Shown here: positions 1 through 64,000 of the stretch, piece after piece | Numbering within the stretch: the stretch's first letter is position 1 | Layout: the number at the start of each line of letters is the position of its first letter | Source: Gammaproteobacteria bacterium | Lineage (GTDB): Bacteria; Pseudomonadota; Gammaproteobacteria; Steroidobacterales; Steroidobacteraceae | Direction of reading: 5' to 3' | DNA length: 64,000 bases | Assembly: GCA_025357835.1 (NCBI GenBank) | Contig: JANYLM010000081.1 | Span: 1 to 64,000 of the forward strand | Program-made: the position numbers and the translations under genes | The notes under the pieces: model-generated | Told to the model about the DNA's origin: nothing | Database searches by the model: none | What the model saw: only the letters and a program-made list of their open reading frames with translations

Positions 1-532
1 GGCCGTTCACGTCATCCGTGCGCGGATAGCCCGCCTGACTGGCGGCGGACAACCAAGCCGTATGCAGGGGGTTGCTCGCCGTGCCGTAACAGGTCCGCAG
101 TTTGCCGCTGCCCCCCCGGTATTCATTGCCTCCCTCGCGGCGGGTTTCAGCGCGCCGAAAATACGGCAGCACATCGCGATACGCCCAACCGGCCGCACCC
201 TGCGCGCTCCACCCTTCGAAGTCCTGAGCGTTGCCGCGGATGTACACCAGGCCGTTGATGGAGGAGGATCCGCCCAGCACTTTGCCGCGCGGCGTATGCA
301 TGCGCCGCCCATTTAAATGCGGCTCCGGCTCCGTGTGGTAAAACCAGTTGTACTTTTTCATATTCATTGGAATGGATAGCGCCGACGGCATTTGAATGAA
401 GATCGAGCGGTCGGATCCTCCATATTCCAGCAGCAGCACTCGCCGCTGCCCGTCCGCGGTCAATCGATCCGCGAGCACGCAGCCGGCCGACCCCGCGCCC
501 ACAATAACGTAATCAAAGATCTCGTTTGCCAA
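1..532 (-). CDS. betA: Choline dehydrogenase BetA, N-terminal part (cut by window start)
   Basis: This is the first 177 codons of a GMC-family flavoenzyme; the rest lies outside the window. BetA oxidises choline to betaine aldehyde (and can go on to betaine) at the membrane, using FAD. The start of the protein reads [19 protein letters not shown], the Rossmann FAD-binding motif, followed about 80 residues in by [18 protein letters not shown], the GMC signature 1. No ATG fits; I chose the TTG at 532 because GGGAGG lies 7 bases upstream (540-545) and the FAD motif starts a few residues later. It follows the betI-betB fusion on the same strand after about 100 bp, the classical bet order. Family assignment is firm; choline as substrate is inferred from the neighbouring BetB and choline transporter. 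Confidence 0.9.
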
Positions 533-633
533 GTTTCAGCCTCCCGGCGTTTCCAGTTCCACGGCCCGCAGCGCTGGCAACCATTTTCTCGGACGGGGTC
601 GCCTCGATCCCGTTAAAAGGCGGCGCGCAGCGC

Positions 634-2709
634 CTAATAGGGCGCGTCTACATCGCCCATGGCGACGTAGACGCTCTTAAGCTGCGTGTAGTGCTCGATG
701 GCGGCGCGCCCGTTCTCGCGGCCAAGCCCGGAGAGTTTCACGCCGCCGAAGGGCAGCTCGATGGGCGTGACATTGTATTGATTGATCCAGCACGTGCCGG
801 CCTGCAAACGGGCGATCACCCGATGGGCCCGGGTCAAATCATTGGTGAATACGCCCGCCGCCAGGCCAAACTCGGTGGCATTGGCGCGCTCGATGACTTC
901 TTGCTCGTCCTCGAATTCCAAGACCGACATGACGGGGCCGAAAATCTCTTCGCGCACGATGGCCATGTCGTCGCGGCAATTATCAAATATGGTGGGGGCA
1001 ACGAAGTATCCCTTTGCCAGCTGGCCCGCCGTCACTCGCATGCCGCCCGCCAAGACGCGCGCCCCCTCGGCGCGGCCGCGGTCGATGTAGGAAAGCACCT
1101 TGTACATGTGCTGTTCAGATACCAGGGCGCCCACCTGGGTTTCAGGATCCATGGGATCACCGATCCGCATCGCATTGACGCGTTTGACCAGCCGCTCGAG
1201 AAAATCCGCCTTGATCGAACGATGCACAAACACTCGCGTGCCATTGGAGCACACCTGTCCGGAGGAATAGAAATTGGCCAACAGCGCGCCGGCGACGGCA
1301 TTGTCGAGCTTCGCATCGCCGAAGATAATCAGCGGCGATTTGCCGCCCAGCTCGAGGGTTACATTTTTCAACGTTTGCGCGGCATCGCTCATCACGGCTT
1401 TCCCCGTACCGACTTCGCCGGTGAGCGAGATCTTGCGAATGTCCGGGTGCCGGGTCAGCAAGCGGCCGGTGTCGGCGAAACCCTGCAGCACTTGAAACAC
1501 ACCGGGCGGCAACCCTGCCTCCATTAGTATTTCTTGCAGCTTCACGGCGGTGAACGGCGTGAGTTCGGCGGGTTTGAAAATCATTGCATTGCCGCAGGCC
1601 AGCGCCGGCGCGGCTTTCCAGCAGGCGATTTGCAGCGGGTAATTCCAGGCGCCGATGCCGGCCACCACGCCCAGCGGTTCGCGCCGGGTATAGCCGAAGG
1701 CTTGAGGCCCCAAGTCGATATGCTCGCCGCTGAGACTTTGCGCCAGGCCCGCGAAGTATTCGAAGCAATCCGCGCCCGAGGCCACGTCCACCACCCGCGT
1801 TTCTTGGATGGGCTTGCCGGTATCGCGCGTTTCGAGTTCGGCGAGCTCCTGATTGCGCGACCTTAAAATATCGGCGGCACGGCGCAGCACCCGGGCTCGC
1901 TCGGTGCCCGTCATGGCACCCCATCCAGCCTGACCTTTTTGCGCCGCGCGCACCGACGCGTCGACTTGCGCGGATCCTGCGGCGGTGACATAGCCGAGGA
2001 CTTCGCCCGTCGCGGGATTGATGGAAGCAAACCTCTCGCCGGCCGCGGGGCCGGTATTGCGCGTTCGCACGGGGGCGGGGGCCGTCGCGGCAGGCGCCGC
2101 TTCTTTCAGACGGCCATCGACAAAGGCCGTCAGCAAGGCGCGCGCGCTTTCACTGTCGGCTTCCCGCCACCCAGACAGCGCTGCGCGCAGCCAAACGCCG
2201 TCTATCATCGCCGCAATCATCGCCGCCAGGCGCTGCGCCTCATCAGGCGGCAGCAGTTTCTTCAGGGAACTGCGCAAATTCGACAAGGTTCGCTGCTGAT
2301 ACACCGATTGCACGCGAGTCAGCGACTTGACTTGCAACACCTGGCCCCAGAAGGCAAGCCACGCGGTCCCGGTGCGCCGTTCGAATTCCTCCGGAGCTAG
2401 GTTCGCATCGATGACGGCTTGAATGCGCGCGCGCGGCGTACTCACGCAACGCAAACGCGCACGCACTTGGTCGCCCACGCGGCGCGCTAAGGAGCGAAAG
2501 GCCGCGTCGAGCAAACCGTCCTTGTCACCGAAGTAGTGAGCCACCAAGCCCGGCGACACTCCCGCTCGAGTCGCGATTTGCGCAAGCGTCGTGCCCACAT
2601 AGCCAAGTTCCGCTAGGCTATCGATGGTGACTTCGACCAATTGGCGGCGTCGAGTATCTTCGATGGGTAGCTGAGCAGCTTCCAGAGAGGTCATTGACTG
2701 ATTGTTCAA
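634..2709 (-). CDS. betI-betB: BetI-BetB fusion: TetR repressor joined to betaine aldehyde dehydrogenase
   Basis: A single 691-residue frame carries two normally separate bet proteins. Residues about 20-200 are a complete BetI-like TetR regulator: helix-turn-helix at about 40-60 ([20 protein letters not shown]) and the effector-domain hallmark WLAFWGQV near 117-124. An Ala/Pro-rich linker (about 202-214) leads into a BetB-type aldehyde dehydrogenase (about 225-691) with oxyanion Asn356 (GAWNYPLQ), general base Glu453 (LELGGKSP) and nucleophile Cys487 (SGQVCSNGT). BetB oxidises betaine aldehyde to glycine betaine with NAD(P)+; BetI represses bet genes and responds to choline. The first 15 or so residues of ordinary BetB are replaced by the linker, and no internal ATG or ribosome site exists at the junction, so separate translation is unlikely. 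The start is TTG 2709 (weak GAG upstream); ATG 2694 is an alternative. Enzyme parts look intact. Confidence 0.93.
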
Positions 2710-2817
2710 TTTAGTAGCTCGCTCTTCTCCCGACCATCAGTAGACGTCAGGTCGAATTTATGTCTAAGATACGTGACAATAGAATTTATACGTTTGATTT
2801 CAACCTACTAGGGAAGC
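2710..2817. promoter_or_regulatory. Divergent bet / choline-transporter control region
   Basis: These 108 bp separate the betI-betB fusion (leftward) from the choline ABC transporter (rightward), so both promoters and any BetI operator should lie here. The octamer GAATTTAT occurs twice (2754-2761 and 2782-2789), 28 bp apart, which is close to three helical turns; a GACGTC palindrome sits at 2743-2748. The stretch is clearly AT-richer than its flanks. AGGGA 5-10 bases before ATG 2818 serves as the transporter's ribosome site. The operator role of the repeats is inference. Confidence 0.45.
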
Positions 2818-4848
2818 ATGTTGAGCGCCAACCAGAACTCGTTGAACACCGGTTCAAGGCTTGAGTCGCCGCTTCAATCATGCCGCCCGGCGGGGCGCCT
2901 GGTCAAGCCCCCGAAGCCGCTCACCGCGAACTTCTGGAAGGCTCTTTGGAGCCTGCACCCAGGCCTATCGAGTTACGCACTGCTGGCTGCCTTAGCGCTA
3001 CCAATGCTGCTCCATCAGGCGCGGGCCGCAGCAACGGTCACTGACGCGGTCGTGCCGCTCGGGAATACTGCCGCGCCAGTCAGTGGAACAGCCGCCCCGG
3101 CCGGCGGCACGCGCGATCCCTCAAGCTGTCAAACCGTGCGCTTCTCCGATGTCGGCTGGACCGATGTGACCGCAACCACCGCGCTGGTCACTCAGCTGCT
3201 GCGTTCAATCGGTTACTCCCCCACGGTCACCGTGCTCTCGGTTCCGGTCACTTTTGCCTCCATTCAGAACAAGGACATCGACGTGTTCCTGGGCAATTGG
3301 ATGCCTGCCCAGGAGGCCGACCGCGCGCGCTATGTCGAAGACGGATCCGTCGTGGTCATCGGAGCAAATCTGACCGGCGCAAAATATACCTTGGCCGTGC
3401 CCGCCTACACCTACGCTGCGGGCCTGAAGGACTTCAAGGATATTCAGAGCTTCGCGCCGGCGCTCAATGACTCGATCTACGGCATCGAGCCGGGCAACGA
3501 CGGTAACCGGCATGTGCTGGAAATGCTGAAGCAGAATCAATTTGGGTTGGGCGGCTTCAAATTGATCGAATCCAGCGAGCAGGGCATGTTGGCGCAGGTG
3601 GAGCGCGCCTTCCGCGACCAGAAGCCCGTCGTGTTCCTGGCGTGGGAACCGCATCCCATGAACATGCGCTTCGAGTTGAAGTACCTTGCCGGCGGTGACG
3701 AGATTTTTGGCCCTAATTTCGGCGGCGCCGTTATTTATACCGTGACCCGCAAGGGTTACAGCGCCGAGTGCCCCAACATGGGCCGACTACTCGACAATCT
3801 TAAATTCACGCTGCGGGGCGAAAGCGAAATGATGGCCGCGATCTTGGATCGGCATGAGGCGCCCGATATTGCGGCGACGGAGTGGCTGAAAGCCAATCCC
3901 ACGGCCACCAACGCCTGGCTCCGCGGCGTGCTGACATTCGACGGACGTCCGGCCGCTACCGCATTGGCGCACACGGCACCGCCGCCGCGACCGGGCGGCT
4001 TCGAACAATGGATAGTCGGCCACAAGATCCCGGTAGGCGATGCAATGGCGGTGGCCATCGACTATATCAAGGCGCACGGTACCTTTCTGTTTGACGGAAT
4101 ATCCATTGTCATTCGCGGCATGGTCGACGGGCTGACCGCCTTATTGCGCGCCCTGCCCGCGCCATTGCTGATCGTGGCGGTCGCCGCGCTGGCGTGGGCG
4201 CTGAGGCGTTCACTGCCGCTCGCCGCGTTCGTTGCACTGGCGCTGTTGTTCATCCTCAATCAGGGTTATTGGCTTGCCACTTTAGAGACTCTGTCCCTGG
4301 TCATGGTGGCCACCCTGGCATCGACGGCCATTGGCGTGCCCTTGGGGATAGCTGCCGCGCATCGGCCGCGCCTGTTCGCCGCGCTGCGGCCGGTGCTCGA
4401 TTTGATGCAGACACTGCCGACCTTCGTGTACTTGATTCCGACCCTGGTGCTATTTGGCCTAGGGGTGGTCCCCGGGCTGATCTCGACGGTGATATTCGCC
4501 CTACCCGCTCCCATCCGCCTCACGCACCTTGGCATTTCATCGGTGCCGAAGCCGCTCATTGAGGCGGGCGAGGCTTTCGGCGCCACGCCCATGCAGCTGC
4601 TGTGGAAGGTAGAATTGCCCAGCGCCGCGTCCACCATTATCGCCGGCATCACTCAGTGCATCATGCTGAGCCTGTCCATGGTGGTGATAGCCGCATTGGT
4701 CGGCGCCGGCGGGCTCGGAGTCCCGGTGGTGCGCGCGCTGAACTCGGTGCAGGTGGGAATGGGCTTCGAAGCCGGCTTCACCATTGTGCTGCTGGCCATC
4801 ATTTTGGACCGCATCAGTAGACCAAAAGAACGCGGAGAGTCTCGATGA
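2818..4848 (+). CDS. Choline/betaine ABC transporter, substrate-binding protein fused to permease
   Basis: Residues about 52-72 form a signal or anchor helix. About 100-385 are an OpuAC/ChoX-type binding domain: VRFSDVGWTDVTAT start, then DIDVFLGNWMPAQEAD, a motif typical of choline-binding proteins. About 410-670 are an OpuAB/ChoW-type permease with an EAA-type loop (EAGEAFGATPMQLLWKVELP). The protein would import choline, carnitine or a related betaine with the ATPase encoded next, whose ATG overlaps this stop codon by 4 bp. Such fusions tether the receptor to the pore; in OpuA of Lactococcus the order is reversed (permease first). The about 50-residue leader before the hydrophobic helix is unusual, but AGGGA upstream supports ATG 2818. 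Position opposite the bet fusion and ahead of carnitine genes makes choline and carnitine the likely cargo. Confidence 0.9.
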   Translation: MLSANQNSLNTGSRLESPLQSCRPAGRLVKPPKPLTANFWKALWSLHPGLSSYALLAALALPMLLHQARAAATVTDAVVPLGNTAAPVSGTAAPAGGTRDPSSCQTVRFSDVGWTDVTATTALVTQLLRSIGYSPTVTVLSVPVTFASIQNKDIDVFLGNWMPAQEADRARYVEDGSVVVIGANLTGAKYTLAVPAYTYAAGLKDFKDIQSFAPALNDSIYGIEPGNDGNRHVLEMLKQNQFGLGGFKLIESSEQGMLAQVERAFRDQKPVVFLAWEPHPMNMRFELKYLAGGDEIFGPNFGGAVIYTVTRKGYSAECPNMGRLLDNLKFTLRGESEMMAAILDRHEAPDIAATEWLKANPTATNAWLRGVLTFDGRPAATALAHTAPPPRPGGFEQWIVGHKIPVGDAMAVAIDYIKAHGTFLFDGISIVIRGMVDGLTALLRALPAPLLIVAVAALAWALRRSLPLAAFVALALLFILNQGYWLATLETLSLVMVATLASTAIGVPLGIAAAHRPRLFAALRPVLDLMQTLPTFVYLIPTLVLFGLGVVPGLISTVIFALPAPIRLTHLGISSVPKPLIEAGEAFGATPMQLLWKVELPSAASTIIAGITQCIMLSLSMVVIAALVGAGGLGVPVVRALNSVQVGMGFEAGFTIVLLAIILDRISRPKERGESR

Positions 4849-6074
4849 ACTCGGCCGTGGATTTCAAGGACGTCGATATCCTTTTTTCCCAAGCCGGGCG
4901 GGACGGCCGCAAGGGCCTGCGTGAAGCGCTGGCCGCCCTCGACGGCGGCGGCACACGCACCGACATTCAGAATAAGTATGGTGTCATCGTCGGCGTGGCC
5001 GGCGCGAATCTGAGCGTTGCCCGCGGAGAAATTTCCGTCCTCATGGGGCTGTCGGGCTCGGGCAAGTCCACCCTGCTGCGCGCCGCCAACGGCTTGAATC
5101 CGGTCACGCGCGGTCATGTGTTGGTTCGCGACGGTGACTCATCCATTGATGTGGCGACCTGCGACACCTTGCAAATGCGCAGGCTGCGCCGCGAACGCGT
5201 GGCCATGGTGTTCCAGCAATTCGGCCTGTTGCCGTGGCGCACCGTGCGCGAAAACGTCGGCTTCGGTTTGGAAATTCGCGGCGACGGCGCCGCGCAACGC
5301 AAGACCGTCGTCGATGAGAAATTGGAATTGGTCGGTTTGTCGCAGTGGTCCGAACGATATGTCAGCGAGCTGTCCGGCGGGATGCAACAGCGCGTCGGGT
5401 TGGCGCGCGCATTCGCCACCGACGCGGATATTCTGTTGATGGATGAGCCGTTTTCGGCGCTGGACCCGCTGATTCGCGGCAAGCTGCAGGGCGAACTGCT
5501 GACTCTGCAAGAGCGTGTCAAGAAAACAATCTTGTTCGTCAGCCATGACTTGGACGAGGCGCTGCGGCTGGGCGATCACATTTCCATACTGCAGAACGGC
5601 CGCATCATTCAAACGGGCACCGCCGAAGACATTGTGTTGGCGCCCGCCGATGAATATGTGGCGGAGTTCGTGCGCCACATGAACCCCCTGACGGTCCTGA
5701 CGGGCAGCATGATCATGCAGCGCCGCGCATCGCTCGCGGGAGACGACGGTCACGTGTGGCTGGACGGCGGACGGCGCTATCGGCTGTCGCTGGATTCTTC
5801 GGATCAGGCGGTGGACGTGCACCTGGACGGCATCGCCCTCTCCTTCCGTCACGTTCAGGACGATGCCAACCTGGGACACGCGGAGCCGGGAGTGGCCGTT
5901 GCACCCGGGTCGCTAGCGCTGCAGTCCATCATTCATTTGCGCCAAGCGACGGGGCACCCCGTACTGCTGGCCGAGAACGGCAAAATCATCGGGGTCTGCG
6001 CCGACGCCGAGATTATCCGAGCGCTTGCCGGCGGACGGCATACGACAGCCGCATCACCTCAAGCCGCCGAATAA
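4845..6074 (+). CDS. choV: Choline/betaine ABC transporter ATPase (ChoV/OpuAA/ProV type)
   Basis: This 409-residue ATPase powers the preceding fusion permease. It has Walker A GLSGSGKST, the ABC signature LSGGMQQR, Walker B ILLMDEPFSALDP and the ProV-like N-terminal extension before the nucleotide-binding domain. After FVRHMNPL (the ProV subfamily end of the NBD) comes an about 120-residue C-terminal part in the place of the regulatory CBS domains of ProV/OpuAA; only the last 50 residues (HPVLLAENGKIIGVCADAEIIRAL) look CBS-like, so osmotic gating may be reduced. The 4-bp ATGA overlap with the upstream gene implies coupled translation. Confidence 0.92.
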   Translation: MNSAVDFKDVDILFSQAGRDGRKGLREALAALDGGGTRTDIQNKYGVIVGVAGANLSVARGEISVLMGLSGSGKSTLLRAANGLNPVTRGHVLVRDGDSSIDVATCDTLQMRRLRRERVAMVFQQFGLLPWRTVRENVGFGLEIRGDGAAQRKTVVDEKLELVGLSQWSERYVSELSGGMQQRVGLARAFATDADILLMDEPFSALDPLIRGKLQGELLTLQERVKKTILFVSHDLDEALRLGDHISILQNGRIIQTGTAEDIVLAPADEYVAEFVRHMNPLTVLTGSMIMQRRASLAGDDGHVWLDGGRRYRLSLDSSDQAVDVHLDGIALSFRHVQDDANLGHAEPGVAVAPGSLALQSIIHLRQATGHPVLLAENGKIIGVCADAEIIRALAGGRHTTAASPQAAE

Positions 6075-6192
6075 TACTAGTACATTCTGCTCACGCTAAA
6101 TGCAATGTTGGAGCGCGGTTGCTCTGGCTTGGTTTAAATATTATGATCGAGATAATAAAACCACCGCGTTGACAATGAGCTTGAGGGAATAT

Positions 6193-7092
6193 ATGAATCA
6201 CGACGTCATCATTTCTTGCGCCGTCACCGGCGATGACAGCAAGGTCACCAAGAGCCCGCATTGCGCCGTCACCCCCGAGCAAATCGCCGCCACCGCCATC
6301 GCGGCGGCACAGGCGGGAGCGGCCATCGTCCACATTCACGTGCGCGAACCCGAAACCGGTGCGTTCAGCATGGAAACCCGGCATTACCGCGAGGTCGTCA
6401 AGCGCATTCGGGAGAGCAAAGTCGATGTAATCGTGAACCTTACCTGCGGCATGGGCGGTTACATCGTCGTGGGCGACAATGGACTGAAGGACACTCCCGG
6501 CCCGGGTAGCGATTTCGTCAGCCAAGAGGATCGCATGCGCCATGTCATCGACCTTTGTAATGAAGGTCTGTACCGGCCGGACATCGCCACGCTGGACTGC
6601 GGCAGCCTGAATTTCGGCGACGGCAACCGCGCCTATGTGTCGACCCCCAACTACCTGCGCCGGGGCGCCGGCATCTGCAAGGACCTCGGGGTGAAGCCGG
6701 AACTGGAGGTGTTCGACACCGGCAATCTCTGGTTCGTCAAGCAAATGATCAAGGAAGGCCTGCTCTCCGCCCCGTCCCTGATTCAATTGTGCACCGGCAT
6801 TCCCTACGGAGTTCCGGCCGACGTGGGTCATCTGTTGGCAATGGTCAATTCGCTGCCCGAGAACTGCAATTGGGGCTCATTCGCCATCAGCCGCATGCAG
6901 ATGCCTTGGGTGGCGCAGTCGGTGCTGCTCGGCGGCAATGTGCGCGTCGGGCTCGAGGATAATCTTTATCTGAGCAAGGGAGTGTACGCCAGCAACGCCC
7001 AGCTAGTGGAAAAGGCGCGCACCATCGTCGAAGCCATGGGAGCGCGCATACTCAACGCCGCCCAGGCGCGCGAAAAGCTGCAGCTGCGTTGA
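6193..7092 (+). CDS. cdhC: 3-Dehydrocarnitine cleavage enzyme (BKACE / DUF849 family)
   Basis: BKACE enzymes are zinc-dependent TIM barrels that split beta-keto acids with acetyl-CoA. Here the metal pair His47 and His49 (VHIHVREPETG) and the C-terminal GLEDNLYL motif are present, and the 299-residue length is normal. In Pseudomonas the homologue next to carnitine dehydrogenase turns 3-dehydrocarnitine plus acetyl-CoA into betainyl-CoA and acetoacetate. The adjoining thioesterase, ADP-forming ligase and CaiD make the same role likely. I placed the start at ATG 6193, since GAGGGA lies just upstream (6183-6188) and family members begin MNHDVII; longer frames to the left have no ribosome site. 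The 118-bp gap before it, with an AT-rich stretch near 6130-6165, may hold its own promoter. Confidence 0.88.
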   Translation: MNHDVIISCAVTGDDSKVTKSPHCAVTPEQIAATAIAAAQAGAAIVHIHVREPETGAFSMETRHYREVVKRIRESKVDVIVNLTCGMGGYIVVGDNGLKDTPGPGSDFVSQEDRMRHVIDLCNEGLYRPDIATLDCGSLNFGDGNRAYVSTPNYLRRGAGICKDLGVKPELEVFDTGNLWFVKQMIKEGLLSAPSLIQLCTGIPYGVPADVGHLLAMVNSLPENCNWGSFAISRMQMPWVAQSVLLGGNVRVGLEDNLYLSKGVYASNAQLVEKARTIVEAMGARILNAAQAREKLQLR

Positions 7093-7103
7093 GTGCCGCA
7101 CCT

Positions 7104-7580
7104 ATGACGGAACTTCCCGTTTATCGCGCCACGATCGAACCGGCCTGGATCGACTACAACGGACACTTGCGCGACGCCTACTACGGCCTGGTGGCGAGTT
7201 TGGCCGTCGACGAGGTGATGGACTATCTGGGGCTGGATGCGGCCTACCGTGGGGCCACCCATTGCACTTTGTATACCCTCGAGCTGCATCTGCACTATCT
7301 GCACGAGGTTAAAAACTCGGACGATCTTCAGGTCCACTCACTGGTTTTGGATTTCGACCGCAAAAGAATTCATTTGGGATGTCGGTTCAGCTGCTCCCGA
7401 GTCAGCGAACCGGTGGCGATGGCCGACATGATGCTGCTGCATGTTCATCAAGGCGCCAAGCCCGGCGCCGCGGCGTTTCCCGACGAGGTGGCGGCAAAGC
7501 TCGAGGCCCTCAAGCTGTCTCCCGCGTCCCGCGAAGCTTTCGGTCCGAGTTCCCGCAAAATCGAATTGAAGCGCCGCTGA
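7104..7580 (+). CDS. cdhB: Betainyl-CoA thioesterase, stand-alone hot-dog protein
   Basis: This 158-residue hot-dog thioesterase has the acyl-CoA thioesterase opening EPAWIDYNGHLRDAYYG, with the conserved Asp-Tyr-Asn-Gly-His stretch. In carnitine catabolism the enzyme hydrolyses betainyl-CoA, the product of the BKACE encoded just upstream, to glycine betaine and CoA. A second homologous domain is fused to carnitine dehydrogenase at 13421-14905, so the activity is present twice. The start is uncertain: ATG 7104 is preferred, but TTG 7089 would overlap the previous stop. Confidence 0.85.
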   Translation: MTELPVYRATIEPAWIDYNGHLRDAYYGLVASLAVDEVMDYLGLDAAYRGATHCTLYTLELHLHYLHEVKNSDDLQVHSLVLDFDRKRIHLGCRFSCSRVSEPVAMADMMLLHVHQGAKPGAAAFPDEVAAKLEALKLSPASREAFGPSSRKIELKRR

Positions 7581-7592
7581 AAGGCATAGCCG

Positions 7593-9653
7593 ATGAATAT
7601 TCATCGACTCATAGCGCCGCGTAGCATCGCCCTGATCGGCGCCGGCGCTTGGACCGATGCCGTTGCCGCCGGAAATAGCGCCATCGGCTACTCCGGCTCC
7701 CTATGGCGCGTACACCCGAGCCGCGCATCCACCGCCACGACCACCTATTATCGGTCGGTTGCCGAACTTCCAAGCGTTCCCGATGCAGCATTCGTCGCAG
7801 TGCCGAACACCGAAGCGCCGAGCGTCGCCGGGACGCTTGCGGCGCGCGGCGCCGGGGGTTTCGTGTGCTTCACCGCCGGCTTCTCGGAGACCGGTACCGA
7901 GGCGGGCAGTCAGCTCACTCGCGAGCTCACGGACCAGGCCGGCGCGCTGCCCTTTTTTGGGCCCAACTGCTACGGCTTCGTCAACTTCTTCGACAGAGTG
8001 GCGATGATGCCGGATCAAATCGTGGGCTCCCCCATCGACCGCGGGGTGGCCCTCATATGTCAGAGCGGCACCATCGCGCTCACGCTCATGTTCAATCACC
8101 GCTCCTTGCCCATTGGCTGCCTATTTACAGTGGGCAATCAGACGCGCCTGGCGGTGGAAGATCTGATCGAACTACTTTGCGACGATGCGCGAGTAACGGC
8201 ATTCGGTTTGTATCTCGAAGGCATCAAGAATCCGGAACGATTCGCGCGCGCCGCCGATCGAGCGCGCGCGGCGGGCAAACCCATCGCGATCATTAAATCG
8301 GGGCGCACCGCCGCCGCGGCACGCACGGCGCACAGCCACACCGGCGCGCTGGCGGGCGCCGATGAGGTGTTCGAGGCGTTTTGCCGCCAGGCCGGAATCG
8401 CCCGCTGCGACACCTTGGGCAGCCTGTGCGAAACGCTCAAGCTGTTTCACTTGGGCGGACCCCTGACGGGACGCAAAGTGCTGGTCATGGGCGCGTCGGG
8501 AGGCGACATGGCGATGACGGCCGATGTTTCTCGTGACATGAATTTGGACTTTGCGCCCGTGCCGACCGAGCGCGCCGCTTCATTGCGCGAAGTACTGACC
8601 GACCGCGTCACCATCGCCAACCCCTTCGACATACACACCTATCTGTGGTTCGATCCGCCGGCATTGAAGCGTGTTTTCAGCGAGGTACTGCATTCCGGAT
8701 ACGATGCGGCGGGCTTCATGCTGGACAGCCCACCGGAGGGTAAGGCCGATACCGCCGCCTATGATGCGGTCATCGATGTATACATCGAGGCCGCCCGGGG
8801 TGCGCCGACGCGCGCCGCGCTGATGGCATCTCTGCCGGAGACCATCAGTCCGAGAATACGGCAGCGTTGCCTCGACGGCGGCGTCGTCCCGTTGCAAGGG
8901 CAGCGCGAGGCATTGGAAGCCATTTCTCTGGCCGGAGACGTGGGTCTCGCGTGGCGGAGCAATCCAGGCGTGCAATTGCATTTGCCGGCCCCGCCCCCTG
9001 GCGCCTCCCACATCCGCTCGCTCGGCGAGCACGAAGGCAAGACGGCGTTGGCACAATTCGGCGTACGCATTCCCCGAGGAAAGCTCGTACCGGCAACAAT
9101 CGCCGCAGAGGCCGCGGCCTCATTGGGGTTCCCGGTGGTCATCAAAGCATCGGACGCGCATCTGGAACATAAGACCGAAGTGGGCGGCGTAGTGCTCAAT
9201 GTCCGCAACGAGGCCGATGCACGGCACGCCGCCGAGCGGCTGGCGAAGCTGTCGGACACTCTGTTGGTGGAAGAAATGATCATCGACGGCGTGGCCGAAG
9301 TCCTGATCGGCATCATCGTCGACCCGCAGTTCGGGCAGGTGCTGGTTCTGGGTGCAGGTGGCGTGCTCACCGAGATGATGTCGGACAGTGCTAGCCTGCT
9401 GCCTCCCTGGACGCGCGCATCGATAGCATCTGCGCTACAGCGTCTAACGGTAAGCAAATTGCTGCGCGGCTATCGCGGCAAGCCGGCAGCCGATGTGGAG
9501 GCATTGATCGACACTATCCTGGCCGTGACGCGCTACGCGTCCGACAACTTGGCCACTATGATTGAAATAGATGTGAACCCCGTGATCGTCCGTCCTCTAG
9601 GCGAGGGCGCGGTGGCGGTGGATACGATGATTCGCTTGCGTAATTCTCCTTGA
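7593..9653 (+). CDS. ADP-forming acyl-CoA ligase, probably for carnitine/butyrobetaine
   Basis: This 686-residue protein has the full architecture of NDP-forming acyl-CoA synthetases: a CoA-binding Rossmann domain at the start (RSIALIGAGAW), succinyl-CoA-synthetase-like flavodoxin domains with the phosphohistidine region HSHTGALAG, and a C-terminal ATP-grasp domain (FPVVIKASDAHLEHKTEVGGV). It makes an acyl-CoA from acid, ATP and CoA. It sits between the betainyl-CoA thioesterase and CaiD, where other bacteria encode the AMP-forming CaiC or CoA-transferase CaiB, so it probably activates L-carnitine, crotonobetaine or gamma-butyrobetaine. Substrate is inference from context. AAGG 8 bases upstream supports ATG 7593. 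Confidence 0.87.
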   Translation: MNIHRLIAPRSIALIGAGAWTDAVAAGNSAIGYSGSLWRVHPSRASTATTTYYRSVAELPSVPDAAFVAVPNTEAPSVAGTLAARGAGGFVCFTAGFSETGTEAGSQLTRELTDQAGALPFFGPNCYGFVNFFDRVAMMPDQIVGSPIDRGVALICQSGTIALTLMFNHRSLPIGCLFTVGNQTRLAVEDLIELLCDDARVTAFGLYLEGIKNPERFARAADRARAAGKPIAIIKSGRTAAAARTAHSHTGALAGADEVFEAFCRQAGIARCDTLGSLCETLKLFHLGGPLTGRKVLVMGASGGDMAMTADVSRDMNLDFAPVPTERAASLREVLTDRVTIANPFDIHTYLWFDPPALKRVFSEVLHSGYDAAGFMLDSPPEGKADTAAYDAVIDVYIEAARGAPTRAALMASLPETISPRIRQRCLDGGVVPLQGQREALEAISLAGDVGLAWRSNPGVQLHLPAPPPGASHIRSLGEHEGKTALAQFGVRIPRGKLVPATIAAEAAASLGFPVVIKASDAHLEHKTEVGGVVLNVRNEADARHAAERLAKLSDTLLVEEMIIDGVAEVLIGIIVDPQFGQVLVLGAGGVLTEMMSDSASLLPPWTRASIASALQRLTVSKLLRGYRGKPAADVEALIDTILAVTRYASDNLATMIEIDVNPVIVRPLGEGAVAVDTMIRLRNSP

Positions 9654-9664
9654 GGAGTGCTGAA

Positions 9665-10441
9665 ATGTCCGATGGAATCAATACCGTCAAAGACGGCGCC
9701 GTTCTTGAAGTAATCATCGATCGGCCGAAGGCGAATGCCATCGATCTGAAGGCGAGCCGTCGATTGAACCAGATCGTCACTTCTTTTCGCGACGACCCGG
9801 ACTTGCGGATCGCCATCATCACCGGCGCAGGCGACCGATTCTTCTCGCCGGGCTGGGACCTCAAGGCCGCAGCGGCCGGCGAGCAATCCGATTCGGACTG
9901 GGGCGTCGGCGGCTTCGCCGGCTTCAACTACCCCAGAAATCTCAACAAGCCCGTCATCGCTGCCGTCAACGGCATTGCCTGCGGCGGCGGCTTCGAAATC
10001 GTACTCGGCACCGACATCATCGTGATGGAGGAACATGCCAAGTTCGCTCTGCCCGAGATCAATGTCGGGGTGCTCGCCGATGCCGGCACGATCAAGCTAC
10101 GGCGGCGCATCCCTTATCACGTCGCGGTGGAGTTCCTCCTGACCGGACGCTGGATGGACGCCGCCGAAGCCAAGCATTGGGGCCTGGCCAACCATGTCGT
10201 AGCCAAGGGCGAAGGCATGGCCAAGGCGCGGGAAATCGCACACCAACTGGTCGCCGGACCGCCCCTGCTGTTTCCAGCCATCAAGCAATTGCTGCGGCAT
10301 ACCGAGATGCTTCCCGAGCATGAAGCCTTCGAACTACACGATTCGCTGGATGCCGTGCAGAAAGTAATCCGTTCGGACGACCTCAAGGAGGGCACTCGGG
10401 CATTCAGCGAGAAGCGCGCGCCGCGCTGGACAGGCCGCTGA
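9665..10441 (+). CDS. caiD: Carnitinyl-CoA dehydratase / crotonobetainyl-CoA hydratase CaiD
   Basis: This crotonase of 258 residues resembles E. coli CaiD closely along its length: DRPKANAIDLK near the start, AIITGAGDRFFSPGWDLKAA, VIAAVNGIACGGGFE (oxyanion hole) and FALPEINVGV. CaiD reversibly hydrates crotonobetainyl-CoA to L-carnitinyl-CoA. With the ADP-forming ligase upstream and a CaiA-like acyl-CoA dehydrogenase in the facing operon, it would let the cell feed gamma-butyrobetaine or crotonobetaine into the carnitine route. GAGGAG 7 bases upstream fixes ATG 9665, 11 bp after the ligase stop. Confidence 0.93.
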   Translation: MSDGINTVKDGAVLEVIIDRPKANAIDLKASRRLNQIVTSFRDDPDLRIAIITGAGDRFFSPGWDLKAAAAGEQSDSDWGVGGFAGFNYPRNLNKPVIAAVNGIACGGGFEIVLGTDIIVMEEHAKFALPEINVGVLADAGTIKLRRRIPYHVAVEFLLTGRWMDAAEAKHWGLANHVVAKGEGMAKAREIAHQLVAGPPLLFPAIKQLLRHTEMLPEHEAFELHDSLDAVQKVIRSDDLKEGTRAFSEKRAPRWTGR

Positions 10442-10702
10442 GGGTCAGCGCACCGGGCGGTATTGACTCCACGCTGGGTTTTTGCCGAAGCGGCCCTGCA
10501 ACGGCCGACGGTTTCGACGATCTTGATCGGTGCGCGCAATGAGGCGCAGTTGCGGGAAAATCCAGGCGCGATCGGCTGGAACCTGACTGTGGATCAAGCG
10601 GCTCGGCTGGATGCCGCAAGCCGCATTTTGCCGCCCTACCCCTACTACCCCTACTGGAATGGACAATTCTCGGAGCGCAATCCGCCGCCGGTGCAGCCCT
10701 AG
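10442..10702 (+). pseudogene. Aldo/keto reductase remnant (C-terminal end only)
   Basis: Directly after caiD the frame encodes about 80 residues that match only the end of aldo/keto reductases: WVFAEAALQRPTVSTILIGARN, then QLRENPGAIGWNLT and the terminal ERNPPPV. The N-terminal 240 or so residues with the catalytic Asp-Tyr-Lys-His set are absent, and there is no convincing start codon or ribosome site. It is best read as the scar of a deletion that removed the rest of the gene when caiD or the block to the left was joined here. Confidence 0.7.
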
Positions 10703-11235
10703 AAAGCCAAATACGGCCAATTAGCGGCGACGCCGGATGTACCGCTGCGGCGGCTGACGGCGCCTGCCTCGCATCGAGATGCAGCCTCATGCCGCGATCC
10801 CGCCTCGACGCGCTCGCCGGCCGCGAGCTCTTTCATTAACAGACGAATTTCCGACTGCAAACGGCCTAATGCGTCGCTCAACTGCGGCGACCAAGTCAGC
10901 GCGCGTGCGTCATCCAGCTCGCGCGCCACTCTGTGCAGACAATGCAAATACCTCGCGTCGCCGCCGCCCCGATTCCGCGCCACCGCGCCCGCCATGGCCG
11001 CAGCGGCGCCGTCGTATAGCGAACGCAGATAACCCGGTCCGCGCTGGTAGCTCGGGTATGGATGGGCACGCAGCTTCCCGGTGGCGACCCGCGAGATGCG
11101 CCAGCAGGCGAGCGTAATTCGCGAGAATACCGAGTCGCTCTCGGACGGGCGGTCATTCAGCGCAGCAGCGATTGCGCGCGCCCGCAGCGCGGTGTTGCGC
11201 AATTTTCGCAGTCGAATCACTTCCGTATCAATCAT
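10699..11235 (-). CDS. Conserved hypothetical protein, about 178 residues
   Basis: I cannot assign a function. The N-terminus is basic and helical (MIDTEVIRLRKLRNTALRARAIA), followed by a conserved-looking stretch (CWRISRVATGKLRAHPYPSYQR, in part) and ARELDDARALTWSPQLSD, then an amphipathic helix; the last 45 residues are Ala/Gly/Arg-rich. No signal peptide or membrane helix is visible. ATG 11235 is chosen because GTAGG lies 6-7 bases upstream; the frame remains open for 18 further codons without a better start. It converges on, and touches, the aldo/keto reductase remnant. Codon use fits the surrounding genome. Confidence 0.6.
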   Translation of the reverse strand: MIDTEVIRLRKLRNTALRARAIAAALNDRPSESDSVFSRITLACWRISRVATGKLRAHPYPSYQRGPGYLRSLYDGAAAAMAGAVARNRGGGDARYLHCLHRVARELDDARALTWSPQLSDALGRLQSEIRLLMKELAAGERVEAGSRHEAASRCEAGAVSRRSGTSGVAANWPYLAF

Positions 11236-11598
11236 GAATAACCTACGTTTACGTACCTTAGTACTCTTAGTATCCATAACGCACGTCAAGGGATGAGGTC
11301 TACATCAGGGCGTTATAAGTATTCTCAAGCATCCGCCGGGAGGAGTCTGTAGGACTGCATCTACTGACGCAGGCGCATAAACTCTGAACTGTGGCGATTC
11401 GCCACATAATGTCAAATGCCATATGGTTTCGAGCGCCGCGTGCTATCGAAGTCGCATAATGTCAATTCGACATGCTTCAAACCGATGCGCGCTTGGGAGT
11501 CGACGGCGCCCTGGTGGCTCGGGCGATTGCGGATGGTTTGCGCGTACGCGACGCGCGGGGCAGCGCGGGGCAGCCCGCGACGCGCCTTCGCATGCGCA
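11236..11598. other. Gene-free stretch with palindrome and 11-bp direct repeats
   Basis: No credible gene lies in these 363 bp. From the right edge of the hypothetical gene, TTGAC-like and TACTAAG elements (CTTAGTA on the + strand at 11257-11263 and 11266-11272) may belong to its promoter. At 11390-11406 is a perfect palindrome with 8-bp arms (TGTGGCGA/TCGCCACA). CATAATGTCAA occurs at 11405-11415 and again at 11455-11465. The remainder to the acyl-CoA dehydrogenase stop is plain GC-rich sequence. Confidence 0.5.
11390..11465. repeat. 8-bp-arm palindrome plus two CATAATGTCAA direct repeats
   Basis: TGTGGCGA-T-TCGCCACA (11390-11406) is followed, sharing two bases, by CATAATGTCAA (11405-11415), which recurs exactly 50 bp later (11455-11465) within GTCG...CGAC. 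Repeats of a GACATTATG-type core near a dyad resemble the multiple terminal repeats at ends of IS21-family insertion sequences, so this could be an IS end left after deletion; an operator is the other reading. No transposase is present. Confidence 0.4.
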
Positions 11599-12762
11599 TC
11601 AGCCGCCCAAGGGCCGGAGTAGGCCGCGTGAAATAATATGGCGCTGAACTTCGCTGGTGCCATCCCAAATGCGCTCGATGCGAGCATCGCGCCAGATGCG
11701 TTCCAACGGCAAGTCGGTCATGAGTCCCATGCCGCCGTGTATTTGCAGCGCCTCATCTGACACCATGGCCAGCATTTCGGTGGCTTTGACTTTGGCTATT
11801 GCCATGTCCATGTCGGTATCGATCTTTCTATCGCGCTTCCACGCCGCTTGCAGAGTCAAAAGCTCAGCGGCCCGCAGCTCCACCGCCATGTCGGCCAACT
11901 TGAAACTCACTCCTTGAAATTTGCCGATTTGCTGGCCAAATTGGACTCTATCAACCGCCCATTGAGTCGACAATTCCAAGGCGCGCTCGGCGCGCCCCAG
12001 GCAGGTGGCAGCCACCTGCAAACGCGTGGCTCCCAGCCACGTGTTGGCCACGTCGAAGCCGCGGTGCAGTTCTCCCAGAATCGCGGTCTTAGGCACCCGG
12101 CAATTATTGAACTCGAGAATGCTGTTGGTATAGCCACGGTGCGACACATTATTGTAGCCGGGGCGCACCTCGAAGCCTGGATGCCCGATGTCGATCAGAA
12201 ACGCCGTCATTTTCTTGCGCACGCCGTGGGCGGTGCTCTCTTCGCCGGTGGCCGCGAACAGAATGACGTAGTCCGAATGATCGGCATGGCTGATGAAATG
12301 CTTGGTGCCATTGATGACGAAGTCATCGCCCGCCGCAGCCGCCGTAGTTTTCATGCCGCGCAAATCCGAGCCGGCGCCGGGTTCCGTCATGGCTAGGCAC
12401 TCAACTCGATCGCCGCGTACCGTGGGCAGCAAATACCGCTCTCTTTGCTCTCCTTCGCAGGCTAGTAGAATATTCGACGGCCGGCCCACGCAGGAATAAT
12501 GCAGGGCATAACCGGTGCGGCCCAACTCCTTTTCGTACAGCACCCATGTAACGGTATCCAAACCCGCGCCGCCCACATCCACTGGCATGTTGGCGGCATA
12601 CAATCCCGCTTCGATGGCCTTGGCCTTCAGCTCCCGGTGCAGATCCTCGCGCAGCACGCCGCTCTCCTCCACCTCCTTCTCGTGCGGGTACAGCTCATTG
12701 ACCACGAAATCCCGCGTGGTTTTGACAATCATCTGCTGTTCATCGCTGAGCGAAAAGTCCAT
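11599..12762 (-). CDS. Acyl-CoA dehydrogenase, CaiA-like (probable butyrobetainyl-CoA dehydrogenase)
   Basis: This 387-residue flavoprotein of the acyl-CoA dehydrogenase family contains the FAD/substrate signature AMTEPGAGSDLRGMKT and the C-terminal signature QIHGGMGLMTDLPLERIWRD (in part). The catalytic-base position usually filled by Glu in YEGTSEIQR is Asp here (IWDGTSEVQR); several subfamilies carry Asp at this site. With TetR and carnitine dehydrogenase upstream in the same operon (28 bp and 6 bp gaps) and CaiD in the facing operon, oxidation of gamma-butyrobetainyl-CoA to crotonobetainyl-CoA is the natural role. The family is certain, the substrate inferred. Confidence 0.87.
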   Translation of the reverse strand: MDFSLSDEQQMIVKTTRDFVVNELYPHEKEVEESGVLREDLHRELKAKAIEAGLYAANMPVDVGGAGLDTVTWVLYEKELGRTGYALHYSCVGRPSNILLACEGEQRERYLLPTVRGDRVECLAMTEPGAGSDLRGMKTTAAAAGDDFVINGTKHFISHADHSDYVILFAATGEESTAHGVRKKMTAFLIDIGHPGFEVRPGYNNVSHRGYTNSILEFNNCRVPKTAILGELHRGFDVANTWLGATRLQVAATCLGRAERALELSTQWAVDRVQFGQQIGKFQGVSFKLADMAVELRAAELLTLQAAWKRDRKIDTDMDMAIAKVKATEMLAMVSDEALQIHGGMGLMTDLPLERIWRDARIERIWDGTSEVQRHIISRGLLRPLGG

Positions 12763-12790
12763 TGCTACTTCCTCACTTGTGGAACGCGCC

Positions 12791-13414
12791 TCATTTAGAG
12801 CGGGAGCCGCGGCCCGCGCCGCGACTGGCCCATTGATGTAAGAGGTCCAGCTGCAACTGTAATTGTTCGACTTGCTTCGCAGCCGGCCAATCTCCCGGAC
12901 TGGTGACGGCGCTTGCGGTCAGCCCATTGATGCAGGTGACCACCGAGCGCAGTACTTGGTCGCGCACCGACAGCGGCCATACCGACCATTCCCGCCAATG
13001 TTCGGCGAAGCAACGTGCATACAAACGCATGTACTCGCGGTGCACCCAGACATTGAGCCGTTTGAGATTCTTGTCCGCCGACACCTGGCCCCAAAAAGCC
13101 ATCCAGAAGGCACTTTCGGTGAAGCGCTGCTTATCGATGGCCAGCGTCTCCGACAGCACCGCCAGGAGGTTGGCTTCACTGTTCTCGCGTTCACGGGTGA
13201 GTCTTTGTTCGATTCGCAGCAACGTCAGCCGCAGGGCGGCCAAGATGATGTCCTGCTTAGACTCGTAGTAATGCGCCACCATGCCCGTTGTATAACCCGC
13301 GCCGCGGGCAATGCGGGCCACCGTTGCCTGCTCGAAGCCGTAGTGTGCGACCACCTGGCAGGCGACGTGGGCAATCTCGTCGCGCCGCTGGACGTGATCG
13401 ACGATTTTCGGCAT
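12791..13414 (-). CDS. TetR/AcrR regulator of the BetI type, carnitine operon
   Basis: This 207-residue protein has a TetR helix-turn-helix at about 30-52 (ATVARIARGAGYTTGMVAHYYESK) and the BetI-like effector-domain run SAFWMAFWGQV near 100. That run is also in the BetI half of the fusion at 634-2709 and suggests a quaternary-ammonium ligand. It lies between L-carnitine dehydrogenase (6 bp upstream) and the acyl-CoA dehydrogenase (28 bp downstream), so it most likely autoregulates this operon in response to carnitine or an intermediate. Confidence 0.88.
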   Translation of the reverse strand: MPKIVDHVQRRDEIAHVACQVVAHYGFEQATVARIARGAGYTTGMVAHYYESKQDIILAALRLTLLRIEQRLTRERENSEANLLAVLSETLAIDKQRFTESAFWMAFWGQVSADKNLKRLNVWVHREYMRLYARCFAEHWREWSVWPLSVRDQVLRSVVTCINGLTASAVTSPGDWPAAKQVEQLQLQLDLLHQWASRGAGRGSRSK

Positions 13415-13420
13415 GGCGCG

Positions 13421-14905
13421 CTAGTGCGACGCCCGACCGACCCGACGGCCCGCCTCAGGCGGCGCCGGCAAGCCGGCGTGTTGGCCTGCGATGGACTCGA
13501 GTTTGGCGCGTATCTTCGCATCGGCGGGGCCCGCTTTCGCAGCTTTGGTGTCCACATGCAGGTACATTTGTTCGGCCGTAGCGATCTGCTTGTCGTCGCG
13601 GCCGCGATACAGCCTTTGAAAGACATGCAAGCGCTTGTCGTCCACTTTAAGCACCTGTGCGGTAACGTACAGCAGCTCGCCCGATTTGGCTTCGCCCAGA
13701 TGTTTGATATGGTTCTCGACCGTGTAGTACATGCGTCCGCTGTCACGGTAAGCCTCGTCTACTCCGACCTGGCGGAACAACACATCCATGGCGTCGCCGA
13801 ACACCTGACCATAACGGAAGTCGGACATATGACGGTTATAATCAACCCATTCCGTCCTCACCACGGTGTCCAGCAATCGCAGCGGCTTGCCCGGCTCGGC
13901 CGGCGTTGCATTGTGCGAGGTCGCAGCATCCTTGTAGAGCCTTTCCTCGAGAGATCGCAGCGTGGCCCCCGCACCGATATTGTACTGCCGCAGCACCTGT
14001 TGGATCGCGACCAGGTAATCGTCGCGCAGCCGCTCGAGTTCCCGAATGGAACGGCCCGCGGCCTGCGCCTGAGTGCCCTCGACCATGCGATCGACCAAAG
14101 TTTCAGTGAGTTCCGGTGCTTCGAGCTTGGTCCAAGGCCACTTCAGGCACGGCCCGAATTGCGCCAGCATGTGCCGCATGCCGCTCTCGCCGCCCGCGAG
14201 GTGGTAAATCATATTCGTTCCCATCGCCGCCCAGCGCAGGCCGGGCCCATAGATGATGGACTCGTCCAGCTCCCCAGTGGTGGCCACGCCGTCGTTCACC
14301 AGGTGCAGAATTTCCCGCCACAAAGCTTCTTGCAGACGGTCGGTCAAGTGCCCCGGTACCTCCCGCCGCACATGCAGCGCATGCATACCAATATAAGTAA
14401 AGAATTTAGCCGCCGCATCGATGGTCCCCTGCACCGTCTTTTCGCCACCCACCAGCTCGACCAGTGGCAACAAATAGACGGGATTGAAGGGATGCGCCAC
14501 CAGGAAGCGCTCAGGAGCAAGCATATCGCGCTGCAAATCAGTGGGCGTAAGCCCGGACGTGCTCGAGGCAATGATGACGTCCGCCGCCGCATTGCGGCTT
14601 ACCTCGGCCAGCATGCGCTGCTTCAACGGCAGCTGTTCAGGAATGTTCTCCTGGATGAAATCGGCGCGCTGCGCCATGACCTTTAAATCCGTGGTGAACG
14701 ACAATTTGCCCTTCGGCGGCAAGGGTGCCATGGTCAGCCGTGCCAAGGCAGGCTCCGCGTTCGCCACCGCGCCGCGTATCCACTCTTCCATTTCCGGCTT
14801 GACATCCGCTGCGATTACGTCGATTCCAAAATGCAGCGCGCGCGCCGCCCATCCACCGCCGATAACGCCGGTACCGAGCAATCCCAGTATCTTTACCTTC
14901 CGCAT
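13421..14905 (-). CDS. Bifunctional L-carnitine dehydrogenase / betainyl-CoA thioesterase
   Basis: Residues 1 to about 320 are a 3-hydroxyacyl-CoA dehydrogenase-like L-carnitine 3-dehydrogenase with the NAD site GLLGTGVIGGGW (9-20) and the motif QENIPEQLPLKQ. Residues about 330-494 are a hot-dog thioesterase (RTEWVDYNRHMSDFRYG). The first half oxidises L-carnitine to 3-dehydrocarnitine with NAD+; the second hydrolyses betainyl-CoA made by the BKACE enzyme. Fused enzymes of this design have been described in rhizobia. A free thioesterase is encoded at 7104-7580, so this genome carries both forms. The gene heads a leftward operon with TetR and an acyl-CoA dehydrogenase; an AT-rich stretch at 14943-14962 upstream is a plausible promoter. 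Confidence 0.93.
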   Translation of the reverse strand: MRKVKILGLLGTGVIGGGWAARALHFGIDVIAADVKPEMEEWIRGAVANAEPALARLTMAPLPPKGKLSFTTDLKVMAQRADFIQENIPEQLPLKQRMLAEVSRNAAADVIIASSTSGLTPTDLQRDMLAPERFLVAHPFNPVYLLPLVELVGGEKTVQGTIDAAAKFFTYIGMHALHVRREVPGHLTDRLQEALWREILHLVNDGVATTGELDESIIYGPGLRWAAMGTNMIYHLAGGESGMRHMLAQFGPCLKWPWTKLEAPELTETLVDRMVEGTQAQAAGRSIRELERLRDDYLVAIQQVLRQYNIGAGATLRSLEERLYKDAATSHNATPAEPGKPLRLLDTVVRTEWVDYNRHMSDFRYGQVFGDAMDVLFRQVGVDEAYRDSGRMYYTVENHIKHLGEAKSGELLYVTAQVLKVDDKRLHVFQRLYRGRDDKQIATAEQMYLHVDTKAAKAGPADAKIRAKLESIAGQHAGLPAPPEAGRRVGRASH

Positions 14906-14997
14906 GATTCCAATCCTCGCAAACGCTACGATCTTTGTAATGTCATGAGTATAATATAAAAAACAGAAATAGCAGCAGCGAGAGCCTTTGGGTATCC

Positions 14998-16137
14998 CTA
15001 AGGCGAATAGCTCTTACTACTCAGCACGCCTGCAATCGGCAGTGCCGCCTTGGGCACGTCATGGTGGTAGTCCTTACCGACGCACGCGGCCACCGTTGCC
15101 GCGATCTGCGCTTGTGCCACGGGGGCGACTTGGGTTCGCTCACCTAGAGGCGCCGTGTCGGGGCCGAGCACCGCGATCCAGACATTCTCCGAGCCTTTCT
15201 CTTCTACGCCGTGGTCCTTCCACTCGGTGAGGCCGCTGCCCCGCCCATGGTCGGTGGTGATGATGAAGGTCGTGTTGCCATGGTATTCAGGCATGGCCTG
15301 CATGGTGTCCCACAACTGGTGCACGAAATGATCCATGCGATGCGCACTATCGAGAACCAAATCGTATCGGCCCTGGTGAGCCCAATTGTCGGTCTCGCCA
15401 TAGCCTACGAATAGCACACGCGGGTGCTGCGCCTTGACATAGTCTAACAGCGGTATTTGCAGCAAGGAATTGTCGACGTCCTCTTCATCGAAGCGCGTCG
15501 TGGTGTCGTAGAGTTCATGCAACAAGGCGTCGCGCGGCGTCTCATGCGCCTTGTGCGGCAGGTTCCACCCCGTCTGCATCACGAGCCCGCTGCGGTTCTT
15601 GTTGAAGATATTGTCGTAAACACTCCAGGTACCGTAGATCGCAACTTTGCCGCGAAACTCGTCGAACTTGTTCAGCCATTCGAAAACGGATGCATTCGGG
15701 TTCGGCCCGAACTCATTGCTGTCGATGGCGTCGTTCGGATAGCCAGTGGACATTTCGTTGTAACCTGGGTAAGAAAACGCCTTTCCATTGGTAACGTGCG
15801 CGACGCTGCCCTTCAATTGGTTGCCGTAAATCTGCCCTTGCTTGGCCACCACTCCCCATAGAAAAGGAAACAGCAACTCACGCCGCGCGTCGATGTCCTC
15901 GCGCCAGTAGCGCTTGCGCAACTGCGGCTGAGGCAGCCAGCTGCCGCCCGCCTTCTCGTTCAGAAGGCTGGGGTCCGCACCGGTGAATATCTCCTGCCAC
16001 CGTAATCCGTCGCTCACGATCAGCACCACGTTTTGCGTTCTTCCCGCCACCGCCTGTCCCGAACCGAACGACAGCAGTACGCCGAAACCGAATGCGGCAC
16101 CTAGAGTATTGATAAGGGAACCGTATCGTCGTTTCAT
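14998..16137 (-). CDS. Exported alkaline-phosphatase-superfamily hydrolase
   Basis: The protein begins with a basic stretch and hydrophobic signal peptide (about 1-31, cleavage near AVAG) and then shows the superfamily metal sites: Asp43 in VLIVSDGLRW, GYGETDNWAHQGR, and TTDHGRGSGL with a further His in DHGVEE. The usual nucleophile region reads FSYPGYNEMSTGYPND, so Ser or Thr there would take the phosphoryl or sulfuryl group. It probably hydrolyses a phospho- or sulfo-ester in the periplasm; the substrate cannot be told. ATG 16137 directly precedes the signal peptide; the frame opens at TTG 16179 but that start lacks support. It ends the leftward run that starts with the aminotransferase at 23054, after a 49-bp gap. 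Confidence 0.8.
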   Translation of the reverse strand: MKRRYGSLINTLGAAFGFGVLLSFGSGQAVAGRTQNVVLIVSDGLRWQEIFTGADPSLLNEKAGGSWLPQPQLRKRYWREDIDARRELLFPFLWGVVAKQGQIYGNQLKGSVAHVTNGKAFSYPGYNEMSTGYPNDAIDSNEFGPNPNASVFEWLNKFDEFRGKVAIYGTWSVYDNIFNKNRSGLVMQTGWNLPHKAHETPRDALLHELYDTTTRFDEEDVDNSLLQIPLLDYVKAQHPRVLFVGYGETDNWAHQGRYDLVLDSAHRMDHFVHQLWDTMQAMPEYHGNTTFIITTDHGRGSGLTEWKDHGVEEKGSENVWIAVLGPDTAPLGERTQVAPVAQAQIAATVAACVGKDYHHDVPKAALPIAGVLSSKSYSP

Positions 16138-16186
16138 GGGTCGGGCACCTTTGGATTTGTCGTTCGTTGCGATACGCAAGAACCGT

Positions 16187-17329
16187 TCACTGCTGCAGAA
16201 CCACCGCGCAATTAGCCGTCCAGCTCAAATAAACCTCATCGCTCCAATCTATGGACCACTCCGAGGTGCGGCGATCGTTCTGTGCAAACACGGTGACCAG
16301 CTTGCCGGTTTCCGTCTTGATTCGATAGGTCGAGCGATTGCCGAGATAGCCCAATTCCCAGACCATGCCCTTGACCTGATTGAAGCGGTTGCCGGCGATC
16401 GGTTCCTTGCTCAGGCGTATTTTTTCGGGCCGCAGGGCCACCCACACGCGCTGCCCGCTGCCGAAGCGCCCCGACTCATCGACGATCAGGTCGCAGCCGG
16501 CCTCGGGGCTGCGTACGATGAGGTGCCCGGGTTCGCTGCCGCTGACCGTTCCCTCGAATAAATTAGTGGTGCCGATGAAATCGGCCACGAAGCGGTTCTG
16601 CGGGAATTCATAGATCTCGGAAGGAGTACCCACCTGTACCACCTGGCCGCGGTTCATGACCGCGATTCGAGTTGACAGTGCCATGGCCTCGTCTTGGTCG
16701 TGGGTGACAAAAACGAAGGTGATGCCCACCTGCGACTGGATATTCATAAGCTCGAATTGCGTCTGCTCACGCAATTTCTTGTCGAGCGCGCTCAAGGGTT
16801 CATCGAGGAGCAAAACCTTGGGCCGCCGAATAAGGGCACGCGCCAAAGCCACACGCTGCTTCTGGCCGCCCGACAGCTGGTGCGGCTTGCGCTTGCCCAA
16901 AGCCGCCAATTGCACCATTTCCAGCGCATCCTGAACTCGTTTGCGCTTCAGGGACTTGTCCAAGGTCATGCGGCGCAAGCCGTAGCCCACGTTGTCTTCC
17001 ACCGTCATGTGGGGAAATAAGGCGTACGACTGAAACATCATATTGACCGGACGCTCGTGCGGGGGCACCTTGGTCATGTCGGCGTCTTCGATCAAGATTC
17101 GGCCGGCGCTCGGGGAGGCGAAGCCCGCCAGCATGCGCAGCAGCGTCGTCTTGCCGCAGCCGGAGGCGCCGACCAGTGCGAAAATCTCGCCCTTGTATAT
17201 CTTCAAATTCACGCTGTCGACGGCGGTAAACGCACCGAAGGTCTTGTTGATGCTCTCGATGACGATTTGCGGCTTCGCGTCCGGATCGAGCCAGGGCCGG
17301 TCAGCGATGGATTTCGGCGTAGCGAGCAC
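16187..17329 (-). CDS. Polyamine-type ABC transporter ATPase (PotG/PotA family)
   Basis: This ATPase of about 380 residues has Walker [10 protein letters not shown] (54-62), signature LSGGQKQR, Walker [16 protein letters not shown] and a C-terminal TOBE-type domain ([12 protein letters not shown]). It must serve the permeases at 27895-29668 and the binding protein at 30318-31430, as no other components lie nearby. The frame is open further upstream, but GTG 17329 fits best: it starts 5 bp after the GcvT-like stop, and only residues after it are family-like. Co-transcription with GcvT and the flavoproteins links transport to the same substrate. Confidence 0.88.
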
Positions 17330-17334
17330 GCGCC

Positions 17335-18537
17335 CTAGAACTCCGCAGGCGGGGTCGCGCGACGGCGCTCTGGCGCAAAAAAGGGACGCTCGACCACCTG
17401 TGCTCGCGACATTCGGCGCTCCCATACGAGTTCACGGTTCAAGTAGATTTCCGCCCAGACCGTCGAGCCGATCTGGAAGTGCGGTGCATCGACGATAGCA
17501 AGAGCGATGTTGCGCTTGCAAGTCGGCGACCAAATCGCCGAAGTGACGCTGCCGATCTCGCGTTTGCCGCTGTCGTCGGTATAGAGAAGCGCATTGTGGG
17601 CCGGCTTGTTGCCCGCGATGTCCAGGCCGACGAGCTGGCGGCGCGGCCCTTGGGTCTTCTCCTGCAGCAGTGCACGCCGCCCCGTGAAATGTCCCTTGTT
17701 GAAATCCACCAGCCAACCAAGACCGAGTTCCAGCGGCGAACGATCGCGTCCGGTGCGAATAGTGTGTTCGGCGGACACAAAATCGACGTTTGGTAACAGG
17801 AATCCGGCTTCGATGCGGGCGACATTCAGCGCCTGCGAACCGATGGCGCGTATGCCCCGCGAACGCCCCGCCTCCATCAAAGCGTCCCAGAGACCCAAGG
17901 CGGCCCCTGGCTCCATCCATAGCTCGTAGCCCAAGTCCCCGGTAAAACCCGTGCGGGACACGGTCAGCGGATGGGCTCCGAGCATGAAGTAGCCGATTTC
18001 AAACGGCTTGAGTTTCTCGACCCCCCACAAACCCATGGTCTTGAGTACCGCACAAGAGGTAGGACCCTGGACCGCCAGCGCGGCTATCTGTTCGGTAACC
18101 TCGACGATCTGCACGTCGAAGCCAATCGCGGAATCGAGCAGCCAGTCGATCTGGCGTTCCGCGGTGCAAATTCGATAGTCGCTCTCTCCCATGCGAAAGA
18201 TGGTGCCATCATCGATGAGATGCCCCGCATCGTTGCACCACACGCAGTACGCGACTCGATCCGGCCTGAGCTTGGCGACATCTCGGGTCACCAGGCGATT
18301 AAGATAGGGCATCGCTTCTGGACCCGACACGCGGTACTTCACCATCGGTGTCAAGTCATACAGCGTCGTGGCATTGCGGATGGAGAAATATTCCTGCTCC
18401 ATCGTGGAGAAGACGTCTACCGTCGTATATCCCGCCCACGGAACGAAGCTATCAATCTGGGAGAGCGCGCGGGCACGCTCGTGAAACGGAGTTTTGAGCA
18501 GCGGTTGCTTGAAGTGCGGCGCAAGGGATTCGGTCAT
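17335..18537 (-). CDS. GcvT-like folate-dependent aminomethyltransferase
   Basis: This 400-residue homologue of the glycine-cleavage T protein has the folate-binding N-terminal domain with the acidic turn around GHLIDDGTIFRMGESDYRI (in part), the second-domain motif SRTGFTGDLGYELWM, and a C-terminal barrel (KRNIALAIVD...). T-protein-like enzymes pass a one-carbon unit from an N-methyl or aminomethyl group to tetrahydrofolate. It is not glycine cleavage T itself: no gcvH or gcvP accompanies it. Instead it sits 4 bp after two flavoprotein oxidoreductases and 5 bp before a polyamine-type ABC ATPase, pointing to oxidative demethylation of an imported N-methylated amine. ATG 18537 directly follows the upstream stop; the frame opens 16 codons earlier inside the neighbour. 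Confidence 0.82.
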   Translation of the reverse strand: MTESLAPHFKQPLLKTPFHERARALSQIDSFVPWAGYTTVDVFSTMEQEYFSIRNATTLYDLTPMVKYRVSGPEAMPYLNRLVTRDVAKLRPDRVAYCVWCNDAGHLIDDGTIFRMGESDYRICTAERQIDWLLDSAIGFDVQIVEVTEQIAALAVQGPTSCAVLKTMGLWGVEKLKPFEIGYFMLGAHPLTVSRTGFTGDLGYELWMEPGAALGLWDALMEAGRSRGIRAIGSQALNVARIEAGFLLPNVDFVSAEHTIRTGRDRSPLELGLGWLVDFNKGHFTGRRALLQEKTQGPRRQLVGLDIAGNKPAHNALLYTDDSGKREIGSVTSAIWSPTCKRNIALAIVDAPHFQIGSTVWAEIYLNRELVWERRMSRAQVVERPFFAPERRRATPPAEF

Positions 18538-18541
18538 TGAT

Positions 18542-20119
18542 TTAGCTCGATTTGAGTACTTGTTGTGCGGCATTGCGACCGGCAACGCCCATCACCCCGC
18601 CGCCAGGATGGCAGCCGGCGCCGCACAGGAACAAGCCGTCCATGGGCGTACGGTACTGAGCCGCCCCCGGCACCGGGCGCACCATCAGGAATTGATCGAA
18701 GGCCAAATCCCCGTGATGCCAGTGCCCACCGCTAATGCGAAACTCCTGCTCAATATCGGCCGGAGTCAGCAGCTCCGCCCCAACGATGCAGCCGCGAAGG
18801 CCGGGTGTAAATTTTTCCAATTGCTTCAATGCCGTGTCCATGAAACGCTGCCGGCCGCTCTGCCAACCCTCCTTCAGCGCATACGGTGCATATTGCACAA
18901 TGGCCGACAACACATGTTGTCCGGCCGGCGCCAGCGTCGGGTCATTAGCCGTAGGAACGGTGATTTCCATGATGGGTGCCCCTGAAAATTCGCCGTATTT
19001 CGAGTGATTGTAAGCGTGCTCGATGTGCTGCAGCGAGGGTGCGATGAGCAATCGGCCGCTCAAGGCCGATCCATCCACACCGCTGAACGCCGGCGCTCGA
19101 TTCAATGCCAGATGCAGCTTGGCGGCCAGCCCGTGAGAGCGAATATGGTTGACTCGACGCACGAAGCCGGTGTCGAGATAACGCGCACCCAACAGGCGCA
19201 GAAAGGTCACCTTTGGATCGGCACTGGAAATCACGCTGTGCGCACCGATGCTTTCGCCGGATTCGAGCACTACTCCGCAGGCGCGATCGCCCTCGACCAC
19301 AATGGTCGCCACCGGCGCGCCGGTACGTATGGTAGCGCCGGCCGCACTCGCCGACTTGGCGAGCGCGTCGCACAGCGCGCCCATGCCGCCCTTGGGCTGC
19401 GACAGCCCCGCAGCTCCCGCCGCGGATTGACCCGCCAGTCGATATAGCAGCGTCAACACGGTGCCGGGCGAGCGAGGCCCTAAATTGGCGCCCAGCACGG
19501 CATCGAAACCCAGCGCTCCCTTGAGCGCCGCCGAGTCGAAGTTCTCCTCGAGCAAATCATAGACATTCATGCCGATGATCCGCAGCAGCTCGCGCATGTC
19601 GCGCCTGCCCAGCTTGCGTATCTCCCAGCCTATCCGCAACATCGACAGACGGTCGGCCCAGGCCGTCGTGCCCAGGCGCGGGGGTAGCCGCGACAACATC
19701 GGCGCCAGGGCTGCGGCGAAACGCCGCATGCGAGCGGTATAGACCGCATAGGCCTGAGCGTCCGCAACCGACAGTCCCTGCTGTGCCTCCTCCAGCCCCA
19801 GACCTAGGCCCCCGCCGCCGACGACCACCGCCGTACTCGGCATGCCACGCGCCGCCCATTCCAGGCCATGCGCTTCGAGCTGTAATTCACGCGACAGATC
19901 CGCCGGCATCAGATGCAGCAGGTGCGCGCCGGCCGAGACGCGGAAACCGGGCGCGAACTCTCGCGTCAGCGCCGCTCCGCCCACCTGGGCCCCGGCCTCG
20001 AGCACCAGCACCGAGCGGCCGCCGCGTGCCAGCAAGCCTGCGCACACCAGCCCATTGTGACCGCCGCCGATGACGACACAGTCGTAGCGCGATTGCGTTG
20101 TCGAGGCAGCGACGGTCAA
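18542..20119 (-). CDS. FAD-dependent oxidoreductase, PYROXD2/CrtI-like (copy 1)
   Basis: This protein of about 525 residues has the N-terminal dinucleotide motif VIGGGHNGLVCAGLLARGG, followed by LVLEAGAQVGGAALT, and ends with the flavin-contact motif LCGAGCHPGGGVMGVAGRN. Both mark the phytoene-desaturase-like amine/desaturase flavoproteins. The substrate is unknown; the GcvT-like gene 4 bp downstream suggests oxidation of a C-N bond. TTG 20119 overlaps the stop of the second copy by 4 bp and is the best start, since residues before it belong to the neighbour's reading frame. The two copies are clearly related, with different N-terminal lengths and moderate divergence, so they may form a heterodimer. 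Confidence 0.82.
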   Translation of the reverse strand: MTVAASTTQSRYDCVVIGGGHNGLVCAGLLARGGRSVLVLEAGAQVGGAALTREFAPGFRVSAGAHLLHLMPADLSRELQLEAHGLEWAARGMPSTAVVVGGGGLGLGLEEAQQGLSVADAQAYAVYTARMRRFAAALAPMLSRLPPRLGTTAWADRLSMLRIGWEIRKLGRRDMRELLRIIGMNVYDLLEENFDSAALKGALGFDAVLGANLGPRSPGTVLTLLYRLAGQSAAGAAGLSQPKGGMGALCDALAKSASAAGATIRTGAPVATIVVEGDRACGVVLESGESIGAHSVISSADPKVTFLRLLGARYLDTGFVRRVNHIRSHGLAAKLHLALNRAPAFSGVDGSALSGRLLIAPSLQHIEHAYNHSKYGEFSGAPIMEITVPTANDPTLAPAGQHVLSAIVQYAPYALKEGWQSGRQRFMDTALKQLEKFTPGLRGCIVGAELLTPADIEQEFRISGGHWHHGDLAFDQFLMVRPVPGAAQYRTPMDGLFLCGAGCHPGGGVMGVAGRNAAQQVLKSS

Positions 20120-21729
20120 TTTGCCCGCCCCAGGTCGCGCAGCACCGCACGAGCCGCATTGGCGCCGGGCGCGCCCATGACGCCGCCGCCCGGATGCGTG
20201 CTGGAACCGCACATGTACACGCCGCGCACCGGCGCTCGGTACTGTGCATAGCCCGGCACCGGCCGGTTGAAGAGCAGCTGATCCATGGTCAATTCGCCCT
20301 GAAAGATATTGCCTTCGGTGAGCCCCACTTCATTCTCGATATCCCAGGGCGTACGAATTTCGGCATGCAGAATCAGTTCTTTGAAGTTGGGGCTATGCTG
20401 CGCAATAGTGTCGATCACGGTATCGCCGAAGGCCCTGCGTTTGGCGGCGTCCCAGGGACCGTCGGCCAACTCATAGGGACAGTATTGAACGAAGACGGAC
20501 ATGTAGTGCTTGCCGTCGGGAACCATCGTCGGATCGATCTGCGAGGGAATGAGCATGTCGATGTAGGGAGCCCGCGACCAACGTCCGTCCTTCCAATCGT
20601 CATAGGCATGCTCCATCATTTCGATGGTATCGGTGACGTGCATGTCGCCGCGAATGCTGGGTGAGCCCTCTGGTATGGCCGGGAACCGCGGCATGCCGTC
20701 CAGGGCGATGTTCAGTTTTCCAGACGAGCCGCGAATCTTGAAGTTCTTCACCTGCCTTAGGAACTCGTCGGGCAAGTCTTTGGAATCCATGGTTTCGAGA
20801 AAAGTCCTGCGCACGTCCAGATTCGAAATCACCAGCGGCGCATGAATTTCCTCGCCGCCCGCCAGCGCGACTCCGGACGCGCGCCCGTTGCGCACCAGGA
20901 TTTTCGCGACGGGCGCCGCGCTGCGGATCGTGCCCCCGCTGGCCTCGAACGACGCGCCGAGCGCCTTGGTGATGGAGCCCATTCCGCCGCGCGCGAAGCC
21001 CCAGGCGCCTACCGTGTCGTCGATATCACCCATGTAATGATGCAACAGCACATAGGCCGTACCGGGCGAGCGCGGCCCCAGGGCCGTGCCGATGATGGAA
21101 CTGCCGGCGAAATGCGCCTTGACGATTTCGCTCTCGAAATATTCGTCGAGAAAATCCGCGGCGCTCATGGTCCAGAAACGCAGTGTGTCGTACATGCGCT
21201 CTTCGCCCAGGCCGTGGAAACGCCTGCCGAGGTACAGCAATTCCTGGATATCGCGCGGCTTGAAGGACGTAGGGTCCGGCGGCTCACGCATGAGCAGCGG
21301 CTTGATGAACTTGCACTGCCGCATCACGTCGCGGGCATAGCGATCGTAGGCTTCCGCATCGCGCGTCGAATGCCGGGCGATCTCGCGGCGCAGCGCGTCG
21401 TGATTGTCGTAATTGGCCAGATGCCCACCGCCCTGCATCATGGTGACTCCGCCTTCGTAGGGAATCACCTGCAATCCATACTTCGGCAGCTCGAGAGTGC
21501 GAATGATCTCGGGCCGCAGCAAGCTGCACACGTACGAGCAATTCGAGTACGTGAAATTCTCGTACAGCTGGCGACTGACCGCCGCACCGCCGATATAGGG
21601 CTGGCGTTCAAGGACCAAAACCTTGAGCCCCGAACGCGCGAGATAGCATCCGGCGACCAAGCCGTTGTGGCCGGCTCCGACAATGATGGCATCCAGGTCC
21701 CTAGGCGTTCGCACGGCGCCGCCGCTCAA
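20116..21729 (-). CDS. FAD-dependent oxidoreductase, PYROXD2/CrtI-like (copy 2)
   Basis: This 537-residue paralogue of the next gene has AIIVGAGHNGLVAGCYLARSG and VLVLERQPYIGGAAVSR at the N-terminus, and the closing motif CGSSTHPGGGVMGAPGANAAR. No signal peptide is seen, so it should act in the cytoplasm. Its start overlaps the aminotransferase stop by 4 bp (ATGA) and its stop overlaps the first copy, so three genes are translationally coupled. A role in oxidising an N-methyl amine or desaturating a small substrate is inference from the GcvT-like and transporter neighbours; carotenoid synthesis is unlikely because no crtB-like gene is here. Confidence 0.82.
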   Translation of the reverse strand: MSGGAVRTPRDLDAIIVGAGHNGLVAGCYLARSGLKVLVLERQPYIGGAAVSRQLYENFTYSNCSYVCSLLRPEIIRTLELPKYGLQVIPYEGGVTMMQGGGHLANYDNHDALRREIARHSTRDAEAYDRYARDVMRQCKFIKPLLMREPPDPTSFKPRDIQELLYLGRRFHGLGEERMYDTLRFWTMSAADFLDEYFESEIVKAHFAGSSIIGTALGPRSPGTAYVLLHHYMGDIDDTVGAWGFARGGMGSITKALGASFEASGGTIRSAAPVAKILVRNGRASGVALAGGEEIHAPLVISNLDVRRTFLETMDSKDLPDEFLRQVKNFKIRGSSGKLNIALDGMPRFPAIPEGSPSIRGDMHVTDTIEMMEHAYDDWKDGRWSRAPYIDMLIPSQIDPTMVPDGKHYMSVFVQYCPYELADGPWDAAKRRAFGDTVIDTIAQHSPNFKELILHAEIRTPWDIENEVGLTEGNIFQGELTMDQLLFNRPVPGYAQYRAPVRGVYMCGSSTHPGGGVMGAPGANAARAVLRDLGRAN

Positions 21730-23054
21730 GCGGTCACTTTGTGCGTGGCGCCGCCCGACTTCAATGTGACATCCACCGCGATCTCGAAGCCTTTCAGCGT
21801 GTCGGCGAGGCAGGATGCGTCGTGCGCCGCGGAGACGAACCAGGGCTCTCGCGAATCGGGCTCACACAGCACGCCCTCATCGTGCAGCACCTGCGCCATG
21901 GCATCGTAGAAAGAATAATCGCTGCTCTTCCAGGCGCGATAATTGCGCGGCGGCTCATGCGCGAAATACAAGCCGCTCATGGACGGATGGCCGACGAAGC
22001 TATGGGCTATCCCCCGCGCGCTGAGCGCGGCGCGCATGCCATTGCGCAGGCGAGTGCCGTAATCGGCGATTCGCTCCAGCGCATCGGTCTCATCGAGAAT
22101 CTGCAGGGTCTTCTCCGCGGCCGCCAGGGATATGGAATGCGCGGTATAGGTGCCGCCGTGCGCCACGCCATTGCCGATCTTGCGCATGATTTCCTCGCGG
22201 CCCGCGAGCACGGATATGGGATAGCCATTGGCCACGGCCTTGGCGAAGGTGCAAAGATCGGCGTTCACGCCGTACAGTTCCTGCACGCCGCCGCGCGCGA
22301 CTCTGAATCCGGTCTTGACCTCGTCGATGAGCAGCACCACACCGTGCTTGTCGCACAGGGTCCTCGCGGCTCGCAGATATTCCGGATCCGCGGCTATCCC
22401 CAAGCAATTACCCATGATGGGTTCGATGAGCAGGCAGGCGATTCGATGCGAGTGACGCTTGAAAACGTCTTCCAACTGATTCGCATCATTGGCCTGCACG
22501 AAGTGCGCAAAGCTGCGGGTGCTGAGCGGCACACCTTCGCTGTACGGCTTAACTTCGGGGTCGCCCACCTGCGACCATTTGTCCATAGGGGTAAACCACA
22601 TGGCTGCGTCGAACAGCCCGTGATAGCCACCCTCCAGAATCACATAGTCGTCTTTGCCCGTGTAGGCGCGCGCCAGGCGCAGGCCCGCCATAACGGCTTC
22701 GGTACCGGAGTTGGAGAAACGCACGAGTTCGGCGGCAGGCACCATTTTGGAAATGCGCTCGGCCACGGTGAATTCGCGTTCGGTGGACAGGGCAAACACG
22801 CCCCCCACTTGCATGCCTTCGCGGGCCGCTTGATCGACTTCCGGGTGGGCGTAACCGAGAATCGCCGGACCATAGCCCATGCGGTAGTCCACGTATTCAT
22901 TGTCGTCGAGATCGGTTATGCGCGCGCCGACTCCGCGCTTCACATAGATGGTGCGATCCTCTCCCCAGTAGCGGAAATTGGACGCCACCCCGAGCGGCAG
23001 GCGCTTGACGGCGCGTTGGAATTGCGCATTGCTCTTGGTCAGTTTTCTGGCCAT
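21726..23054 (-). CDS. Class III aminotransferase, HemL-like
   Basis: This 442-residue PLP enzyme resembles glutamate-1-semialdehyde aminomutases and related transaminases: RFSNSGTEAVMAGLRLARAYTG (in part), LIDEVKTGFR, and the PLP-binding lysine in CTFAKAVANGYPI. It is the first gene of a leftward unit with two flavoproteins, a GcvT-like protein, a transporter ATPase and a secreted hydrolase, and overlaps the next start by 4 bp. It is not the heme-pathway enzyme by context; transamination of an amine or amino-aldehyde from the imported substrate is more likely. Confidence 0.85.
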   Translation of the reverse strand: MARKLTKSNAQFQRAVKRLPLGVASNFRYWGEDRTIYVKRGVGARITDLDDNEYVDYRMGYGPAILGYAHPEVDQAAREGMQVGGVFALSTEREFTVAERISKMVPAAELVRFSNSGTEAVMAGLRLARAYTGKDDYVILEGGYHGLFDAAMWFTPMDKWSQVGDPEVKPYSEGVPLSTRSFAHFVQANDANQLEDVFKRHSHRIACLLIEPIMGNCLGIAADPEYLRAARTLCDKHGVVLLIDEVKTGFRVARGGVQELYGVNADLCTFAKAVANGYPISVLAGREEIMRKIGNGVAHGGTYTAHSISLAAAEKTLQILDETDALERIADYGTRLRNGMRAALSARGIAHSFVGHPSMSGLYFAHEPPRNYRAWKSSDYSFYDAMAQVLHDEGVLCEPDSREPWFVSAAHDASCLADTLKGFEIAVDVTLKSGGATHKVTA

Positions 23055-23318
23055 GACGTTCCCTTTATTCTGATTGGGTATCGATAGGATGACGACCGTA
23101 ACATTCGCCGTACGCCTCGTCTATAATTATTATATACCCATATAAATTGAGCGTCGGACCTCCCACCGGCAGCGTGGACAAAGCCCGCGGCCCCTGCGGA
23201 ATCAGGGACCTAAATCAAGGTGTTTGCCGTTGAATATCATGATGCATTGCTCCGACTTGCCAATGAAGCACCCTTCAGCGTACATTAAATGACCATATAA
23301 TCGCCGTCGGGGAAAGCA
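23055..23318. promoter_or_regulatory. Divergent control region, aminotransferase operon / Rieske oxygenase
   Basis: This 264-bp region contains an AT-rich core (23122-23146) that includes ATTATA at 23129-23134, i.e. TATAAT in the leftward direction, a candidate -10 for the aminotransferase operon. A consensus TATAAT at 23296-23301 lies 17 bp before the Rieske ATG, which would give a very short leader with GGGGAA as ribosome site. No good -35 stands 17 bp further up, so an activator may be needed. CCATATAA occurs at both places (23138-23145, 23293-23300), 155 bp apart, a possible shared regulator or looping site. Confidence 0.4.
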
Positions 23319-24485
23319 ATGACCAACGCATCCGTCGCAAAGCGCGCCGACGACTCGCCAAGCGCCTTGCCGCACGCACTGCCCGCCTGGGTCTACAACA
23401 ACCGCGAATTGACTCGTCTGGAACTCGAACGCATTCTCATGCCGAGTTGGCAGATCGTGTGCCATGTCAATTCCATCCCCAAGACCGGCGATTACGAGAC
23501 CTTCGATTTGGGTCCGGAAAGTGTCATGGTGCTGCGCGATCGCGATGGTTCCGTACGCGGCTTTCACAATGTGTGCCGGCACCGCGGAGCCCGCTTGCTG
23601 GACGGCTCGGGAAACTGTCCCGCCACCATCACCTGCCCCTATCACGGTTGGACCTACCGGCAGGACGGCGCTCTGATCGGTATGCCCGTTCGCGAGAGCT
23701 TTCCCGGACTCGATCGCACCGAGCTTGGGCTGCGTCCGGTTCGGACCGACATAGCCTTCGGTTTCATCTTTGTCTGCCTTACCGGCGACCCTCCGCCGGT
23801 GTCGCAGGTGTGGGGGCGCTTGGCCGAGGAGCTTCTGCCCTATAGGCTCGAAGCGATGGTACCGATCGAGCCCATTTCCCAAGAGACGTGGCACGTCGAT
23901 TGGAAGATAGCGATGGACAATTACCTCGAGTCCTATCACGTGCCTATCGGTCACCCCGGGCTGTATCGCATGTTTACGCCGGACTATGAAGACCAGGCTT
24001 CGGTGCCGGGCGTCGCCCGAGGCACTAGCTGGCTGCGCGACCAGGCATCACCGCGCTGGGCGGAAGGCTTGTATCAGCGGATGATAGGCGGTGTCGCCAC
24101 GCACTTGCCCGAAGAGCAGCGCCGCTGCTGGCGCTTCTACAGCGCACTGCCGAACTTGGGGCTTGATGTGTACCCCGAGCGCATGGACTTCTTCCAGGTG
24201 TTGCCGGACGGCCCAGGCCGTTGCATCGTTCGCGGCGGCGTGTTCGGACTACCCGATGACCGCCGCGAAATGCGCGCCATTCGTTACTTGAGCTCGCGCA
24301 TCAACACGCAAGTGAATAACGAGGACAAGTGGCTCTGCGGCCGTGTGCAGCGCGGGCTCGCCTCCGGCAGCTACAAGCCGGGACCTCTATCGCAGCTCGA
24401 ACGTTGGATGCACGAATTCCACAATCTACTGCGCGAACGCATTCCGGAATTCGCTCTGGCGAACGCGCCAAAACACTTTGGTTGA
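23319..24485 (+). CDS. Rieske non-heme iron oxygenase, alpha subunit (GbcA/CMO-like)
   Basis: The 388-residue enzyme has the Rieske [2Fe-2S] ligands Cys86, His88 (CRHRG) and Cys106, His109 (CPYHGW), and a mononuclear iron site His207, His212 (ESYHVPIGHPG) with Asp336 as the likely third ligand. Glu204 occupies the position that bridges the two centres, where naphthalene dioxygenase has Asp; Glu is also found in carnitine and glycine betaine oxygenases. Family members remove N-methyl groups or hydroxylate quaternary amines with O2 and electrons from a separate reductase. No reductase gene is in the window. It stands alone, facing an aldehyde dehydrogenase. Glycine betaine, stachydrine or a similar betaine are candidate substrates. 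Confidence 0.88.
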   Translation: MTNASVAKRADDSPSALPHALPAWVYNNRELTRLELERILMPSWQIVCHVNSIPKTGDYETFDLGPESVMVLRDRDGSVRGFHNVCRHRGARLLDGSGNCPATITCPYHGWTYRQDGALIGMPVRESFPGLDRTELGLRPVRTDIAFGFIFVCLTGDPPPVSQVWGRLAEELLPYRLEAMVPIEPISQETWHVDWKIAMDNYLESYHVPIGHPGLYRMFTPDYEDQASVPGVARGTSWLRDQASPRWAEGLYQRMIGGVATHLPEEQRRCWRFYSALPNLGLDVYPERMDFFQVLPDGPGRCIVRGGVFGLPDDRREMRAIRYLSSRINTQVNNEDKWLCGRVQRGLASGSYKPGPLSQLERWMHEFHNLLRERIPEFALANAPKHFG

Positions 24486-24553
24486 GTTAACCGGAACGGA
24501 ATTGTACTTAGCAACTGATATTGGTTTGTTCGGCGCTTGAAGCGCCGGCAAGA

Positions 24554-24584
24554 GGGGTGGGTGCGCCCGGGGCGTACCCACCCC
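24554..24584. terminator. Strong 14-bp GC hairpin between convergent genes
   Basis: GGGGTGGGTGCGCC (24554-24567) pairs with GGCGTACCCACCCC (24571-24584) with one G-U pair and a 3-base loop. It lies between the stops of the Rieske oxygenase and the aldehyde dehydrogenase, so it could stop transcription from both sides. There is no U-run after it, so it is not a classical intrinsic terminator. Confidence 0.5.
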
Positions 24585-24650
24585 GTTCCTGGGCTCAAGC
24601 TGCTGAGCAAACCGCACTCGATTCGCGATATTGAGGACGACCCACTCGAG

Positions 24651-26150
24651 TTAGCCCAGATTGATCCAGGCGGACTTTGTCTGCGTGTAAGAAATCAGGC
24701 TCTCTACGCATTTGTCGCGGCCTTGACCTGACTGTTTGTAGCCGCCGAAAGGCTGGGTCATGTCGCCATGGTCGAAGCAATTCACCCAGATGACACCGGC
24801 TTCGAGATCGCGGACGGTCTTGTGCGCCACGCTCAAATCGCGCGTCCACACCGATGCCGCCAGCCCATAGATCGAGTCATTGGCCACGCTCAGTGCTTCG
24901 GCCAGCCCATCTACCTCGATGGCGGCCGCCACTGGGCCGAAAATCTCTTCTTGCGCGATGGTCATGCGGTTGTTGACGCCGGAAAACAGAGTGGGATTGA
25001 CGAAGGCTCCGGGCAGATCCGGCGAGCTGCCGCCGAACTCCAGCCGCGCTCCTTCGGATTTGCCGCGGGTGATGTAGCTCATGACCCGCAAACGGTGCGC
25101 CGCGGTCACCAGCGGACCCAAATTAGTGGTCGGATCGAGGGGATCGCCGGCCCGATAGGCATCCTTGCCGCGCTCGATAAATCGCGCCAAAAACTCCTTG
25201 GCGATGGGTTTGTCGAGCAGCAGCCGGGATCCCGCGTTGCACACCTCACCCATGTTTCCGTAGATACCGTTGATGGCGTAGGTCACGGCCGTGTCGAGAT
25301 CCGGCAGGTCGGCGAGGAATATTTGCGGAGTCTTGCCGCCGCATTCGAGGCTGACGCGTTTCATATTGGATTGGCCAGCATAAATCAGCATTTGCTTGCC
25401 GATTTCGGTCGAACCGGTAAAGGCAATCTTGGCCACGTCGTTGTGCAGCGCCAGCGCCGCGCCGGCGGTTTCGCCCAAGCCGTTAACCACATTGAACACA
25501 CCCGGCGGCCCCCCTGCCTCAACGAACAGCTGCGCCATCAGCAATCCCGACAGCGGCGATTGTTCGGCCGGCTTCAAAACCACTGAATTGCCAGCGGCCA
25601 GAGCCGGCGCGACCTTCCAAGCAGCCATCAATAGGGGGTAATTCCACGGCACGATGCATCCGACCACGCCCAATGGTTCGCGCAGAATGTAGTGAAATGC
25701 GTCCGCGGCGGTGGCGGTCACCATGCCGTCGATCTTGTCGATCAATTCGCCAAAGTAGGCGAAATTGCGCGCCGCCGCCGGCACATCAATGGTCACCATA
25801 TCGGTGATGGGCTTGCCCATGCACAGAGTATCGAGCAGCGAAAATTTCTCAGTATTCTCTTCCAGGAGCCGGCTATACGCCGCCATGACCGCCATGCGAT
25901 CGCGTGGCGCCTTGCGGCTCCAGACGCGCGACGCGAAGCTGCGCTTGGCCGCGGCCACGGCCGTGTCGATGTCGGCCGCGGTGCCGGCGCTCACCTCGCA
26001 TAGGGGCGCTCCGGTAGTGGGATTCACGACGGTGAATCGGCCGCGGGCGATTGAATCCACGTATTGACCATCGATGAAATGCCGAGTCTCGAAGCGCAGG
26101 CCGGCGGCGCGCGCATGCCAGTCTTTGGTAGTCAGAGAGGTCAAACTCAT
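24651..26150 (-). CDS. Aldehyde dehydrogenase (PuuC/BetB-like)
   Basis: This 499-residue NAD(P)+-dependent aldehyde dehydrogenase has oxyanion Asn in VPWNYPLLMAAWK, general base Glu in SLECGGKTPQIFL, and nucleophile Cys in GNMGEVCNAGSR. It most resembles the aminoaldehyde branch (gamma-glutamyl-aminobutyraldehyde and betaine aldehyde dehydrogenases), fitting oxidation of an aldehyde made from an amine by transaminase or oxygenase. It is 55 bp downstream of the TetR-Rieske fusion on the same strand and so probably co-transcribed with it, as BetB is linked to BetI. GGGAG 8 bases upstream supports ATG 26150. Confidence 0.9.
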   Translation of the reverse strand: MSLTSLTTKDWHARAAGLRFETRHFIDGQYVDSIARGRFTVVNPTTGAPLCEVSAGTAADIDTAVAAAKRSFASRVWSRKAPRDRMAVMAAYSRLLEENTEKFSLLDTLCMGKPITDMVTIDVPAAARNFAYFGELIDKIDGMVTATAADAFHYILREPLGVVGCIVPWNYPLLMAAWKVAPALAAGNSVVLKPAEQSPLSGLLMAQLFVEAGGPPGVFNVVNGLGETAGAALALHNDVAKIAFTGSTEIGKQMLIYAGQSNMKRVSLECGGKTPQIFLADLPDLDTAVTYAINGIYGNMGEVCNAGSRLLLDKPIAKEFLARFIERGKDAYRAGDPLDPTTNLGPLVTAAHRLRVMSYITRGKSEGARLEFGGSSPDLPGAFVNPTLFSGVNNRMTIAQEEIFGPVAAAIEVDGLAEALSVANDSIYGLAASVWTRDLSVAHKTVRDLEAGVIWVNCFDHGDMTQPFGGYKQSGQGRDKCVESLISYTQTKSAWINLG

Positions 26151-26205
26151 AAGCCATACTCCCGATAAATTTCGCGATTAATGCAGTTAAGTATAATGAA
26201 ATTTC

Positions 26206-27876
26206 TTAAACGTCGTTTGGCGGACGCGGGCGCGCCATCATGGGCAGGCGCGCGAGCAATTGGCGCCGGAACGCGGCCGCCGCAGGCGCAGCCTGCGCCC
26301 CATCCGCGGCCTCGTGACCAAAAGTGACCATGCCTTTCTGCGTCGATTCCGCGACGGCGATTGCCGAGAGCCGGGTATACGGATTCAGACGCGCCGCCAG
26401 ATATTGCGCGGCGCGCGCGGATCTGTCGGCCTCGCACAAGGTAAAGTCGAACCGCCGCAGCAGACTGCGGCCGGGCCCAGTAGGCAGCACCTGCAGAATG
26501 GAAAAGCCATCGGGCCTCAGTTCGATCAAGTGATTCGGCGCAAGGAAGCGCCGCTGCCAGTGAAAATCCGCCGCAGGTCCCAGCATGCGTTGATACCCGC
26601 GAACGCTCCAGTCATGAGCGTCGGCAGGGCGCGATCCTCCGATCATCGCCGATTCGAGCCACTGTTCAATCACCAGCTTCCAGTCCGCGGCGACGGCGCT
26701 CTCGGCCGGCGACCCTTGCGGCGATGCCGACGATTGCCCCAACAGCCGCGCTCCCGGCGGCGGCGAGAAATCGGCCCATGGATCCGCAGCCTGCGCTCGC
26801 GGACGGCGCTCCGCGGGGCGCACCAAGATCAAGTTCTCCACCCTGCGTAATTCCAGGGCTGCCAGATCTGCCGATCCTCGCCCACCGCGGCGTCTGCCGT
26901 CGAGTTCGAATTGCACGCCGTGAACCGTGCACTGAATGAAACTCAAGTGGCCGGCGCGCGCCGCATTCAATGTGTGCGGCGCCTCGCTGCAGCTATTACG
27001 AAACGCGCGCACCTGCCCCTCAGCATCGCGCACCACCAGTGCACGCTCGATGCCCAGATCAATGCCGAGAAAATCGCCGGGGCGAGGGATTTGCGCCTGG
27101 TCCGCGACAAGCTGCCACGATTCCTGGAACAATGACTCTCGCTCGACGGCGAACAAGCCGGCATTGGCGTATGCCCACCCCGCGAGGCGCCAGTCGCCTC
27201 CCGCGATACCGGCTGCCTGCGGCGCAACGGCGAATTGACCGGGGAAAATCGAGCGCAGGTAGGCCATGGCACGGCCCTTGGCCGCGGCGCGATCGATTTC
27301 CGCCTCGGTTCGAAACGCAAAGTCCTGCCAAAGAATTTCCAATAAGCCGATGAGCCCAAGCGCGATCCCATCCGGATCCAGTTGCGGCTGGGAGGTATCA
27401 ACGATGAGCCGCTCGATGAGCTCGCGCACCAAGGTCGCAAAGCTCTCGTCCTTCTGGCCGCAAATATCGTAGTATTCCTGCCGTGAACTCGCCTCGCCCC
27501 AGAATGAATACCAGACCGAGACTTTGCGAGGGCTGGCGATTTCCGGGTCGAGGTACAGATCAACCATCAGCTTGAGCGCGGCGACCGGGCTGGACTTGAG
27601 CCGCGTGACGGGCACCAGCAATTGCTCCTCGAACTCGGCTGCAAGGAATTGCAGAGACGCGACCAGCATTGCAGCTTTGGAGGCGAAGTAGAATCGGACG
27701 ATGCCGGGGGACATTTTCGCAATGGCCACTACTTTTTCCACCGTCGTTCGCGACGGCCCGTAGATATGTAAAGCGGAAATGCAGGCTTCGATCAGCCGCT
27801 GGCGCTGCCGGCTGTGGGCATTGCGCGCGCGGGGTATACGAGCAGGTTTGTGGGGTTTTTTCTTGAGATTACGCAT
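26206..27876 (-). CDS. TetR regulator fused to a catalytically dead Rieske oxygenase domain
   Basis: Residues about 22-215 are a complete TetR regulator (HTH about 44-64, TTVEKVVAIAKMSPGIVRFY; BetI-like SVWYSFWGEAS near 120). Residues about 228-556 align with the Rieske oxygenase at 23319-24485 throughout: WQLVADQAQIPRPGDF, the cysteine regions, DWKLVIEQWLES, ILQVLPTGPGR. The cluster ligands are Cys296, Glu298 (His expected), Cys316 and His319. The mononuclear iron ligands are all lost: Met411 and Arg416 replace the two His, and Ala505 aligns with the Asp. The fold is kept but not the chemistry, so I infer that the domain now binds substrate, or reports iron-sulfur or redox state, for the TetR part. 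An aldehyde dehydrogenase follows; ABC permeases start 18 bp away divergently. The domain reading and ligand losses are seen directly; the sensor role is inference. Confidence 0.9.
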   Translation of the reverse strand: MRNLKKKPHKPARIPRARNAHSRQRQRLIEACISALHIYGPSRTTVEKVVAIAKMSPGIVRFYFASKAAMLVASLQFLAAEFEEQLLVPVTRLKSSPVAALKLMVDLYLDPEIASPRKVSVWYSFWGEASSRQEYYDICGQKDESFATLVRELIERLIVDTSQPQLDPDGIALGLIGLLEILWQDFAFRTEAEIDRAAAKGRAMAYLRSIFPGQFAVAPQAAGIAGGDWRLAGWAYANAGLFAVERESLFQESWQLVADQAQIPRPGDFLGIDLGIERALVVRDAEGQVRAFRNSCSEAPHTLNAARAGHLSFIQCTVHGVQFELDGRRRGGRGSADLAALELRRVENLILVRPAERRPRAQAADPWADFSPPPGARLLGQSSASPQGSPAESAVAADWKLVIEQWLESAMIGGSRPADAHDWSVRGYQRMLGPAADFHWQRRFLAPNHLIELRPDGFSILQVLPTGPGRSLLRRFDFTLCEADRSARAAQYLAARLNPYTRLSAIAVAESTQKGMVTFGHEAADGAQAAPAAAAFRRQLLARLPMMARPRPPNDV

Positions 27877-27894
27877 ACTGCGACTTAAGGGCCT
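27877..27894. promoter_or_regulatory. 18-bp gap between divergent regulator and transporter genes
   Basis: Only 18 bp separate the ATG of the TetR-Rieske fusion (27876, leftward) from the ATG of the first ABC permease (27895, rightward). AAGGG here is the permease ribosome site. A promoter cannot fit in the gap, so each gene's promoter must lie within the other's 5' coding part, or the true starts differ. Confidence 0.45.
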
Positions 27895-28836
27895 ATGACA
27901 TCAGCCATAAACGACACACACATTACGTCCCCACCCGGGCCGCGTGCAGAGTGGCTGAAGCGCCACGGGAAGTGGCTCATTATCCTGCCGCCCCTACTCT
28001 TTCTGTTGGTCTTCTTTCTCATTCCCTTTGGGTTTGCCCTCAGCATCAGCTTTGCCGACACGGCGATACGGGTGCCGCCCTTCACGGATATTCTATCCGT
28101 CGACCCCGACTGGCACATCCACGTCACGCTGAATCTCGCCAATTTCAAGTACTTGTTCACCGACGAAGTGTATGGCCTTTCGTACCTTTATTCGCTCAAG
28201 ACTGCGTTTTTCTCCACCGTTATCTGCCTGCTTATAGGTTATCCGATGGCCTATGGCATCGCTCGCACATCCAAGAGTACACAAAGCATCCTGTTACTCA
28301 TCATCATTCTGCCGTTCTGGACCTCCTTCCTGCTGCGCGTCTACGCGCTCGAGGGCATTATTCGAGAAACCGGGTTGCTCAATTCGGCCCTGCTCTGGTT
28401 GGGCATCATCGCCCATCCGCTGCAAATCATGCGCACCAGCCTGGCGGTGTACCTGGGAATCATCTATTCCTACCTGCCCTTCATGGTCTTGCCTCTGTTT
28501 GCCACTCTGGAGAAGCTGGATCATTCCTTGCTGGAAGCGGCCGGCGACCTGGGCAGCCCCCCATGGCGAGCCTTCCTCGAGGTGACTCTGCCCTTGTCCG
28601 TGCCGGGTATCGTCGCAGGCTCCATGCTCGTGTTCATTCCGGCCATCGGGGAATTCGTCATCCCGACCCTGCTCGGCGGCCCGGATAATCTGATGATCGG
28701 ACGAGTGCTGTGGGACGAGTTCTTCGGCAACCGCGATTGGCCCGTTGCCTCCGCGGTGGCCATCGCATTTCTGGTGCTTTTGGTGGGCCCCATCGCTGTT
28801 TACCAGCACTACAGCACCAAGCAGCTTGAGGCCTAA
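27895..28836 (+). CDS. Polyamine-type ABC transporter permease (PotH/PotB family)
   Basis: This 313-residue inner-membrane protein has an N-terminal cytoplasmic tail, about six transmembrane helices (first at about 27-50, IILPPLLFLLVFFLIPFGFA) and an EAA loop EAAGDLGSPPWRAFLEVTLP that docks on the ATPase. Sequence style matches putrescine/spermidine permease subunit 1. The second permease gene starts 1 bp after its stop codon. Its ATPase is encoded far to the left (16187-17329) and its binding protein to the right on the other strand (30318-31430). Confidence 0.9.
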   Translation: MTSAINDTHITSPPGPRAEWLKRHGKWLIILPPLLFLLVFFLIPFGFALSISFADTAIRVPPFTDILSVDPDWHIHVTLNLANFKYLFTDEVYGLSYLYSLKTAFFSTVICLLIGYPMAYGIARTSKSTQSILLLIIILPFWTSFLLRVYALEGIIRETGLLNSALLWLGIIAHPLQIMRTSLAVYLGIIYSYLPFMVLPLFATLEKLDHSLLEAAGDLGSPPWRAFLEVTLPLSVPGIVAGSMLVFIPAIGEFVIPTLLGGPDNLMIGRVLWDEFFGNRDWPVASAVAIAFLVLLVGPIAVYQHYSTKQLEA

Positions 28837-28837
28837 C

Positions 28838-29668
28838 ATGGAGAACCGCATCTCGCCCCTGCTGGTCTCGGTTCTCTGCATCGGTATCGCGATTCTGTAC
28901 ATCCCCATCCTGGTGCTGATCGGGTATTCCTTCAACGCCTCCGCCCTGGTGAGCGTCTGGGGCGGCTTCTCGACCAGCTGGTACACCGCGCTTCTGCATA
29001 ACGACCAGATCCTCGACGCGGCATGGCTGTCGCTGAAAATCGGCGTCGTGGTGTCGACCGGGTCGGTCATTCTGGGCACTCTCGCCGCGATTTCCCTGGT
29101 GCGGTTCAAAATATTCCGCGGCCGGCTGCTGCTCACGGGAATGGTCAACGCGCCGCTGGTCATGCCGGAAATCATCACCGGTATCACCCAGCTGCTGCTG
29201 TTCGTCTCCATGCTGCAGGTCCTGGGGTGGCCGCACCGCGGCTTCACCACCATTGTGATAGCGCATATCGCCTTTTGCAGCGCTTACGTCACAATCACCG
29301 TGCAATCGCGGCTGGCGAGCGCCGATCGTTCTCTGGAAGAAGCCGCCATGGACCTAGGGTCGGGTCCGGTTCGCGCCTTCATCGACACCACTCTGCCCAG
29401 CATCGCTCCGGCCCTGGCTTCGAGTTGGCTGCTTAGCTTCACGCTGTCGCTCGACGATTTAGTGATATCGAGCTTCGTGTCCGGACCAGGCGCAAGCACC
29501 CTGCCCATGGTGATTTTCTCGAAAGTGAAATTGGGCGTAAGCCCCGATGTCAATGCGTTGGCCAGCTTGATGATCGGCCTGGTCGGCGCCTGCGTGCTGT
29601 TCGCCGGCTATCTCATGCGCCGCACCGAGCGCCAGCGGATACTGGACGCGCAGATGGCCGAACGCTGA
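28838..29668 (+). CDS. Polyamine-type ABC transporter permease (PotI/PotC family)
   Basis: This 276-residue partner permease has six predicted helices and EAA loop EAAMDLGSGPVRAFIDTTLP, followed by the PotC/PotI hallmark SFTLSLDDLVISSFVSGPG. It forms the heterodimeric pore with the preceding gene. ATG 28838 is separated from the upstream stop by a single base; the open frame runs further left only as an out-of-gene extension. Confidence 0.9.
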   Translation: MENRISPLLVSVLCIGIAILYIPILVLIGYSFNASALVSVWGGFSTSWYTALLHNDQILDAAWLSLKIGVVVSTGSVILGTLAAISLVRFKIFRGRLLLTGMVNAPLVMPEIITGITQLLLFVSMLQVLGWPHRGFTTIVIAHIAFCSAYVTITVQSRLASADRSLEEAAMDLGSGPVRAFIDTTLPSIAPALASSWLLSFTLSLDDLVISSFVSGPGASTLPMVIFSKVKLGVSPDVNALASLMIGLVGACVLFAGYLMRRTERQRILDAQMAER

Positions 29669-29712
29669 TGCCCCAAGTGCGGTCAGCCAAGTGAGACTAC
29701 CGACCTGCGCCG

Positions 29713-30321
29713 TTACGCCTTCCCCACATAACGCGGATCGTGCGCCGGGCGGCTGAATATCTCGCGCAGGCGGGATTCAAACGTGCTCAAGGGTTCCGAT
29801 GGATAGCGCGGGTCGAATGAGCACTGGTCCCAATTGGCGCAGAAATCCATGCAGGTCTGGTACCAGGGGTGGTCGCGAAATTTTTCGCGGGCATTTCGGT
29901 CATGGCCATAGTAGTGACCGTAGTAATAGGTCTGAAACAGCCCATGCTGTTCGACGATCCACGTGACCTCCGGGCGCACATAGGGGCGCAAGATTCCCGC
30001 GGCAATTTCCGAATGGTTGTGCGGCGCCAGTTCATCGCCCACATCATGAATGAGCGCCGCGACAATGAGTTCGTCATCCGCGCCATCTTGCAGGGCGCGG
30101 GTCGCGGTCTGTAAGGAATGACCCAGGCGGCTCACGGGATATCCCTGCAACCCAGTATCCAGTTTGCGCAGCGCGGCCAATAGTCGGTCCGGCAACGCGT
30201 GCATGTATTCGCGTTCAGACCGCTCCAGTAACTCGTAGTCCTCGCGGGTGCCGTCCTCCATCCGGTGAAAGCTCACCGTTCCGGTCCCGGATGGGGTCCT
30301 TTCAGCAGATTTGACAGTCAT
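29713..30321 (-). CDS. HD-domain protein, PhnZ/TmpB-like candidate diiron oxygenase
   Basis: This 202-residue protein has a metal-binding HD set: His68 (RLGHSLQTA), His92-Asp93 (LIHDVGDEL), His103 (HNHSEIA), His126 (VEQHGLFQ) and Asp165 (NWDQCSFDP). Six-ligand HD proteins of this size with the LAPHNHSE-type motif include PhnZ and TmpB, mixed-valent diiron oxygenases that cleave aminophosphonates; TmpB releases glycine betaine from a trimethylamino-phosphonate. That makes an oxygenase role, rather than phosphohydrolase, attractive in an N-methyl-amine island, but it is not shown by sequence alone. ATG 30321 overlaps the stop of the ABC binding protein by 4 bp (ATGA), so the two are made together. 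Confidence 0.8.
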   Translation of the reverse strand: MTVKSAERTPSGTGTVSFHRMEDGTREDYELLERSEREYMHALPDRLLAALRKLDTGLQGYPVSRLGHSLQTATRALQDGADDELIVAALIHDVGDELAPHNHSEIAAGILRPYVRPEVTWIVEQHGLFQTYYYGHYYGHDRNAREKFRDHPWYQTCMDFCANWDQCSFDPRYPSEPLSTFESRLREIFSRPAHDPRYVGKA

Positions 30322-31430
30322 TTGGCGGTCTTCACTCGTGTCCATGCCCGGGTGCGAATGCGTTCAGTCGCGGCGGATGTCTCCGCAGCCCTGTACAGTC
30401 TGCCCTCAATTTCGGGCGTCGGATACAGCGTCGCATCGCCAAGAATTGTGGGATTGATCAACGCGTGCGAAGCGGCATTGTCATTGCCGTAAAAGATTTC
30501 GTTGGTGATTGCGGCAATGACGTCGGGTCGCAGGATGAAATTGATGAATTGGTAGGCCGCCTGCAGATGAGGCGCACCCTCAGGTATCAGCATGGAAGCG
30601 AAGTTTTGGCTGGCTCCCTCCTTCGGTACCGTGAAGGCCAAATTGACGTTGACACCGACAGCCCGGGCGCGCGCCCTGGACAAGGCATAGTCGCTCGACC
30701 AGGACATCGCAATGCAAATCTCCTGGTTCGCCAATGCGTTCAGATACTCGGCGGAATCAAACGAGCGGATGTACGGCCTCACTTTCATGAGCAGGTCCTC
30801 GGCAGCCTTGTAATCCTCCTGCCTCGTGGAATTCGGATCCAAGCCTAAATACCGCATGGCCAGCAGTAAGGTGTCCGACGCGGAGTCGATTAAGGTGACG
30901 CCACAATCGGCGAATTTCGACACAATTTCCGGCTTAAAAAGCATGTCAAGGCTGTCGACCGGCGCGTTCGGCATGCGCGCCTTGATCATGTCGACGTTGT
31001 AGGCGAAACCGTTGATGGCATGCAGGTAGGGCACGGAGTGAGCATTGCCCGGATCGTGTTCGGCCTGGATGGCCAGGGTTCGCCGATCGAGATTCTTCCA
31101 GTTCGGCAACCGGGTCCTGTCCAGCGAGATGTAGACGCCTGCCTTGATTTCTCGCCCAAAGTATTCGGTGGACGCGATCACCACATCGTACCCCGAACTG
31201 CCGGCCAATAGCCGCGCGTCCATGGTTTCCTCGGAATCGTAGACATCGTAGGTCACTTTGATTCCGGTCTGTTTCTCGAATTCGGCGATGGTATTGCGGC
31301 CGATGAAATCCGTCCAATTGTAGATGAAAAGGCGCTTCTCTTCGGCGCCAGCCTTGGGTGCGGCCCCCGCGAGCAAGGCCATCAGCAACGACAACATGAC
31401 TTTGGCGGCCTGATATCGACTGAATCTCAT
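30318..31430 (-). CDS. Polyamine-type periplasmic binding protein (PotF/SpuD family) with altered pocket
   Basis: This 370-residue protein has a signal peptide (about 1-29, AGAEE) and PotF-type sequence: LFIYNWTDFIG, VTYDVYDSEETMDARLLAGSSGYDVV (in part), LPNWKNLD, GNAHSVPYLHAINGFAYN. Compared with E. coli PotF, pocket residues Trp (W39 here), W244 and D247 are kept, but Ser38 is Thr40, Tyr40 is Phe42, and Asp278, which holds one amino end of putrescine, is Ala278. The ligand is therefore probably not a plain diamine; a monoamine, betaine or carboxylated amine would fit. It is expressed with the HD protein and serves the permeases at 27895-29668. Confidence 0.88.
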   Translation of the reverse strand: MRFSRYQAAKVMLSLLMALLAGAAPKAGAEEKRLFIYNWTDFIGRNTIAEFEKQTGIKVTYDVYDSEETMDARLLAGSSGYDVVIASTEYFGREIKAGVYISLDRTRLPNWKNLDRRTLAIQAEHDPGNAHSVPYLHAINGFAYNVDMIKARMPNAPVDSLDMLFKPEIVSKFADCGVTLIDSASDTLLLAMRYLGLDPNSTRQEDYKAAEDLLMKVRPYIRSFDSAEYLNALANQEICIAMSWSSDYALSRARARAVGVNVNLAFTVPKEGASQNFASMLIPEGAPHLQAAYQFINFILRPDVIAAITNEIFYGNDNAASHALINPTILGDATLYPTPEIEGRLYRAAETSAATERIRTRAWTRVKTAK

Positions 31431-31503
31431 CGACTTAGTTTACCATTACAGCATCGCCGCGCGGCACTGTGGCGGACATGCGCGGCTATTTTGGAGAACA
31501 CCC

Positions 31504-32697
31504 GTGCGTGATTTCAGTCGTTGGTCCCATGTCCTGTTTCTGACCCTCGCCACGGTGGCGACCGCGTCCTTCGCGGCGGGTGCAGCTCCGGAGAAGCCGC
31601 GGGCACGTGACTTAGGAATTCCATTCGACGGCACTCCAGGCCGGTTCAATGCCATCACCGACGTGGCCGGCGTCACCGTCGGCCACACGACCTTGATTTC
31701 AGGTTTCGGCAAATTGCAGGTGGGCCATGGTCCGGTACGCACCGGAGTGACGGCGGTGCTGCCTCGCGGTCAAGATGCCCTGTCCAATCCCGTGTTCGCC
31801 GCGTGGTTTGCGCAAAACGGCAACGGCGAGATGACGGGAACCACTTGGGTCGAAGAATCCGGATTTCTCGAAGGTCCCGTGATGATCACCAATACCCATA
31901 GCGTGGGCGTAGTGCGCGACGCGGTGATCCAGTGGCGCGTGGCTCGCGCCGGCGCCGACGCAACGGGATTCTATTGGTCGCTGCCGGTGGTCGCCGAAAC
32001 CTGGGACGGCTGGTTGAACGATATCAATGGATTTCACGTCAAGCCGGAACATGCCCTGCACGCACTCGACAGCGCGCATGCCGGCGCCGTCGAAGAAGGC
32101 AGTGTCGGTGGCGGCACGGGTATGATTTGCAACGGCTACAAGGGCGGCATCGGCAGTTCGTCACGCGTTCTCAGCGCCAAAGACGGTGGTTACACGGTCG
32201 GCGTGCTCGTGCAATGCAATTACGGCACCCGCGACAATCTGCGGATAGCCGGCGTTGCGGTCGGCCGTGAAATCCCCGCGCCCGAACCCTATGCCTTCAT
32301 GCCCTCGGATATAGTCGAGCGCGGCTCCATTATCGTGGTGGTGGCGACCGACGCTCCACTCCTGGCGCACCAGCTGAAGCGCCTGGCACACCGGGTGACC
32401 CTGGGCCTAGGACGCAACGGCAGCATCTCCGGCAATGGCTCCGGCGATATTTTCATCGCATTTTCCACCGCCAATTCCGGCGCGGCCGCGACCGAACACG
32501 TGGTCGATCTGAAAATGCTGCCGAACGACTCCTTGGACCCAGTGTTCCGCGCGACCGTGGAAGCAACCGAAGAAGCCATAGTAAACTCCATGGTGGCCGC
32601 CCAGGACATGACCGGTGTCGACGACCACCGCGTCATCGCCCTGCCGCACGCAGCACTGCGCGCAGTGCTCAAGAAATATGGCCGACTTGTACCCTGA
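31504..32697 (+). CDS. P1-family peptidase (DmpA-like aminopeptidase), exported
   Basis: This 397-residue member of the DmpA/BapA family of self-processing N-terminal-nucleophile hydrolases has a signal peptide (about 1-27), then the conserved stretches AITDVAGVTVGHTT, VGGGTGMICNGYKGGIGSSSR and ERGSIIVVVATDAPLLAHQ. In DmpA the chain cuts itself at the Gly-Ser of the last motif, here Gly274-Ser275, freeing the catalytic serine. Family members remove N-terminal D/L residues from short peptides, amides or beta-peptides. GTG 31504 is chosen on GGAG 7 bases upstream. It lies divergent from the ABC binding protein and may release the amine substrate from a peptide or amide in the periplasm. Confidence 0.9.
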   Translation: MRDFSRWSHVLFLTLATVATASFAAGAAPEKPRARDLGIPFDGTPGRFNAITDVAGVTVGHTTLISGFGKLQVGHGPVRTGVTAVLPRGQDALSNPVFAAWFAQNGNGEMTGTTWVEESGFLEGPVMITNTHSVGVVRDAVIQWRVARAGADATGFYWSLPVVAETWDGWLNDINGFHVKPEHALHALDSAHAGAVEEGSVGGGTGMICNGYKGGIGSSSRVLSAKDGGYTVGVLVQCNYGTRDNLRIAGVAVGREIPAPEPYAFMPSDIVERGSIIVVVATDAPLLAHQLKRLAHRVTLGLGRNGSISGNGSGDIFIAFSTANSGAAATEHVVDLKMLPNDSLDPVFRATVEATEEAIVNSMVAAQDMTGVDDHRVIALPHAALRAVLKKYGRLVP

Positions 32698-32778
32698 AGT
32701 ACTATCGATACGGTACGAGCGAACGCATTTCTTAACGCCCTCGAACCTGCCTTGCATTGTTCGGCGGGTGCTTCCACC

Positions 32779-34113
32779 TCAGTAGGCATGCTCGCTCGCC
32801 AACACCTCCGTCAAGCTCTGATCGAGCAAGGCAATTGCCTCATCCACGTCGCCTTCGTCGATGACCAGCGGAGGCATGAAGCGCAGCGTGCTCTGGCCGC
32901 AAGACAGCAGAATGAGGCCGTTGTGATAGGCGCGAGTGATCAAGGCATCGCAGAGCTTCTTGGCCGGTATTTTGCTGGCGCGGTCCTTCACCAATTCGAC
33001 ACCTAGCATCAATCCCTTGCCGCGCACTTCGCCGACCACGGCGAATTTATCCGCGAATGCCCGCAACTTGAGTATGAAGTAGTCGCCGACCTTGGCCGCG
33101 TTGGCGCAGTATTCGCGCTCGATGAGATCGATGGTCGCCAGCGCAGCGGCGCAGCACAGGGGATTTCCGCCGAAAGTATTGCCGTGTGCGCCGCGAGTCC
33201 ACCTCTGCATGATGCTGCGCTTGGCGACGACCACGCCGATGGGCATACCCGAGCCGAGTCCCTTCGCCAGGGTCATGATGTCCGGCGCCACATCCCAGTG
33301 CTGCGCGGCAAACATCTTGCCGGTGCGGCCGACGCCTGACTGCACCTCATCGAATATCAACAAAATTCCATGTCGATCGCAGAGCTCGCGCAGGCCCTGT
33401 AAAAAGCCATCCGGAGGCACGAGGTATCCACCCTCTCCCTGAATCGGTTCGATGAGTATCCCCGCCACTTCGCTGGCGGGCACATTGTGCACGAACAGGA
33501 CGTCTTCGATGTACTGCAGCACCGCGCGGCCCTGATCCGCGCCGGAAAACAGCGGCCGATAATTATTGGGATACGGCACATGCGTCACGCCGGGCATGCT
33601 GGGAAAGAAGCCCTTCTGCTGCGTGTACTTGCTGGACGTGAAGGAGAGCGAACCCATGGTTCTACCGTGGAAGCCGCCCAAAAATCCGATGAATCGGCCG
33701 CGTCCCGTGGTGTAGCGCGCCAATTTCAAGGCGGCTTCCACGCTCTCGGTGCCGGACTGGGCAAAGAAACTCATGACCGGTTCCTTCATGGGCGACAGCT
33801 CATTGAGGCGCTCAGCCAGCTTGACTTGGGCCTCGTGCCAGTAATCCGACGAAATGTGCAAAAACTTATCCGCGGCGTCCTTGATGGCTTGAACCACGGC
33901 GGGATGACTATGGCCGGTGCTGCACACCGCGATGCCGGCGGCAAAATCCAAGAAACGATTGCCGTCCACATCCCAAATTTCCGCCCCCTTGCCGTGCGAC
34001 ATGACGAAGGGATAATCGCGCGGATAGGATGGGGACACCACGAGTGCGTCGCGGGCCAGCAATTCTCGAGCCTTGGGACCCGGTAAATCGGTCTTGATAT
34101 TCGGTTTCTTCAT
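32779..34113 (-). CDS. Class III aminotransferase (GABA/acetylornithine type)
   Basis: This 444-residue PLP enzyme of the 4-aminobutyrate/acetylornithine group has FFAQSGTESVEAALKLAR, FLGGFHGRT, ILIEPIQGEGGY, LIFDEVQSGVGRTGK and the PLP lysine in MTLAKGLGSG. It moves the amino group of an omega-amine or omega-amino acid to 2-oxoglutarate or pyruvate. ATG 34113 overlaps the stop of the preceding aminotransferase by 4 bp; a TTG two codons earlier is less likely. Two different class III enzymes in one unit suggest successive transaminations, as in polyamine breakdown. Confidence 0.9.
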   Translation of the reverse strand: MKKPNIKTDLPGPKARELLARDALVVSPSYPRDYPFVMSHGKGAEIWDVDGNRFLDFAAGIAVCSTGHSHPAVVQAIKDAADKFLHISSDYWHEAQVKLAERLNELSPMKEPVMSFFAQSGTESVEAALKLARYTTGRGRFIGFLGGFHGRTMGSLSFTSSKYTQQKGFFPSMPGVTHVPYPNNYRPLFSGADQGRAVLQYIEDVLFVHNVPASEVAGILIEPIQGEGGYLVPPDGFLQGLRELCDRHGILLIFDEVQSGVGRTGKMFAAQHWDVAPDIMTLAKGLGSGMPIGVVVAKRSIMQRWTRGAHGNTFGGNPLCCAAALATIDLIEREYCANAAKVGDYFILKLRAFADKFAVVGEVRGKGLMLGVELVKDRASKIPAKKLCDALITRAYHNGLILLSCGQSTLRFMPPLVIDEGDVDEAIALLDQSLTEVLASEHAY

Positions 34114-35420
34114 TGCCAATCCAACTCCCCCATTAGTGCATTCATTGTGTCGAGTGCCCGCTCGAGCTCATTCTCTCCGATCACGAGGGGCGGCGCGAGA
34201 ATTATCAAATTGCCGCGCACCGCGAACGATACCCCTCGCTCACGCGCCATCGACACGAACCGGGCCATCGAGGGATGCACGGTGGGCCAGGGCGACAAGG
34301 GTTCGCGCGAATCGCGATTCTTGACTAATTCGACGATGGCGAACAGGCCCTTGGCGGAGCGCACATCGCCTATCACGGCATGCCGCTCCTGCATCGCCTG
34401 CAGGCGCCGCAACATGACTGTACCCAACGCGCGTGAACGCTCGATCAGTTTTTCGTCCCGGTAGGCTGCGATCGCCGCCACGCCGGCGGCGCAGGCCAAC
34501 GGGTGCCCGCAATAGGTCAATCCGGTATTGAGCATGCTGTGTTCTAGCTTCACCGCCACATGATTCGCCAGTACAACCGCACCCAAGGGAATATGCGCGC
34601 CGGTCAGGCCCTTGGCGAGAGTCATGAGGTCCGGCCGACCCGCTTCGCCGTGCGCAGCCCAAGCAAACCATTCGCCGCAACGACCGAAACCGCTCATCAC
34701 TTCGTCCGCGATCAAATAAACGCCGCGCTGTCGCGTGGCCTCGCGCAAGCCGGGCCAGAAATTATCGGGAGCGATGATGCCGTTGGTGCCGGCGTTCGGC
34801 TCCATCAGAACCGCCGCGACATGATCTGCGCCCGCCTGATCGATGATCGCGCCGATGTGGGCCACATTGCGATCCGCGCATTCCTTGTCGCTGACGGTTC
34901 CATAGGGACAGCGATACGCATAGGGCGGCGGCACGCGCAGCACGCCGAATGCCTCTTCGTTTTGACTAGGGTTGCGGCTGTCCCCCGACCAGGCCATGGT
35001 CGCGTAGCTAGCGCCGTGATATGAGCGATCGCGCGCAACCACTTTGCCCTGCGACCTACCGCTGGCCTGGCGCGCGAATTTCACCGCATTCTCGTTCGCG
35101 TCGGCGCCGCCCAAGGTAAAGAACACCCTGCCGCCTTCGAATCCCGAGACCTCCAAGAGGCGCTCGGCCAGCTCCGCGCGTGACCTTGCGCCCCAGCTCG
35201 AATTCACGAAACACAGAGTCTGCGCCTGTTCTTGAATGGCACGTATCAGACGCGGATGCTGGTGGCCAAGGTTCATGCACTCAGCCAAACTACTCATGTC
35301 AAGGTAGACATGACCCGATTCATCCCAGAACCGCGCACCCTCGCCGCCGACGATGCTCGGCGCGTTCCAGTCCGCCTGGACACACCAGCTATGCAACACA
35401 CTCGAGCTTTCCGAAATCAA
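34110..35420 (-). CDS. Class III aminotransferase (taurine/omega-amino acid:pyruvate type)
   Basis: This 436-residue PLP enzyme contains FFTLGGADANENAVKFAR, RDRSYHGASYATMAWSGD, VLMEPNAGTNGIIAP, LIADEVMSGFGRCGEW and MTLAKGLTGAHIPLGAVV, with the PLP lysine in the last. The HIPLGAV region is typical of omega-transaminases acting on taurine, beta-alanine or polyamine amines. It is the first gene of a two-gene leftward unit, divergent from an amino acid/amine permease across a 92-bp gap. Confidence 0.88.
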   Translation of the reverse strand: MISESSSVLHSWCVQADWNAPSIVGGEGARFWDESGHVYLDMSSLAECMNLGHQHPRLIRAIQEQAQTLCFVNSSWGARSRAELAERLLEVSGFEGGRVFFTLGGADANENAVKFARQASGRSQGKVVARDRSYHGASYATMAWSGDSRNPSQNEEAFGVLRVPPPYAYRCPYGTVSDKECADRNVAHIGAIIDQAGADHVAAVLMEPNAGTNGIIAPDNFWPGLREATRQRGVYLIADEVMSGFGRCGEWFAWAAHGEAGRPDLMTLAKGLTGAHIPLGAVVLANHVAVKLEHSMLNTGLTYCGHPLACAAGVAAIAAYRDEKLIERSRALGTVMLRRLQAMQERHAVIGDVRSAKGLFAIVELVKNRDSREPLSPWPTVHPSMARFVSMARERGVSFAVRGNLIILAPPLVIGENELERALDTMNALMGELDWQ

Positions 35421-35512
35421 GGAGTACTCCGCAATTTTTGATTCGTGTCGTTAAAGCGATTACGATCTGGCGGATGCGATCTGTCAACGTCTCCCACCCT
35501 TAAAGATCGCTG

Positions 35513-36832
35513 ATGAGCAATAGCGCACGCCCTCATCTACTGGGTTTCTGGACATGCGTGGCCTTGGTGGTGGGCAATTCCATCGGCTCGGGCGTGTTTT
35601 TATTGCCCGCCTCGCTTGCTCCCTACGGTTTGAATAGCGTGCTTGCGTGGGCCTTCACGGCCTGTGGCGCGATTTTGCTCGCCATCGTCTTCGCCCGCCT
35701 GAGCCGGGCCTATCCCGCGGCAGGCGGGCCTTACGCCTATGTTCATCTGGCCTTCGGACCCTTCACCGCCTTCATCGTAGCCTGGGGCTATTGGATTTCG
35801 ATCTGGGTGGGCAATGCCGCCATCGCCACCGGCGCCGTGAGCTATCTGAGCCCGCTGCTGCCATGGATCGCCGACGTTCCTGGCGCATCCGGGGCGGTCA
35901 CTTTGTTCTTTCTGTGGCTGCTCACCTTCGTCAACTGGTATGGCATCCAGGCATCGGGATGGGTGCAAAGCGTCACCACCGTGCTCAAGGTGCTGCCGCT
36001 GCTCGCGGTCGCAGGTTTGGGAGTGTTCACGGTGCGATCGGGCAAATTCGCGGCGCTGGCAGGCATTCCTCTGTCGGTAAGCGGCACCACGGCCGCCGCC
36101 ACGCTGACTCTGTGGGCCTTGCTCGGATTGGAATCCGCGACGATTCCCGCCGATAAAGTCCACGATCCGAGTCGCACCATTCCGGCCGCGACTTTGCTCG
36201 GCGCCGTCATCACGGCGCTGATTTGCATTCTCGCCTGTACCACTGTGCTGCTGTTGGTGCCACCGCAAACGCTGGCGCAATCGAATGCGCCATTCGTCGA
36301 TTTGGCCACGCAGTACTGGGGAAGCACGGCCGGCAAGCTGCTCGCGCTATTCGCCGCGATCAGCGGTTTCGGCGCGCTCAACGGCTGGATATTGTTGCAG
36401 GGGGAATTACCCAATGCCATGGCGAAGAGCGGCGTTTTTCCGCAAATCTTCGCGCGTGAATCGCCGCGGCGAACTCCCACTTTCGCGCTGTTTTTCAGCA
36501 GCGGCTTGGTAACCGTGCTGATCTTAATGAATTACCAGAGATCCATGGTCAGTATATTCACGTTCATGATTCTGCTCTCCACAACCGCCTGCCTGGTGTT
36601 GTATGTGCTGTGTTCGCTCGCGCTGCTGCGGCTGCAGTGGACGGGCCAATTGCAGCGCAGCCCATTGGGCGCGCCGCGCACAGGGACCGTGCCGCTCGCC
36701 ATCGTGGGTGTGATCGCCGCCGCTTATTCCCTGTGGGCCCTCGTAGGCGCCGGCGCCGAAGCGGTAGGGTGGGGGGCGGTGCTTTTGCTGCTCGGCGTGC
36801 CTCTGTATTATTTAGTTCGCAAGAAGCCTTGA
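35513..36832 (+). CDS. APC-family amino acid/amine permease
   Basis: This 439-residue transporter with about 12 helices has the first-helix motif [19 protein letters not shown], typical of the basic amino acid/polyamine antiporter branch (AdiC, PotE, CadB). It would move an amino acid or amine across the inner membrane, perhaps the product or a substrate of the divergent aminotransferases. No good ribosome site precedes ATG 35513. The next gene, crcB, begins 7 bp after its stop. Confidence 0.88.
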
Positions 36833-36839
36833 GACATCA

Positions 36840-37220
36840 ATGTGGAGATCTTTCATAGCAGTATCGGTGGGCGGCATGCTCGGCTGCCTGTTGCGCTGGT
36901 GCCTGGCTATTTTCCTGAATCGTTACTTTCCGACGATTCCACCGGGCACCTTGGCCGCCAATCTCATCGGCTGTTACATCATCGGCATGGCCATCGCCTT
37001 CTTCACCACCTATCCGACATTTGCGCCGGAATGGCGGCTTTTCGTGACGACGGGGTTTTGCGGCGGCTTGACCACGTTCTCGACTTTTTCAGCCGAGATC
37101 GTGCTCCTTCTACAATCAGGGCGCGCCGTCTGGGCTTTGGGTGCCGTGGCAGCGCATTTGCTGGGCTCTTTGTTAATGACGTTTGCCGGCATCGCCACCG
37201 TCATCTGGCTAAAGGGCTAG
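36840..37220 (+). CDS. crcB: Fluoride channel CrcB/Fluc
   Basis: This 126-residue membrane protein with four helices has the Fluc signatures [24 protein letters not shown] (pore Asn) and [17 protein letters not shown] (phenylalanine-lined pore and central Na+ site). It works as a dual-topology dimer that lets fluoride leave the cell. It follows the permease after 7 bp and is probably co-transcribed. I see no fluoride riboswitch, since the gap is too short for one. Confidence 0.95.
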
Positions 37221-37238
37221 CCGGCGGGACGCCTGTGT

Positions 37239-37265
37239 TATATTAGTTAGACTGCTAATTATTAG
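37239..37265 (+). promoter_or_regulatory. Promoter and MarR-type operator before marR-emrB
   Basis: TATATT (37239-37244) is a good -10. It overlaps a dyad ATTAG-(8 bp)-CTAAT (37242-37246 / 37255-37259), and a second palindrome CTAAT-T-ATTAG follows at 37255-37265. AT-rich dyads of this kind over a -10 are typical MarR autoregulation sites. The MarR ATG follows at 37278. Confidence 0.5.
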
Positions 37266-37277
37266 AGAGCTTTGCGA

Positions 37278-37712
37278 ATGACCGACCTTGCGGAACGCTT
37301 CAGCGGTGCGCTGCACAACACGTATAGGGTCTGGCGTCAGGCCTTGAATCGGCGGCTCAAGTACCTGGGTGTCAGTCAGGCCAGTTGGCTAACCATTGCG
37401 ACCGCCGCCAAGGCACCTGAACCGCTGTCGCAGTCCGAACTGGCCGACAGCCTGGGTGTTGAAGGGGCGACCATGGTCGCCATGGTGGATAGGCTGGTGA
37501 AGGCTGGGTTGGTCGTTCGGGCGCCTTCGGCCACTGACCGCCGAGTCAAACGGGTGATGCTGACCCCGGCCGGCACACTGCTTTACGACAAGGTGCGCGC
37601 GGAGGCCGCCGCGTTTCGCAAGGAATTGCTGGCCGATATAGATCCGAAAAAACTACTCGTAGCGACAGAACTACTGGAGGGCTTGCAAGGCATCATCGAC
37701 GCCGTGCCATGA
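37278..37712 (+). CDS. MarR-family transcriptional regulator
   Basis: This winged-helix regulator of about 144 residues has recognition region LSQSELADSLGVEGATMVAMVDRLVKAGLV (in part) and wing ATDRRVKRVMLTPAG. It likely represses itself and the EmrB-type pump encoded next, whose ATG overlaps this stop by 4 bp, releasing DNA when a phenolic or drug-like ligand binds. ATG 37278 has GAGAG upstream; a TTG two codons earlier is less likely. Confidence 0.9.
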   Translation: MTDLAERFSGALHNTYRVWRQALNRRLKYLGVSQASWLTIATAAKAPEPLSQSELADSLGVEGATMVAMVDRLVKAGLVVRAPSATDRRVKRVMLTPAGTLLYDKVRAEAAAFRKELLADIDPKKLLVATELLEGLQGIIDAVP

Positions 37713-39241
37713 CCCGCCCGCTCAATCGCCCCATGATCACGCTATCCATCATGCTGGCGACGATCATGCAAACTCTCGACGGAACCATCGCGAATGTAGC
37801 GCTGCCGCACATGCAAGGAGCCCTGTCAGCGTCGCAGGATCAGATCGCCTGGGTACTGACCGCCTACATCGTGGCCGCCGCGATCGCTACTCCGCTCACC
37901 GGGTGGCTGGTCGATCGCTTCGGGCAGAAGAATATATTTTTGGCTTCCATCGGCGGCTTCACCCTGGCCTCCATGTTGTGCGGCATGTCGAACTCATTGG
38001 CCGAGATCGTTGCCGCGCGACTGCTGCAGGGCGTGTTCGGAGCGGCCTTAGTGCCGCTGTCCCAGCTTGTGTTGATGGACATCAACCCCAAGGAAAAACA
38101 GGGCTCCGCCATGGCGGTCTGGGGCATGGGTGTGATGGTGGGGCCGATATTGGGACCCACCTTGGGAGGCTGGCTGACCGACAGTTACAACTGGCGATGG
38201 GTGTTTTTCATCAATGTGCCCATCGGCCTAATAACGATGTATGGAGTGTGGAGATACATCCGCCCCGTGCCCGGGCCGCAGCGGCAGCGCTTCGACGTGT
38301 TCGGTTTCGCCACATTGAGTTTAGCCATAGGCACGCTGCAGCTGCTGCTCGATCGTGGGCAGCAGAATGATTGGTTTTCATCGATGGAGACCTGGGCAGA
38401 GGTCATCGTCCTCGTCGTGATGGCCACGTACTTCATCGCGCATACGGCAACGACGCCGGCGGAAAGGTCCTTTCTCGACTATCACCTGCTGAAGAACCAG
38501 AATTATGTCACCGGCCTGCTGTTCATCTTCATCGTCGGCCTGGTGCTGTACGCGACGCGCGCGCTGACACCTACCATGCTTGAAACCCTTCTGGATTATC
38601 CCGTGGCCACGGCGGGTTTGGTCACCGCCCCGTCAGGCATAGGCACCATGTTCTCCATGCTCATCGCGGGCCGGATTATCGGCAAGGTGGACCTGCGCCT
38701 GACCCTGTTCGCCGGCTTCATGCTGACGGCGTTCTCCCTCTGGCAAATGGCCCATTATTCGCTCGATCTATCGCAGGGCGACATTATCTGGCCGGGCGTA
38801 TTTCAGGGGATAGGCATGGGGCTGGTGTTCGTTCCATTGAGCGCTGCGACTTTCGCCACTCTAAGTCCGGCGATGCGCGCGCAGGGCACGGCCCTATTCA
38901 GCCTGATTCGCAACATCGGCAGCAGTATCGGCATTTCACTGGTGCAAACCATGTTGGTGCGCAACACCGTCATTGCGCATGCCTCCCTCACCGAGCGCAT
39001 CACCAGCACCAACCCATCCTGGCACAACCCCGCCATGGCCAAGGCCTATGACGTCGGTACCTCGGCGGGCGCCGCGTTTCTCGAAGGCACGGTCACGCGG
39101 CAGGCCGCCATGATTGCCTACATCGATGATTTTTGGCTGATGCTGTTCCTGACCTTGGCCGTCACGCCGCTACTGTTGCTCATCCGGCCTCCCGAGCGGC
39201 AAAAAGCCACCGACAGCGTCACGCAAGCCGGGATGGACTAA
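37709..39241 (+). CDS. DHA2-family multidrug efflux transporter (EmrB-like)
   Basis: This 510-residue major facilitator with about 14 helices has DHA2 motifs: LDGTIANVALPHMQGAL (motif D1), LTGWLVDRFGQKNIF (motif A) and GPTLGGWLTDSYNWRWVFFINVP (motif C, in part). Proton-driven export of hydrophobic drugs is expected. In E. coli EmrB works with the adaptor EmrA; no emrA is beside it, so it may act alone or share an adaptor. It is coupled to marR by ATGA and ends before convergent RND genes. Confidence 0.92.
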   Translation: MTRPLNRPMITLSIMLATIMQTLDGTIANVALPHMQGALSASQDQIAWVLTAYIVAAAIATPLTGWLVDRFGQKNIFLASIGGFTLASMLCGMSNSLAEIVAARLLQGVFGAALVPLSQLVLMDINPKEKQGSAMAVWGMGVMVGPILGPTLGGWLTDSYNWRWVFFINVPIGLITMYGVWRYIRPVPGPQRQRFDVFGFATLSLAIGTLQLLLDRGQQNDWFSSMETWAEVIVLVVMATYFIAHTATTPAERSFLDYHLLKNQNYVTGLLFIFIVGLVLYATRALTPTMLETLLDYPVATAGLVTAPSGIGTMFSMLIAGRIIGKVDLRLTLFAGFMLTAFSLWQMAHYSLDLSQGDIIWPGVFQGIGMGLVFVPLSAATFATLSPAMRAQGTALFSLIRNIGSSIGISLVQTMLVRNTVIAHASLTERITSTNPSWHNPAMAKAYDVGTSAGAAFLEGTVTRQAAMIAYIDDFWLMLFLTLAVTPLLLLIRPPERQKATDSVTQAGMD

Positions 39242-39279
39242 TTCGGCCGTCCTGCCGAATAGAACGCCGCGAACGCGGC
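39241..39279. terminator. Two tandem hairpins after the EmrB-like gene
   Basis: ATTCGGC-CGTCCT-GCCGAAT (39241-39260, 7-bp stem) is followed by GCCGC-GAAC-GCGGC (39266-39279). They lie in the gap between convergent emrB and RND genes and may act as a terminator, although no T-run follows. Confidence 0.4.
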
Positions 39280-39365
39280 TGACCATGGATGCTCGCCCAG
39301 GGCTTGCACGTTGCAGGGACTGCGTAGCGCAATGCCCGCAGCGCGAGGCGCGCCAGCGCCGAGTA

Positions 39366-42300
39366 CTAAGCGGAAGCCGCCGTACTTTGAGCTGGATCGG
39401 CATTGGGATCGGCCAGCAGCTTGCCGGCTTTCGGCGCAATCCAGCGCTCAATGTCATCCAGCACGGTGAAAACAGCCGGCACGATGACCAAGGTTAGCGC
39501 CGTGGACGTGATCAGTCCGCCGATCACGGCGATCGCCATCGGTCCGCGAAAATCACTGTCTCCGCCCCAGCCGATGGCCACCGGCAACATGCCGGCCACC
39601 ATGGCGACCGTAGTCATGACAATGGGCCGAGCCCGTTTATGCCCGGACTCCAGGATAGCCACGAGGCGCGGCTTTCCGGCGCGCATTTCTTCGATGGCGA
39701 AATCCACCAACAGAATCGAGTTCTTCGCCACGATACCCATCAGCATCAAAACGCCGATCACCACGGGTAGGGAGAACGGCAGGCCCGTCAGCAGCAGCGC
39801 GAGGACAGCACCCCCCAAGGACAGCGGCAAAGCGGACAAAATAGTGATGGGTTGAAACACACGCACGAAGAGCAGGACCAAGACAGCGAACACCATGAGG
39901 ATGCCGGCGCCTACGGCCAGAAGAAAATTCTGGTACAGCTCGTTCATGAACTCAGTGTTCCCGGTTTCAACCAAGTGCACGCCTTCAGGCAGGTGCTTCA
40001 ATGTCGGCAGCGCATATATTTTCTTGGTGGCGGTGCCGAGTTCAACCCCAGGGCTCATATCCGCTTCGAGAAACACGCGTCTGCTTTGGTTGTAGCGGCG
40101 CACCGCGGAAGGTCCCTCGCCGAAGCTCAGAGAAGCCACGGACTTGAGTGGAACACTGGCGCCAGAGGCCGTGGGAACCGGAAGATTTTCCAGAGTCGTA
40201 AGATCGCGCCGCGCGCTTTCGATCAGGCTGACGCGAATGGGAATCTGCCTATCGGTCAGGGAAAATTTCGCTCCGTTCTGCGGCAAGTCCCCGAGAGTTG
40301 CGATACGGATCGTTTCGCTGATGCTTTGCACGCTGACGCCCAATTGCGCCGCAATGTCCAAGCGCGGATGCACGACGATCTCAGGGCGCGGCAAATCGCC
40401 CTTGATGCGCGCGTCGCGCACCTCGTTCAATGCACGTACTTCCGCGAGAACGCGGCGGCCAGTGGCCTCCACCAGGGCCGGATTGTCCCCGGTTAAGTAC
40501 AATTGTATGTCGCGCCCGCCGCCACCGCTTTGATTGGAAAAGCTTAAGTGCCCGTCCGGCACCTGACTGAGCAGCGGCGTCATTTTCTGCTCCCACTGCT
40601 TCTGGCTTAAGGTTCGCTGTGAACGCGGCACGAGACTGACATAAATAGTAGCCAGTCGAATCTCACCGTCGTCGCTGCCGATGAATTCAACGACATCGGT
40701 CACTTCGGGAGACTGCTTCAGGATCGCGGCGGTAGCCGCGGATACCCGCGAGGTATCCTCCAGCCGGCCGCCCGGCGGCAGTTCGATATCCAGTTCCGAG
40801 TTCGCAAAGTCCTCGGGAGGCACGAAAGCCGTGGGAATGATCATCAGGCATCCTACCGACAGGGCAAAAAACACGGTACCTGCTGCAATGGTCTTCCAAC
40901 GGTTCGCCACGCACCAGCGCAAAACCGACAAGTAGCGCGTCATGATGGGTCCGTCGGTATTGTGCACCACGAGGGAGTCGCTGCGCAGCGCATAGGCCGC
41001 CAGCACCGGCGTGATGAGACGCGCCACCAAGAGAGAAATAAACACCGCCGTGGCGACAGTCAGGCCGAACTGCTTGAAATACTGGCCACTCACGCCGCCC
41101 ATGAAACTCACCGGCAAAAACACCGCGATAATGGTGAAGGAGGTGGCCACCACCGCGAGACCGATTTCATCCGCCGCGTCGATGGCCGCCTGAAAACAAC
41201 TCTTGCCCATGCGCATGTGGCGCACGATGTTTTCTATTTCGACAATGGCATCGTCGACCAGCACGCCGGCGACCAGGGAGAGCCCAAGCAAGGTGATCTG
41301 ATTCAGGGTGAACCCCATCCATTGCATGAAGGCAAAGGTCGGAATCGCCGACAGCGGAATGGCGAGAGCGGAGATCAATGTCGCGCGCACATTGCGCAGA
41401 AAGAACCAAACGACCACCACGGCGAGTATCGATCCCTCGATGAGAGCGGCGATCGCCGAATGATAGGTTCGCAGCGTATGATCCACCGAGGTGAATATAT
41501 TCGTGACTTTCACTTGCGGGTTCTCGGCCTTGATCAAGTCGAGTTCAGCCTCCACCGCCCTCGCCACACTGACATCCGAAGCGCCCTTGGCCTTGGACAC
41601 TCCGAAGGTCGTCGCCGAGCGGCCATTGAGCCGCGCGATGTTGCGCACTTCCGCGATCCCGTCGCGCACCTCGGCGATCTCGAGCAAGCGCACCGATTTT
41701 CCGCCTGGAACTATCACTTGAGTATCGCCAAGGGCCTGGGCCGTCTTCGCGCCGCCCAACACACGAATCGCCTGTTCGCCGCCGCCGACCTGGGCGCGGC
41801 CACCGGCGGCATCCAAATTGAGCGCTCTGAGTTGTTCATTGACCTGAACCGCGGTCAGCCCCAGCGCCTGTAGACGGCTCGGGTCCAACTCGACCCGGAT
41901 CTCGCGGTCCACGCCGCCGCCGCGTGAAACCTGTGCCACGCCCGGAATGGTCAGCAAACGTCTGGAAACCGTGTTGTCGATGAACCAGCTGAGCCGCTCC
42001 GGGGTCATGTCGGTGGTAGTCACCGCGTAGTATGCGAAGGCGCCGCCGTCGACGTTTTGGCGCGTCACCAGCGGTTCGAATATGCCTTGGGGCAAATCAT
42101 TGCGGACTTTCGCCACGGCATCCCGAACATCGGTCACCGCACGGTCGATGGGCGTACCGATCTCGAACTGCACGAAGGTATTGACCTGGCCTTCGACGAT
42201 GAACGTAGTGATATTGCGCACATTGCCGATGCTCGATATGGACCCCTCGACCTTTTGCGCGATCTGAGTCTCCATTTCCGTGGGCGCGGCGCCGGGCTGG

Positions 42301-42452
42301 GAAATGTTGATATTGACTAAGGGGAAGGAAATATCGGGATCGAGATTGATCGGCAAACGGATAAAGGCCGCCACCCCGAGAAAGAACAGCACTACGAATA
42401 GGACCATCGGCGTGACCGGGTGGCGAATCGCCCAAGCGGAGATATTTCTCAT
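39366..42452 (-). CDS. RND efflux pump, inner-membrane subunit (AcrB/MdtC superfamily)
   Basis: This 1028-residue proton-driven pump has twelve expected helices, two large periplasmic loops, the relay Asp pair in VAGVLVDDAIVEIENI (TM4) and the late motif LMGIVAKNSILLVDFA. It exports drugs or other hydrophobic compounds with the adaptor encoded just upstream (4-bp overlap). No outer-membrane TolC-like gene is in the window, so a shared one must be used. It is the last gene of the long leftward run that begins with ccmA. Confidence 0.93.
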   Translation of the reverse strand: MRNISAWAIRHPVTPMVLFVVLFFLGVAAFIRLPINLDPDISFPLVNINISQPGAAPTEMETQIAQKVEGSISSIGNVRNITTFIVEGQVNTFVQFEIGTPIDRAVTDVRDAVAKVRNDLPQGIFEPLVTRQNVDGGAFAYYAVTTTDMTPERLSWFIDNTVSRRLLTIPGVAQVSRGGGVDREIRVELDPSRLQALGLTAVQVNEQLRALNLDAAGGRAQVGGGEQAIRVLGGAKTAQALGDTQVIVPGGKSVRLLEIAEVRDGIAEVRNIARLNGRSATTFGVSKAKGASDVSVARAVEAELDLIKAENPQVKVTNIFTSVDHTLRTYHSAIAALIEGSILAVVVVWFFLRNVRATLISALAIPLSAIPTFAFMQWMGFTLNQITLLGLSLVAGVLVDDAIVEIENIVRHMRMGKSCFQAAIDAADEIGLAVVATSFTIIAVFLPVSFMGGVSGQYFKQFGLTVATAVFISLLVARLITPVLAAYALRSDSLVVHNTDGPIMTRYLSVLRWCVANRWKTIAAGTVFFALSVGCLMIIPTAFVPPEDFANSELDIELPPGGRLEDTSRVSAATAAILKQSPEVTDVVEFIGSDDGEIRLATIYVSLVPRSQRTLSQKQWEQKMTPLLSQVPDGHLSFSNQSGGGGRDIQLYLTGDNPALVEATGRRVLAEVRALNEVRDARIKGDLPRPEIVVHPRLDIAAQLGVSVQSISETIRIATLGDLPQNGAKFSLTDRQIPIRVSLIESARRDLTTLENLPVPTASGASVPLKSVASLSFGEGPSAVRRYNQSRRVFLEADMSPGVELGTATKKIYALPTLKHLPEGVHLVETGNTEFMNELYQNFLLAVGAGILMVFAVLVLLFVRVFQPITILSALPLSLGGAVLALLLTGLPFSLPVVIGVLMLMGIVAKNSILLVDFAIEEMRAGKPRLVAILESGHKRARPIVMTTVAMVAGMLPVAIGWGGDSDFRGPMAIAVIGGLITSTALTLVIVPAVFTVLDDIERWIAPKAGKLLADPNADPAQSTAASA

Positions 42453-43612
42453 GTCCGGCCCAGCGCGTTCAAGACGGGATTGACCAGTTCACCCTCCTGC
42501 AAAAACGCCCCTGCGGTGGCGACCACCTGCTCCTTGCCGCCGATGCCGTCGGCAATGGTGACTCCGTTCTGCACTATTCCCGACACATGCACGGCACGGC
42601 GCTCGACCTTGTGTTGTGCATTCACTATCAATACGTAGCTACCCTTGTCATCGGTCAGCACGGCCGTTTGCGGCAGAACGGCGCGATCGGCGTTGCTTAC
42701 CGTGACCTCGGCGCGCGCAAAGGCCCCGGGCCGCAAATTCGGATCCGGAGTTAGCGCCACTCTGGCCATTCCTAAGCGGGTCTGCGGATCGATGACGGCT
42801 CCGAGTAGACGCACATGACCCTCGTACACCTTGGCGGTGCCCGTCAGCCGCACACTGACGGCTTGACCGACTTTGAGCAGGGGCAAATCCTGCTCGGCCA
42901 CCTGCCCGCGCAACTCAATCTCACCGTTCTCGGACAGACGAAACAAGGCCTCTCCACCGGGAGTGGCGGTTTGCCCCACTTCGACGTTGCGGGTCAGTAT
43001 GATTCCATCCGCAGGGGCGCGCACCGCGGCGCGTGCGAGACGCGCTTGCGCCTCCGTTAGCTGCGCGGCGGCGACTTTAACCTTGGCGGCGGCAGTCACC
43101 GCGGCGGACTTGCGCCGCTGCGTTTCCTCGGCCGACAAAGCGCCCGAAGCGCCGACGGCCTGAGCCCGGCGATATTCCGCATCGGCCAATTCCGCCTCTG
43201 CGCGCGCCTCCTCGAGCACCGCTTCGAGATTGGCCACCTGCGGTTCCAATACCGACACGTTCAGGCGTGCCAGCACCTGGCCACGCTTCACATGGTCACC
43301 GGCCTCGACATAGATGGCGGCGACGCGGCCGGCATCGCCTTCTACACCGATGGGCATGTCGTACCGCGCCGCGATGGTGCCGATGATGCTCACCGTCGTC
43401 GGCACGGAACTCACGCCGACCTCGGTCACCGACACCGTGGGAATGGAATCCCTGTTGGGCACATTCTTCACTCCCAGCGCTTGAGTCAGGCGCACGGCGA
43501 ACACCACGACGACGGCGACAACGACGGCGCCGATCGCAACTGCCGCCCAAAGTTTGCGCCGGCCCACAACTGGGGACGGGGTTGATTGCAATGGTTCGAC
43601 GAATACGTTCAT
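42449..43612 (-). CDS. RND efflux periplasmic adaptor (membrane fusion protein)
   Basis: This 387-residue adaptor has one N-terminal membrane anchor (about 22-45), a lipoyl-type half motif YVEAGDHVKRGQVLARLN, an Ala/Glu-rich coiled-coil hairpin (about 130-190), the second lipoyl half RAPADGIILTRNVEVGQ and beta-barrel domains. It bridges the RND pump to an outer-membrane channel. It overlaps the pump start and the upstream acyl-CoA dehydrogenase stop by 4 bp each. Confidence 0.92.
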   Translation of the reverse strand: MNVFVEPLQSTPSPVVGRRKLWAAVAIGAVVVAVVVVFAVRLTQALGVKNVPNRDSIPTVSVTEVGVSSVPTTVSIIGTIAARYDMPIGVEGDAGRVAAIYVEAGDHVKRGQVLARLNVSVLEPQVANLEAVLEEARAEAELADAEYRRAQAVGASGALSAEETQRRKSAAVTAAAKVKVAAAQLTEAQARLARAAVRAPADGIILTRNVEVGQTATPGGEALFRLSENGEIELRGQVAEQDLPLLKVGQAVSVRLTGTAKVYEGHVRLLGAVIDPQTRLGMARVALTPDPNLRPGAFARAEVTVSNADRAVLPQTAVLTDDKGSYVLIVNAQHKVERRAVHVSGIVQNGVTIADGIGGKEQVVATAGAFLQEGELVNPVLNALGRT

Positions 43613-45330
43613 GACACGACATCCCAGGGATATCTTCCTTTGTCCAGGATGAACTCGGCCAAGCGGTTCAGCTCCTCATCTTCATTGCGAGTGATTCGCC
43701 GTACGGTCATCGCCATCCGCCGCTTCGCCTGCTGAGCGAAGACACGCGCCATCCCGATGGCCTGTGTGCCCTGCTCGCCCGCCGCGGCGCCCAAGCTCGC
43801 GGCCCGTGCCAATACACACAGGCCGACGAACAAATCGATGCCGATGTCGGCGATGCGTTTCAAGTCGTGCTGACGGTCGGCAATCGCCTTGCCATGCTTG
43901 CGCATTAAGAAGTCGGACGCCTTGGCCAATTCCACAGTATACCGCTCGTATATCTCGGCCGCCTCACGCAGGGGCGGCGGCAATTCGGTCAGGATCTTGT
44001 CGCGGCCCACTCCGGTCGCCTGAGTCAGGCGTTTTTCCGCATAATCCGTCAACACCCCGAAGCCCTTGATGAAATTATTGAAAATATCATCCACCGCGGA
44101 CTTCAATTCTCCGAAGGACTTACCTAAGTCCTTTAGGCCGGATAGAGCGATATACAGCCTAAGCACCTCATTGGTTCCCTCGAATATAGTTAAAATCCGG
44201 CAATCGCGCGTGACCTGCTCGTACGGCGCCTCGCGCATGAAACCGCTGCCCGCCGCGATCTGCAGCGCCTCGTAGGCGCTGCGCTGCAACGCTTCGCTGG
44301 CGAATACCTTGCTGATGGCCGCTTCTACCGAATAGTCCTCGACGCCGGAATCGATGTAGTGGGCAACCATCCAAACCACGCTTTCCGCCGCGAAGCAATC
44401 GATGGTCATCTGCGAGATCTTTTCACGGATGAGCCCGAATTCCGCTATGGGAGTGTCGAATTGCTTGCGCGTCAGCGCCTGTTGGGTGGCATGCGCAATG
44501 AGAGCCTTCATGCCCCCGACCGCCCCGCCCCCGAGACCGGTACGCCCGTTGTTCAATATCGCCATGGCGACCTTGAACCCCTTGCCCTCGGTATCGAGCA
44601 CATTATTGGCCGGAACCCGCACGTCCGCGAAACTCACGGTGGTCGTCGAGGAGGCGCGTATCCCCATTTTATCCTCGTGTCGGCTGTGGCTCACGCCCGG
44701 CCATGCCGCCTCGACTACAAACGCCGTGATCTTGCCCGCGGCCGACGCAGTCCGGGCGAACACCGTATACAGGTCGGCAATGCCGCCGTTGGTGATCCAG
44801 ATCTTCTCCCCGCTGAGTATCCAGCTACCGTCGGCATCCTTGACCGCGTGGGTCCGGATCGACGCCGCGTCCGAGCCGGCACCCGACTCGGTCAGGCAAA
44901 ATGCCGCAATCATTTGCCCGCTGGCCAGTTGGGGCAGGTAGCGCGCCTTTTGCTCGGCAGTGCCGAACAGCAAAATACCCTTCATGCCTATGGAGCTGTG
45001 TGCGCCGATGGTGAGCGACACAGAGCTGTCGTGCGAACTGCTCTGGCTCAAGACGCGCGCGTAGCCGGCATTCGACAAACCGATGCCGCCATACTCTTCC
45101 GGGATAATGAGACCGAACAACCCAAGGTCCCGCAGGCCTTGGATGAATTCCGCTGGTTGCTCGGCCTCCCGGTCCCAGCGCTTGAAGTCTTGCTGCTTAG
45201 GACCTAGGAATTGGTCGATGGCGTCGACCATCATCCCCAAAACTTCTCGGTCTTTGTCGCGCAGCATGGGATAGGGAAAGAGCCGCTCTTCGAGGATCCT
45301 TCCCGCCATGAGATTTTTCGCAACGCTCAT
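43609..45330 (-). CDS. Acyl-CoA dehydrogenase, long (VLCAD/ACAD9-like) form
   Basis: This 573-residue member of the family is longer than usual by an about 170-residue C-terminal extension, as in very-long-chain enzymes. Motifs: FCLTESGAGSDAAS (FAD/substrate), KIWITNGG, and the catalytic Glu in IFEGTNEVLRL. It introduces a 2,3 double bond into an acyl-CoA and passes electrons to ETF. It sits oddly between ccmI (8 bp upstream) and the RND adaptor (4-bp overlap), which may point to lipid handling linked to that pump. Substrate unknown. Confidence 0.9.
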   Translation of the reverse strand: MSVAKNLMAGRILEERLFPYPMLRDKDREVLGMMVDAIDQFLGPKQQDFKRWDREAEQPAEFIQGLRDLGLFGLIIPEEYGGIGLSNAGYARVLSQSSSHDSSVSLTIGAHSSIGMKGILLFGTAEQKARYLPQLASGQMIAAFCLTESGAGSDAASIRTHAVKDADGSWILSGEKIWITNGGIADLYTVFARTASAAGKITAFVVEAAWPGVSHSRHEDKMGIRASSTTTVSFADVRVPANNVLDTEGKGFKVAMAILNNGRTGLGGGAVGGMKALIAHATQQALTRKQFDTPIAEFGLIREKISQMTIDCFAAESVVWMVAHYIDSGVEDYSVEAAISKVFASEALQRSAYEALQIAAGSGFMREAPYEQVTRDCRILTIFEGTNEVLRLYIALSGLKDLGKSFGELKSAVDDIFNNFIKGFGVLTDYAEKRLTQATGVGRDKILTELPPPLREAAEIYERYTVELAKASDFLMRKHGKAIADRQHDLKRIADIGIDLFVGLCVLARAASLGAAAGEQGTQAIGMARVFAQQAKRRMAMTVRRITRNEDEELNRLAEFILDKGRYPWDVVS

Positions 45331-45338
45331 CCGTTCAC

Positions 45339-46373
45339 CTATTCGGCGACGCGATCAATCACCAGATTGCGCACTCCGTCGCGTCCCACATCATAGGAGA
45401 GTTCGCCGTACAAATCCCCTGCCGCCGGCGCGGGTTGTCCGCTGAAGGAAATTCGCGCCGTGACGGAAACCCGCCGGCCGCTCACCAGAACGCGCCCCGG
45501 CAACATGGAATCGGCCGGCGAGAGATGGACTTGAGTGCCGATGGCGCCGCTCGTCAGCCGTTTGGCGGCGAGCGGGGGTCCCTGGCTGCCGGGCTCACGT
45601 GCAAAGACAAACAAGGGCGCCTCCAGTTTTATTCGTGATTTTAAGGCGGGTGCAATGCTGATATTGACAGTGACTTCCGCTTGGATTAAGTCCCCTGCCG
45701 ACGTGCTCGTCCCGGCAGGCGACGCACTCGTCCCTGTCGGTACTGCCGCCGGCGCGCCCAATTCCGCAAGACGTGCATCCAGCAATTGTACGATTTGCGG
45801 CGGTGGATGTAGATCCTTGAGCGCCTGCCAGCGCGCACGCGCGAGTTGCCGATCGCCGCGCACGGCAGCGGCGAAGCCTCCATACAATAGGCCCTTGGGG
45901 TTGGTGGGTGCCAACGCCAAAGCCTGTTCAAACAGTTGTGCGGCCGGCGGAGTGATTTCGCCGCCCGCCCGCAAACTCATGGCCTCGCCCAACCCCATGG
46001 CGGCCTCAGCGCTGTTGGCATCCAGCTGGTGCGCATGATCGTAGGCGACGATGGCGTCGTCCAGTCGTTCCAAGGTCAGATAGGAGCGTCCCAGCATCAG
46101 CCAACCGGTCGCATCATTGGGTTCATCGCGCAAACGCTTTTCCAACTTGGCGACCATGGCCGCCACGTCCGGCCCCGCGGCGGTTTGAGCTTGCGCCGGC
46201 GCCTGCCAATTCCAATTCGACCACAGCGGATAAAGACCGGCCGAGGCGCCGATGATGATCACCGCCGCAGCTGCTCCGATGATTCGGCTCTGCTTATCGC
46301 GGAGCAGCGGCAATGCGACCGCGCCCGCGGCGATCGCGGCCATGACGGCGGCGATGACGAGGAATATATTCAT
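45339..46373 (-). CDS. ccmI: Cytochrome c biogenesis protein CcmI (CycH)
   Basis: This 344-residue protein has two N-terminal membrane helices (about 1-20 and 33-55), then a TPR region (GWLMLGRSYLTLERLDDAIVAYDHA, in part) and a C-terminal periplasmic domain. CcmI binds the C-terminus of apocytochrome c and presents it to CcmFH for heme attachment. It follows ccmH after 18 bp in the canonical order. Confidence 0.9.
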   Translation of the reverse strand: MNIFLVIAAVMAAIAAGAVALPLLRDKQSRIIGAAAAVIIIGASAGLYPLWSNWNWQAPAQAQTAAGPDVAAMVAKLEKRLRDEPNDATGWLMLGRSYLTLERLDDAIVAYDHAHQLDANSAEAAMGLGEAMSLRAGGEITPPAAQLFEQALALAPTNPKGLLYGGFAAAVRGDRQLARARWQALKDLHPPPQIVQLLDARLAELGAPAAVPTGTSASPAGTSTSAGDLIQAEVTVNISIAPALKSRIKLEAPLFVFAREPGSQGPPLAAKRLTSGAIGTQVHLSPADSMLPGRVLVSGRRVSVTARISFSGQPAPAAGDLYGELSYDVGRDGVRNLVIDRVAE

Positions 46374-46391
46374 TAGTGTACTTGGTTTTTC

Positions 46392-46871
46392 TTAGGGGCC
46401 CGTCGCGGGATCATCGTTGAGCGGCATGCGCGAGCGTTGTCGCGCGACGCGAAAAATAATCACGCCGCCCAGCAGCAACATGATGAATGGCGCGCCCCAG
46501 ATGAGCAGAGTCTTAGGTTCTAGCGGCGGGCTGAAGCGCACGAACTCGCCATAGCGGTCCGTCATGAAATCGAATATCGCCTCATCGCTTTTCCCGGCGA
46601 CGAGCATTTCTTGAACTTGTCGCCGTAGATCCATAGCAAGATCGGCATTGGAATCCGCGATCGATTCGTTTTGACACACCAAGCAACGCAAATCCTTGGT
46701 GATAGTTTCGAATCTGGTTTGTAAACTAACATCTAGCAGTTGGCCGTTTGCGTCGAGGGACTCAGCTGCTTCGGCGCACCCAAAGCTTATCGCGAGGGAC
46801 AGCAGCATCGCCATCGACGGCAACAGTGCTGCCGGCGATCGCGTTACAGCGAGATCGGACTCGCGCTTCAT
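46392..46871 (-). CDS. ccmH: Cytochrome c maturation thioredoxin-like CcmH (CcmL type)
   Basis: This 159-residue protein has a signal peptide, the LRCLVCQNESI motif (Cys63, Cys66) that reduces the apocytochrome CXXCH cysteines, a three-helix domain and one C-terminal membrane helix. Only the short CcmL/CycL part is present; the CcmI part is a separate gene. ATG 46871 overlaps the ccmG stop by 4 bp; an upstream in-frame start would extend into ccmG. Confidence 0.92.
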   Translation of the reverse strand: MKRESDLAVTRSPAALLPSMAMLLSLAISFGCAEAAESLDANGQLLDVSLQTRFETITKDLRCLVCQNESIADSNADLAMDLRRQVQEMLVAGKSDEAIFDFMTDRYGEFVRFSPPLEPKTLLIWGAPFIMLLLGGVIIFRVARQRSRMPLNDDPATGP

Positions 46872-47410
46872 GCGCCTTCCCGACGCGCAATGGCAATGCG
46901 CGGCAGAAACTCGCGATCCCACACTTCCTGAGTCATGGGTGAGATGAACTTGAATATCACCCGGCCATGCGTATCCACCAGGTATGTCTCAGGCGCGCCA
47001 TATACGCCCCAGTTGATCGCAGCGCGCCCGTCAGCATCGAATGCCACGGCTTGATATGGGTTTCCGAGCTGCTCGAGCCACTGCTTCGCCCGCTCGCGCT
47101 GATCCTTCCAATTTAGTCCGATGATGGGCACGACGTGCTGCTGAGATATCGCGAGCAGCGCCTCATGTTCCTGACGGCAGGGGACGCACCAGGTGGCCCA
47201 AACATTCAGCACGTACACCTGGCCCTTTAGATCCCCGTTGCTGTCGACTCGCGACGGATCCAACAAGTCGGTGAGGGCAAATGCCGGTGCCGCCTTGCCG
47301 ATCAGCGGCGAAGGCAGCGCGTGTATGTCGCGGCTGGGGTTGAGTCCAAAGGCGAATAGGACGGCGAGCGCGACGAATGCCGCAAACGGCAGCAGGAACT
47401 TCCACATCAC
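46868..47410 (-). CDS. ccmG: Thiol:disulfide interchange protein CcmG/DsbE
   Basis: This 180-residue membrane-anchored thioredoxin has an N-terminal helix (about 5-23) and active site WATWCVPC (Cys75, Cys78). CcmG keeps apocytochrome or CcmH thiols reduced in the periplasm. GTG 47410 overlaps the ccmF stop; the adjacent ATG 47407 is equally possible. Confidence 0.93.
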   Translation of the reverse strand: MMWKFLLPFAAFVALAVLFAFGLNPSRDIHALPSPLIGKAAPAFALTDLLDPSRVDSNGDLKGQVYVLNVWATWCVPCRQEHEALLAISQQHVVPIIGLNWKDQRERAKQWLEQLGNPYQAVAFDADGRAAINWGVYGAPETYLVDTHGRVIFKFISPMTQEVWDREFLPRIAIARREGA

Positions 47411-49380
47411 GCTAACCCGGGCTTAGGTTCTGCATTCGGCGGTGCGGCGGCCGCAGCCGAGGAGGCAACCGGCACTTTGATTCTGTAGCGACGGTCAGTG
47501 GCGGCGATTAAACCACCGAGAGCCATCACGACGGCCCCAAGCCATATGTAGCGAACCAGCGGTTTGTACTGGATGCGCATGCTCCAGGCGTTCTCCCCCA
47601 GAGGGTTGCCCATGGCGACGAACAAATCGCGCGCCCAGCTCACCGAGATGGCGGCCTGACTGTTATCCGTCTGCTGCACCCAAAAATGCCGCTTCTGCGG
47701 CTTCAGTATGGCGACCGGTTTGCCTCCGCGAGTGACTTCCACCAGGGCTTCGACCGCGTCGTAGTTCGGCCCCCGTACATTCACGGCGTTGACGAAGCGG
47801 AAATCATAGCCGGCGATGGCGAAGCTCCCGCCCGGCTTCAGGGCCACGTCCTTCTCGATCTTGTAGCTTTCGACGCCGCTGGCGCCGATGGCAAACATCC
47901 CCACACCGAAGTGGGCCATGCACATCCCCAGCAAGGCGGCCGTCAGGGTCTGTTTCTGGCGCAAGCGCCGCACCGGCTCTAGCAAGGCGGAAAAGATGAC
48001 CCAGAAACCAAAAGTAAAGCCGATTAGTCCCACCGGGTGGAATTCCTTGAACACCAGGCCTTGAATGGCCACCGACAGAGCCGCCGCCACGCCCAGCAGC
48101 CACCACAGCGGATTGGCGGTCGCCGTCAGCTTGCCGCGCCGCCAGGCCGAATGCATGCCGATGGTCAGGAATACCATTAACGGCAACACAGGCACCAGGA
48201 ACATCACCGCGAATACCGGCGGTCCCACCGAGATCTTGCCTATTCCCAGCAGTTCGTAAACCAACGGCGACAGGGTGCCCCAGAGAACCAGCCCGGCGAC
48301 GCACACCAGAATCACATTGTTCACTAGAAGAAAGAATTCTCGCGAGAACAGCTCGAAACCGCCGGGCACATACAGCTTCGGCGCCCGCCACGCATACAGG
48401 GTCAGCGAACCGCCGATGGTCAGCACGAGGAAGGCCAGTATGTACAAACCTCGGGTCGGATCGGTTGCGAACGAGTGCACGGACACCAATACACCGGAAC
48501 GCACCAAGAAGGTTCCCACCAAGCTCAAGGAGAAGGCAAAGATGGCGAGCAGCAAGGTCCAGCTCTTGAAAATGCCGCGCTTCTCCGTAACGCTGAGCGA
48601 GTGGATCAACGCCGTTCCCACCAGCCAGGGCATGAACGAGGCGTTCTCCACAGGGTCCCAAAACCACCATCCGCCCCAGCCCAGCTCGTAGTAAGCCCAC
48701 CAACTCCCGAGCGCGATGCCGATGGTCTGAAACAGCCATGCGAAAATAGTCCAGGGTCGGGTCCACTTCGCCCAGGTCTGATCGAGGCGCCCTTCCAGCA
48801 TCGCGGCGATGGCGAACGCAAAGGCCACCGAGAAACCCACGTAGCCGGTATAGAGCATGGGCGGGTGAATCGCGAGCGCGAAATCCTGCAGCACCGGATT
48901 CAAATCCGCGCCGTCCGACGCTGCGGGAATCAGCCGCTGGAAGGGATTCGAGGTCCACAACGTGAACAGCATGAAGCCGCCGCTGACGAGGCCCATCACC
49001 CCAAGCACGCGACTGGAAAAACTCAAGGGTAGCTGGCGGCTGAATGCGGCGACCGCCACGCTCCAGATGGACAGAATCAAAATCCACAGCAGCAGCGAGC
49101 CCTCATGCGCTCCCCACAGAGCCGCAACCTTGTAGAACAAGGGCAATTGCGAATTCGAATTGCGCGCCACGTACATTACGGAGAAATCGTTGTTGACGAA
49201 GGAATACACCAGGCAGGCGAAGGCCATGATGACAAACACGAATTGCCCGGTCACGGCCGGGCGAGCCACGGCCATCCACACGGGCTTGGCGCGCCAGGCG
49301 CCCGTGAGGCCGAAGAAGGCCTGCGACAAGCTCAGCACGAAGGCCAGGATGAGTGAAAAAATGCCTAATTCCGCTGCCAT
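47407..49380 (-). CDS. ccmF: Cytochrome c heme lyase subunit CcmF
   Basis: This 657-residue multi-span protein carries the heme-handling tryptophan-rich motif GWGGWWFWDPVENASFMPWL and the conserved His-bearing loops of the family (about 14 helices). With CcmH and CcmI it attaches heme to apocytochrome c. It lies 17 bp after ccmE and overlaps the ccmG start. Confidence 0.95.
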   Translation of the reverse strand: MAAELGIFSLILAFVLSLSQAFFGLTGAWRAKPVWMAVARPAVTGQFVFVIMAFACLVYSFVNNDFSVMYVARNSNSQLPLFYKVAALWGAHEGSLLLWILILSIWSVAVAAFSRQLPLSFSSRVLGVMGLVSGGFMLFTLWTSNPFQRLIPAASDGADLNPVLQDFALAIHPPMLYTGYVGFSVAFAFAIAAMLEGRLDQTWAKWTRPWTIFAWLFQTIGIALGSWWAYYELGWGGWWFWDPVENASFMPWLVGTALIHSLSVTEKRGIFKSWTLLLAIFAFSLSLVGTFLVRSGVLVSVHSFATDPTRGLYILAFLVLTIGGSLTLYAWRAPKLYVPGGFELFSREFFLLVNNVILVCVAGLVLWGTLSPLVYELLGIGKISVGPPVFAVMFLVPVLPLMVFLTIGMHSAWRRGKLTATANPLWWLLGVAAALSVAIQGLVFKEFHPVGLIGFTFGFWVIFSALLEPVRRLRQKQTLTAALLGMCMAHFGVGMFAIGASGVESYKIEKDVALKPGGSFAIAGYDFRFVNAVNVRGPNYDAVEALVEVTRGGKPVAILKPQKRHFWVQQTDNSQAAISVSWARDLFVAMGNPLGENAWSMRIQYKPLVRYIWLGAVVMALGGLIAATDRRYRIKVPVASSAAAAAPPNAEPKPGLA

Positions 49381-49397
49381 TGCGCTACTCCTTGAGC

Positions 49398-49853
49398 CTA
49401 GGTGGTCGGCCCTTGGGCCGCCGGGCTAAGGGCGGCCTTTTTCTTCAGCGATGCGGCCACTTCGGGCGGCATGTATTTCTCATCGTGCTTGGCGAGCACC
49501 TCATCGGCGACGAAGGCGCCAGCCCTGCTCATGGTGCCGTGCGCAATGATACCCTGCCCTTCGCGAAACAGATCCGGCAGCACACCGGTGTATTCCACGG
49601 GAACCTGGTGTGCGAAATCGGTGAGCACGAATCGAACCTGCAAATCGCCGGGATTGCGCGCGACGCTGCCCTTGACGACCATGCCTCCGATGCGAAAGCG
49701 CTTGGTCAAAGGTGCCTTGCCCGCAACCACCTGGCTAGGGTCGTAATAGAACATGATGTTCTCGCGCGAGGCCATGACCGCCAGCGCCACCGACGCGGCC
49801 ACGCCGCCCAGAATACCGAGTACCACGAGTAGGCGTTTGCGCCGTGGCGTCAT
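49398..49853 (-). CDS. ccmE: Heme chaperone CcmE
   Basis: This 151-residue protein has an N-terminal anchor (about 8-27) and an OB-fold domain. The covalent heme ligand His123 lies in AKHDEKYMPPE, with the nearby Tyr. It receives heme from CcmABCD and hands it to CcmF. It overlaps ccmD by 4 bp. Confidence 0.95.
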   Translation of the reverse strand: MTPRRKRLLVVLGILGGVAASVALAVMASRENIMFYYDPSQVVAGKAPLTKRFRIGGMVVKGSVARNPGDLQVRFVLTDFAHQVPVEYTGVLPDLFREGQGIIAHGTMSRAGAFVADEVLAKHDEKYMPPEVAASLKKKAALSPAAQGPTT

Positions 49854-50026
49854 GCTTCCTCACCCGCCGCCATGGCGGCTTCTAGAGCGCGCTCCGCCCT
49901 CAGTCGTGCCGCGGCGTAGTAGCGGCGCGCCGACCACAGGTTCCACCCCAGAACCACCCCCGCAAACGCGAAGCATGGCCAGACAAAGCGCGCGTAGCCG
50001 CCCATGGACCAGAAATCAGTGCTCAC
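49850..50026 (-). CDS. ccmD: Heme exporter protein CcmD (58 residues)
   Basis: This small single-helix protein has FWSMGGYARFVWPCF before the membrane segment and RRYYAAARLRAE after it, the usual CcmD pattern. It helps release holo-CcmE from CcmABC. GTG 50026 overlaps the ccmC stop (GTGA) and its own stop overlaps ccmE. Longer in-frame openings inside ccmC are not used. Confidence 0.88.
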   Translation of the reverse strand: MSTDFWSMGGYARFVWPCFAFAGVVLGWNLWSARRYYAAARLRAERALEAAMAAGEEA

Positions 50027-50757
50027 GATTTGATTGCCTCCCGCACCCATTTGGCTTGGCGCTCCCGATTCAGGACCTCGCCACGCAGGCGCATGCATAG
50101 CACCGCACCATAGAACAACATGAACCCGAGCAGCATCGATAGCAAGGGCCACAGCATGCTACCCGGCATGGGCGGTTTGCCCAGCTTGGCAACCGTGGCG
50201 CCCTGGTGCAATGAGTTCCACCAAGTGACGGAATAATGAATGATGGGGACGTTCACCAGCCCGACTATCCCTAGGAGGGCCGCTGCCCGATCGCCCCGAG
50301 AGGGGTCCTCGAAGGCCGACCGCAGGGACATCACCCCCACATAGAGAAACAGTAAGATAAGTTCCGATGTCAGTCGCGGGTCCCAGGCCCAGTAAGTACC
50401 CCACATCGGCCGGCCCCACAGCGAACCCGTAACCAATGCCAGCACGGTGAAGGAGGCGCCGATGGGCGCCGATGCGGCCGCCACGGCGTGGCCCATCTTG
50501 ATGCGCCAGACGAGCGCGATCGCGCCGGCAAGTGCCATGCTGGTGTAGGCGAACAAGGACAACCATGCGCTGGGTGCATGCACGTAAATGATCCGAAATG
50601 CGTCGCCTTGCTGGTAATCGGGGGGCGCGTACACCAAGCCGTCCACCAGCCCATAGCCGACGGTGATCGCGGCCAGTCCCAGGAACCACGGCGCAAGTGC
50701 AGCTGCGGCGGCGTATACATACGGCGGCGATGCAAGCTTGTAAAACCAGGTCCACAT
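50023..50757 (-). CDS. ccmC: Heme-handling protein CcmC
   Basis: This 244-residue protein has six helices and the motif MWGTYWAWDPRLTSELIL. It loads heme onto CcmE His123. It is placed 17 bp after ccmB and overlaps ccmD. Confidence 0.95.
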   Translation of the reverse strand: MWTWFYKLASPPYVYAAAAALAPWFLGLAAITVGYGLVDGLVYAPPDYQQGDAFRIIYVHAPSAWLSLFAYTSMALAGAIALVWRIKMGHAVAAASAPIGASFTVLALVTGSLWGRPMWGTYWAWDPRLTSELILLFLYVGVMSLRSAFEDPSRGDRAAALLGIVGLVNVPIIHYSVTWWNSLHQGATVAKLGKPPMPGSMLWPLLSMLLGFMLFYGAVLCMRLRGEVLNRERQAKWVREAIKS

Positions 50758-50774
50758 CGTCGATTACCCGTCCT

Positions 50775-51455
50775 TCATTCCAAGGTGATGCGCAACGCCA
50801 CCGTTGCGGCGAACGGCGCCAGGGTGCATGTGAACACGCAAAGCGCCGCCAAAAAATACAAAGCCCCTACGGCACTGGTGCCGGAAATCGCCCTATCGGT
50901 GGCACCGGCGCCAAAAATTAACAGCGGCATGGCCAGCGGCAGCACGATCAACGAGAGCAACACATTGCCGCGTTTCAATCCCACCGTGAGGCCCGCACCG
51001 ATGGCGCCCAACCAGCTCAAGGTTAAGGTGCCCAAACCCAAGCTCAGCAGCATAGTGGCGAATGCAGCGCCCGGAATACCCAGGGCGGTCCCCACCACCG
51101 GCGATACCAATACCAGAGCCGCACCAGTGACCAGCCAATGTGCAAAGGTTTTCGCCACCACGATGACCGTCAATCCCTGACCGCAAAGCGCCAGCTGCTC
51201 CAATGTGCCGTCATCCGCATCGCTCTTGAATAGTGAGTCCAGCGACAACAGAGAAGATAACAGTGCCGCGACCCAAAGCACACCCGGCGCCATGTCTCGC
51301 AGCAGCGACAACTGCAAACTCAAGCCTAAGGGAAACAATGTAGTTACGATCAAAAAGAACACCAAAGGTTGCAACAATTGGTCCGGCCGCCTGAAACTGA
51401 GACATAGTTCTCGACGTACAACTAGCCCAAAGGCCTCGAAAGCGCCGACCCTCAT
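50775..51455 (-). CDS. ccmB: Heme exporter permease CcmB
   Basis: This 226-residue permease with six helices has RRELCLSFRRPDQLLQPLVFF at the start and ALCGQGLTVIVVAKTFAHW, both typical of CcmB. It forms the CcmAB ABC complex that frees holo-CcmE from CcmCD. ATG 51455 overlaps the ccmA stop by 4 bp; nine codons further upstream are open but belong to ccmA. Confidence 0.93.
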   Translation of the reverse strand: MRVGAFEAFGLVVRRELCLSFRRPDQLLQPLVFFLIVTTLFPLGLSLQLSLLRDMAPGVLWVAALLSSLLSLDSLFKSDADDGTLEQLALCGQGLTVIVVAKTFAHWLVTGAALVLVSPVVGTALGIPGAAFATMLLSLGLGTLTLSWLGAIGAGLTVGLKRGNVLLSLIVLPLAMPLLIFGAGATDRAISGTSAVGALYFLAALCVFTCTLAPFAATVALRITLE

Positions 51456-52078
51456 GCCAGCTCCATGCGGCGCATGTCGCACTCCACCGTCAGTTCATGG
51501 TGCGCGACAACCAGCGCCGAACCGCCCCCTGCCACATGCGATTGCAGCAAGGAGGACATCACATCGCTGCCTGCCGCGTCGAGATTGGTGAACGGCTCAT
51601 CCAGCAGCCACAGGGACGCGCTCATCGCCAGCACTCGGGCCATGGCCACCCGCCGGCGCTGGCCGGCCGACAGTACTCGCGCCGGTAAATCGGCACAGGC
51701 GGCGACGCCGGTGCGCTGCAACGCGCTCCGCAGTTCGTCCGCCGTCACTCGGCGTTTGAGACCGACCGCGAAGCGCAGGTTCTCCAGCGCCGTCAAATCC
51801 CCCTTTAGCGCCGGCTCGTGCGAGGCATAGGCCAGGGTCGCCTGATATTCGGACCTCGCGCTGGAGATCGAATGCCCCCGCCACGACACCTGCCCCTGCT
51901 CCGGCCGCAATAAACCGCAAACCACGCGCAGCAAGGTGGTCTTGCCCGTGCCGTTCGGGCCAGAAACGTGCAGCAGCTGGCGAGGCCCCAGCGAGAGGCT
52001 TACCCCCCTCAGCACATGACGATCGCCGCGCCAGACGTGGACCTTTTCGACACTCAGACCGTCAGCTGCCATATTCAT
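51452..52078 (-). CDS. ccmA: Heme exporter ATPase CcmA
   Basis: This 208-residue ABC ATPase has Walker A GPNGTGKTT, signature LSAGQRRR (Ala for the first Gly, usual in CcmA) and Walker B LWLLDEPFTNLD. It is the first gene of the leftward ccm run. ATG 52078 is followed by a second ATG two codons on; neither has a strong ribosome site. Confidence 0.94.
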   Translation of the reverse strand: MNMAADGLSVEKVHVWRGDRHVLRGVSLSLGPRQLLHVSGPNGTGKTTLLRVVCGLLRPEQGQVSWRGHSISSARSEYQATLAYASHEPALKGDLTALENLRFAVGLKRRVTADELRSALQRTGVAACADLPARVLSAGQRRRVAMARVLAMSASLWLLDEPFTNLDAAGSDVMSSLLQSHVAGGGSALVVAHHELTVECDMRRMELA

Positions 52079-52236
52079 GAGGTCGCGAGCTTAACTAAAT
52101 CAACGAGTTGAAGCCACCTATTCATGCGCGATCAGCGACGCTTATCGCCGAATTTCGCGTCTACCGGTGCCCAATGACGGTTTATGCCTAAACCGTTTCG
52201 CAGCAGCTCGGTACTCACGATAGGAATAACGCGCCT
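52079..52236. promoter_or_regulatory. Divergent ccm / radical SAM operon control region with inverted repeat
   Basis: This 158-bp region contains a perfect inverted repeat ACGGTTTA-TGCC-TAAACCGT at 52177-52196, 41 bp before the radical SAM start codon, suited to be an operator for that operon. AGGA lies 11 bases before ATG 52237. Confidence 0.45.
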
Positions 52237-53343
52237 ATGCATTGGGCACCCTTCGCTATGGATACAGAGAGCCGCAATTTGTCCGCCCAACCGCTCGCAG
52301 TTCATCCGCCCCTGACCCGGCTGCCACTGGTTACTCTCTATGTGACCGAGCGCTGCAACTCCCGCTGCATCACCTGTGACTACTGGCGCCACGGTCGAAA
52401 CGACATGGACCTCGCGGCGGTGACGAGATTGCTGCCGAGTTTCGCGCAACTGCATACTGAAGTAGTGCTGCTATCCGGCGGCGAGCCGCTCCTCAACCCC
52501 GACTGGGCGCCGATCGCTGAGTCGTTGCACAAGAACGGCATCAAAGCGTGGCTGCTCACATCCGGGCTGGCGCTAGCCAAGCATGCCCGCCGCGCGGCTG
52601 GGCTGTTCGATGCCATCACAGTATCGCTGGACGGAACCGATGCAGAGACCTACGCAGCCATTCGAGGAGTGGATGCCTTCGAAAAAGTGTGCGAGGGGAT
52701 TCACGCCGCGGCGGAACACGGCATGCGTCCGAGCCTCAGAGTCACTTTGCAGCGCGCCAACTACCGGCAGTTCCCGGCGTTTGTCGGCCTCGCGAAAGAA
52801 CTTGGCGCTCGCCAGGTTTCATTTCTTGCAGTCGACGTCGCCAACCCGCATGCGTTTGGCCGTACGGATGATTTTGTATCCGATCTGGCGCTACGTCGGG
52901 AAGAGTTGCCGGAGTTCGAACAACTCTTGCACACCGTCGAACGGGATCATTCAGAAGATTTTCGCTCCGGCTTCATCGCAGAGAGCCCGCAAAAGCTGCG
53001 GCGCATTCACCAATACTTCGCGGCCATCCACGGACAAAGGCCGTACCCGCCGGTGCGCTGCAACGCACCGGAGTTCTCGGCGGTCATTGGTGCGACGGGC
53101 CGGGTGCAGCCGTGCTTTTTCATTTCAGGACCCTTGGATGCACGAACAGCGAACGGCAACGTATCTCCGAGCGCCGATCTCACCAGCATATTGAACGACA
53201 GCGGCATGACGGCACTGCGCAATTCGATCCGAAACGGGCTGCGCGCCGAATGCATAACCTGCGTCTGCTCGATGTGGCGCGATCCCCAAGATCTGCGGAG
53301 CGTCACAAAATTCATGGGCGCTGTCTGGGAAGCCAGGCCGTGA
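52237..53343 (+). CDS. Radical SAM protein with SPASM-like C-terminal cysteines
   Basis: This 368-residue radical SAM enzyme has cluster motif CNSRCITC (Cys40, 44, 47), glycine motif LLSGGEPLLNPDW and the MoaA-like VSLDGTDAETY. The C-terminus bears more cysteines (VRCNAPEF, VQPCFF, ECITCVC), a SPASM-like set for one extra Fe-S cluster. Such enzymes modify peptides, carbinols or sugars by H-atom abstraction. No RRE-type peptide-binding domain is obvious. It starts a six-gene coupled operon; its stop overlaps the methyltransferase start (GTGA). Confidence 0.88.
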   Translation: MHWAPFAMDTESRNLSAQPLAVHPPLTRLPLVTLYVTERCNSRCITCDYWRHGRNDMDLAAVTRLLPSFAQLHTEVVLLSGGEPLLNPDWAPIAESLHKNGIKAWLLTSGLALAKHARRAAGLFDAITVSLDGTDAETYAAIRGVDAFEKVCEGIHAAAEHGMRPSLRVTLQRANYRQFPAFVGLAKELGARQVSFLAVDVANPHAFGRTDDFVSDLALRREELPEFEQLLHTVERDHSEDFRSGFIAESPQKLRRIHQYFAAIHGQRPYPPVRCNAPEFSAVIGATGRVQPCFFISGPLDARTANGNVSPSADLTSILNDSGMTALRNSIRNGLRAECITCVCSMWRDPQDLRSVTKFMGAVWEARP

Positions 53344-54008
53344 CCGCGAGCCTCACCGCGCAGACGCTGGCGGCCTATGAACGTTGGGCGCCGCTCTACC
53401 CCCCTACAGCTCATAATCCCTTGATGCGGGCCGAACAACAGGTAATGGCTAGGCATTGGCCGCGGGTAGCCGGCAGGCGCGCTCTGGATCTCGCCAGTGG
53501 CAGCGGACGCTATTCGCGATTGCTGGCGGCGCAAGCCGCCCAGGTCGTCGCTATGGATTTTTGCGTGCCCATGCTTCGTCAGGTGGCCGACGCCGCCCGA
53601 GTATGCGGCAGTATGATGCAGCTGCCGTTCGCCGACCAGACGTTCGACGTCGTCATATCGGGTCTCGCGCTTGGTCATGCCGCCAACGTCCATGCCTGGA
53701 TGGCGGAAGTCGCCAGGGTGCTCAAGTCGGGTGGCGCATTCTTGTATTCCGACTTTCATCCGGAGGCCGCGCGGGTGGGTCTCACTCGATCTTTCAAAGA
53801 TCAAAAGAATGACTCTTGCACGGTGCCGCACCGCAGTTTCGATCTCGAATCTCAGCGAGAGGCCGCCGCCGCGGCCAATCTGACCATCGAGGTGGTCCAC
53901 GAGGTACGGGTGGGAGTGGAACTGCTCGAACCATTCCCGAAGTCCCAAGAGTTCTATCGACGATGGCACGGTCTACCCATCGCGTTAGTCGTTCGGGCTC
54001 GAAAATGA
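53340..54008 (+). CDS. Class I SAM-dependent methyltransferase
   Basis: This 222-residue protein has motif I ALDLASGSGRYSRLLA, then VAMDFCVPMLRQV, MQLPFADQTFDVVISGLALGH and EVARVLKSGGAFLYSDFHP, as in ubiE/BioC-like small-molecule methyltransferases. GTG 53340 overlaps the radical SAM stop, and the stop overlaps the amidohydrolase ATG. The methyl acceptor must be a product of the neighbouring radical SAM enzymes, but its nature cannot be told. Confidence 0.85.
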   Translation: MTASLTAQTLAAYERWAPLYPPTAHNPLMRAEQQVMARHWPRVAGRRALDLASGSGRYSRLLAAQAAQVVAMDFCVPMLRQVADAARVCGSMMQLPFADQTFDVVISGLALGHAANVHAWMAEVARVLKSGGAFLYSDFHPEAARVGLTRSFKDQKNDSCTVPHRSFDLESQREAAAAANLTIEVVHEVRVGVELLEPFPKSQEFYRRWHGLPIALVVRARK

Positions 54009-55198
54009 CGAAGATGCCGCCCACTCGCTCAAACATCACCCTTATCAACGCGCAACTAAGCGATGGCGGAATCACCAGCATTCGCATCGCGGGCCCACGA
54101 ATCGACGCGTTGGGAGCGGCTCCCCACCCTGGTGATTTGATAGTCGACGTCGAGGGCGACCGCGTGCTGCCGGGCCTCATCAACGCACACGACCATTTGC
54201 AACTCAACACTCTAACGCGGCCCGAATTTGAGAAGCATTATCGCCATGTGCGCGAATGGATTTCAGATGTCAATGCGTATCGGCGATCCGATCCCAAGTT
54301 CCAAGCAGCCATCGCTGTCGCGCGCGATGAGCGACTATTGATCGGCGGCGTAAAGAATCTACTGAGCGGGGTCACTACGGTCGCTCACCACGATCCCTTC
54401 TATCCGTTTTTGTCGAGCCTTTTTTTCCCTACGAGCGTTGTCCGCGACTACGGGTGGTCGCATTCTCTCTATGTGGATGGCGAGGAGGAAGTCAGGAGTT
54501 CCTATCATGCGACCCCGGCCGATTGGCCGTGGATCATTCACGCCGGCGAGGGCCTGGACGACGAAGCTGGGCGGGAGTTCGAGCGACTCGATGCGCTCGG
54601 CTGTCTGGGATCAAATACCTTGCTGGTACATGGCATCGCGCTCAACCACGCGCAACGGCTGCGGCTCAATCTCGCGGCTGCGGGGCTCATCTGGTGTCCG
54701 TCGTCGAACCTACACTTGTTCGGCAGAACCGCGGATGTGGCGGAACTCGTGGGACTCGGCCGAATCGCACTGGGTACCGATTCTCGCCTGAGCGGCGCCG
54801 GCGATCTTTTAGATGAGTTGCGTCTCGCCAACGATCTGGGCGTTGTCGATGAATGTTCCTTGGAATCGCTGGTCACGACGGCCAGTGCCCGCCTGCTCAG
54901 ACTGCACGACCGCGGCATGCTGCGAGCTGGAGCTCGCGCGGACATTCTCCTCCTTCCCGCAAGAACACGCCTGGCGGAGGCGAGTCGTGCGGATGTGCGA
55001 GTGGTGCTGATCGATGGAATCGCACGATATGGCGACAGGCACCGCGCTCTCCCCATAACACCGGACGCGCAATGGACGGACATTTGGGTCGACGGCAGAG
55101 CGAAGGTCCTGGACAGCCGCATTGCCGGCCTAGTGGCTGATGCGGGAATACATGAAAGTGGACTTGAGCTGACGCGTTTTACCGGGAGGGCGGCGTGA
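54005..55198 (+). CDS. Amidohydrolase-superfamily hydrolase or deaminase
   Basis: This 397-residue metal-dependent TIM barrel of the chlorohydrolase/MTA-deaminase group has PGLINAHDHLQLN (His62, His64), IIHAGEGLDDEA, LLVHGIALN and the catalytic Asp in LGTDSRLSGAGDLLDEL. It should remove an amino group or open an amide in a heterocycle or adenosine-like product. ATG 54005 overlaps the methyltransferase stop by 4 bp. In a radical SAM operon it could clear 5'-deoxyadenosine or methylthioadenosine, or act on the pathway intermediate itself. Confidence 0.85.
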   Translation: MTKMPPTRSNITLINAQLSDGGITSIRIAGPRIDALGAAPHPGDLIVDVEGDRVLPGLINAHDHLQLNTLTRPEFEKHYRHVREWISDVNAYRRSDPKFQAAIAVARDERLLIGGVKNLLSGVTTVAHHDPFYPFLSSLFFPTSVVRDYGWSHSLYVDGEEEVRSSYHATPADWPWIIHAGEGLDDEAGREFERLDALGCLGSNTLLVHGIALNHAQRLRLNLAAAGLIWCPSSNLHLFGRTADVAELVGLGRIALGTDSRLSGAGDLLDELRLANDLGVVDECSLESLVTTASARLLRLHDRGMLRAGARADILLLPARTRLAEASRADVRVVLIDGIARYGDRHRALPITPDAQWTDIWVDGRAKVLDSRIAGLVADAGIHESGLELTRFTGRAA

Positions 55199-56661
55199 TC
55201 GGTTCCGAAAGCCGTAGCGGCGACTCCTTGGCGAAACCTCGCGGAAGGCGACTTAAAGTCGTGCTCTACAATCCCCAAGCGGTGTTCTTCACTATGCCTT
55301 TGGCATTGCTCGCCATTGGTTCCGAACTCGACCCTAAGATCTACGAAGTCGTGATCGTCGACGCCCGGCTGGATCCGGACGCTGAAAACACCGTGTTGGC
55401 TCACTTGGACGATGCGCTGTGCCTCGGCGTTACCGTGCTGACGGGTGCGCCCATCTCCGACGCCCTGCGTATTTCACGCGCAGCGAAACGGGCACGTCCG
55501 ACGCTGCCCGTCGTTTGGGGAGGTTGGCACCCCTCAATGTTCGCGCGAGAATGTCTGATCGAGAAGTCGGTCGACGTCTCGGTTCGCGGGCAAGGTGAGG
55601 AAGCATTCGCTGAAATAGTCCGGCGGCTTGCCGAAGGCAGTTCGCTGGCAGGGTGCGCCGGATGCACCGTGAGACTAGAAGACGGCTCGATACAGGAGAA
55701 CCCGGCGCGGCAGCTCGCGCAGGTCGACAGGTTCCGCGACCACGACTATGGGCTAATCCCTGTGGAGCGTTATTTCGAGCTGAAAGGCAAGCGACAATTG
55801 GACTTTATTTCATCTCAAGGTTGTAATTTTCGCTGCGCGTTCTGTTCCGATCCATTTGTCTACGGACGCAAATGGGTCGGCCTAGAACCGGTCCGGATGG
55901 CGCTGCGACTGAAAGAATTGTGGGACCGTTACCGTTTCGACGATGTAAATTTCCAGGACGAAACATTCTTCACCAAGGCCGGCCGCGTGCATGCGCTGGC
56001 TGATCAGATTGTCGAATCCGGCATGAAAATCACCTGGGCAGCCACCATGCGGGCCGACCAAGGTATTCGACTGCCTGACGAAGTATGGGCGCGATGCAAG
56101 CAGTCCGGCTTGCGGCGGCTGCTCGTTGGCGTTGAATCCGGCTCCAATGAGGTGTTGAAGCGCATTCGCAAGGATATCAAGATTGAGCAGGTATTCGCGA
56201 CCGCCGGGAAGATGCTGCGGTTCGGTATCGCCGGCCATTTCCCTTTCATCGTCGGCTTCCCCGACGAGACCGATGCCCATATTCAGGCGACTCTCGATTG
56301 CGCCAAGCGCTTGCGCTCGATGAGCTCGGACTTTCTAACGCCGATTTACTACTTCAAACCCTATCCTGGCAGTGCGCTGGTCATTGAAGCCGTGGCTCGC
56401 GGTTTCCGCCTTCCGGAAACCCTGGAGGCCTGGGCCAAATTCGATTACGTCGCCGGAGAACCCGGCCCCTGGGTGTCGCCCGAGAAATTCGAACTCATCG
56501 AGCGCTTCAAGTTCTTCCACGAACTGGCGTGGAAGCGCGTGTCGCGCGGCAACCGACTCCTGCAGCAACTGGCGCGATATCGTTGCGACAAGGACAACTA
56601 TCGTTGGCCGGTCGAAATGTTGTTCACACGCTGGCTGGTACCCGCACAAAGGCTCTCATGA
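55195..56661 (+). CDS. B12-binding-type radical SAM enzyme (first)
   Basis: This 488-residue protein has an N-terminal cobalamin-binding-like Rossmann domain (about 20-180, PVVWGGWHPSMFA), then a radical SAM barrel with CNFRCAFC (Cys210, 214, 217), VNFQDETFF and PFIVGFPDETDAHI. Enzymes of this build (BchE, HpnP, HpnJ-like) methylate or rearrange unactivated carbons. GTG 55195 overlaps the amidohydrolase stop. The DXHXXG cobalamin ligand motif is not seen, as in many family members. Confidence 0.87.
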   Translation: MIGSESRSGDSLAKPRGRRLKVVLYNPQAVFFTMPLALLAIGSELDPKIYEVVIVDARLDPDAENTVLAHLDDALCLGVTVLTGAPISDALRISRAAKRARPTLPVVWGGWHPSMFARECLIEKSVDVSVRGQGEEAFAEIVRRLAEGSSLAGCAGCTVRLEDGSIQENPARQLAQVDRFRDHDYGLIPVERYFELKGKRQLDFISSQGCNFRCAFCSDPFVYGRKWVGLEPVRMALRLKELWDRYRFDDVNFQDETFFTKAGRVHALADQIVESGMKITWAATMRADQGIRLPDEVWARCKQSGLRRLLVGVESGSNEVLKRIRKDIKIEQVFATAGKMLRFGIAGHFPFIVGFPDETDAHIQATLDCAKRLRSMSSDFLTPIYYFKPYPGSALVIEAVARGFRLPETLEAWAKFDYVAGEPGPWVSPEKFELIERFKFFHELAWKRVSRGNRLLQQLARYRCDKDNYRWPVEMLFTRWLVPAQRLS

Positions 56662-58172
56662 ATCCCCAACGACACGTTCTATTGATAAACCCGACGATTA
56701 CAAAACGGCGCAGCGCCCGATTCCCACTCGCGGTGTTGAACTTGTCCGCATCGCTGGATGACAAGTACACGTCAAGCATTATCGACGGCAATGTCGATAG
56801 AGATTTCGTGTCGACCACATTGCGGACGCTCAAGACAGGTCGAGTCGATGCAGTGGGCATCAGTGTCATGGGAGGCCCCCAGCTTCGCACGGCTATATCC
56901 GTCTCGCGCGCGATTCGTGATGGATTTCCCGCAACCCCGATTATCTGGGGTGGACATTTTCCGACAATCTGCGCGGAACCAAGCCTTAATTCGCCGTATG
57001 TCGACTACGCCATAAGAGGTCAAGGAGAAGAAACACTCGGCGAGCTTCTCGATGCGCTCTTTTCCGGGGGCGCTGATCGGCTCGGTGCGATTGCCGGCCT
57101 CTCATGGCGCACTGGTGGACAGATTGTGCATAACCGCAATCGCGGGTTCTCGACGGCAAGCTTTGCGAGGGTCCTGCCATATGAGCGCTTGGGAAACCCA
57201 AAACACTACATCGCCAGAACCTATCTCGGAAGGCGCACCACCGGCTACCAGGCAGCCTTGGGTTGCCGATTCCGCTGCACCTTCTGCGGCGTTGCGGCGA
57301 TGTTTAAGGGCAAGACTGCGCTGCCTGCACCCGAGCGGCTGGAACGCGATTTGCGATTTCTAATTACGCAGTTTGGTGTGGACTCCATCCAGTTCTTCGA
57401 TCATAACTTTTTTGACCGCGAAGCCGATACGGCCCCGTTGCTCGAGGTACTGGCGAAATTTCAGCTACCGTGGTGGTGCTTCGCCCGCTCCGATGCGCTG
57501 TTGAACCTTTCAGCGCGTTCATGGGCCCTGGTAAGGAAGAGTCGACTCCGAATGGCTTACATTGGTGCAGAGTCTCCCAGCGATTGGCTACTGCAGGATG
57601 TTCGCAAAGGGACCAGTACTGATCAGACGCTGGAGGCAGTCGAATTGTGCCGCAGCCACGGCGTCACTCCCGAGCTGTCATTTATGTTGGCTCCGCCGCA
57701 GGATCCCGAAGGCGAGACGGAAAGAACCTTCGAGTTCATCCGGCACATCAAGCGAATTCACCCCAAGACGGAAATCATGCTCTACGTCTACGCCCCCCTG
57801 CCGCCGGCCCCCGGCAGCAAGAATCTGCCCGTTGAGCGTGCCGTCGGCAATCTGCGTGACTCGAACGGCGGGGCCTTAGTGTTTCCGACAACGGCGGACG
57901 AATGGGCTGAAAAAGAATGGCTCGCGTACTGGTGCCATACCGACGCGCCGTGGCTTACGTCGCGCTTACGCAACCGAATCCGCGATTTCACAACCGTGCT
58001 CGGGTGTCGATTTCCCACTGTGACGGATATTCGCTCGCCCTCATGGGGCAAGGCTGCGCTGCGCACGCTCGCGGCGTGGCGCTATCGACTCAGGCGCTAC
58101 GAGCAACCATGGGAACTCGACTTCTCGAAAAAGTTCATACACCTATGGGACCCCCGCGTTTCAGGTCTATGA
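56658..58172 (+). CDS. B12-binding-type radical SAM enzyme (second)
   Basis: This 504-residue protein has the same architecture: N-terminal domain with PIIWGGHFPTICAEP and DYAIRGQGEETLGELL, then CRFRCTFC (Cys203, 207, 210) and FFDHNFF, and LSFMLAPPQDPEGETERTF. It is well diverged from the first copy, so the two probably catalyse different steps. ATG 56658 overlaps the previous stop (ATGA) and its own stop overlaps the ABC gene. The C-terminal 100 residues are rich in Trp and Arg. Confidence 0.87.
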   Translation: MNPQRHVLLINPTITKRRSARFPLAVLNLSASLDDKYTSSIIDGNVDRDFVSTTLRTLKTGRVDAVGISVMGGPQLRTAISVSRAIRDGFPATPIIWGGHFPTICAEPSLNSPYVDYAIRGQGEETLGELLDALFSGGADRLGAIAGLSWRTGGQIVHNRNRGFSTASFARVLPYERLGNPKHYIARTYLGRRTTGYQAALGCRFRCTFCGVAAMFKGKTALPAPERLERDLRFLITQFGVDSIQFFDHNFFDREADTAPLLEVLAKFQLPWWCFARSDALLNLSARSWALVRKSRLRMAYIGAESPSDWLLQDVRKGTSTDQTLEAVELCRSHGVTPELSFMLAPPQDPEGETERTFEFIRHIKRIHPKTEIMLYVYAPLPPAPGSKNLPVERAVGNLRDSNGGALVFPTTADEWAEKEWLAYWCHTDAPWLTSRLRNRIRDFTTVLGCRFPTVTDIRSPSWGKAALRTLAAWRYRLRRYEQPWELDFSKKFIHLWDPRVSGL

Positions 58173-59965
58173 GCCTGCTATCCGACATCTGGAGCGTACT
58201 GACACCGGGGCAACGGCGGCGCGTAGTCTTCGCACAAATCCTGTCGATTGTCATGGCGGCGTCGACGGTGGCGGGTATCGCGTCCATCGCGCCGTTCTTT
58301 TCGGTCTTGGGGAATCCGCGGTTGATCGATCAAAATGCGGCCCTGCATTGGCTCTATGAGGGACTGCGATTTTCAACGCCGCGCAGCTTCGAAGTGGCGC
58401 TAGGCATTGCGTTCATGGGTTTGGTCATCATCGCCAATGTCATCAACATCGTCGGTTCATTCGCGCTCAGCAAACTGGCACTATGGATTGGTGCGGATCT
58501 GCAATCAGCGCTGCTGCGAGAATATCTCGCCCGGCCATATATTTTTTACTCCGGCACGCACCGCACACTACTGGCAAACAATGTCATCCATGAGACCGCC
58601 CGCTCGACCAATGAGGTGCTGCAGAACATATTCTCATTGATCAGCAACCTTGCCACAGGAAGTCTGATTATTGCCTCTGTTGTGGTGCTGAATCCCCCTG
58701 TCGCTGGGTGTTTAATTCTGCTGTTGGCGGGAGGCTACCTAGCGATCTACTTGGCCGTCCGCCGGCGCCTGCACGACGCCGGCGAGACTCAATCCTACCT
58801 ATTCGCCGCGCAGAGCAAGGTTATAGACGAAACTTTTGCGGCAATAAAGGAGATCCTGGTATTGCACGTTCAGGACTTTTTTCGCGCAATCTTCGAACAC
58901 CACAGTCGGGAGCTCGCCCGCTCCGGCGCGCGAATCGAACTCATCGCCAAAAGTCCGCGCCACATCATGGAGTGTATCGCCGTGTTCGGCCTCGTATTGA
59001 CGGCACTGGTCGCGGCCGGCCGTGCCACCGGCTTAGGCTCCTGGCTCGGCGAGCTCACATTTCTAAGTTTTGCCGCCTATCGGCTCCTGCCCACTCTACA
59101 ACAGGCATTCGCCTCGCTGGTCAAAATTCGCAGCGGCCAGCCAGGCTTTGATGCGATAATGCCGGATCTGCGTCAGGCACGGGTGCGCCCAGATCGCAGT
59201 GAGGCCGCCGCGAATCACGCCTGGCAGCAGCGTCCTAGTGGGGCAATTCTGCTCGACCAGGTGTCATTCCGGTACGACCCGGCACGCTGCGATGTGGTGC
59301 ATCAAGTGACGATGCGCATCGGCACTCGTACCGCCGTCGGCATCGTCGGCGCCAACGGCTCCGGCAAAACCACTTTGGTGGATCTTATCGCCGGGCTGCT
59401 CGTGCCTACCAGCGGCCATATCGAGGTCGACGGAATCGTAATCGACGACACTAATCGCAGCCACTGGCAATCGAACATTGCCTATGTGCCGCAAACAGTG
59501 TGTCTGATGGATACGACCATCGAAGAAAACATCGCGCTGGGGCATTCGGTCGAGGACATCGACCGCGAGCGGCTCGTCGAGGCTGCACGTCTCGCGCAGC
59601 TAGATAAAATTGTCGACACACTGCCGGACGGTTATCGGCATGTGGTGGGCGAGCAGGGCATTCGACTTAGCGGCGGACAGCGTCAAAGAATCGGCATTGC
59701 GCGTGCGCTGTATCGCAACGCATCGGTACTCATCATGGACGAAGCGACGAGCGCCCAAGACGGTCTGAGCGAACGGGAACTGATGACAACACTGTTGCGG
59801 CTGCGGGGACGCTATACGATTATTTTAATCGCCCACCGACTGAGTTCCGCGCGCACCTGCGACACCATAATAGAATTCGACAGCGGCGCCATCGTTGCGA
59901 GCGGTTCGTATGGCGAACTGCTCGAGGCTTCCACTTCGTTCCGCCGATTGGTCGGCGTACACTAA
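58169..59965 (+). CDS. ABC exporter/flippase, fused membrane and ATPase domains (PglK-like)
   Basis: This 598-residue half-transporter has six helices in the first about 320 residues, then an ATPase domain with Walker A GANGSGKTT, signature LSGGQRQR and Walker B VLIMDEATSAQD. The D-loop usually reads SALD; here Gln replaces Leu. The style matches PglK-type flippases found in glycan and lipid clusters. ATG 58169 overlaps the second B12 enzyme by 4 bp, so the exporter is made in step with the enzymes and probably moves their lipid- or glycan-linked product across the inner membrane. Confidence 0.88.
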   Translation: MSLLSDIWSVLTPGQRRRVVFAQILSIVMAASTVAGIASIAPFFSVLGNPRLIDQNAALHWLYEGLRFSTPRSFEVALGIAFMGLVIIANVINIVGSFALSKLALWIGADLQSALLREYLARPYIFYSGTHRTLLANNVIHETARSTNEVLQNIFSLISNLATGSLIIASVVVLNPPVAGCLILLLAGGYLAIYLAVRRRLHDAGETQSYLFAAQSKVIDETFAAIKEILVLHVQDFFRAIFEHHSRELARSGARIELIAKSPRHIMECIAVFGLVLTALVAAGRATGLGSWLGELTFLSFAAYRLLPTLQQAFASLVKIRSGQPGFDAIMPDLRQARVRPDRSEAAANHAWQQRPSGAILLDQVSFRYDPARCDVVHQVTMRIGTRTAVGIVGANGSGKTTLVDLIAGLLVPTSGHIEVDGIVIDDTNRSHWQSNIAYVPQTVCLMDTTIEENIALGHSVEDIDRERLVEAARLAQLDKIVDTLPDGYRHVVGEQGIRLSGGQRQRIGIARALYRNASVLIMDEATSAQDGLSERELMTTLLRLRGRYTIILIAHRLSSARTCDTIIEFDSGAIVASGSYGELLEASTSFRRLVGVH

Positions 59966-59994
59966 TTGTCAACAGATGAAGAAGTCGCGCGAAT

Positions 59995-60028
59995 CGTCAT
60001 CGTTGACTGGCGGAGGAAATCGATGACG
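59995..60028 (+). promoter_or_regulatory. Hairpin holding the start codon of a short ORF
   Basis: CGTCATCG (59995-60002) pairs perfectly with CGATGACG (60021-60028). The 18-base loop exposes a strong GGAGG (60012-60016), while the ATG at 60023 lies inside the 3' arm. In mRNA this would partly block initiation and so could regulate the short ORF and the FkbM gene after it. Confidence 0.45.
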
Positions 60029-60088
60029 TGGATATGGTATTCCCCTACCGTATCCCATTCGTTTGACGTGTATGACCAATATTTCTAG
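60023..60088 (+). CDS. Short ORF, 21 residues, with strong ribosome site (leader or peptide)
   Basis: ATG 60023 has GGAGG 6 bases upstream, the best ribosome site in this part of the window. The peptide is aromatic-rich: it starts MTWIWYSP and ends FDVYDQYF. Its last 17 bases overlap the start of the FkbM gene, which has no ribosome site of its own, so the simplest role is a leader that couples translation to FkbM. A second, weaker possibility is a ribosomal peptide substrate for the radical SAM enzymes, as FDV and YDQ resemble aromatic-X-X sites of cyclophane peptides. No homologue can be recalled. Confidence 0.4.
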   Translation: MTWIWYSPTVSHSFDVYDQYF

Positions 60089-60926
60089 GTGCATCTGGAA
60101 CAACTATCTTCGACCCCAACTTCGGAGGTTTGGAGTCGACGTGAGACGGTATCCTCCGAAGTCCGAGCCACATTGGACAGAGATAGCATTTGACGCACAA
60201 CTGGGGAGACGAGGGGTATCGGAAGCGCTTCACGAAGGCACTGCAGAATCCTTTCTCAGCTTTTGCATTCAACATGCCTCGGAGTCTTACTCACAACTAT
60301 TGCAGGACCTTTTCGTTCGGTGGCAACTTCAAGAGAAGGCCGAAGGATTCTTCGTCGATTTCGGGGCCGCTAACGGTGTCGAACTAAGCAACACGAAGTA
60401 CCTGGAGGAATGTCTCGCTTGGCGAGGCATACTCGCGGAACCCGCGCACTGCTGGCGCGCGCAACTCCTGCGCAATAGATCTAGTATTGTAGACACTCGA
60501 TGTGTTTGGAGCGAGAGTGGAAAAACTTTGGCCTTCAACGAAGTAGCGGCGCCGGAGCTGTCAACGCTGCAGAATTTCAGCGCAGGAGATCATCACGCCC
60601 GCAAGCGTGAATGTGGGTATATCTACCCGGTCGAAACAGTGTCCCTGAACGACCTCCTGTATACCTATGATGCGCCCGCGACAATTGACTATGTTTCTAT
60701 AGATACGGAAGGATCTGAGCTACCGATTCTAGAGTCGTTTGACTTTGATAAATACGACGTGGGAGTTATTACCGTTGAGCACAACTACACAATTGCTCGA
60801 GAGCGACTTCTTGAATTGCTGACGGGAAAGGGATTCACGCGACTCTTTACGCAATTTTCGAAGCAGGATGACTGGTATGTGAATAATACGATTGCATTCC
60901 GCCGTAGCGCCAAAACATCGGCGTAG
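60072..60926 (+). CDS. FkbM-family methyltransferase
   Basis: This SAM-dependent methyltransferase of about 284 residues has GFFVDFGAANGVELSNT (motif I) and DYVSIDTEGSELPILESFDF, the FkbM hallmark. Members O-methylate sugars or polyketide hydroxyls. ATG 60072 is preferred but has no ribosome site; the overlapping short ORF may couple its translation. The gene is clearly AT-richer than the operon before it, hinting at later acquisition. It could cap the product exported by the ABC protein. Confidence 0.85.
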   Translation: MTNISRCIWNNYLRPQLRRFGVDVRRYPPKSEPHWTEIAFDAQLGRRGVSEALHEGTAESFLSFCIQHASESYSQLLQDLFVRWQLQEKAEGFFVDFGAANGVELSNTKYLEECLAWRGILAEPAHCWRAQLLRNRSSIVDTRCVWSESGKTLAFNEVAAPELSTLQNFSAGDHHARKRECGYIYPVETVSLNDLLYTYDAPATIDYVSIDTEGSELPILESFDFDKYDVGVITVEHNYTIARERLLELLTGKGFTRLFTQFSKQDDWYVNNTIAFRRSAKTSA

Positions 60927-61043
60927 AAGCTATGTCTCAGTCTTGGCAAGTACATTCAGCAGAATGTCGGCGCAAATCTCAGCTTCGCCATCATCAGGCG
61001 CTGATTTGAAGGAACATTGCGGTACCCGGGCGCGCGTATCGTT

Positions 61044-61982
61044 CTATTCTGTTTTCCGTCGCTGCCTGACGGCAGATACTAGGGCATTCGGAACGCTTGG
61101 CCGAACGATTCTCTTGAGGGCGCCCCACCACCAGTTGGGATAACGCCAAGAAAAGGGCAGAGCTCGCCATAATGTGGTGCCGACTTTCCTATAGTCACGG
61201 TTCTCACCATGAGCTGCTGCGAGGCTCAACGATGTTTCCGCGCGCATCCGAGCGCAGTGCGAACGCAACCGTGGACTGTCGGCGATACCGGCCATCTTCT
61301 GGTATAGGCGCATCCAGTCGGCATGGTCCGCGAGCTTATCACTGCTGTAATGTTCATTGTGGGTGCGCACCGAGCACAGTGGCTCTGGAACGACGACGAC
61401 TTCGCCCTTCAGCGCAAGCCGAAGACAAAGATCGTGAAATTCGCCAAATCGCTGTTGTTCGTCGAAGCCACCTGCTTCGTCAAAGAGACTCCGCTCCGTG
61501 ACCACCGTAGGCATCGCGATGCCAATTTCCAATTTAAGGAGCTTGTCGAAGATCCAGCCTTCCGGGGAAATGGACGCACGCGAACGTCTCTTCTTGGGAA
61601 TCAGAATGCCCCCTTCATCAACATGGCGGCAAGCCGTGTAGCTCCAACGGCAATGCGGAAAATTGCGTAGCGCCGCAATCTGCTTCTCTAGCTTCTCGGT
61701 GAACCATGCATCGTCGGAGTCCAGAAACGCCAGATAGCGACCACCGGCAACGGCAACGGCGGCATTGCGAACTAAGGACGGGTTTCCTGAATGCGGAAGC
61801 CATACAGTTCGCAAGCGCGGACCTTCAATGCCTCGCAAATAACGCCTGGTTTCTTCGCCTGAACCGTCGTCCGCGACGACGATTTCCCAGTCTGTGAATG
61901 TCTGAGAATATACGGACTCAATCGCGACCTTAAGGAAGTTGGTGCGATTGAATGTCGGGATAATGACGGATACGGTCGTCAT
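61044..61982 (-). CDS. Family 2 glycosyltransferase
   Basis: This 312-residue GT-A enzyme has VSVIIPTFNRTNFLKVAIESV (in part), VVADDGSGEETRRYL and the nucleotide-sugar metal motif FLDSDDAW. It transfers a sugar from a nucleotide donor to a lipid or glycan acceptor at the inner face of the membrane. ATG 61982 shares a base with the upstream stop (TGATG); a frame open 12 codons earlier lies inside that neighbour. It faces the radical SAM/FkbM operon. Confidence 0.88.
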   Translation of the reverse strand: MTTVSVIIPTFNRTNFLKVAIESVYSQTFTDWEIVVADDGSGEETRRYLRGIEGPRLRTVWLPHSGNPSLVRNAAVAVAGGRYLAFLDSDDAWFTEKLEKQIAALRNFPHCRWSYTACRHVDEGGILIPKKRRSRASISPEGWIFDKLLKLEIGIAMPTVVTERSLFDEAGGFDEQQRFGEFHDLCLRLALKGEVVVVPEPLCSVRTHNEHYSSDKLADHADWMRLYQKMAGIADSPRLRSHCARMRAETSLSLAAAHGENRDYRKVGTTLWRALPFSWRYPNWWWGALKRIVRPSVPNALVSAVRQRRKTE

Positions 61983-63502
61983 CAAGTCTGCCGACGGCAT
62001 AACTGCGAATAGTCGCACGCGAGACTCTCCAGATGCCGCAAAGTCTCGTCAAGGCCCGGCTGGCGGCCCGGATTCATGCGATCGCGAACGGCGGGCAAGC
62101 CTGCAATTTCTGAGTTGAGCGTATGGATATTGATTACCGATGCGAGTCCGCGCTCGATCAATCCGGCGAACGGTCCGCGGGCGTCCTCGCTCAAAAAGAA
62201 TGCGGGAACACCAAAGGCAGCGGCTTCCGCCGAAGCGCCCGATGCCAACGAGACGATGGCATGCATGCGCCCCAGCAGCGCCGGCAAGGGGAGTGAAGAG
62301 GCCCCGTCCACGACGACGTTGGGTGTCTTGAGCGACAGCAACTCTGCATACTCCTGATCCTGCTCCGAAGTGGATGCTGGATGTCGGCGGATCCACCACC
62401 GCCAGCGCCTGGGCGCCTTTTCAATCTGTTCGCGTAGTTTCTGCCACAGCATATGCTGCGCGCCAATCGGCTGCAGGGCGATTAGAATCTCTCGCTCGAA
62501 GCTGGCGCCCTCATACTTGGGTGCGAACCCCTTCTCCCATCGGTCGGCATTGCCCGAGCGCTCGTCAAGAAAGCCCGCAAGCTGCGTATGGCCGCCGTGA
62601 ACGCTACGATGCCAGGGACTTTCGAGGCGCTCGGACCAGCGACGAATGTACGCCGCATCGTGTTCGGTCCAGGTCCAAAAAATAGCCGGCAAGGCTGCAT
62701 ATCCCGATGGCGGCACTTGCGACCATCTATAGGCCTTGTGCGCACCTTCCTGGGGGCAATGTTGCAAATCGATCGACAGCACGCGCTGTCTGCGACATGC
62801 GACAAGAAACGCCGCGCCCAATCCCGCATAGAACGTCACCACGAAGGCGAGTGTCGGCTTCACGGTCCGCAATACCCACTCAAAGGCGCTCGCGGTGGCA
62901 TGCACCACCCTAGCCCGTCGCTCGAGTTTTCTATACGTCAAAGAGGGTACAGCAACCTCCTGCTCGGCAAGCATGCGCATCACATCGTTGTGTCGCGGCA
63001 ATACGGCGCGCGGCGCCACGACGCTCCCTGCAAGTGCACCCCACGCACCCAGCATGTTTGCTGAAAACGTCGGCCGATGCCAAGGTAGTCGCGCCAACTC
63101 GCCGCCTTGCATGAGAAAAGTCCGCAGACCACGACGTTCGAGTTCGACAATCAGGGGCTCGCAAAATCGATCTTGCCACGCATTTTCGACGAAGTCCAAG
63201 GACACGCCGTCGCCCAGAAATACTGCGTGTGCAGGCTGCGGGCGCAGTATCCAGTTATCCAGGTCATCACGACTTTTCCAAAGGTTATTCAACGGTGTCG
63301 CGAGACGTGCCAGCGCACGCAGCGGCAACGGTCGCGGCGCCGGCGCCGCGTTTCGCGCCTCCGACCACCACATGTCCAGATAGAGATCCATTCGCGCCAA
63401 CGGCCACACCTCGACATCGCCGCATTTCCATTGTGAAACCGGGAACCTTCGCTCCAACTCCTCGACCAGCGCTAAAAACCGACCATGGAAAGCGAGAGCC
63501 AC
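61982..63502 (-). CDS. Unrecognised protein, GT-B-like, surface-glycan context
   Basis: This 506-residue protein has no domain I can name with certainty. A Rossmann-like half near residues 320-480 shows ILIALQPIGAQHMLWQKLRE, WWIRRHPAST and IVSLASGASAEAAAFGVPAF, a pattern like the donor-binding half of GT-B glycosyltransferases and CDP-glycerol or capsule transferases. The N-terminal half is Arg/Trp-rich, without signal peptide or clear membrane helices. It sits between a methyltransferase (3-bp gap) and a family 2 glycosyltransferase (1-base overlap), supporting a role in glycan assembly. Confidence 0.7.
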   Translation of the reverse strand: MALAFHGRFLALVEELERRFPVSQWKCGDVEVWPLARMDLYLDMWWSEARNAAPAPRPLPLRALARLATPLNNLWKSRDDLDNWILRPQPAHAVFLGDGVSLDFVENAWQDRFCEPLIVELERRGLRTFLMQGGELARLPWHRPTFSANMLGAWGALAGSVVAPRAVLPRHNDVMRMLAEQEVAVPSLTYRKLERRARVVHATASAFEWVLRTVKPTLAFVVTFYAGLGAAFLVACRRQRVLSIDLQHCPQEGAHKAYRWSQVPPSGYAALPAIFWTWTEHDAAYIRRWSERLESPWHRSVHGGHTQLAGFLDERSGNADRWEKGFAPKYEGASFEREILIALQPIGAQHMLWQKLREQIEKAPRRWRWWIRRHPASTSEQDQEYAELLSLKTPNVVVDGASSLPLPALLGRMHAIVSLASGASAEAAAFGVPAFFLSEDARGPFAGLIERGLASVINIHTLNSEIAGLPAVRDRMNPGRQPGLDETLRHLESLACDYSQLCRRQT

Positions 63503-63505
63503 TGC

Positions 63506-64000
63506 CTACATGTCCAATGGCGCGTGCGAGGGGCGAATCTCGGTCCGCTTGCGAAACGCGACGGCACGGTATTTTTGGTCCGGCAGCAGCCGATTGTCGC
63601 GACCGAACAGCACATCGCGGGCGAGCCACTCAGGCTCTGCCTCCAGTACAACAACGAAGCTGCGGGCCGCCTCCGTGTCGCAGAATCGGAAATTTGTCGT
63701 GAGAAGCAACAACAGACCGCCCGGCTTGAGACAGCGCCCGAAGTCGCCGACTATGCGCGAAAACTCCTCAAAGCGAATTAAAGGGTCGCAACGCTGCGCG
63801 CCGTATGTCGAAAGGTCGCCGTGACACAGCACCGCCAAGCAGAAAATGCCGTCATAATACGCGGACGGCTCAGCGCCGGTATTTGAGGCGACCGCGAATC
63901 TTACTCCGGCAATGTCGCCGTCGAGTGCCCGCGTTCGACAGATAGCTATGTTATCCGGTGCGATATCGATTCCCTTGATATCCGCGGCCGGAAAGTAGTC
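63506..64000 (-). CDS. SAM-dependent methyltransferase, C-terminal part (cut by window end)
   Basis: The frame is open to the window edge and gives 164 residues: IKGIDIAPDNIAICR (SAM-binding acidic loop), YYDGIFCLAVLCHGD, and GRCLKPGGLLLLLTTNF, the usual post-motif order of class I methyltransferases. The glycine-rich motif I must lie beyond the window. It is probably first in a leftward unit with the GT-B-like protein and the glycosyltransferase. Confidence 0.8.
   Translation of the reverse strand, partial: DYFPAADIKGIDIAPDNIAICRTRALDGDIAGVRFAVASNTGAEPSAYYDGIFCLAVLCHGDLSTYGAQRCDPLIRFEEFSRIVGDFGRCLKPGGLLLLLTTNFRFCDTEAARSFVVVLEAEPEWLARDVLFGRDNRLLPDQKYRAVAFRKRTEIRPSHAPLDM

Follow-up and report, generated by a model that had tools for sequence, protein, structure and literature searches.

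The gene at 26206-27876 of the analysed window (the whole stretch of 64,000 nucleotides) encodes a TetR-family protein that continues in frame into a Rieske oxygenase fold. Judged from its sequence, this C-terminal fold cannot be catalytic, as its iron site is destroyed, while conservation among relatives points to a re-ligated metal site, CxxxPH...CxxH, in its Rieske subdomain. The explanation that we consider best, with confidence just short of even, is that the protein acts as a TetR repressor of an amine/betaine island and carries an ex-oxygenase metal module that senses redox or iron-sulfur state. The fusion gene and its parts are arranged as follows.

26206..27876, minus strand: fusion gene, 556 aa, TetR plus pseudo-oxygenase; single open frame
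27229..27825, minus strand: TetR part, residues 18-216 (HTH approximately 20-66; BetI-type ligand domain 67-216); Pfam TetR_C_6, weak TetR_N
26812..27189, minus strand: Rieske subdomain with N-terminal helix, residues 230-355; Pfam Rieske at 253-335, AlphaFold2 block with pLDDT 82-98
26920..26991, minus strand: proposed re-ligated metal motif C296-x-E298-x-P300-H301 ... C316-x-x-H319; conservation among dead copies
26209..26700, minus strand: eroded catalytic domain, residues 393-556, with triad positions M411, R416 and A505 and bridging E408 present; residue alignment and segment lengths

The reading frame extended from an ATG at 27876 to a stop at 26206 and contained no internal stops. Pfam assigned TetR_C_6 to residues 97-211 (48.4 bits, cut-off 27) and TetR_N to residues 39-73 (21.3 bits, just below the cut-off of 24), a combination that places the N-terminal part in the TetR family, BetI type. 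The best NCBIfam match of this part was BetI (TIGR03384), whose equivalog cut-off of 201.3 bits was not reached (68.1 bits). With respect to the features of a Rieske oxygenase alpha subunit, the Rieske domain (PF00355, residues 253-335) was recognised at 39 bits (cut-off 20.3), Ring_hydroxyl_A (residues 437-516) scored 19.6 bits, below its cut-off of 24.9, and both the C-x-H ... C-x2-H motif (position 298 is Glu) and the 2-His-1-carboxylate triad (M411, R416, A505) were absent. Neither of the two domains that define MocR/GabR regulators, a wHTH and a fold-type I PLP enzyme domain, was found in the fusion by Pfam. An AlphaFold2 model, calculated from a 58-row alignment of the window sequence, 50 other dead fusions and seven intact ones, had a mean pLDDT of 90, with the HTH modelled as helices at pLDDT 94-96. 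A second model, of an intact fusion and built from eight rows, had a pLDDT of 79.8 and was not drawn on as evidence. In Foldseek searches, the C-terminal part matched stachydrine demethylase (4qur, E 6.2e-15) and the carnitine monooxygenase CntA (6y9d). Reading frame, Pfam, AlphaFold2 and Foldseek agreed with the original claim that a TetR protein and a Rieske oxygenase fold form one polypeptide.

Related loci were collected by scanning named genomes with an alignment of 14 dead fusions, and the best 80 of the 144 relatives found were analysed. They comprised 57 dead fusions, in which TetR and Rieske/oxygenase-like sequence without the triad share one frame, seven intact fusions and 16 TetR genes without a recognised fused Rieske domain. 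Full-length frames were present in 49 of the dead loci; the other eight were cut by contig ends (L048, L063, L086, L096 and L099), carried a stop (L077) or were degraded (L092 and L094). Among the 16 TetR-only loci, L116 was frameshifted and L117 was cut by a contig end. Addition of the window and L034 to the dead fusions, and of L043 and L044 to the intact ones, gave a full comparison set of 59 dead and nine intact copies. With the same architecture at so many loci, chance or an assembly error is, on sequence grounds, a very unlikely origin of the fusion. In two loci, the in-frame TAG of L077 (at about 8930) and the different frames of the TetR and Rieske parts of L116 (7866-9601) reflect either recent decay or sequencing error. 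The source genome measures 4.0 Mb in 148 contigs; among 60 genomes searched, this one included, 50 gave some match, which in many cases covered just one half. Fusions that were full length or cut by a contig end were found mostly within the genus of the source, the exceptions being G034 (dead), G024 (reduced) and G029 and G030 (both intact). Three loci labelled Acidobacteria (L113), Mycobacterium (L120) and Paceibacterota (L124) are possibly mislabelled or mis-binned, the gene being otherwise mostly proteobacterial.

For comparison of the active-site residues, an intact oxygenase encoded 1.7 kb from the fusion was available.

23319..24485, plus strand: stand-alone intact partner Rieske oxygenase; ligands kept, own clade

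This partner is 25% identical to the fused domain and, with 156 bits against 670 in its match to GbcA, is a distant relative of that enzyme. Cluster ligands and the E/H/H residues were present in all 56 partner enzymes compared, and the Asp in 55 of them. In the fusion, E298 aligned with enzyme residue H88, M411 with H207, R416 with H212, A505 with D336 and E408 with E204. This alignment reproduced the losses originally read from the window, namely of the cluster His and of all three triad residues with retention of the bridging Glu, although the R416 column is soft because a deletion adjoins it. The same held across the family: the triad could be read in 55 of the 59 dead fusions and none of these retained two of its three residues. 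Position 411 ranked 274th of 281 columns by conservation in the dead copies, and the bridging Glu was present in 35 of 55. The W399-P447 segment, formerly the site of both iron His, comprised 49 residues in the window and 21-76 in 51 full-length dead copies (eight of the 59 were set aside), as compared with 84-86 in the 56 partners and 82-84 in the nine intact fusions. The oxygenase fold, originally described as whole, is therefore recognisable as a fold but incomplete in its catalytic domain.

A different pattern was observed in the Rieske subdomain. When residues 223-556 were ranked by conservation, using the 281 columns filled in at least 40 dead copies, C296 and H301 were invariant among copies with a letter at these positions (57/57 each), and P300 (56/57), C316 (57/58) and H319 (56/58) were nearly so. 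In two early-branching dead copies (L083 and L099), H319 is replaced by Asp. The former ligand position 298 ranked 198th and was His in eight of 57 dead copies. Position 301 was Ala, Thr or Ser in all 56 partners, lacked His in 16 stand-alone enzymes taken from elsewhere in the phylum and was His in eight of the nine intact fusions, and H301 therefore probably predates the loss of catalysis. Position 300 was Pro in 56 of 57 dead copies and in none of the partners or intact fusions, two groups that have Gly or Ala there. From this distribution, H301 probably came first, P300 arrived with the dead lineage and position 298 was released from constraint. Position 301 presumably corresponds to one of the two extra cysteines of bc1-type Rieske proteins. 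A review gives the classical motif as Cys-X-His-X15-47-Cys-X2-His and describes the two additional cysteines of bc1-type motifs as non-ligands (PMC11138216).

Total loss of metal binding, first considered in view of E298, was set aside, as H301 and the three other positions are nearly invariant. The original suggestion that redox could be sensed through three remaining cluster ligands overlooked the invariant H301, a fourth potential ligand, and changes accordingly. Among 55 columns that were at least 98% invariant in 65 enzymes, nine persisted in 90% or more of the full set of 59 dead copies (W254, G267, N294, C296, C316, H319, G327, L338 and W399), and 14 when gaps were set aside, which added E245, G309, P447, P465 and F536. 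Neither H88 nor the triad was among the retained columns and most invariant residues of the catalytic domain were gone. The remaining constraint thus appears centred on the Rieske subdomain without being confined to it. Since P447, P465 and F536, which lie in the catalytic domain, are as conserved as the ligand positions once gaps are set aside, fold stability could account for part of the pattern.

The origin of the dead domain was investigated with a 66-row tree of Rieske domains (18 of 59 dead, six of nine intact, 23 of 56 partners, 16 stand-alone enzymes of other lineages and three outgroups). Dead domains formed one clade (100/100) that was joined with five intact fusions at 99/95, and the partners formed a separate clade (99/93). 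The sixth intact fusion, L121, grouped with stand-alone enzymes (100/99) and may therefore be a separate, independent fusion. A quick 128-row tree recovered the same dead and partner clades, with long-branch warnings. An AU test rejected a single clade of dead domains and partners (p 0.019), for a group that was picked after the tree had been seen and with a long dead branch (1.76). In a 66-row tree of TetR parts (29 of 59 dead, six of nine intact), the fusions and TetR-alone copies fell together (97/93). The dead domain had originally been regarded as a copy of the neighbouring active enzyme; tree and AU test rejected that source, and the presence of H301 in intact fusions and the TetR tree agree. 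The appended domain instead appears to be descended from a TetR-oxygenase fusion that was still active.

Every cluster and iron ligand is retained in the intact fusions (L043, L044, L114 and L118-L123), which were found in Inquilinus limosus (L118, L119 and L122), in MAGs and in L120, labelled Mycobacterium sp. KBS0706, which groups with the Inquilinus copies. Homologues with intact iron ligands, named in the original prediction as evidence against it, do therefore exist, nine in number, but most of them stand beside the dead clade as its closest relatives and do not belong to it. One such protein may possibly be both regulator and oxygenase. The intact fusions were rejected as the sole oxygenases of this kind in their genomes: in five of eight genomes other stand-alone enzymes were 38-44% identical to the window's partner, a sixth encoded one that was 36% identical, and the remaining two gave weaker matches only.

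Selection was assessed for six pairs by Nei-Gojobori dN/dS with codon bootstrap, and the upper bounds for the dead domain were below 1 in all six. In the two least saturated pairs (dS 0.25-0.54), values for the TetR, Rieske and catalytic parts were 0.13, 0.23 (0.13-0.37) and 0.41 (0.24-0.67) for L064/L070, and 0.09, 0.28 (0.16-0.49) and 0.42 (0.24-0.74) for L051/L063. Corresponding values for the window and L045 were 0.06, 0.12 and 0.22, which are rough because synonymous sites are near saturation (dS 0.75-1.67). The remaining three pairs gave 0.29-0.51 for the Rieske part and 0.26-0.59 for the catalytic part. In 51 full-length dead fusions, mean column entropy was 0.53 bits in the HTH and 0.92 bits in the rest of the TetR part; HTH and TetR ligand domain were the most conserved parts of the fusion. 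By these measures, the dead domain is under purifying selection, but is less constrained and faster-evolving than the TetR part. A simple pseudogene or assembly error was rejected in view of the 49 full-length frames among 80 loci and by dN/dS values below 1.

The genomic neighbourhood of the fusion consists of transport and catabolic genes.

27895..28836, plus strand: ABC permease (PotB-like), divergent from the fusion; PermB relative in 72 of 83 loci
28841..29668, plus strand: second ABC permease (PotC-like); PermC relative in 68 of 83 loci
30318..31430, minus strand: PotF-like substrate-binding protein; NF007962, 377 bits, under the cut-off of 636
24651..26150, minus strand: aldehyde dehydrogenase, downstream of and co-directional with the fusion; PF00171, E 2.3e-155
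17335..23054, minus strand: catabolic genes (GcvT-like demethylase, two CrtO-like flavoproteins, class-III aminotransferase); profile matches, recurring in many relatives

Only 18 bp separate the ATG of the fusion from that of the divergent PotB-like permease gene, which is a candidate target of the regulator. The 83 loci also contained relatives of the oxygenase (68), PotF (54), aminotransferase (52), CrtO-like proteins (45-46), aldehyde dehydrogenase (43) and GcvT (34), counts that, like those of the permeases, take in fragments and paralogues as well as the domains fused in the intact copies. The aminotransferase also matched GntE (447 bits against 525), but this was not accepted as a clue to the substrate.

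In the preferred explanation, the fusion would be a BetI-type TetR repressor of an island for amine/betaine uptake and breakdown. An operator near the start of the divergent permease gene would be bound, with repression of transport and catabolic genes, and the inducing amine would probably bind the TetR part's own ligand domain. C296, H301, C316 and H319 would hold a [2Fe-2S] cluster (or zinc), His301 replacing the classical His298, and the state of this site, whether set by redox, by iron-sulfur supply or by electrons passing to the partner oxygenase, would alter the grip of the TetR dimer on its operator. Catalysis would be left to a separate intact oxygenase, which almost all genomes examined encode, either close to the fusion or at another site. 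A stronger version, advanced only tentatively, is that this is the first Rieske-derived transcription factor, in which CxH...CxxH was re-ligated to CxxxPH...CxxH for direct sensing of redox or iron-sulfur supply on a TetR protein, and in which a bifunctional TetR-oxygenase became a pure regulator.

Rather unlikely, but the strongest of the rivals, is that the module is a relic of a bifunctional regulator-enzyme whose metal site only holds the fold, the TetR part sensing alone. The full BetI-type ligand domain retained in the TetR part would permit this, and dN/dS reached 0.59 in the catalytic part among the six bootstrapped pairs and 0.64 over the whole domain among the 22 pairs listed. Loss or degradation of the domain also occurred repeatedly (L092, L094, L098 and L100, and scattered TetR-alone rows). 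Since 16 of 80 loci lacked a recognised Rieske domain and TetR-alone rows were nested at several places in the TetR tree, these data imply repeated loss and a domain that is dispensable in some lineages, even when two unclean rows (L092, with a short remnant, and the contig-cut L117) are set aside. Such loss with retention of TetR is the strongest counter-evidence to the preferred explanation, speaks against a vital role and is the reason why the relic retains the probability given here. Against it, full-length frames persist at 49 of 80 loci, all six bootstrapped dN/dS bounds lie below 1, and the fixation of Pro300, near-universal in dead copies and absent from partners and intact fusions, is not what one would expect of a pure relic.

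It is distinctly improbable that the dead domain is a tether which co-assembles with partner oxygenase subunits, the repressor being titrated by the amount or turnover of the enzyme. These oxygenases are trimers. For 47 of the 59 dead copies, namely the window, L034 and 45 of the 57 dead loci, a partner (>400 bits) lay in the same locus. Of the 12 dead loci without partner, nine had less than 3.3 kb of downstream sequence, L054 among them carrying a partner fragment, and L079, L084 and L085, with about 8 kb downstream, contained no partner oxygenase in the locus. A whole-genome search for six of these 12 found the partner elsewhere in five and a fragment in L084, so that all six genomes contained it in some form. 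Tethering is however at odds with the bridging Glu being present in only 35 of 55 dead copies and with the placement of partner and dead domain in different clades.

Least probable of all is the original proposal that the dead pocket binds the oxygenase substrate and signals to the TetR part: regulators of the MocR/GabR group are known to use enzyme folds as effector domains, and the fold resembles betaine-demethylating oxygenases, but sensing through the old pocket is unlikely because the segment is eroded (a variable 21-76 residues, against 84-86 in the enzymes), and most enzyme-invariant residues of the catalytic domain have been lost.

No description of TetR-Rieske fusions or regulators, or of TetR pseudoenzyme regulators, was found in a non-exhaustive search of open-licence literature, in line with the original statement that no regulator of this design was known. 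In MocR/GabR regulators (GntR subfamily), an N-terminal DNA-binding domain is likewise joined to a large metabolic-enzyme fold, with a wHTH and a PLP aminotransferase fold in place of TetR and an oxygenase fold; unlike these proteins, the fusion has lost its catalytic iron site and pocket and has kept an electron-transfer site in altered form. BetI, the TetR-family repressor of choline genes, is not known to carry an oxygenase domain. It shares TetR_C_6 with the fusion and is the best NCBIfam match of its TetR part, which at 68 bits is far from the cut-off of 201. CntA, GbcA and stachydrine demethylase share the fold of the C-terminal part but, unlike these enzymes, the fusion lacks the triad and the first cluster His, and its pocket segment is shorter. 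RsrR is an Rrf2-type protein with neither a TetR nor a Rieske fold. It resembles the proposed regulator as a transcription regulator with unusual cluster ligands, its [2Fe-2S] clusters having a Glu ligand (PMC11138216). In a report on the tetralin genes, the reduced form of the Rieske ferredoxin ThnA3 is negative for catabolic gene expression (PMC3771892). As described there, the ThnA3/ThnY system resembles the present proposal in that Rieske redox state feeds into catabolic gene control, but ThnA3 is a separate ferredoxin acting via another protein and not a domain inside a DNA-binding protein (PMC3771892).

If the preferred explanation is true, a regulator has been built from an oxygenase and not from a PLP enzyme, and the evolutionary steps are visible in living relatives as intact fusion, dead fusion, degraded fusion and TetR alone. 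In this family of regulators from environmental bacteria, a nearly unchanging set of metal-binding residues in a dead enzyme-like domain may then sense metal or redox for control of genes for uptake and breakdown of nitrogen compounds. A sharply defined prediction, a ligand switch in a Rieske-type site, follows from the invariant CxxxPH...CxxH motif, and the intact Inquilinus limosus fusions, as a possible regulator and oxygenase in one protein, are directly testable.

A search for operators by 8-mer counts in 71 upstream stretches identified none; frequent 8-mers were, as judged by eye, mostly also found in antisense permease coding sequence. A word resembling TATTGTGCGCGATAAA occurred in nine of 20 loci tried (L058, L059, L065, L066, L069, L071, L072, L078 and L103), where it and its variants lie approximately 70-150 bp upstream of the TetR part. 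The window contained no match to TATTGTGCGCGATAAA with up to two mismatches allowed, and the word is a possible operator or promoter of a sub-clade. In another sub-clade (L104, L107, L108, L110 and L111), a TetR gene without oxygenase domain lies behind an intact oxygenase gene of the same orientation, which is another way of arranging the TetR-oxygenase pair.

The window contains a second regulator-enzyme fusion (637-2736, minus strand), in which a BetI-type TetR continues in the same frame into a complete aldehyde dehydrogenase (PF00171, E 2.6e-179) that keeps its GQxC and ELGGK motifs. In several relatives, TetR matches were located in open frames of about 700 aa. The interval 2812-15013 encodes a glycine-betaine ABC transporter, whose OpuAC and permease parts share one frame, together with BKACE, ATP-grasp/CoA ligase, ECH, acyl-CoA dehydrogenase and a fusion of 3-hydroxyacyl-CoA dehydrogenase with thioesterase, a gene set that we take to resemble a carnitine/betaine catabolism island.
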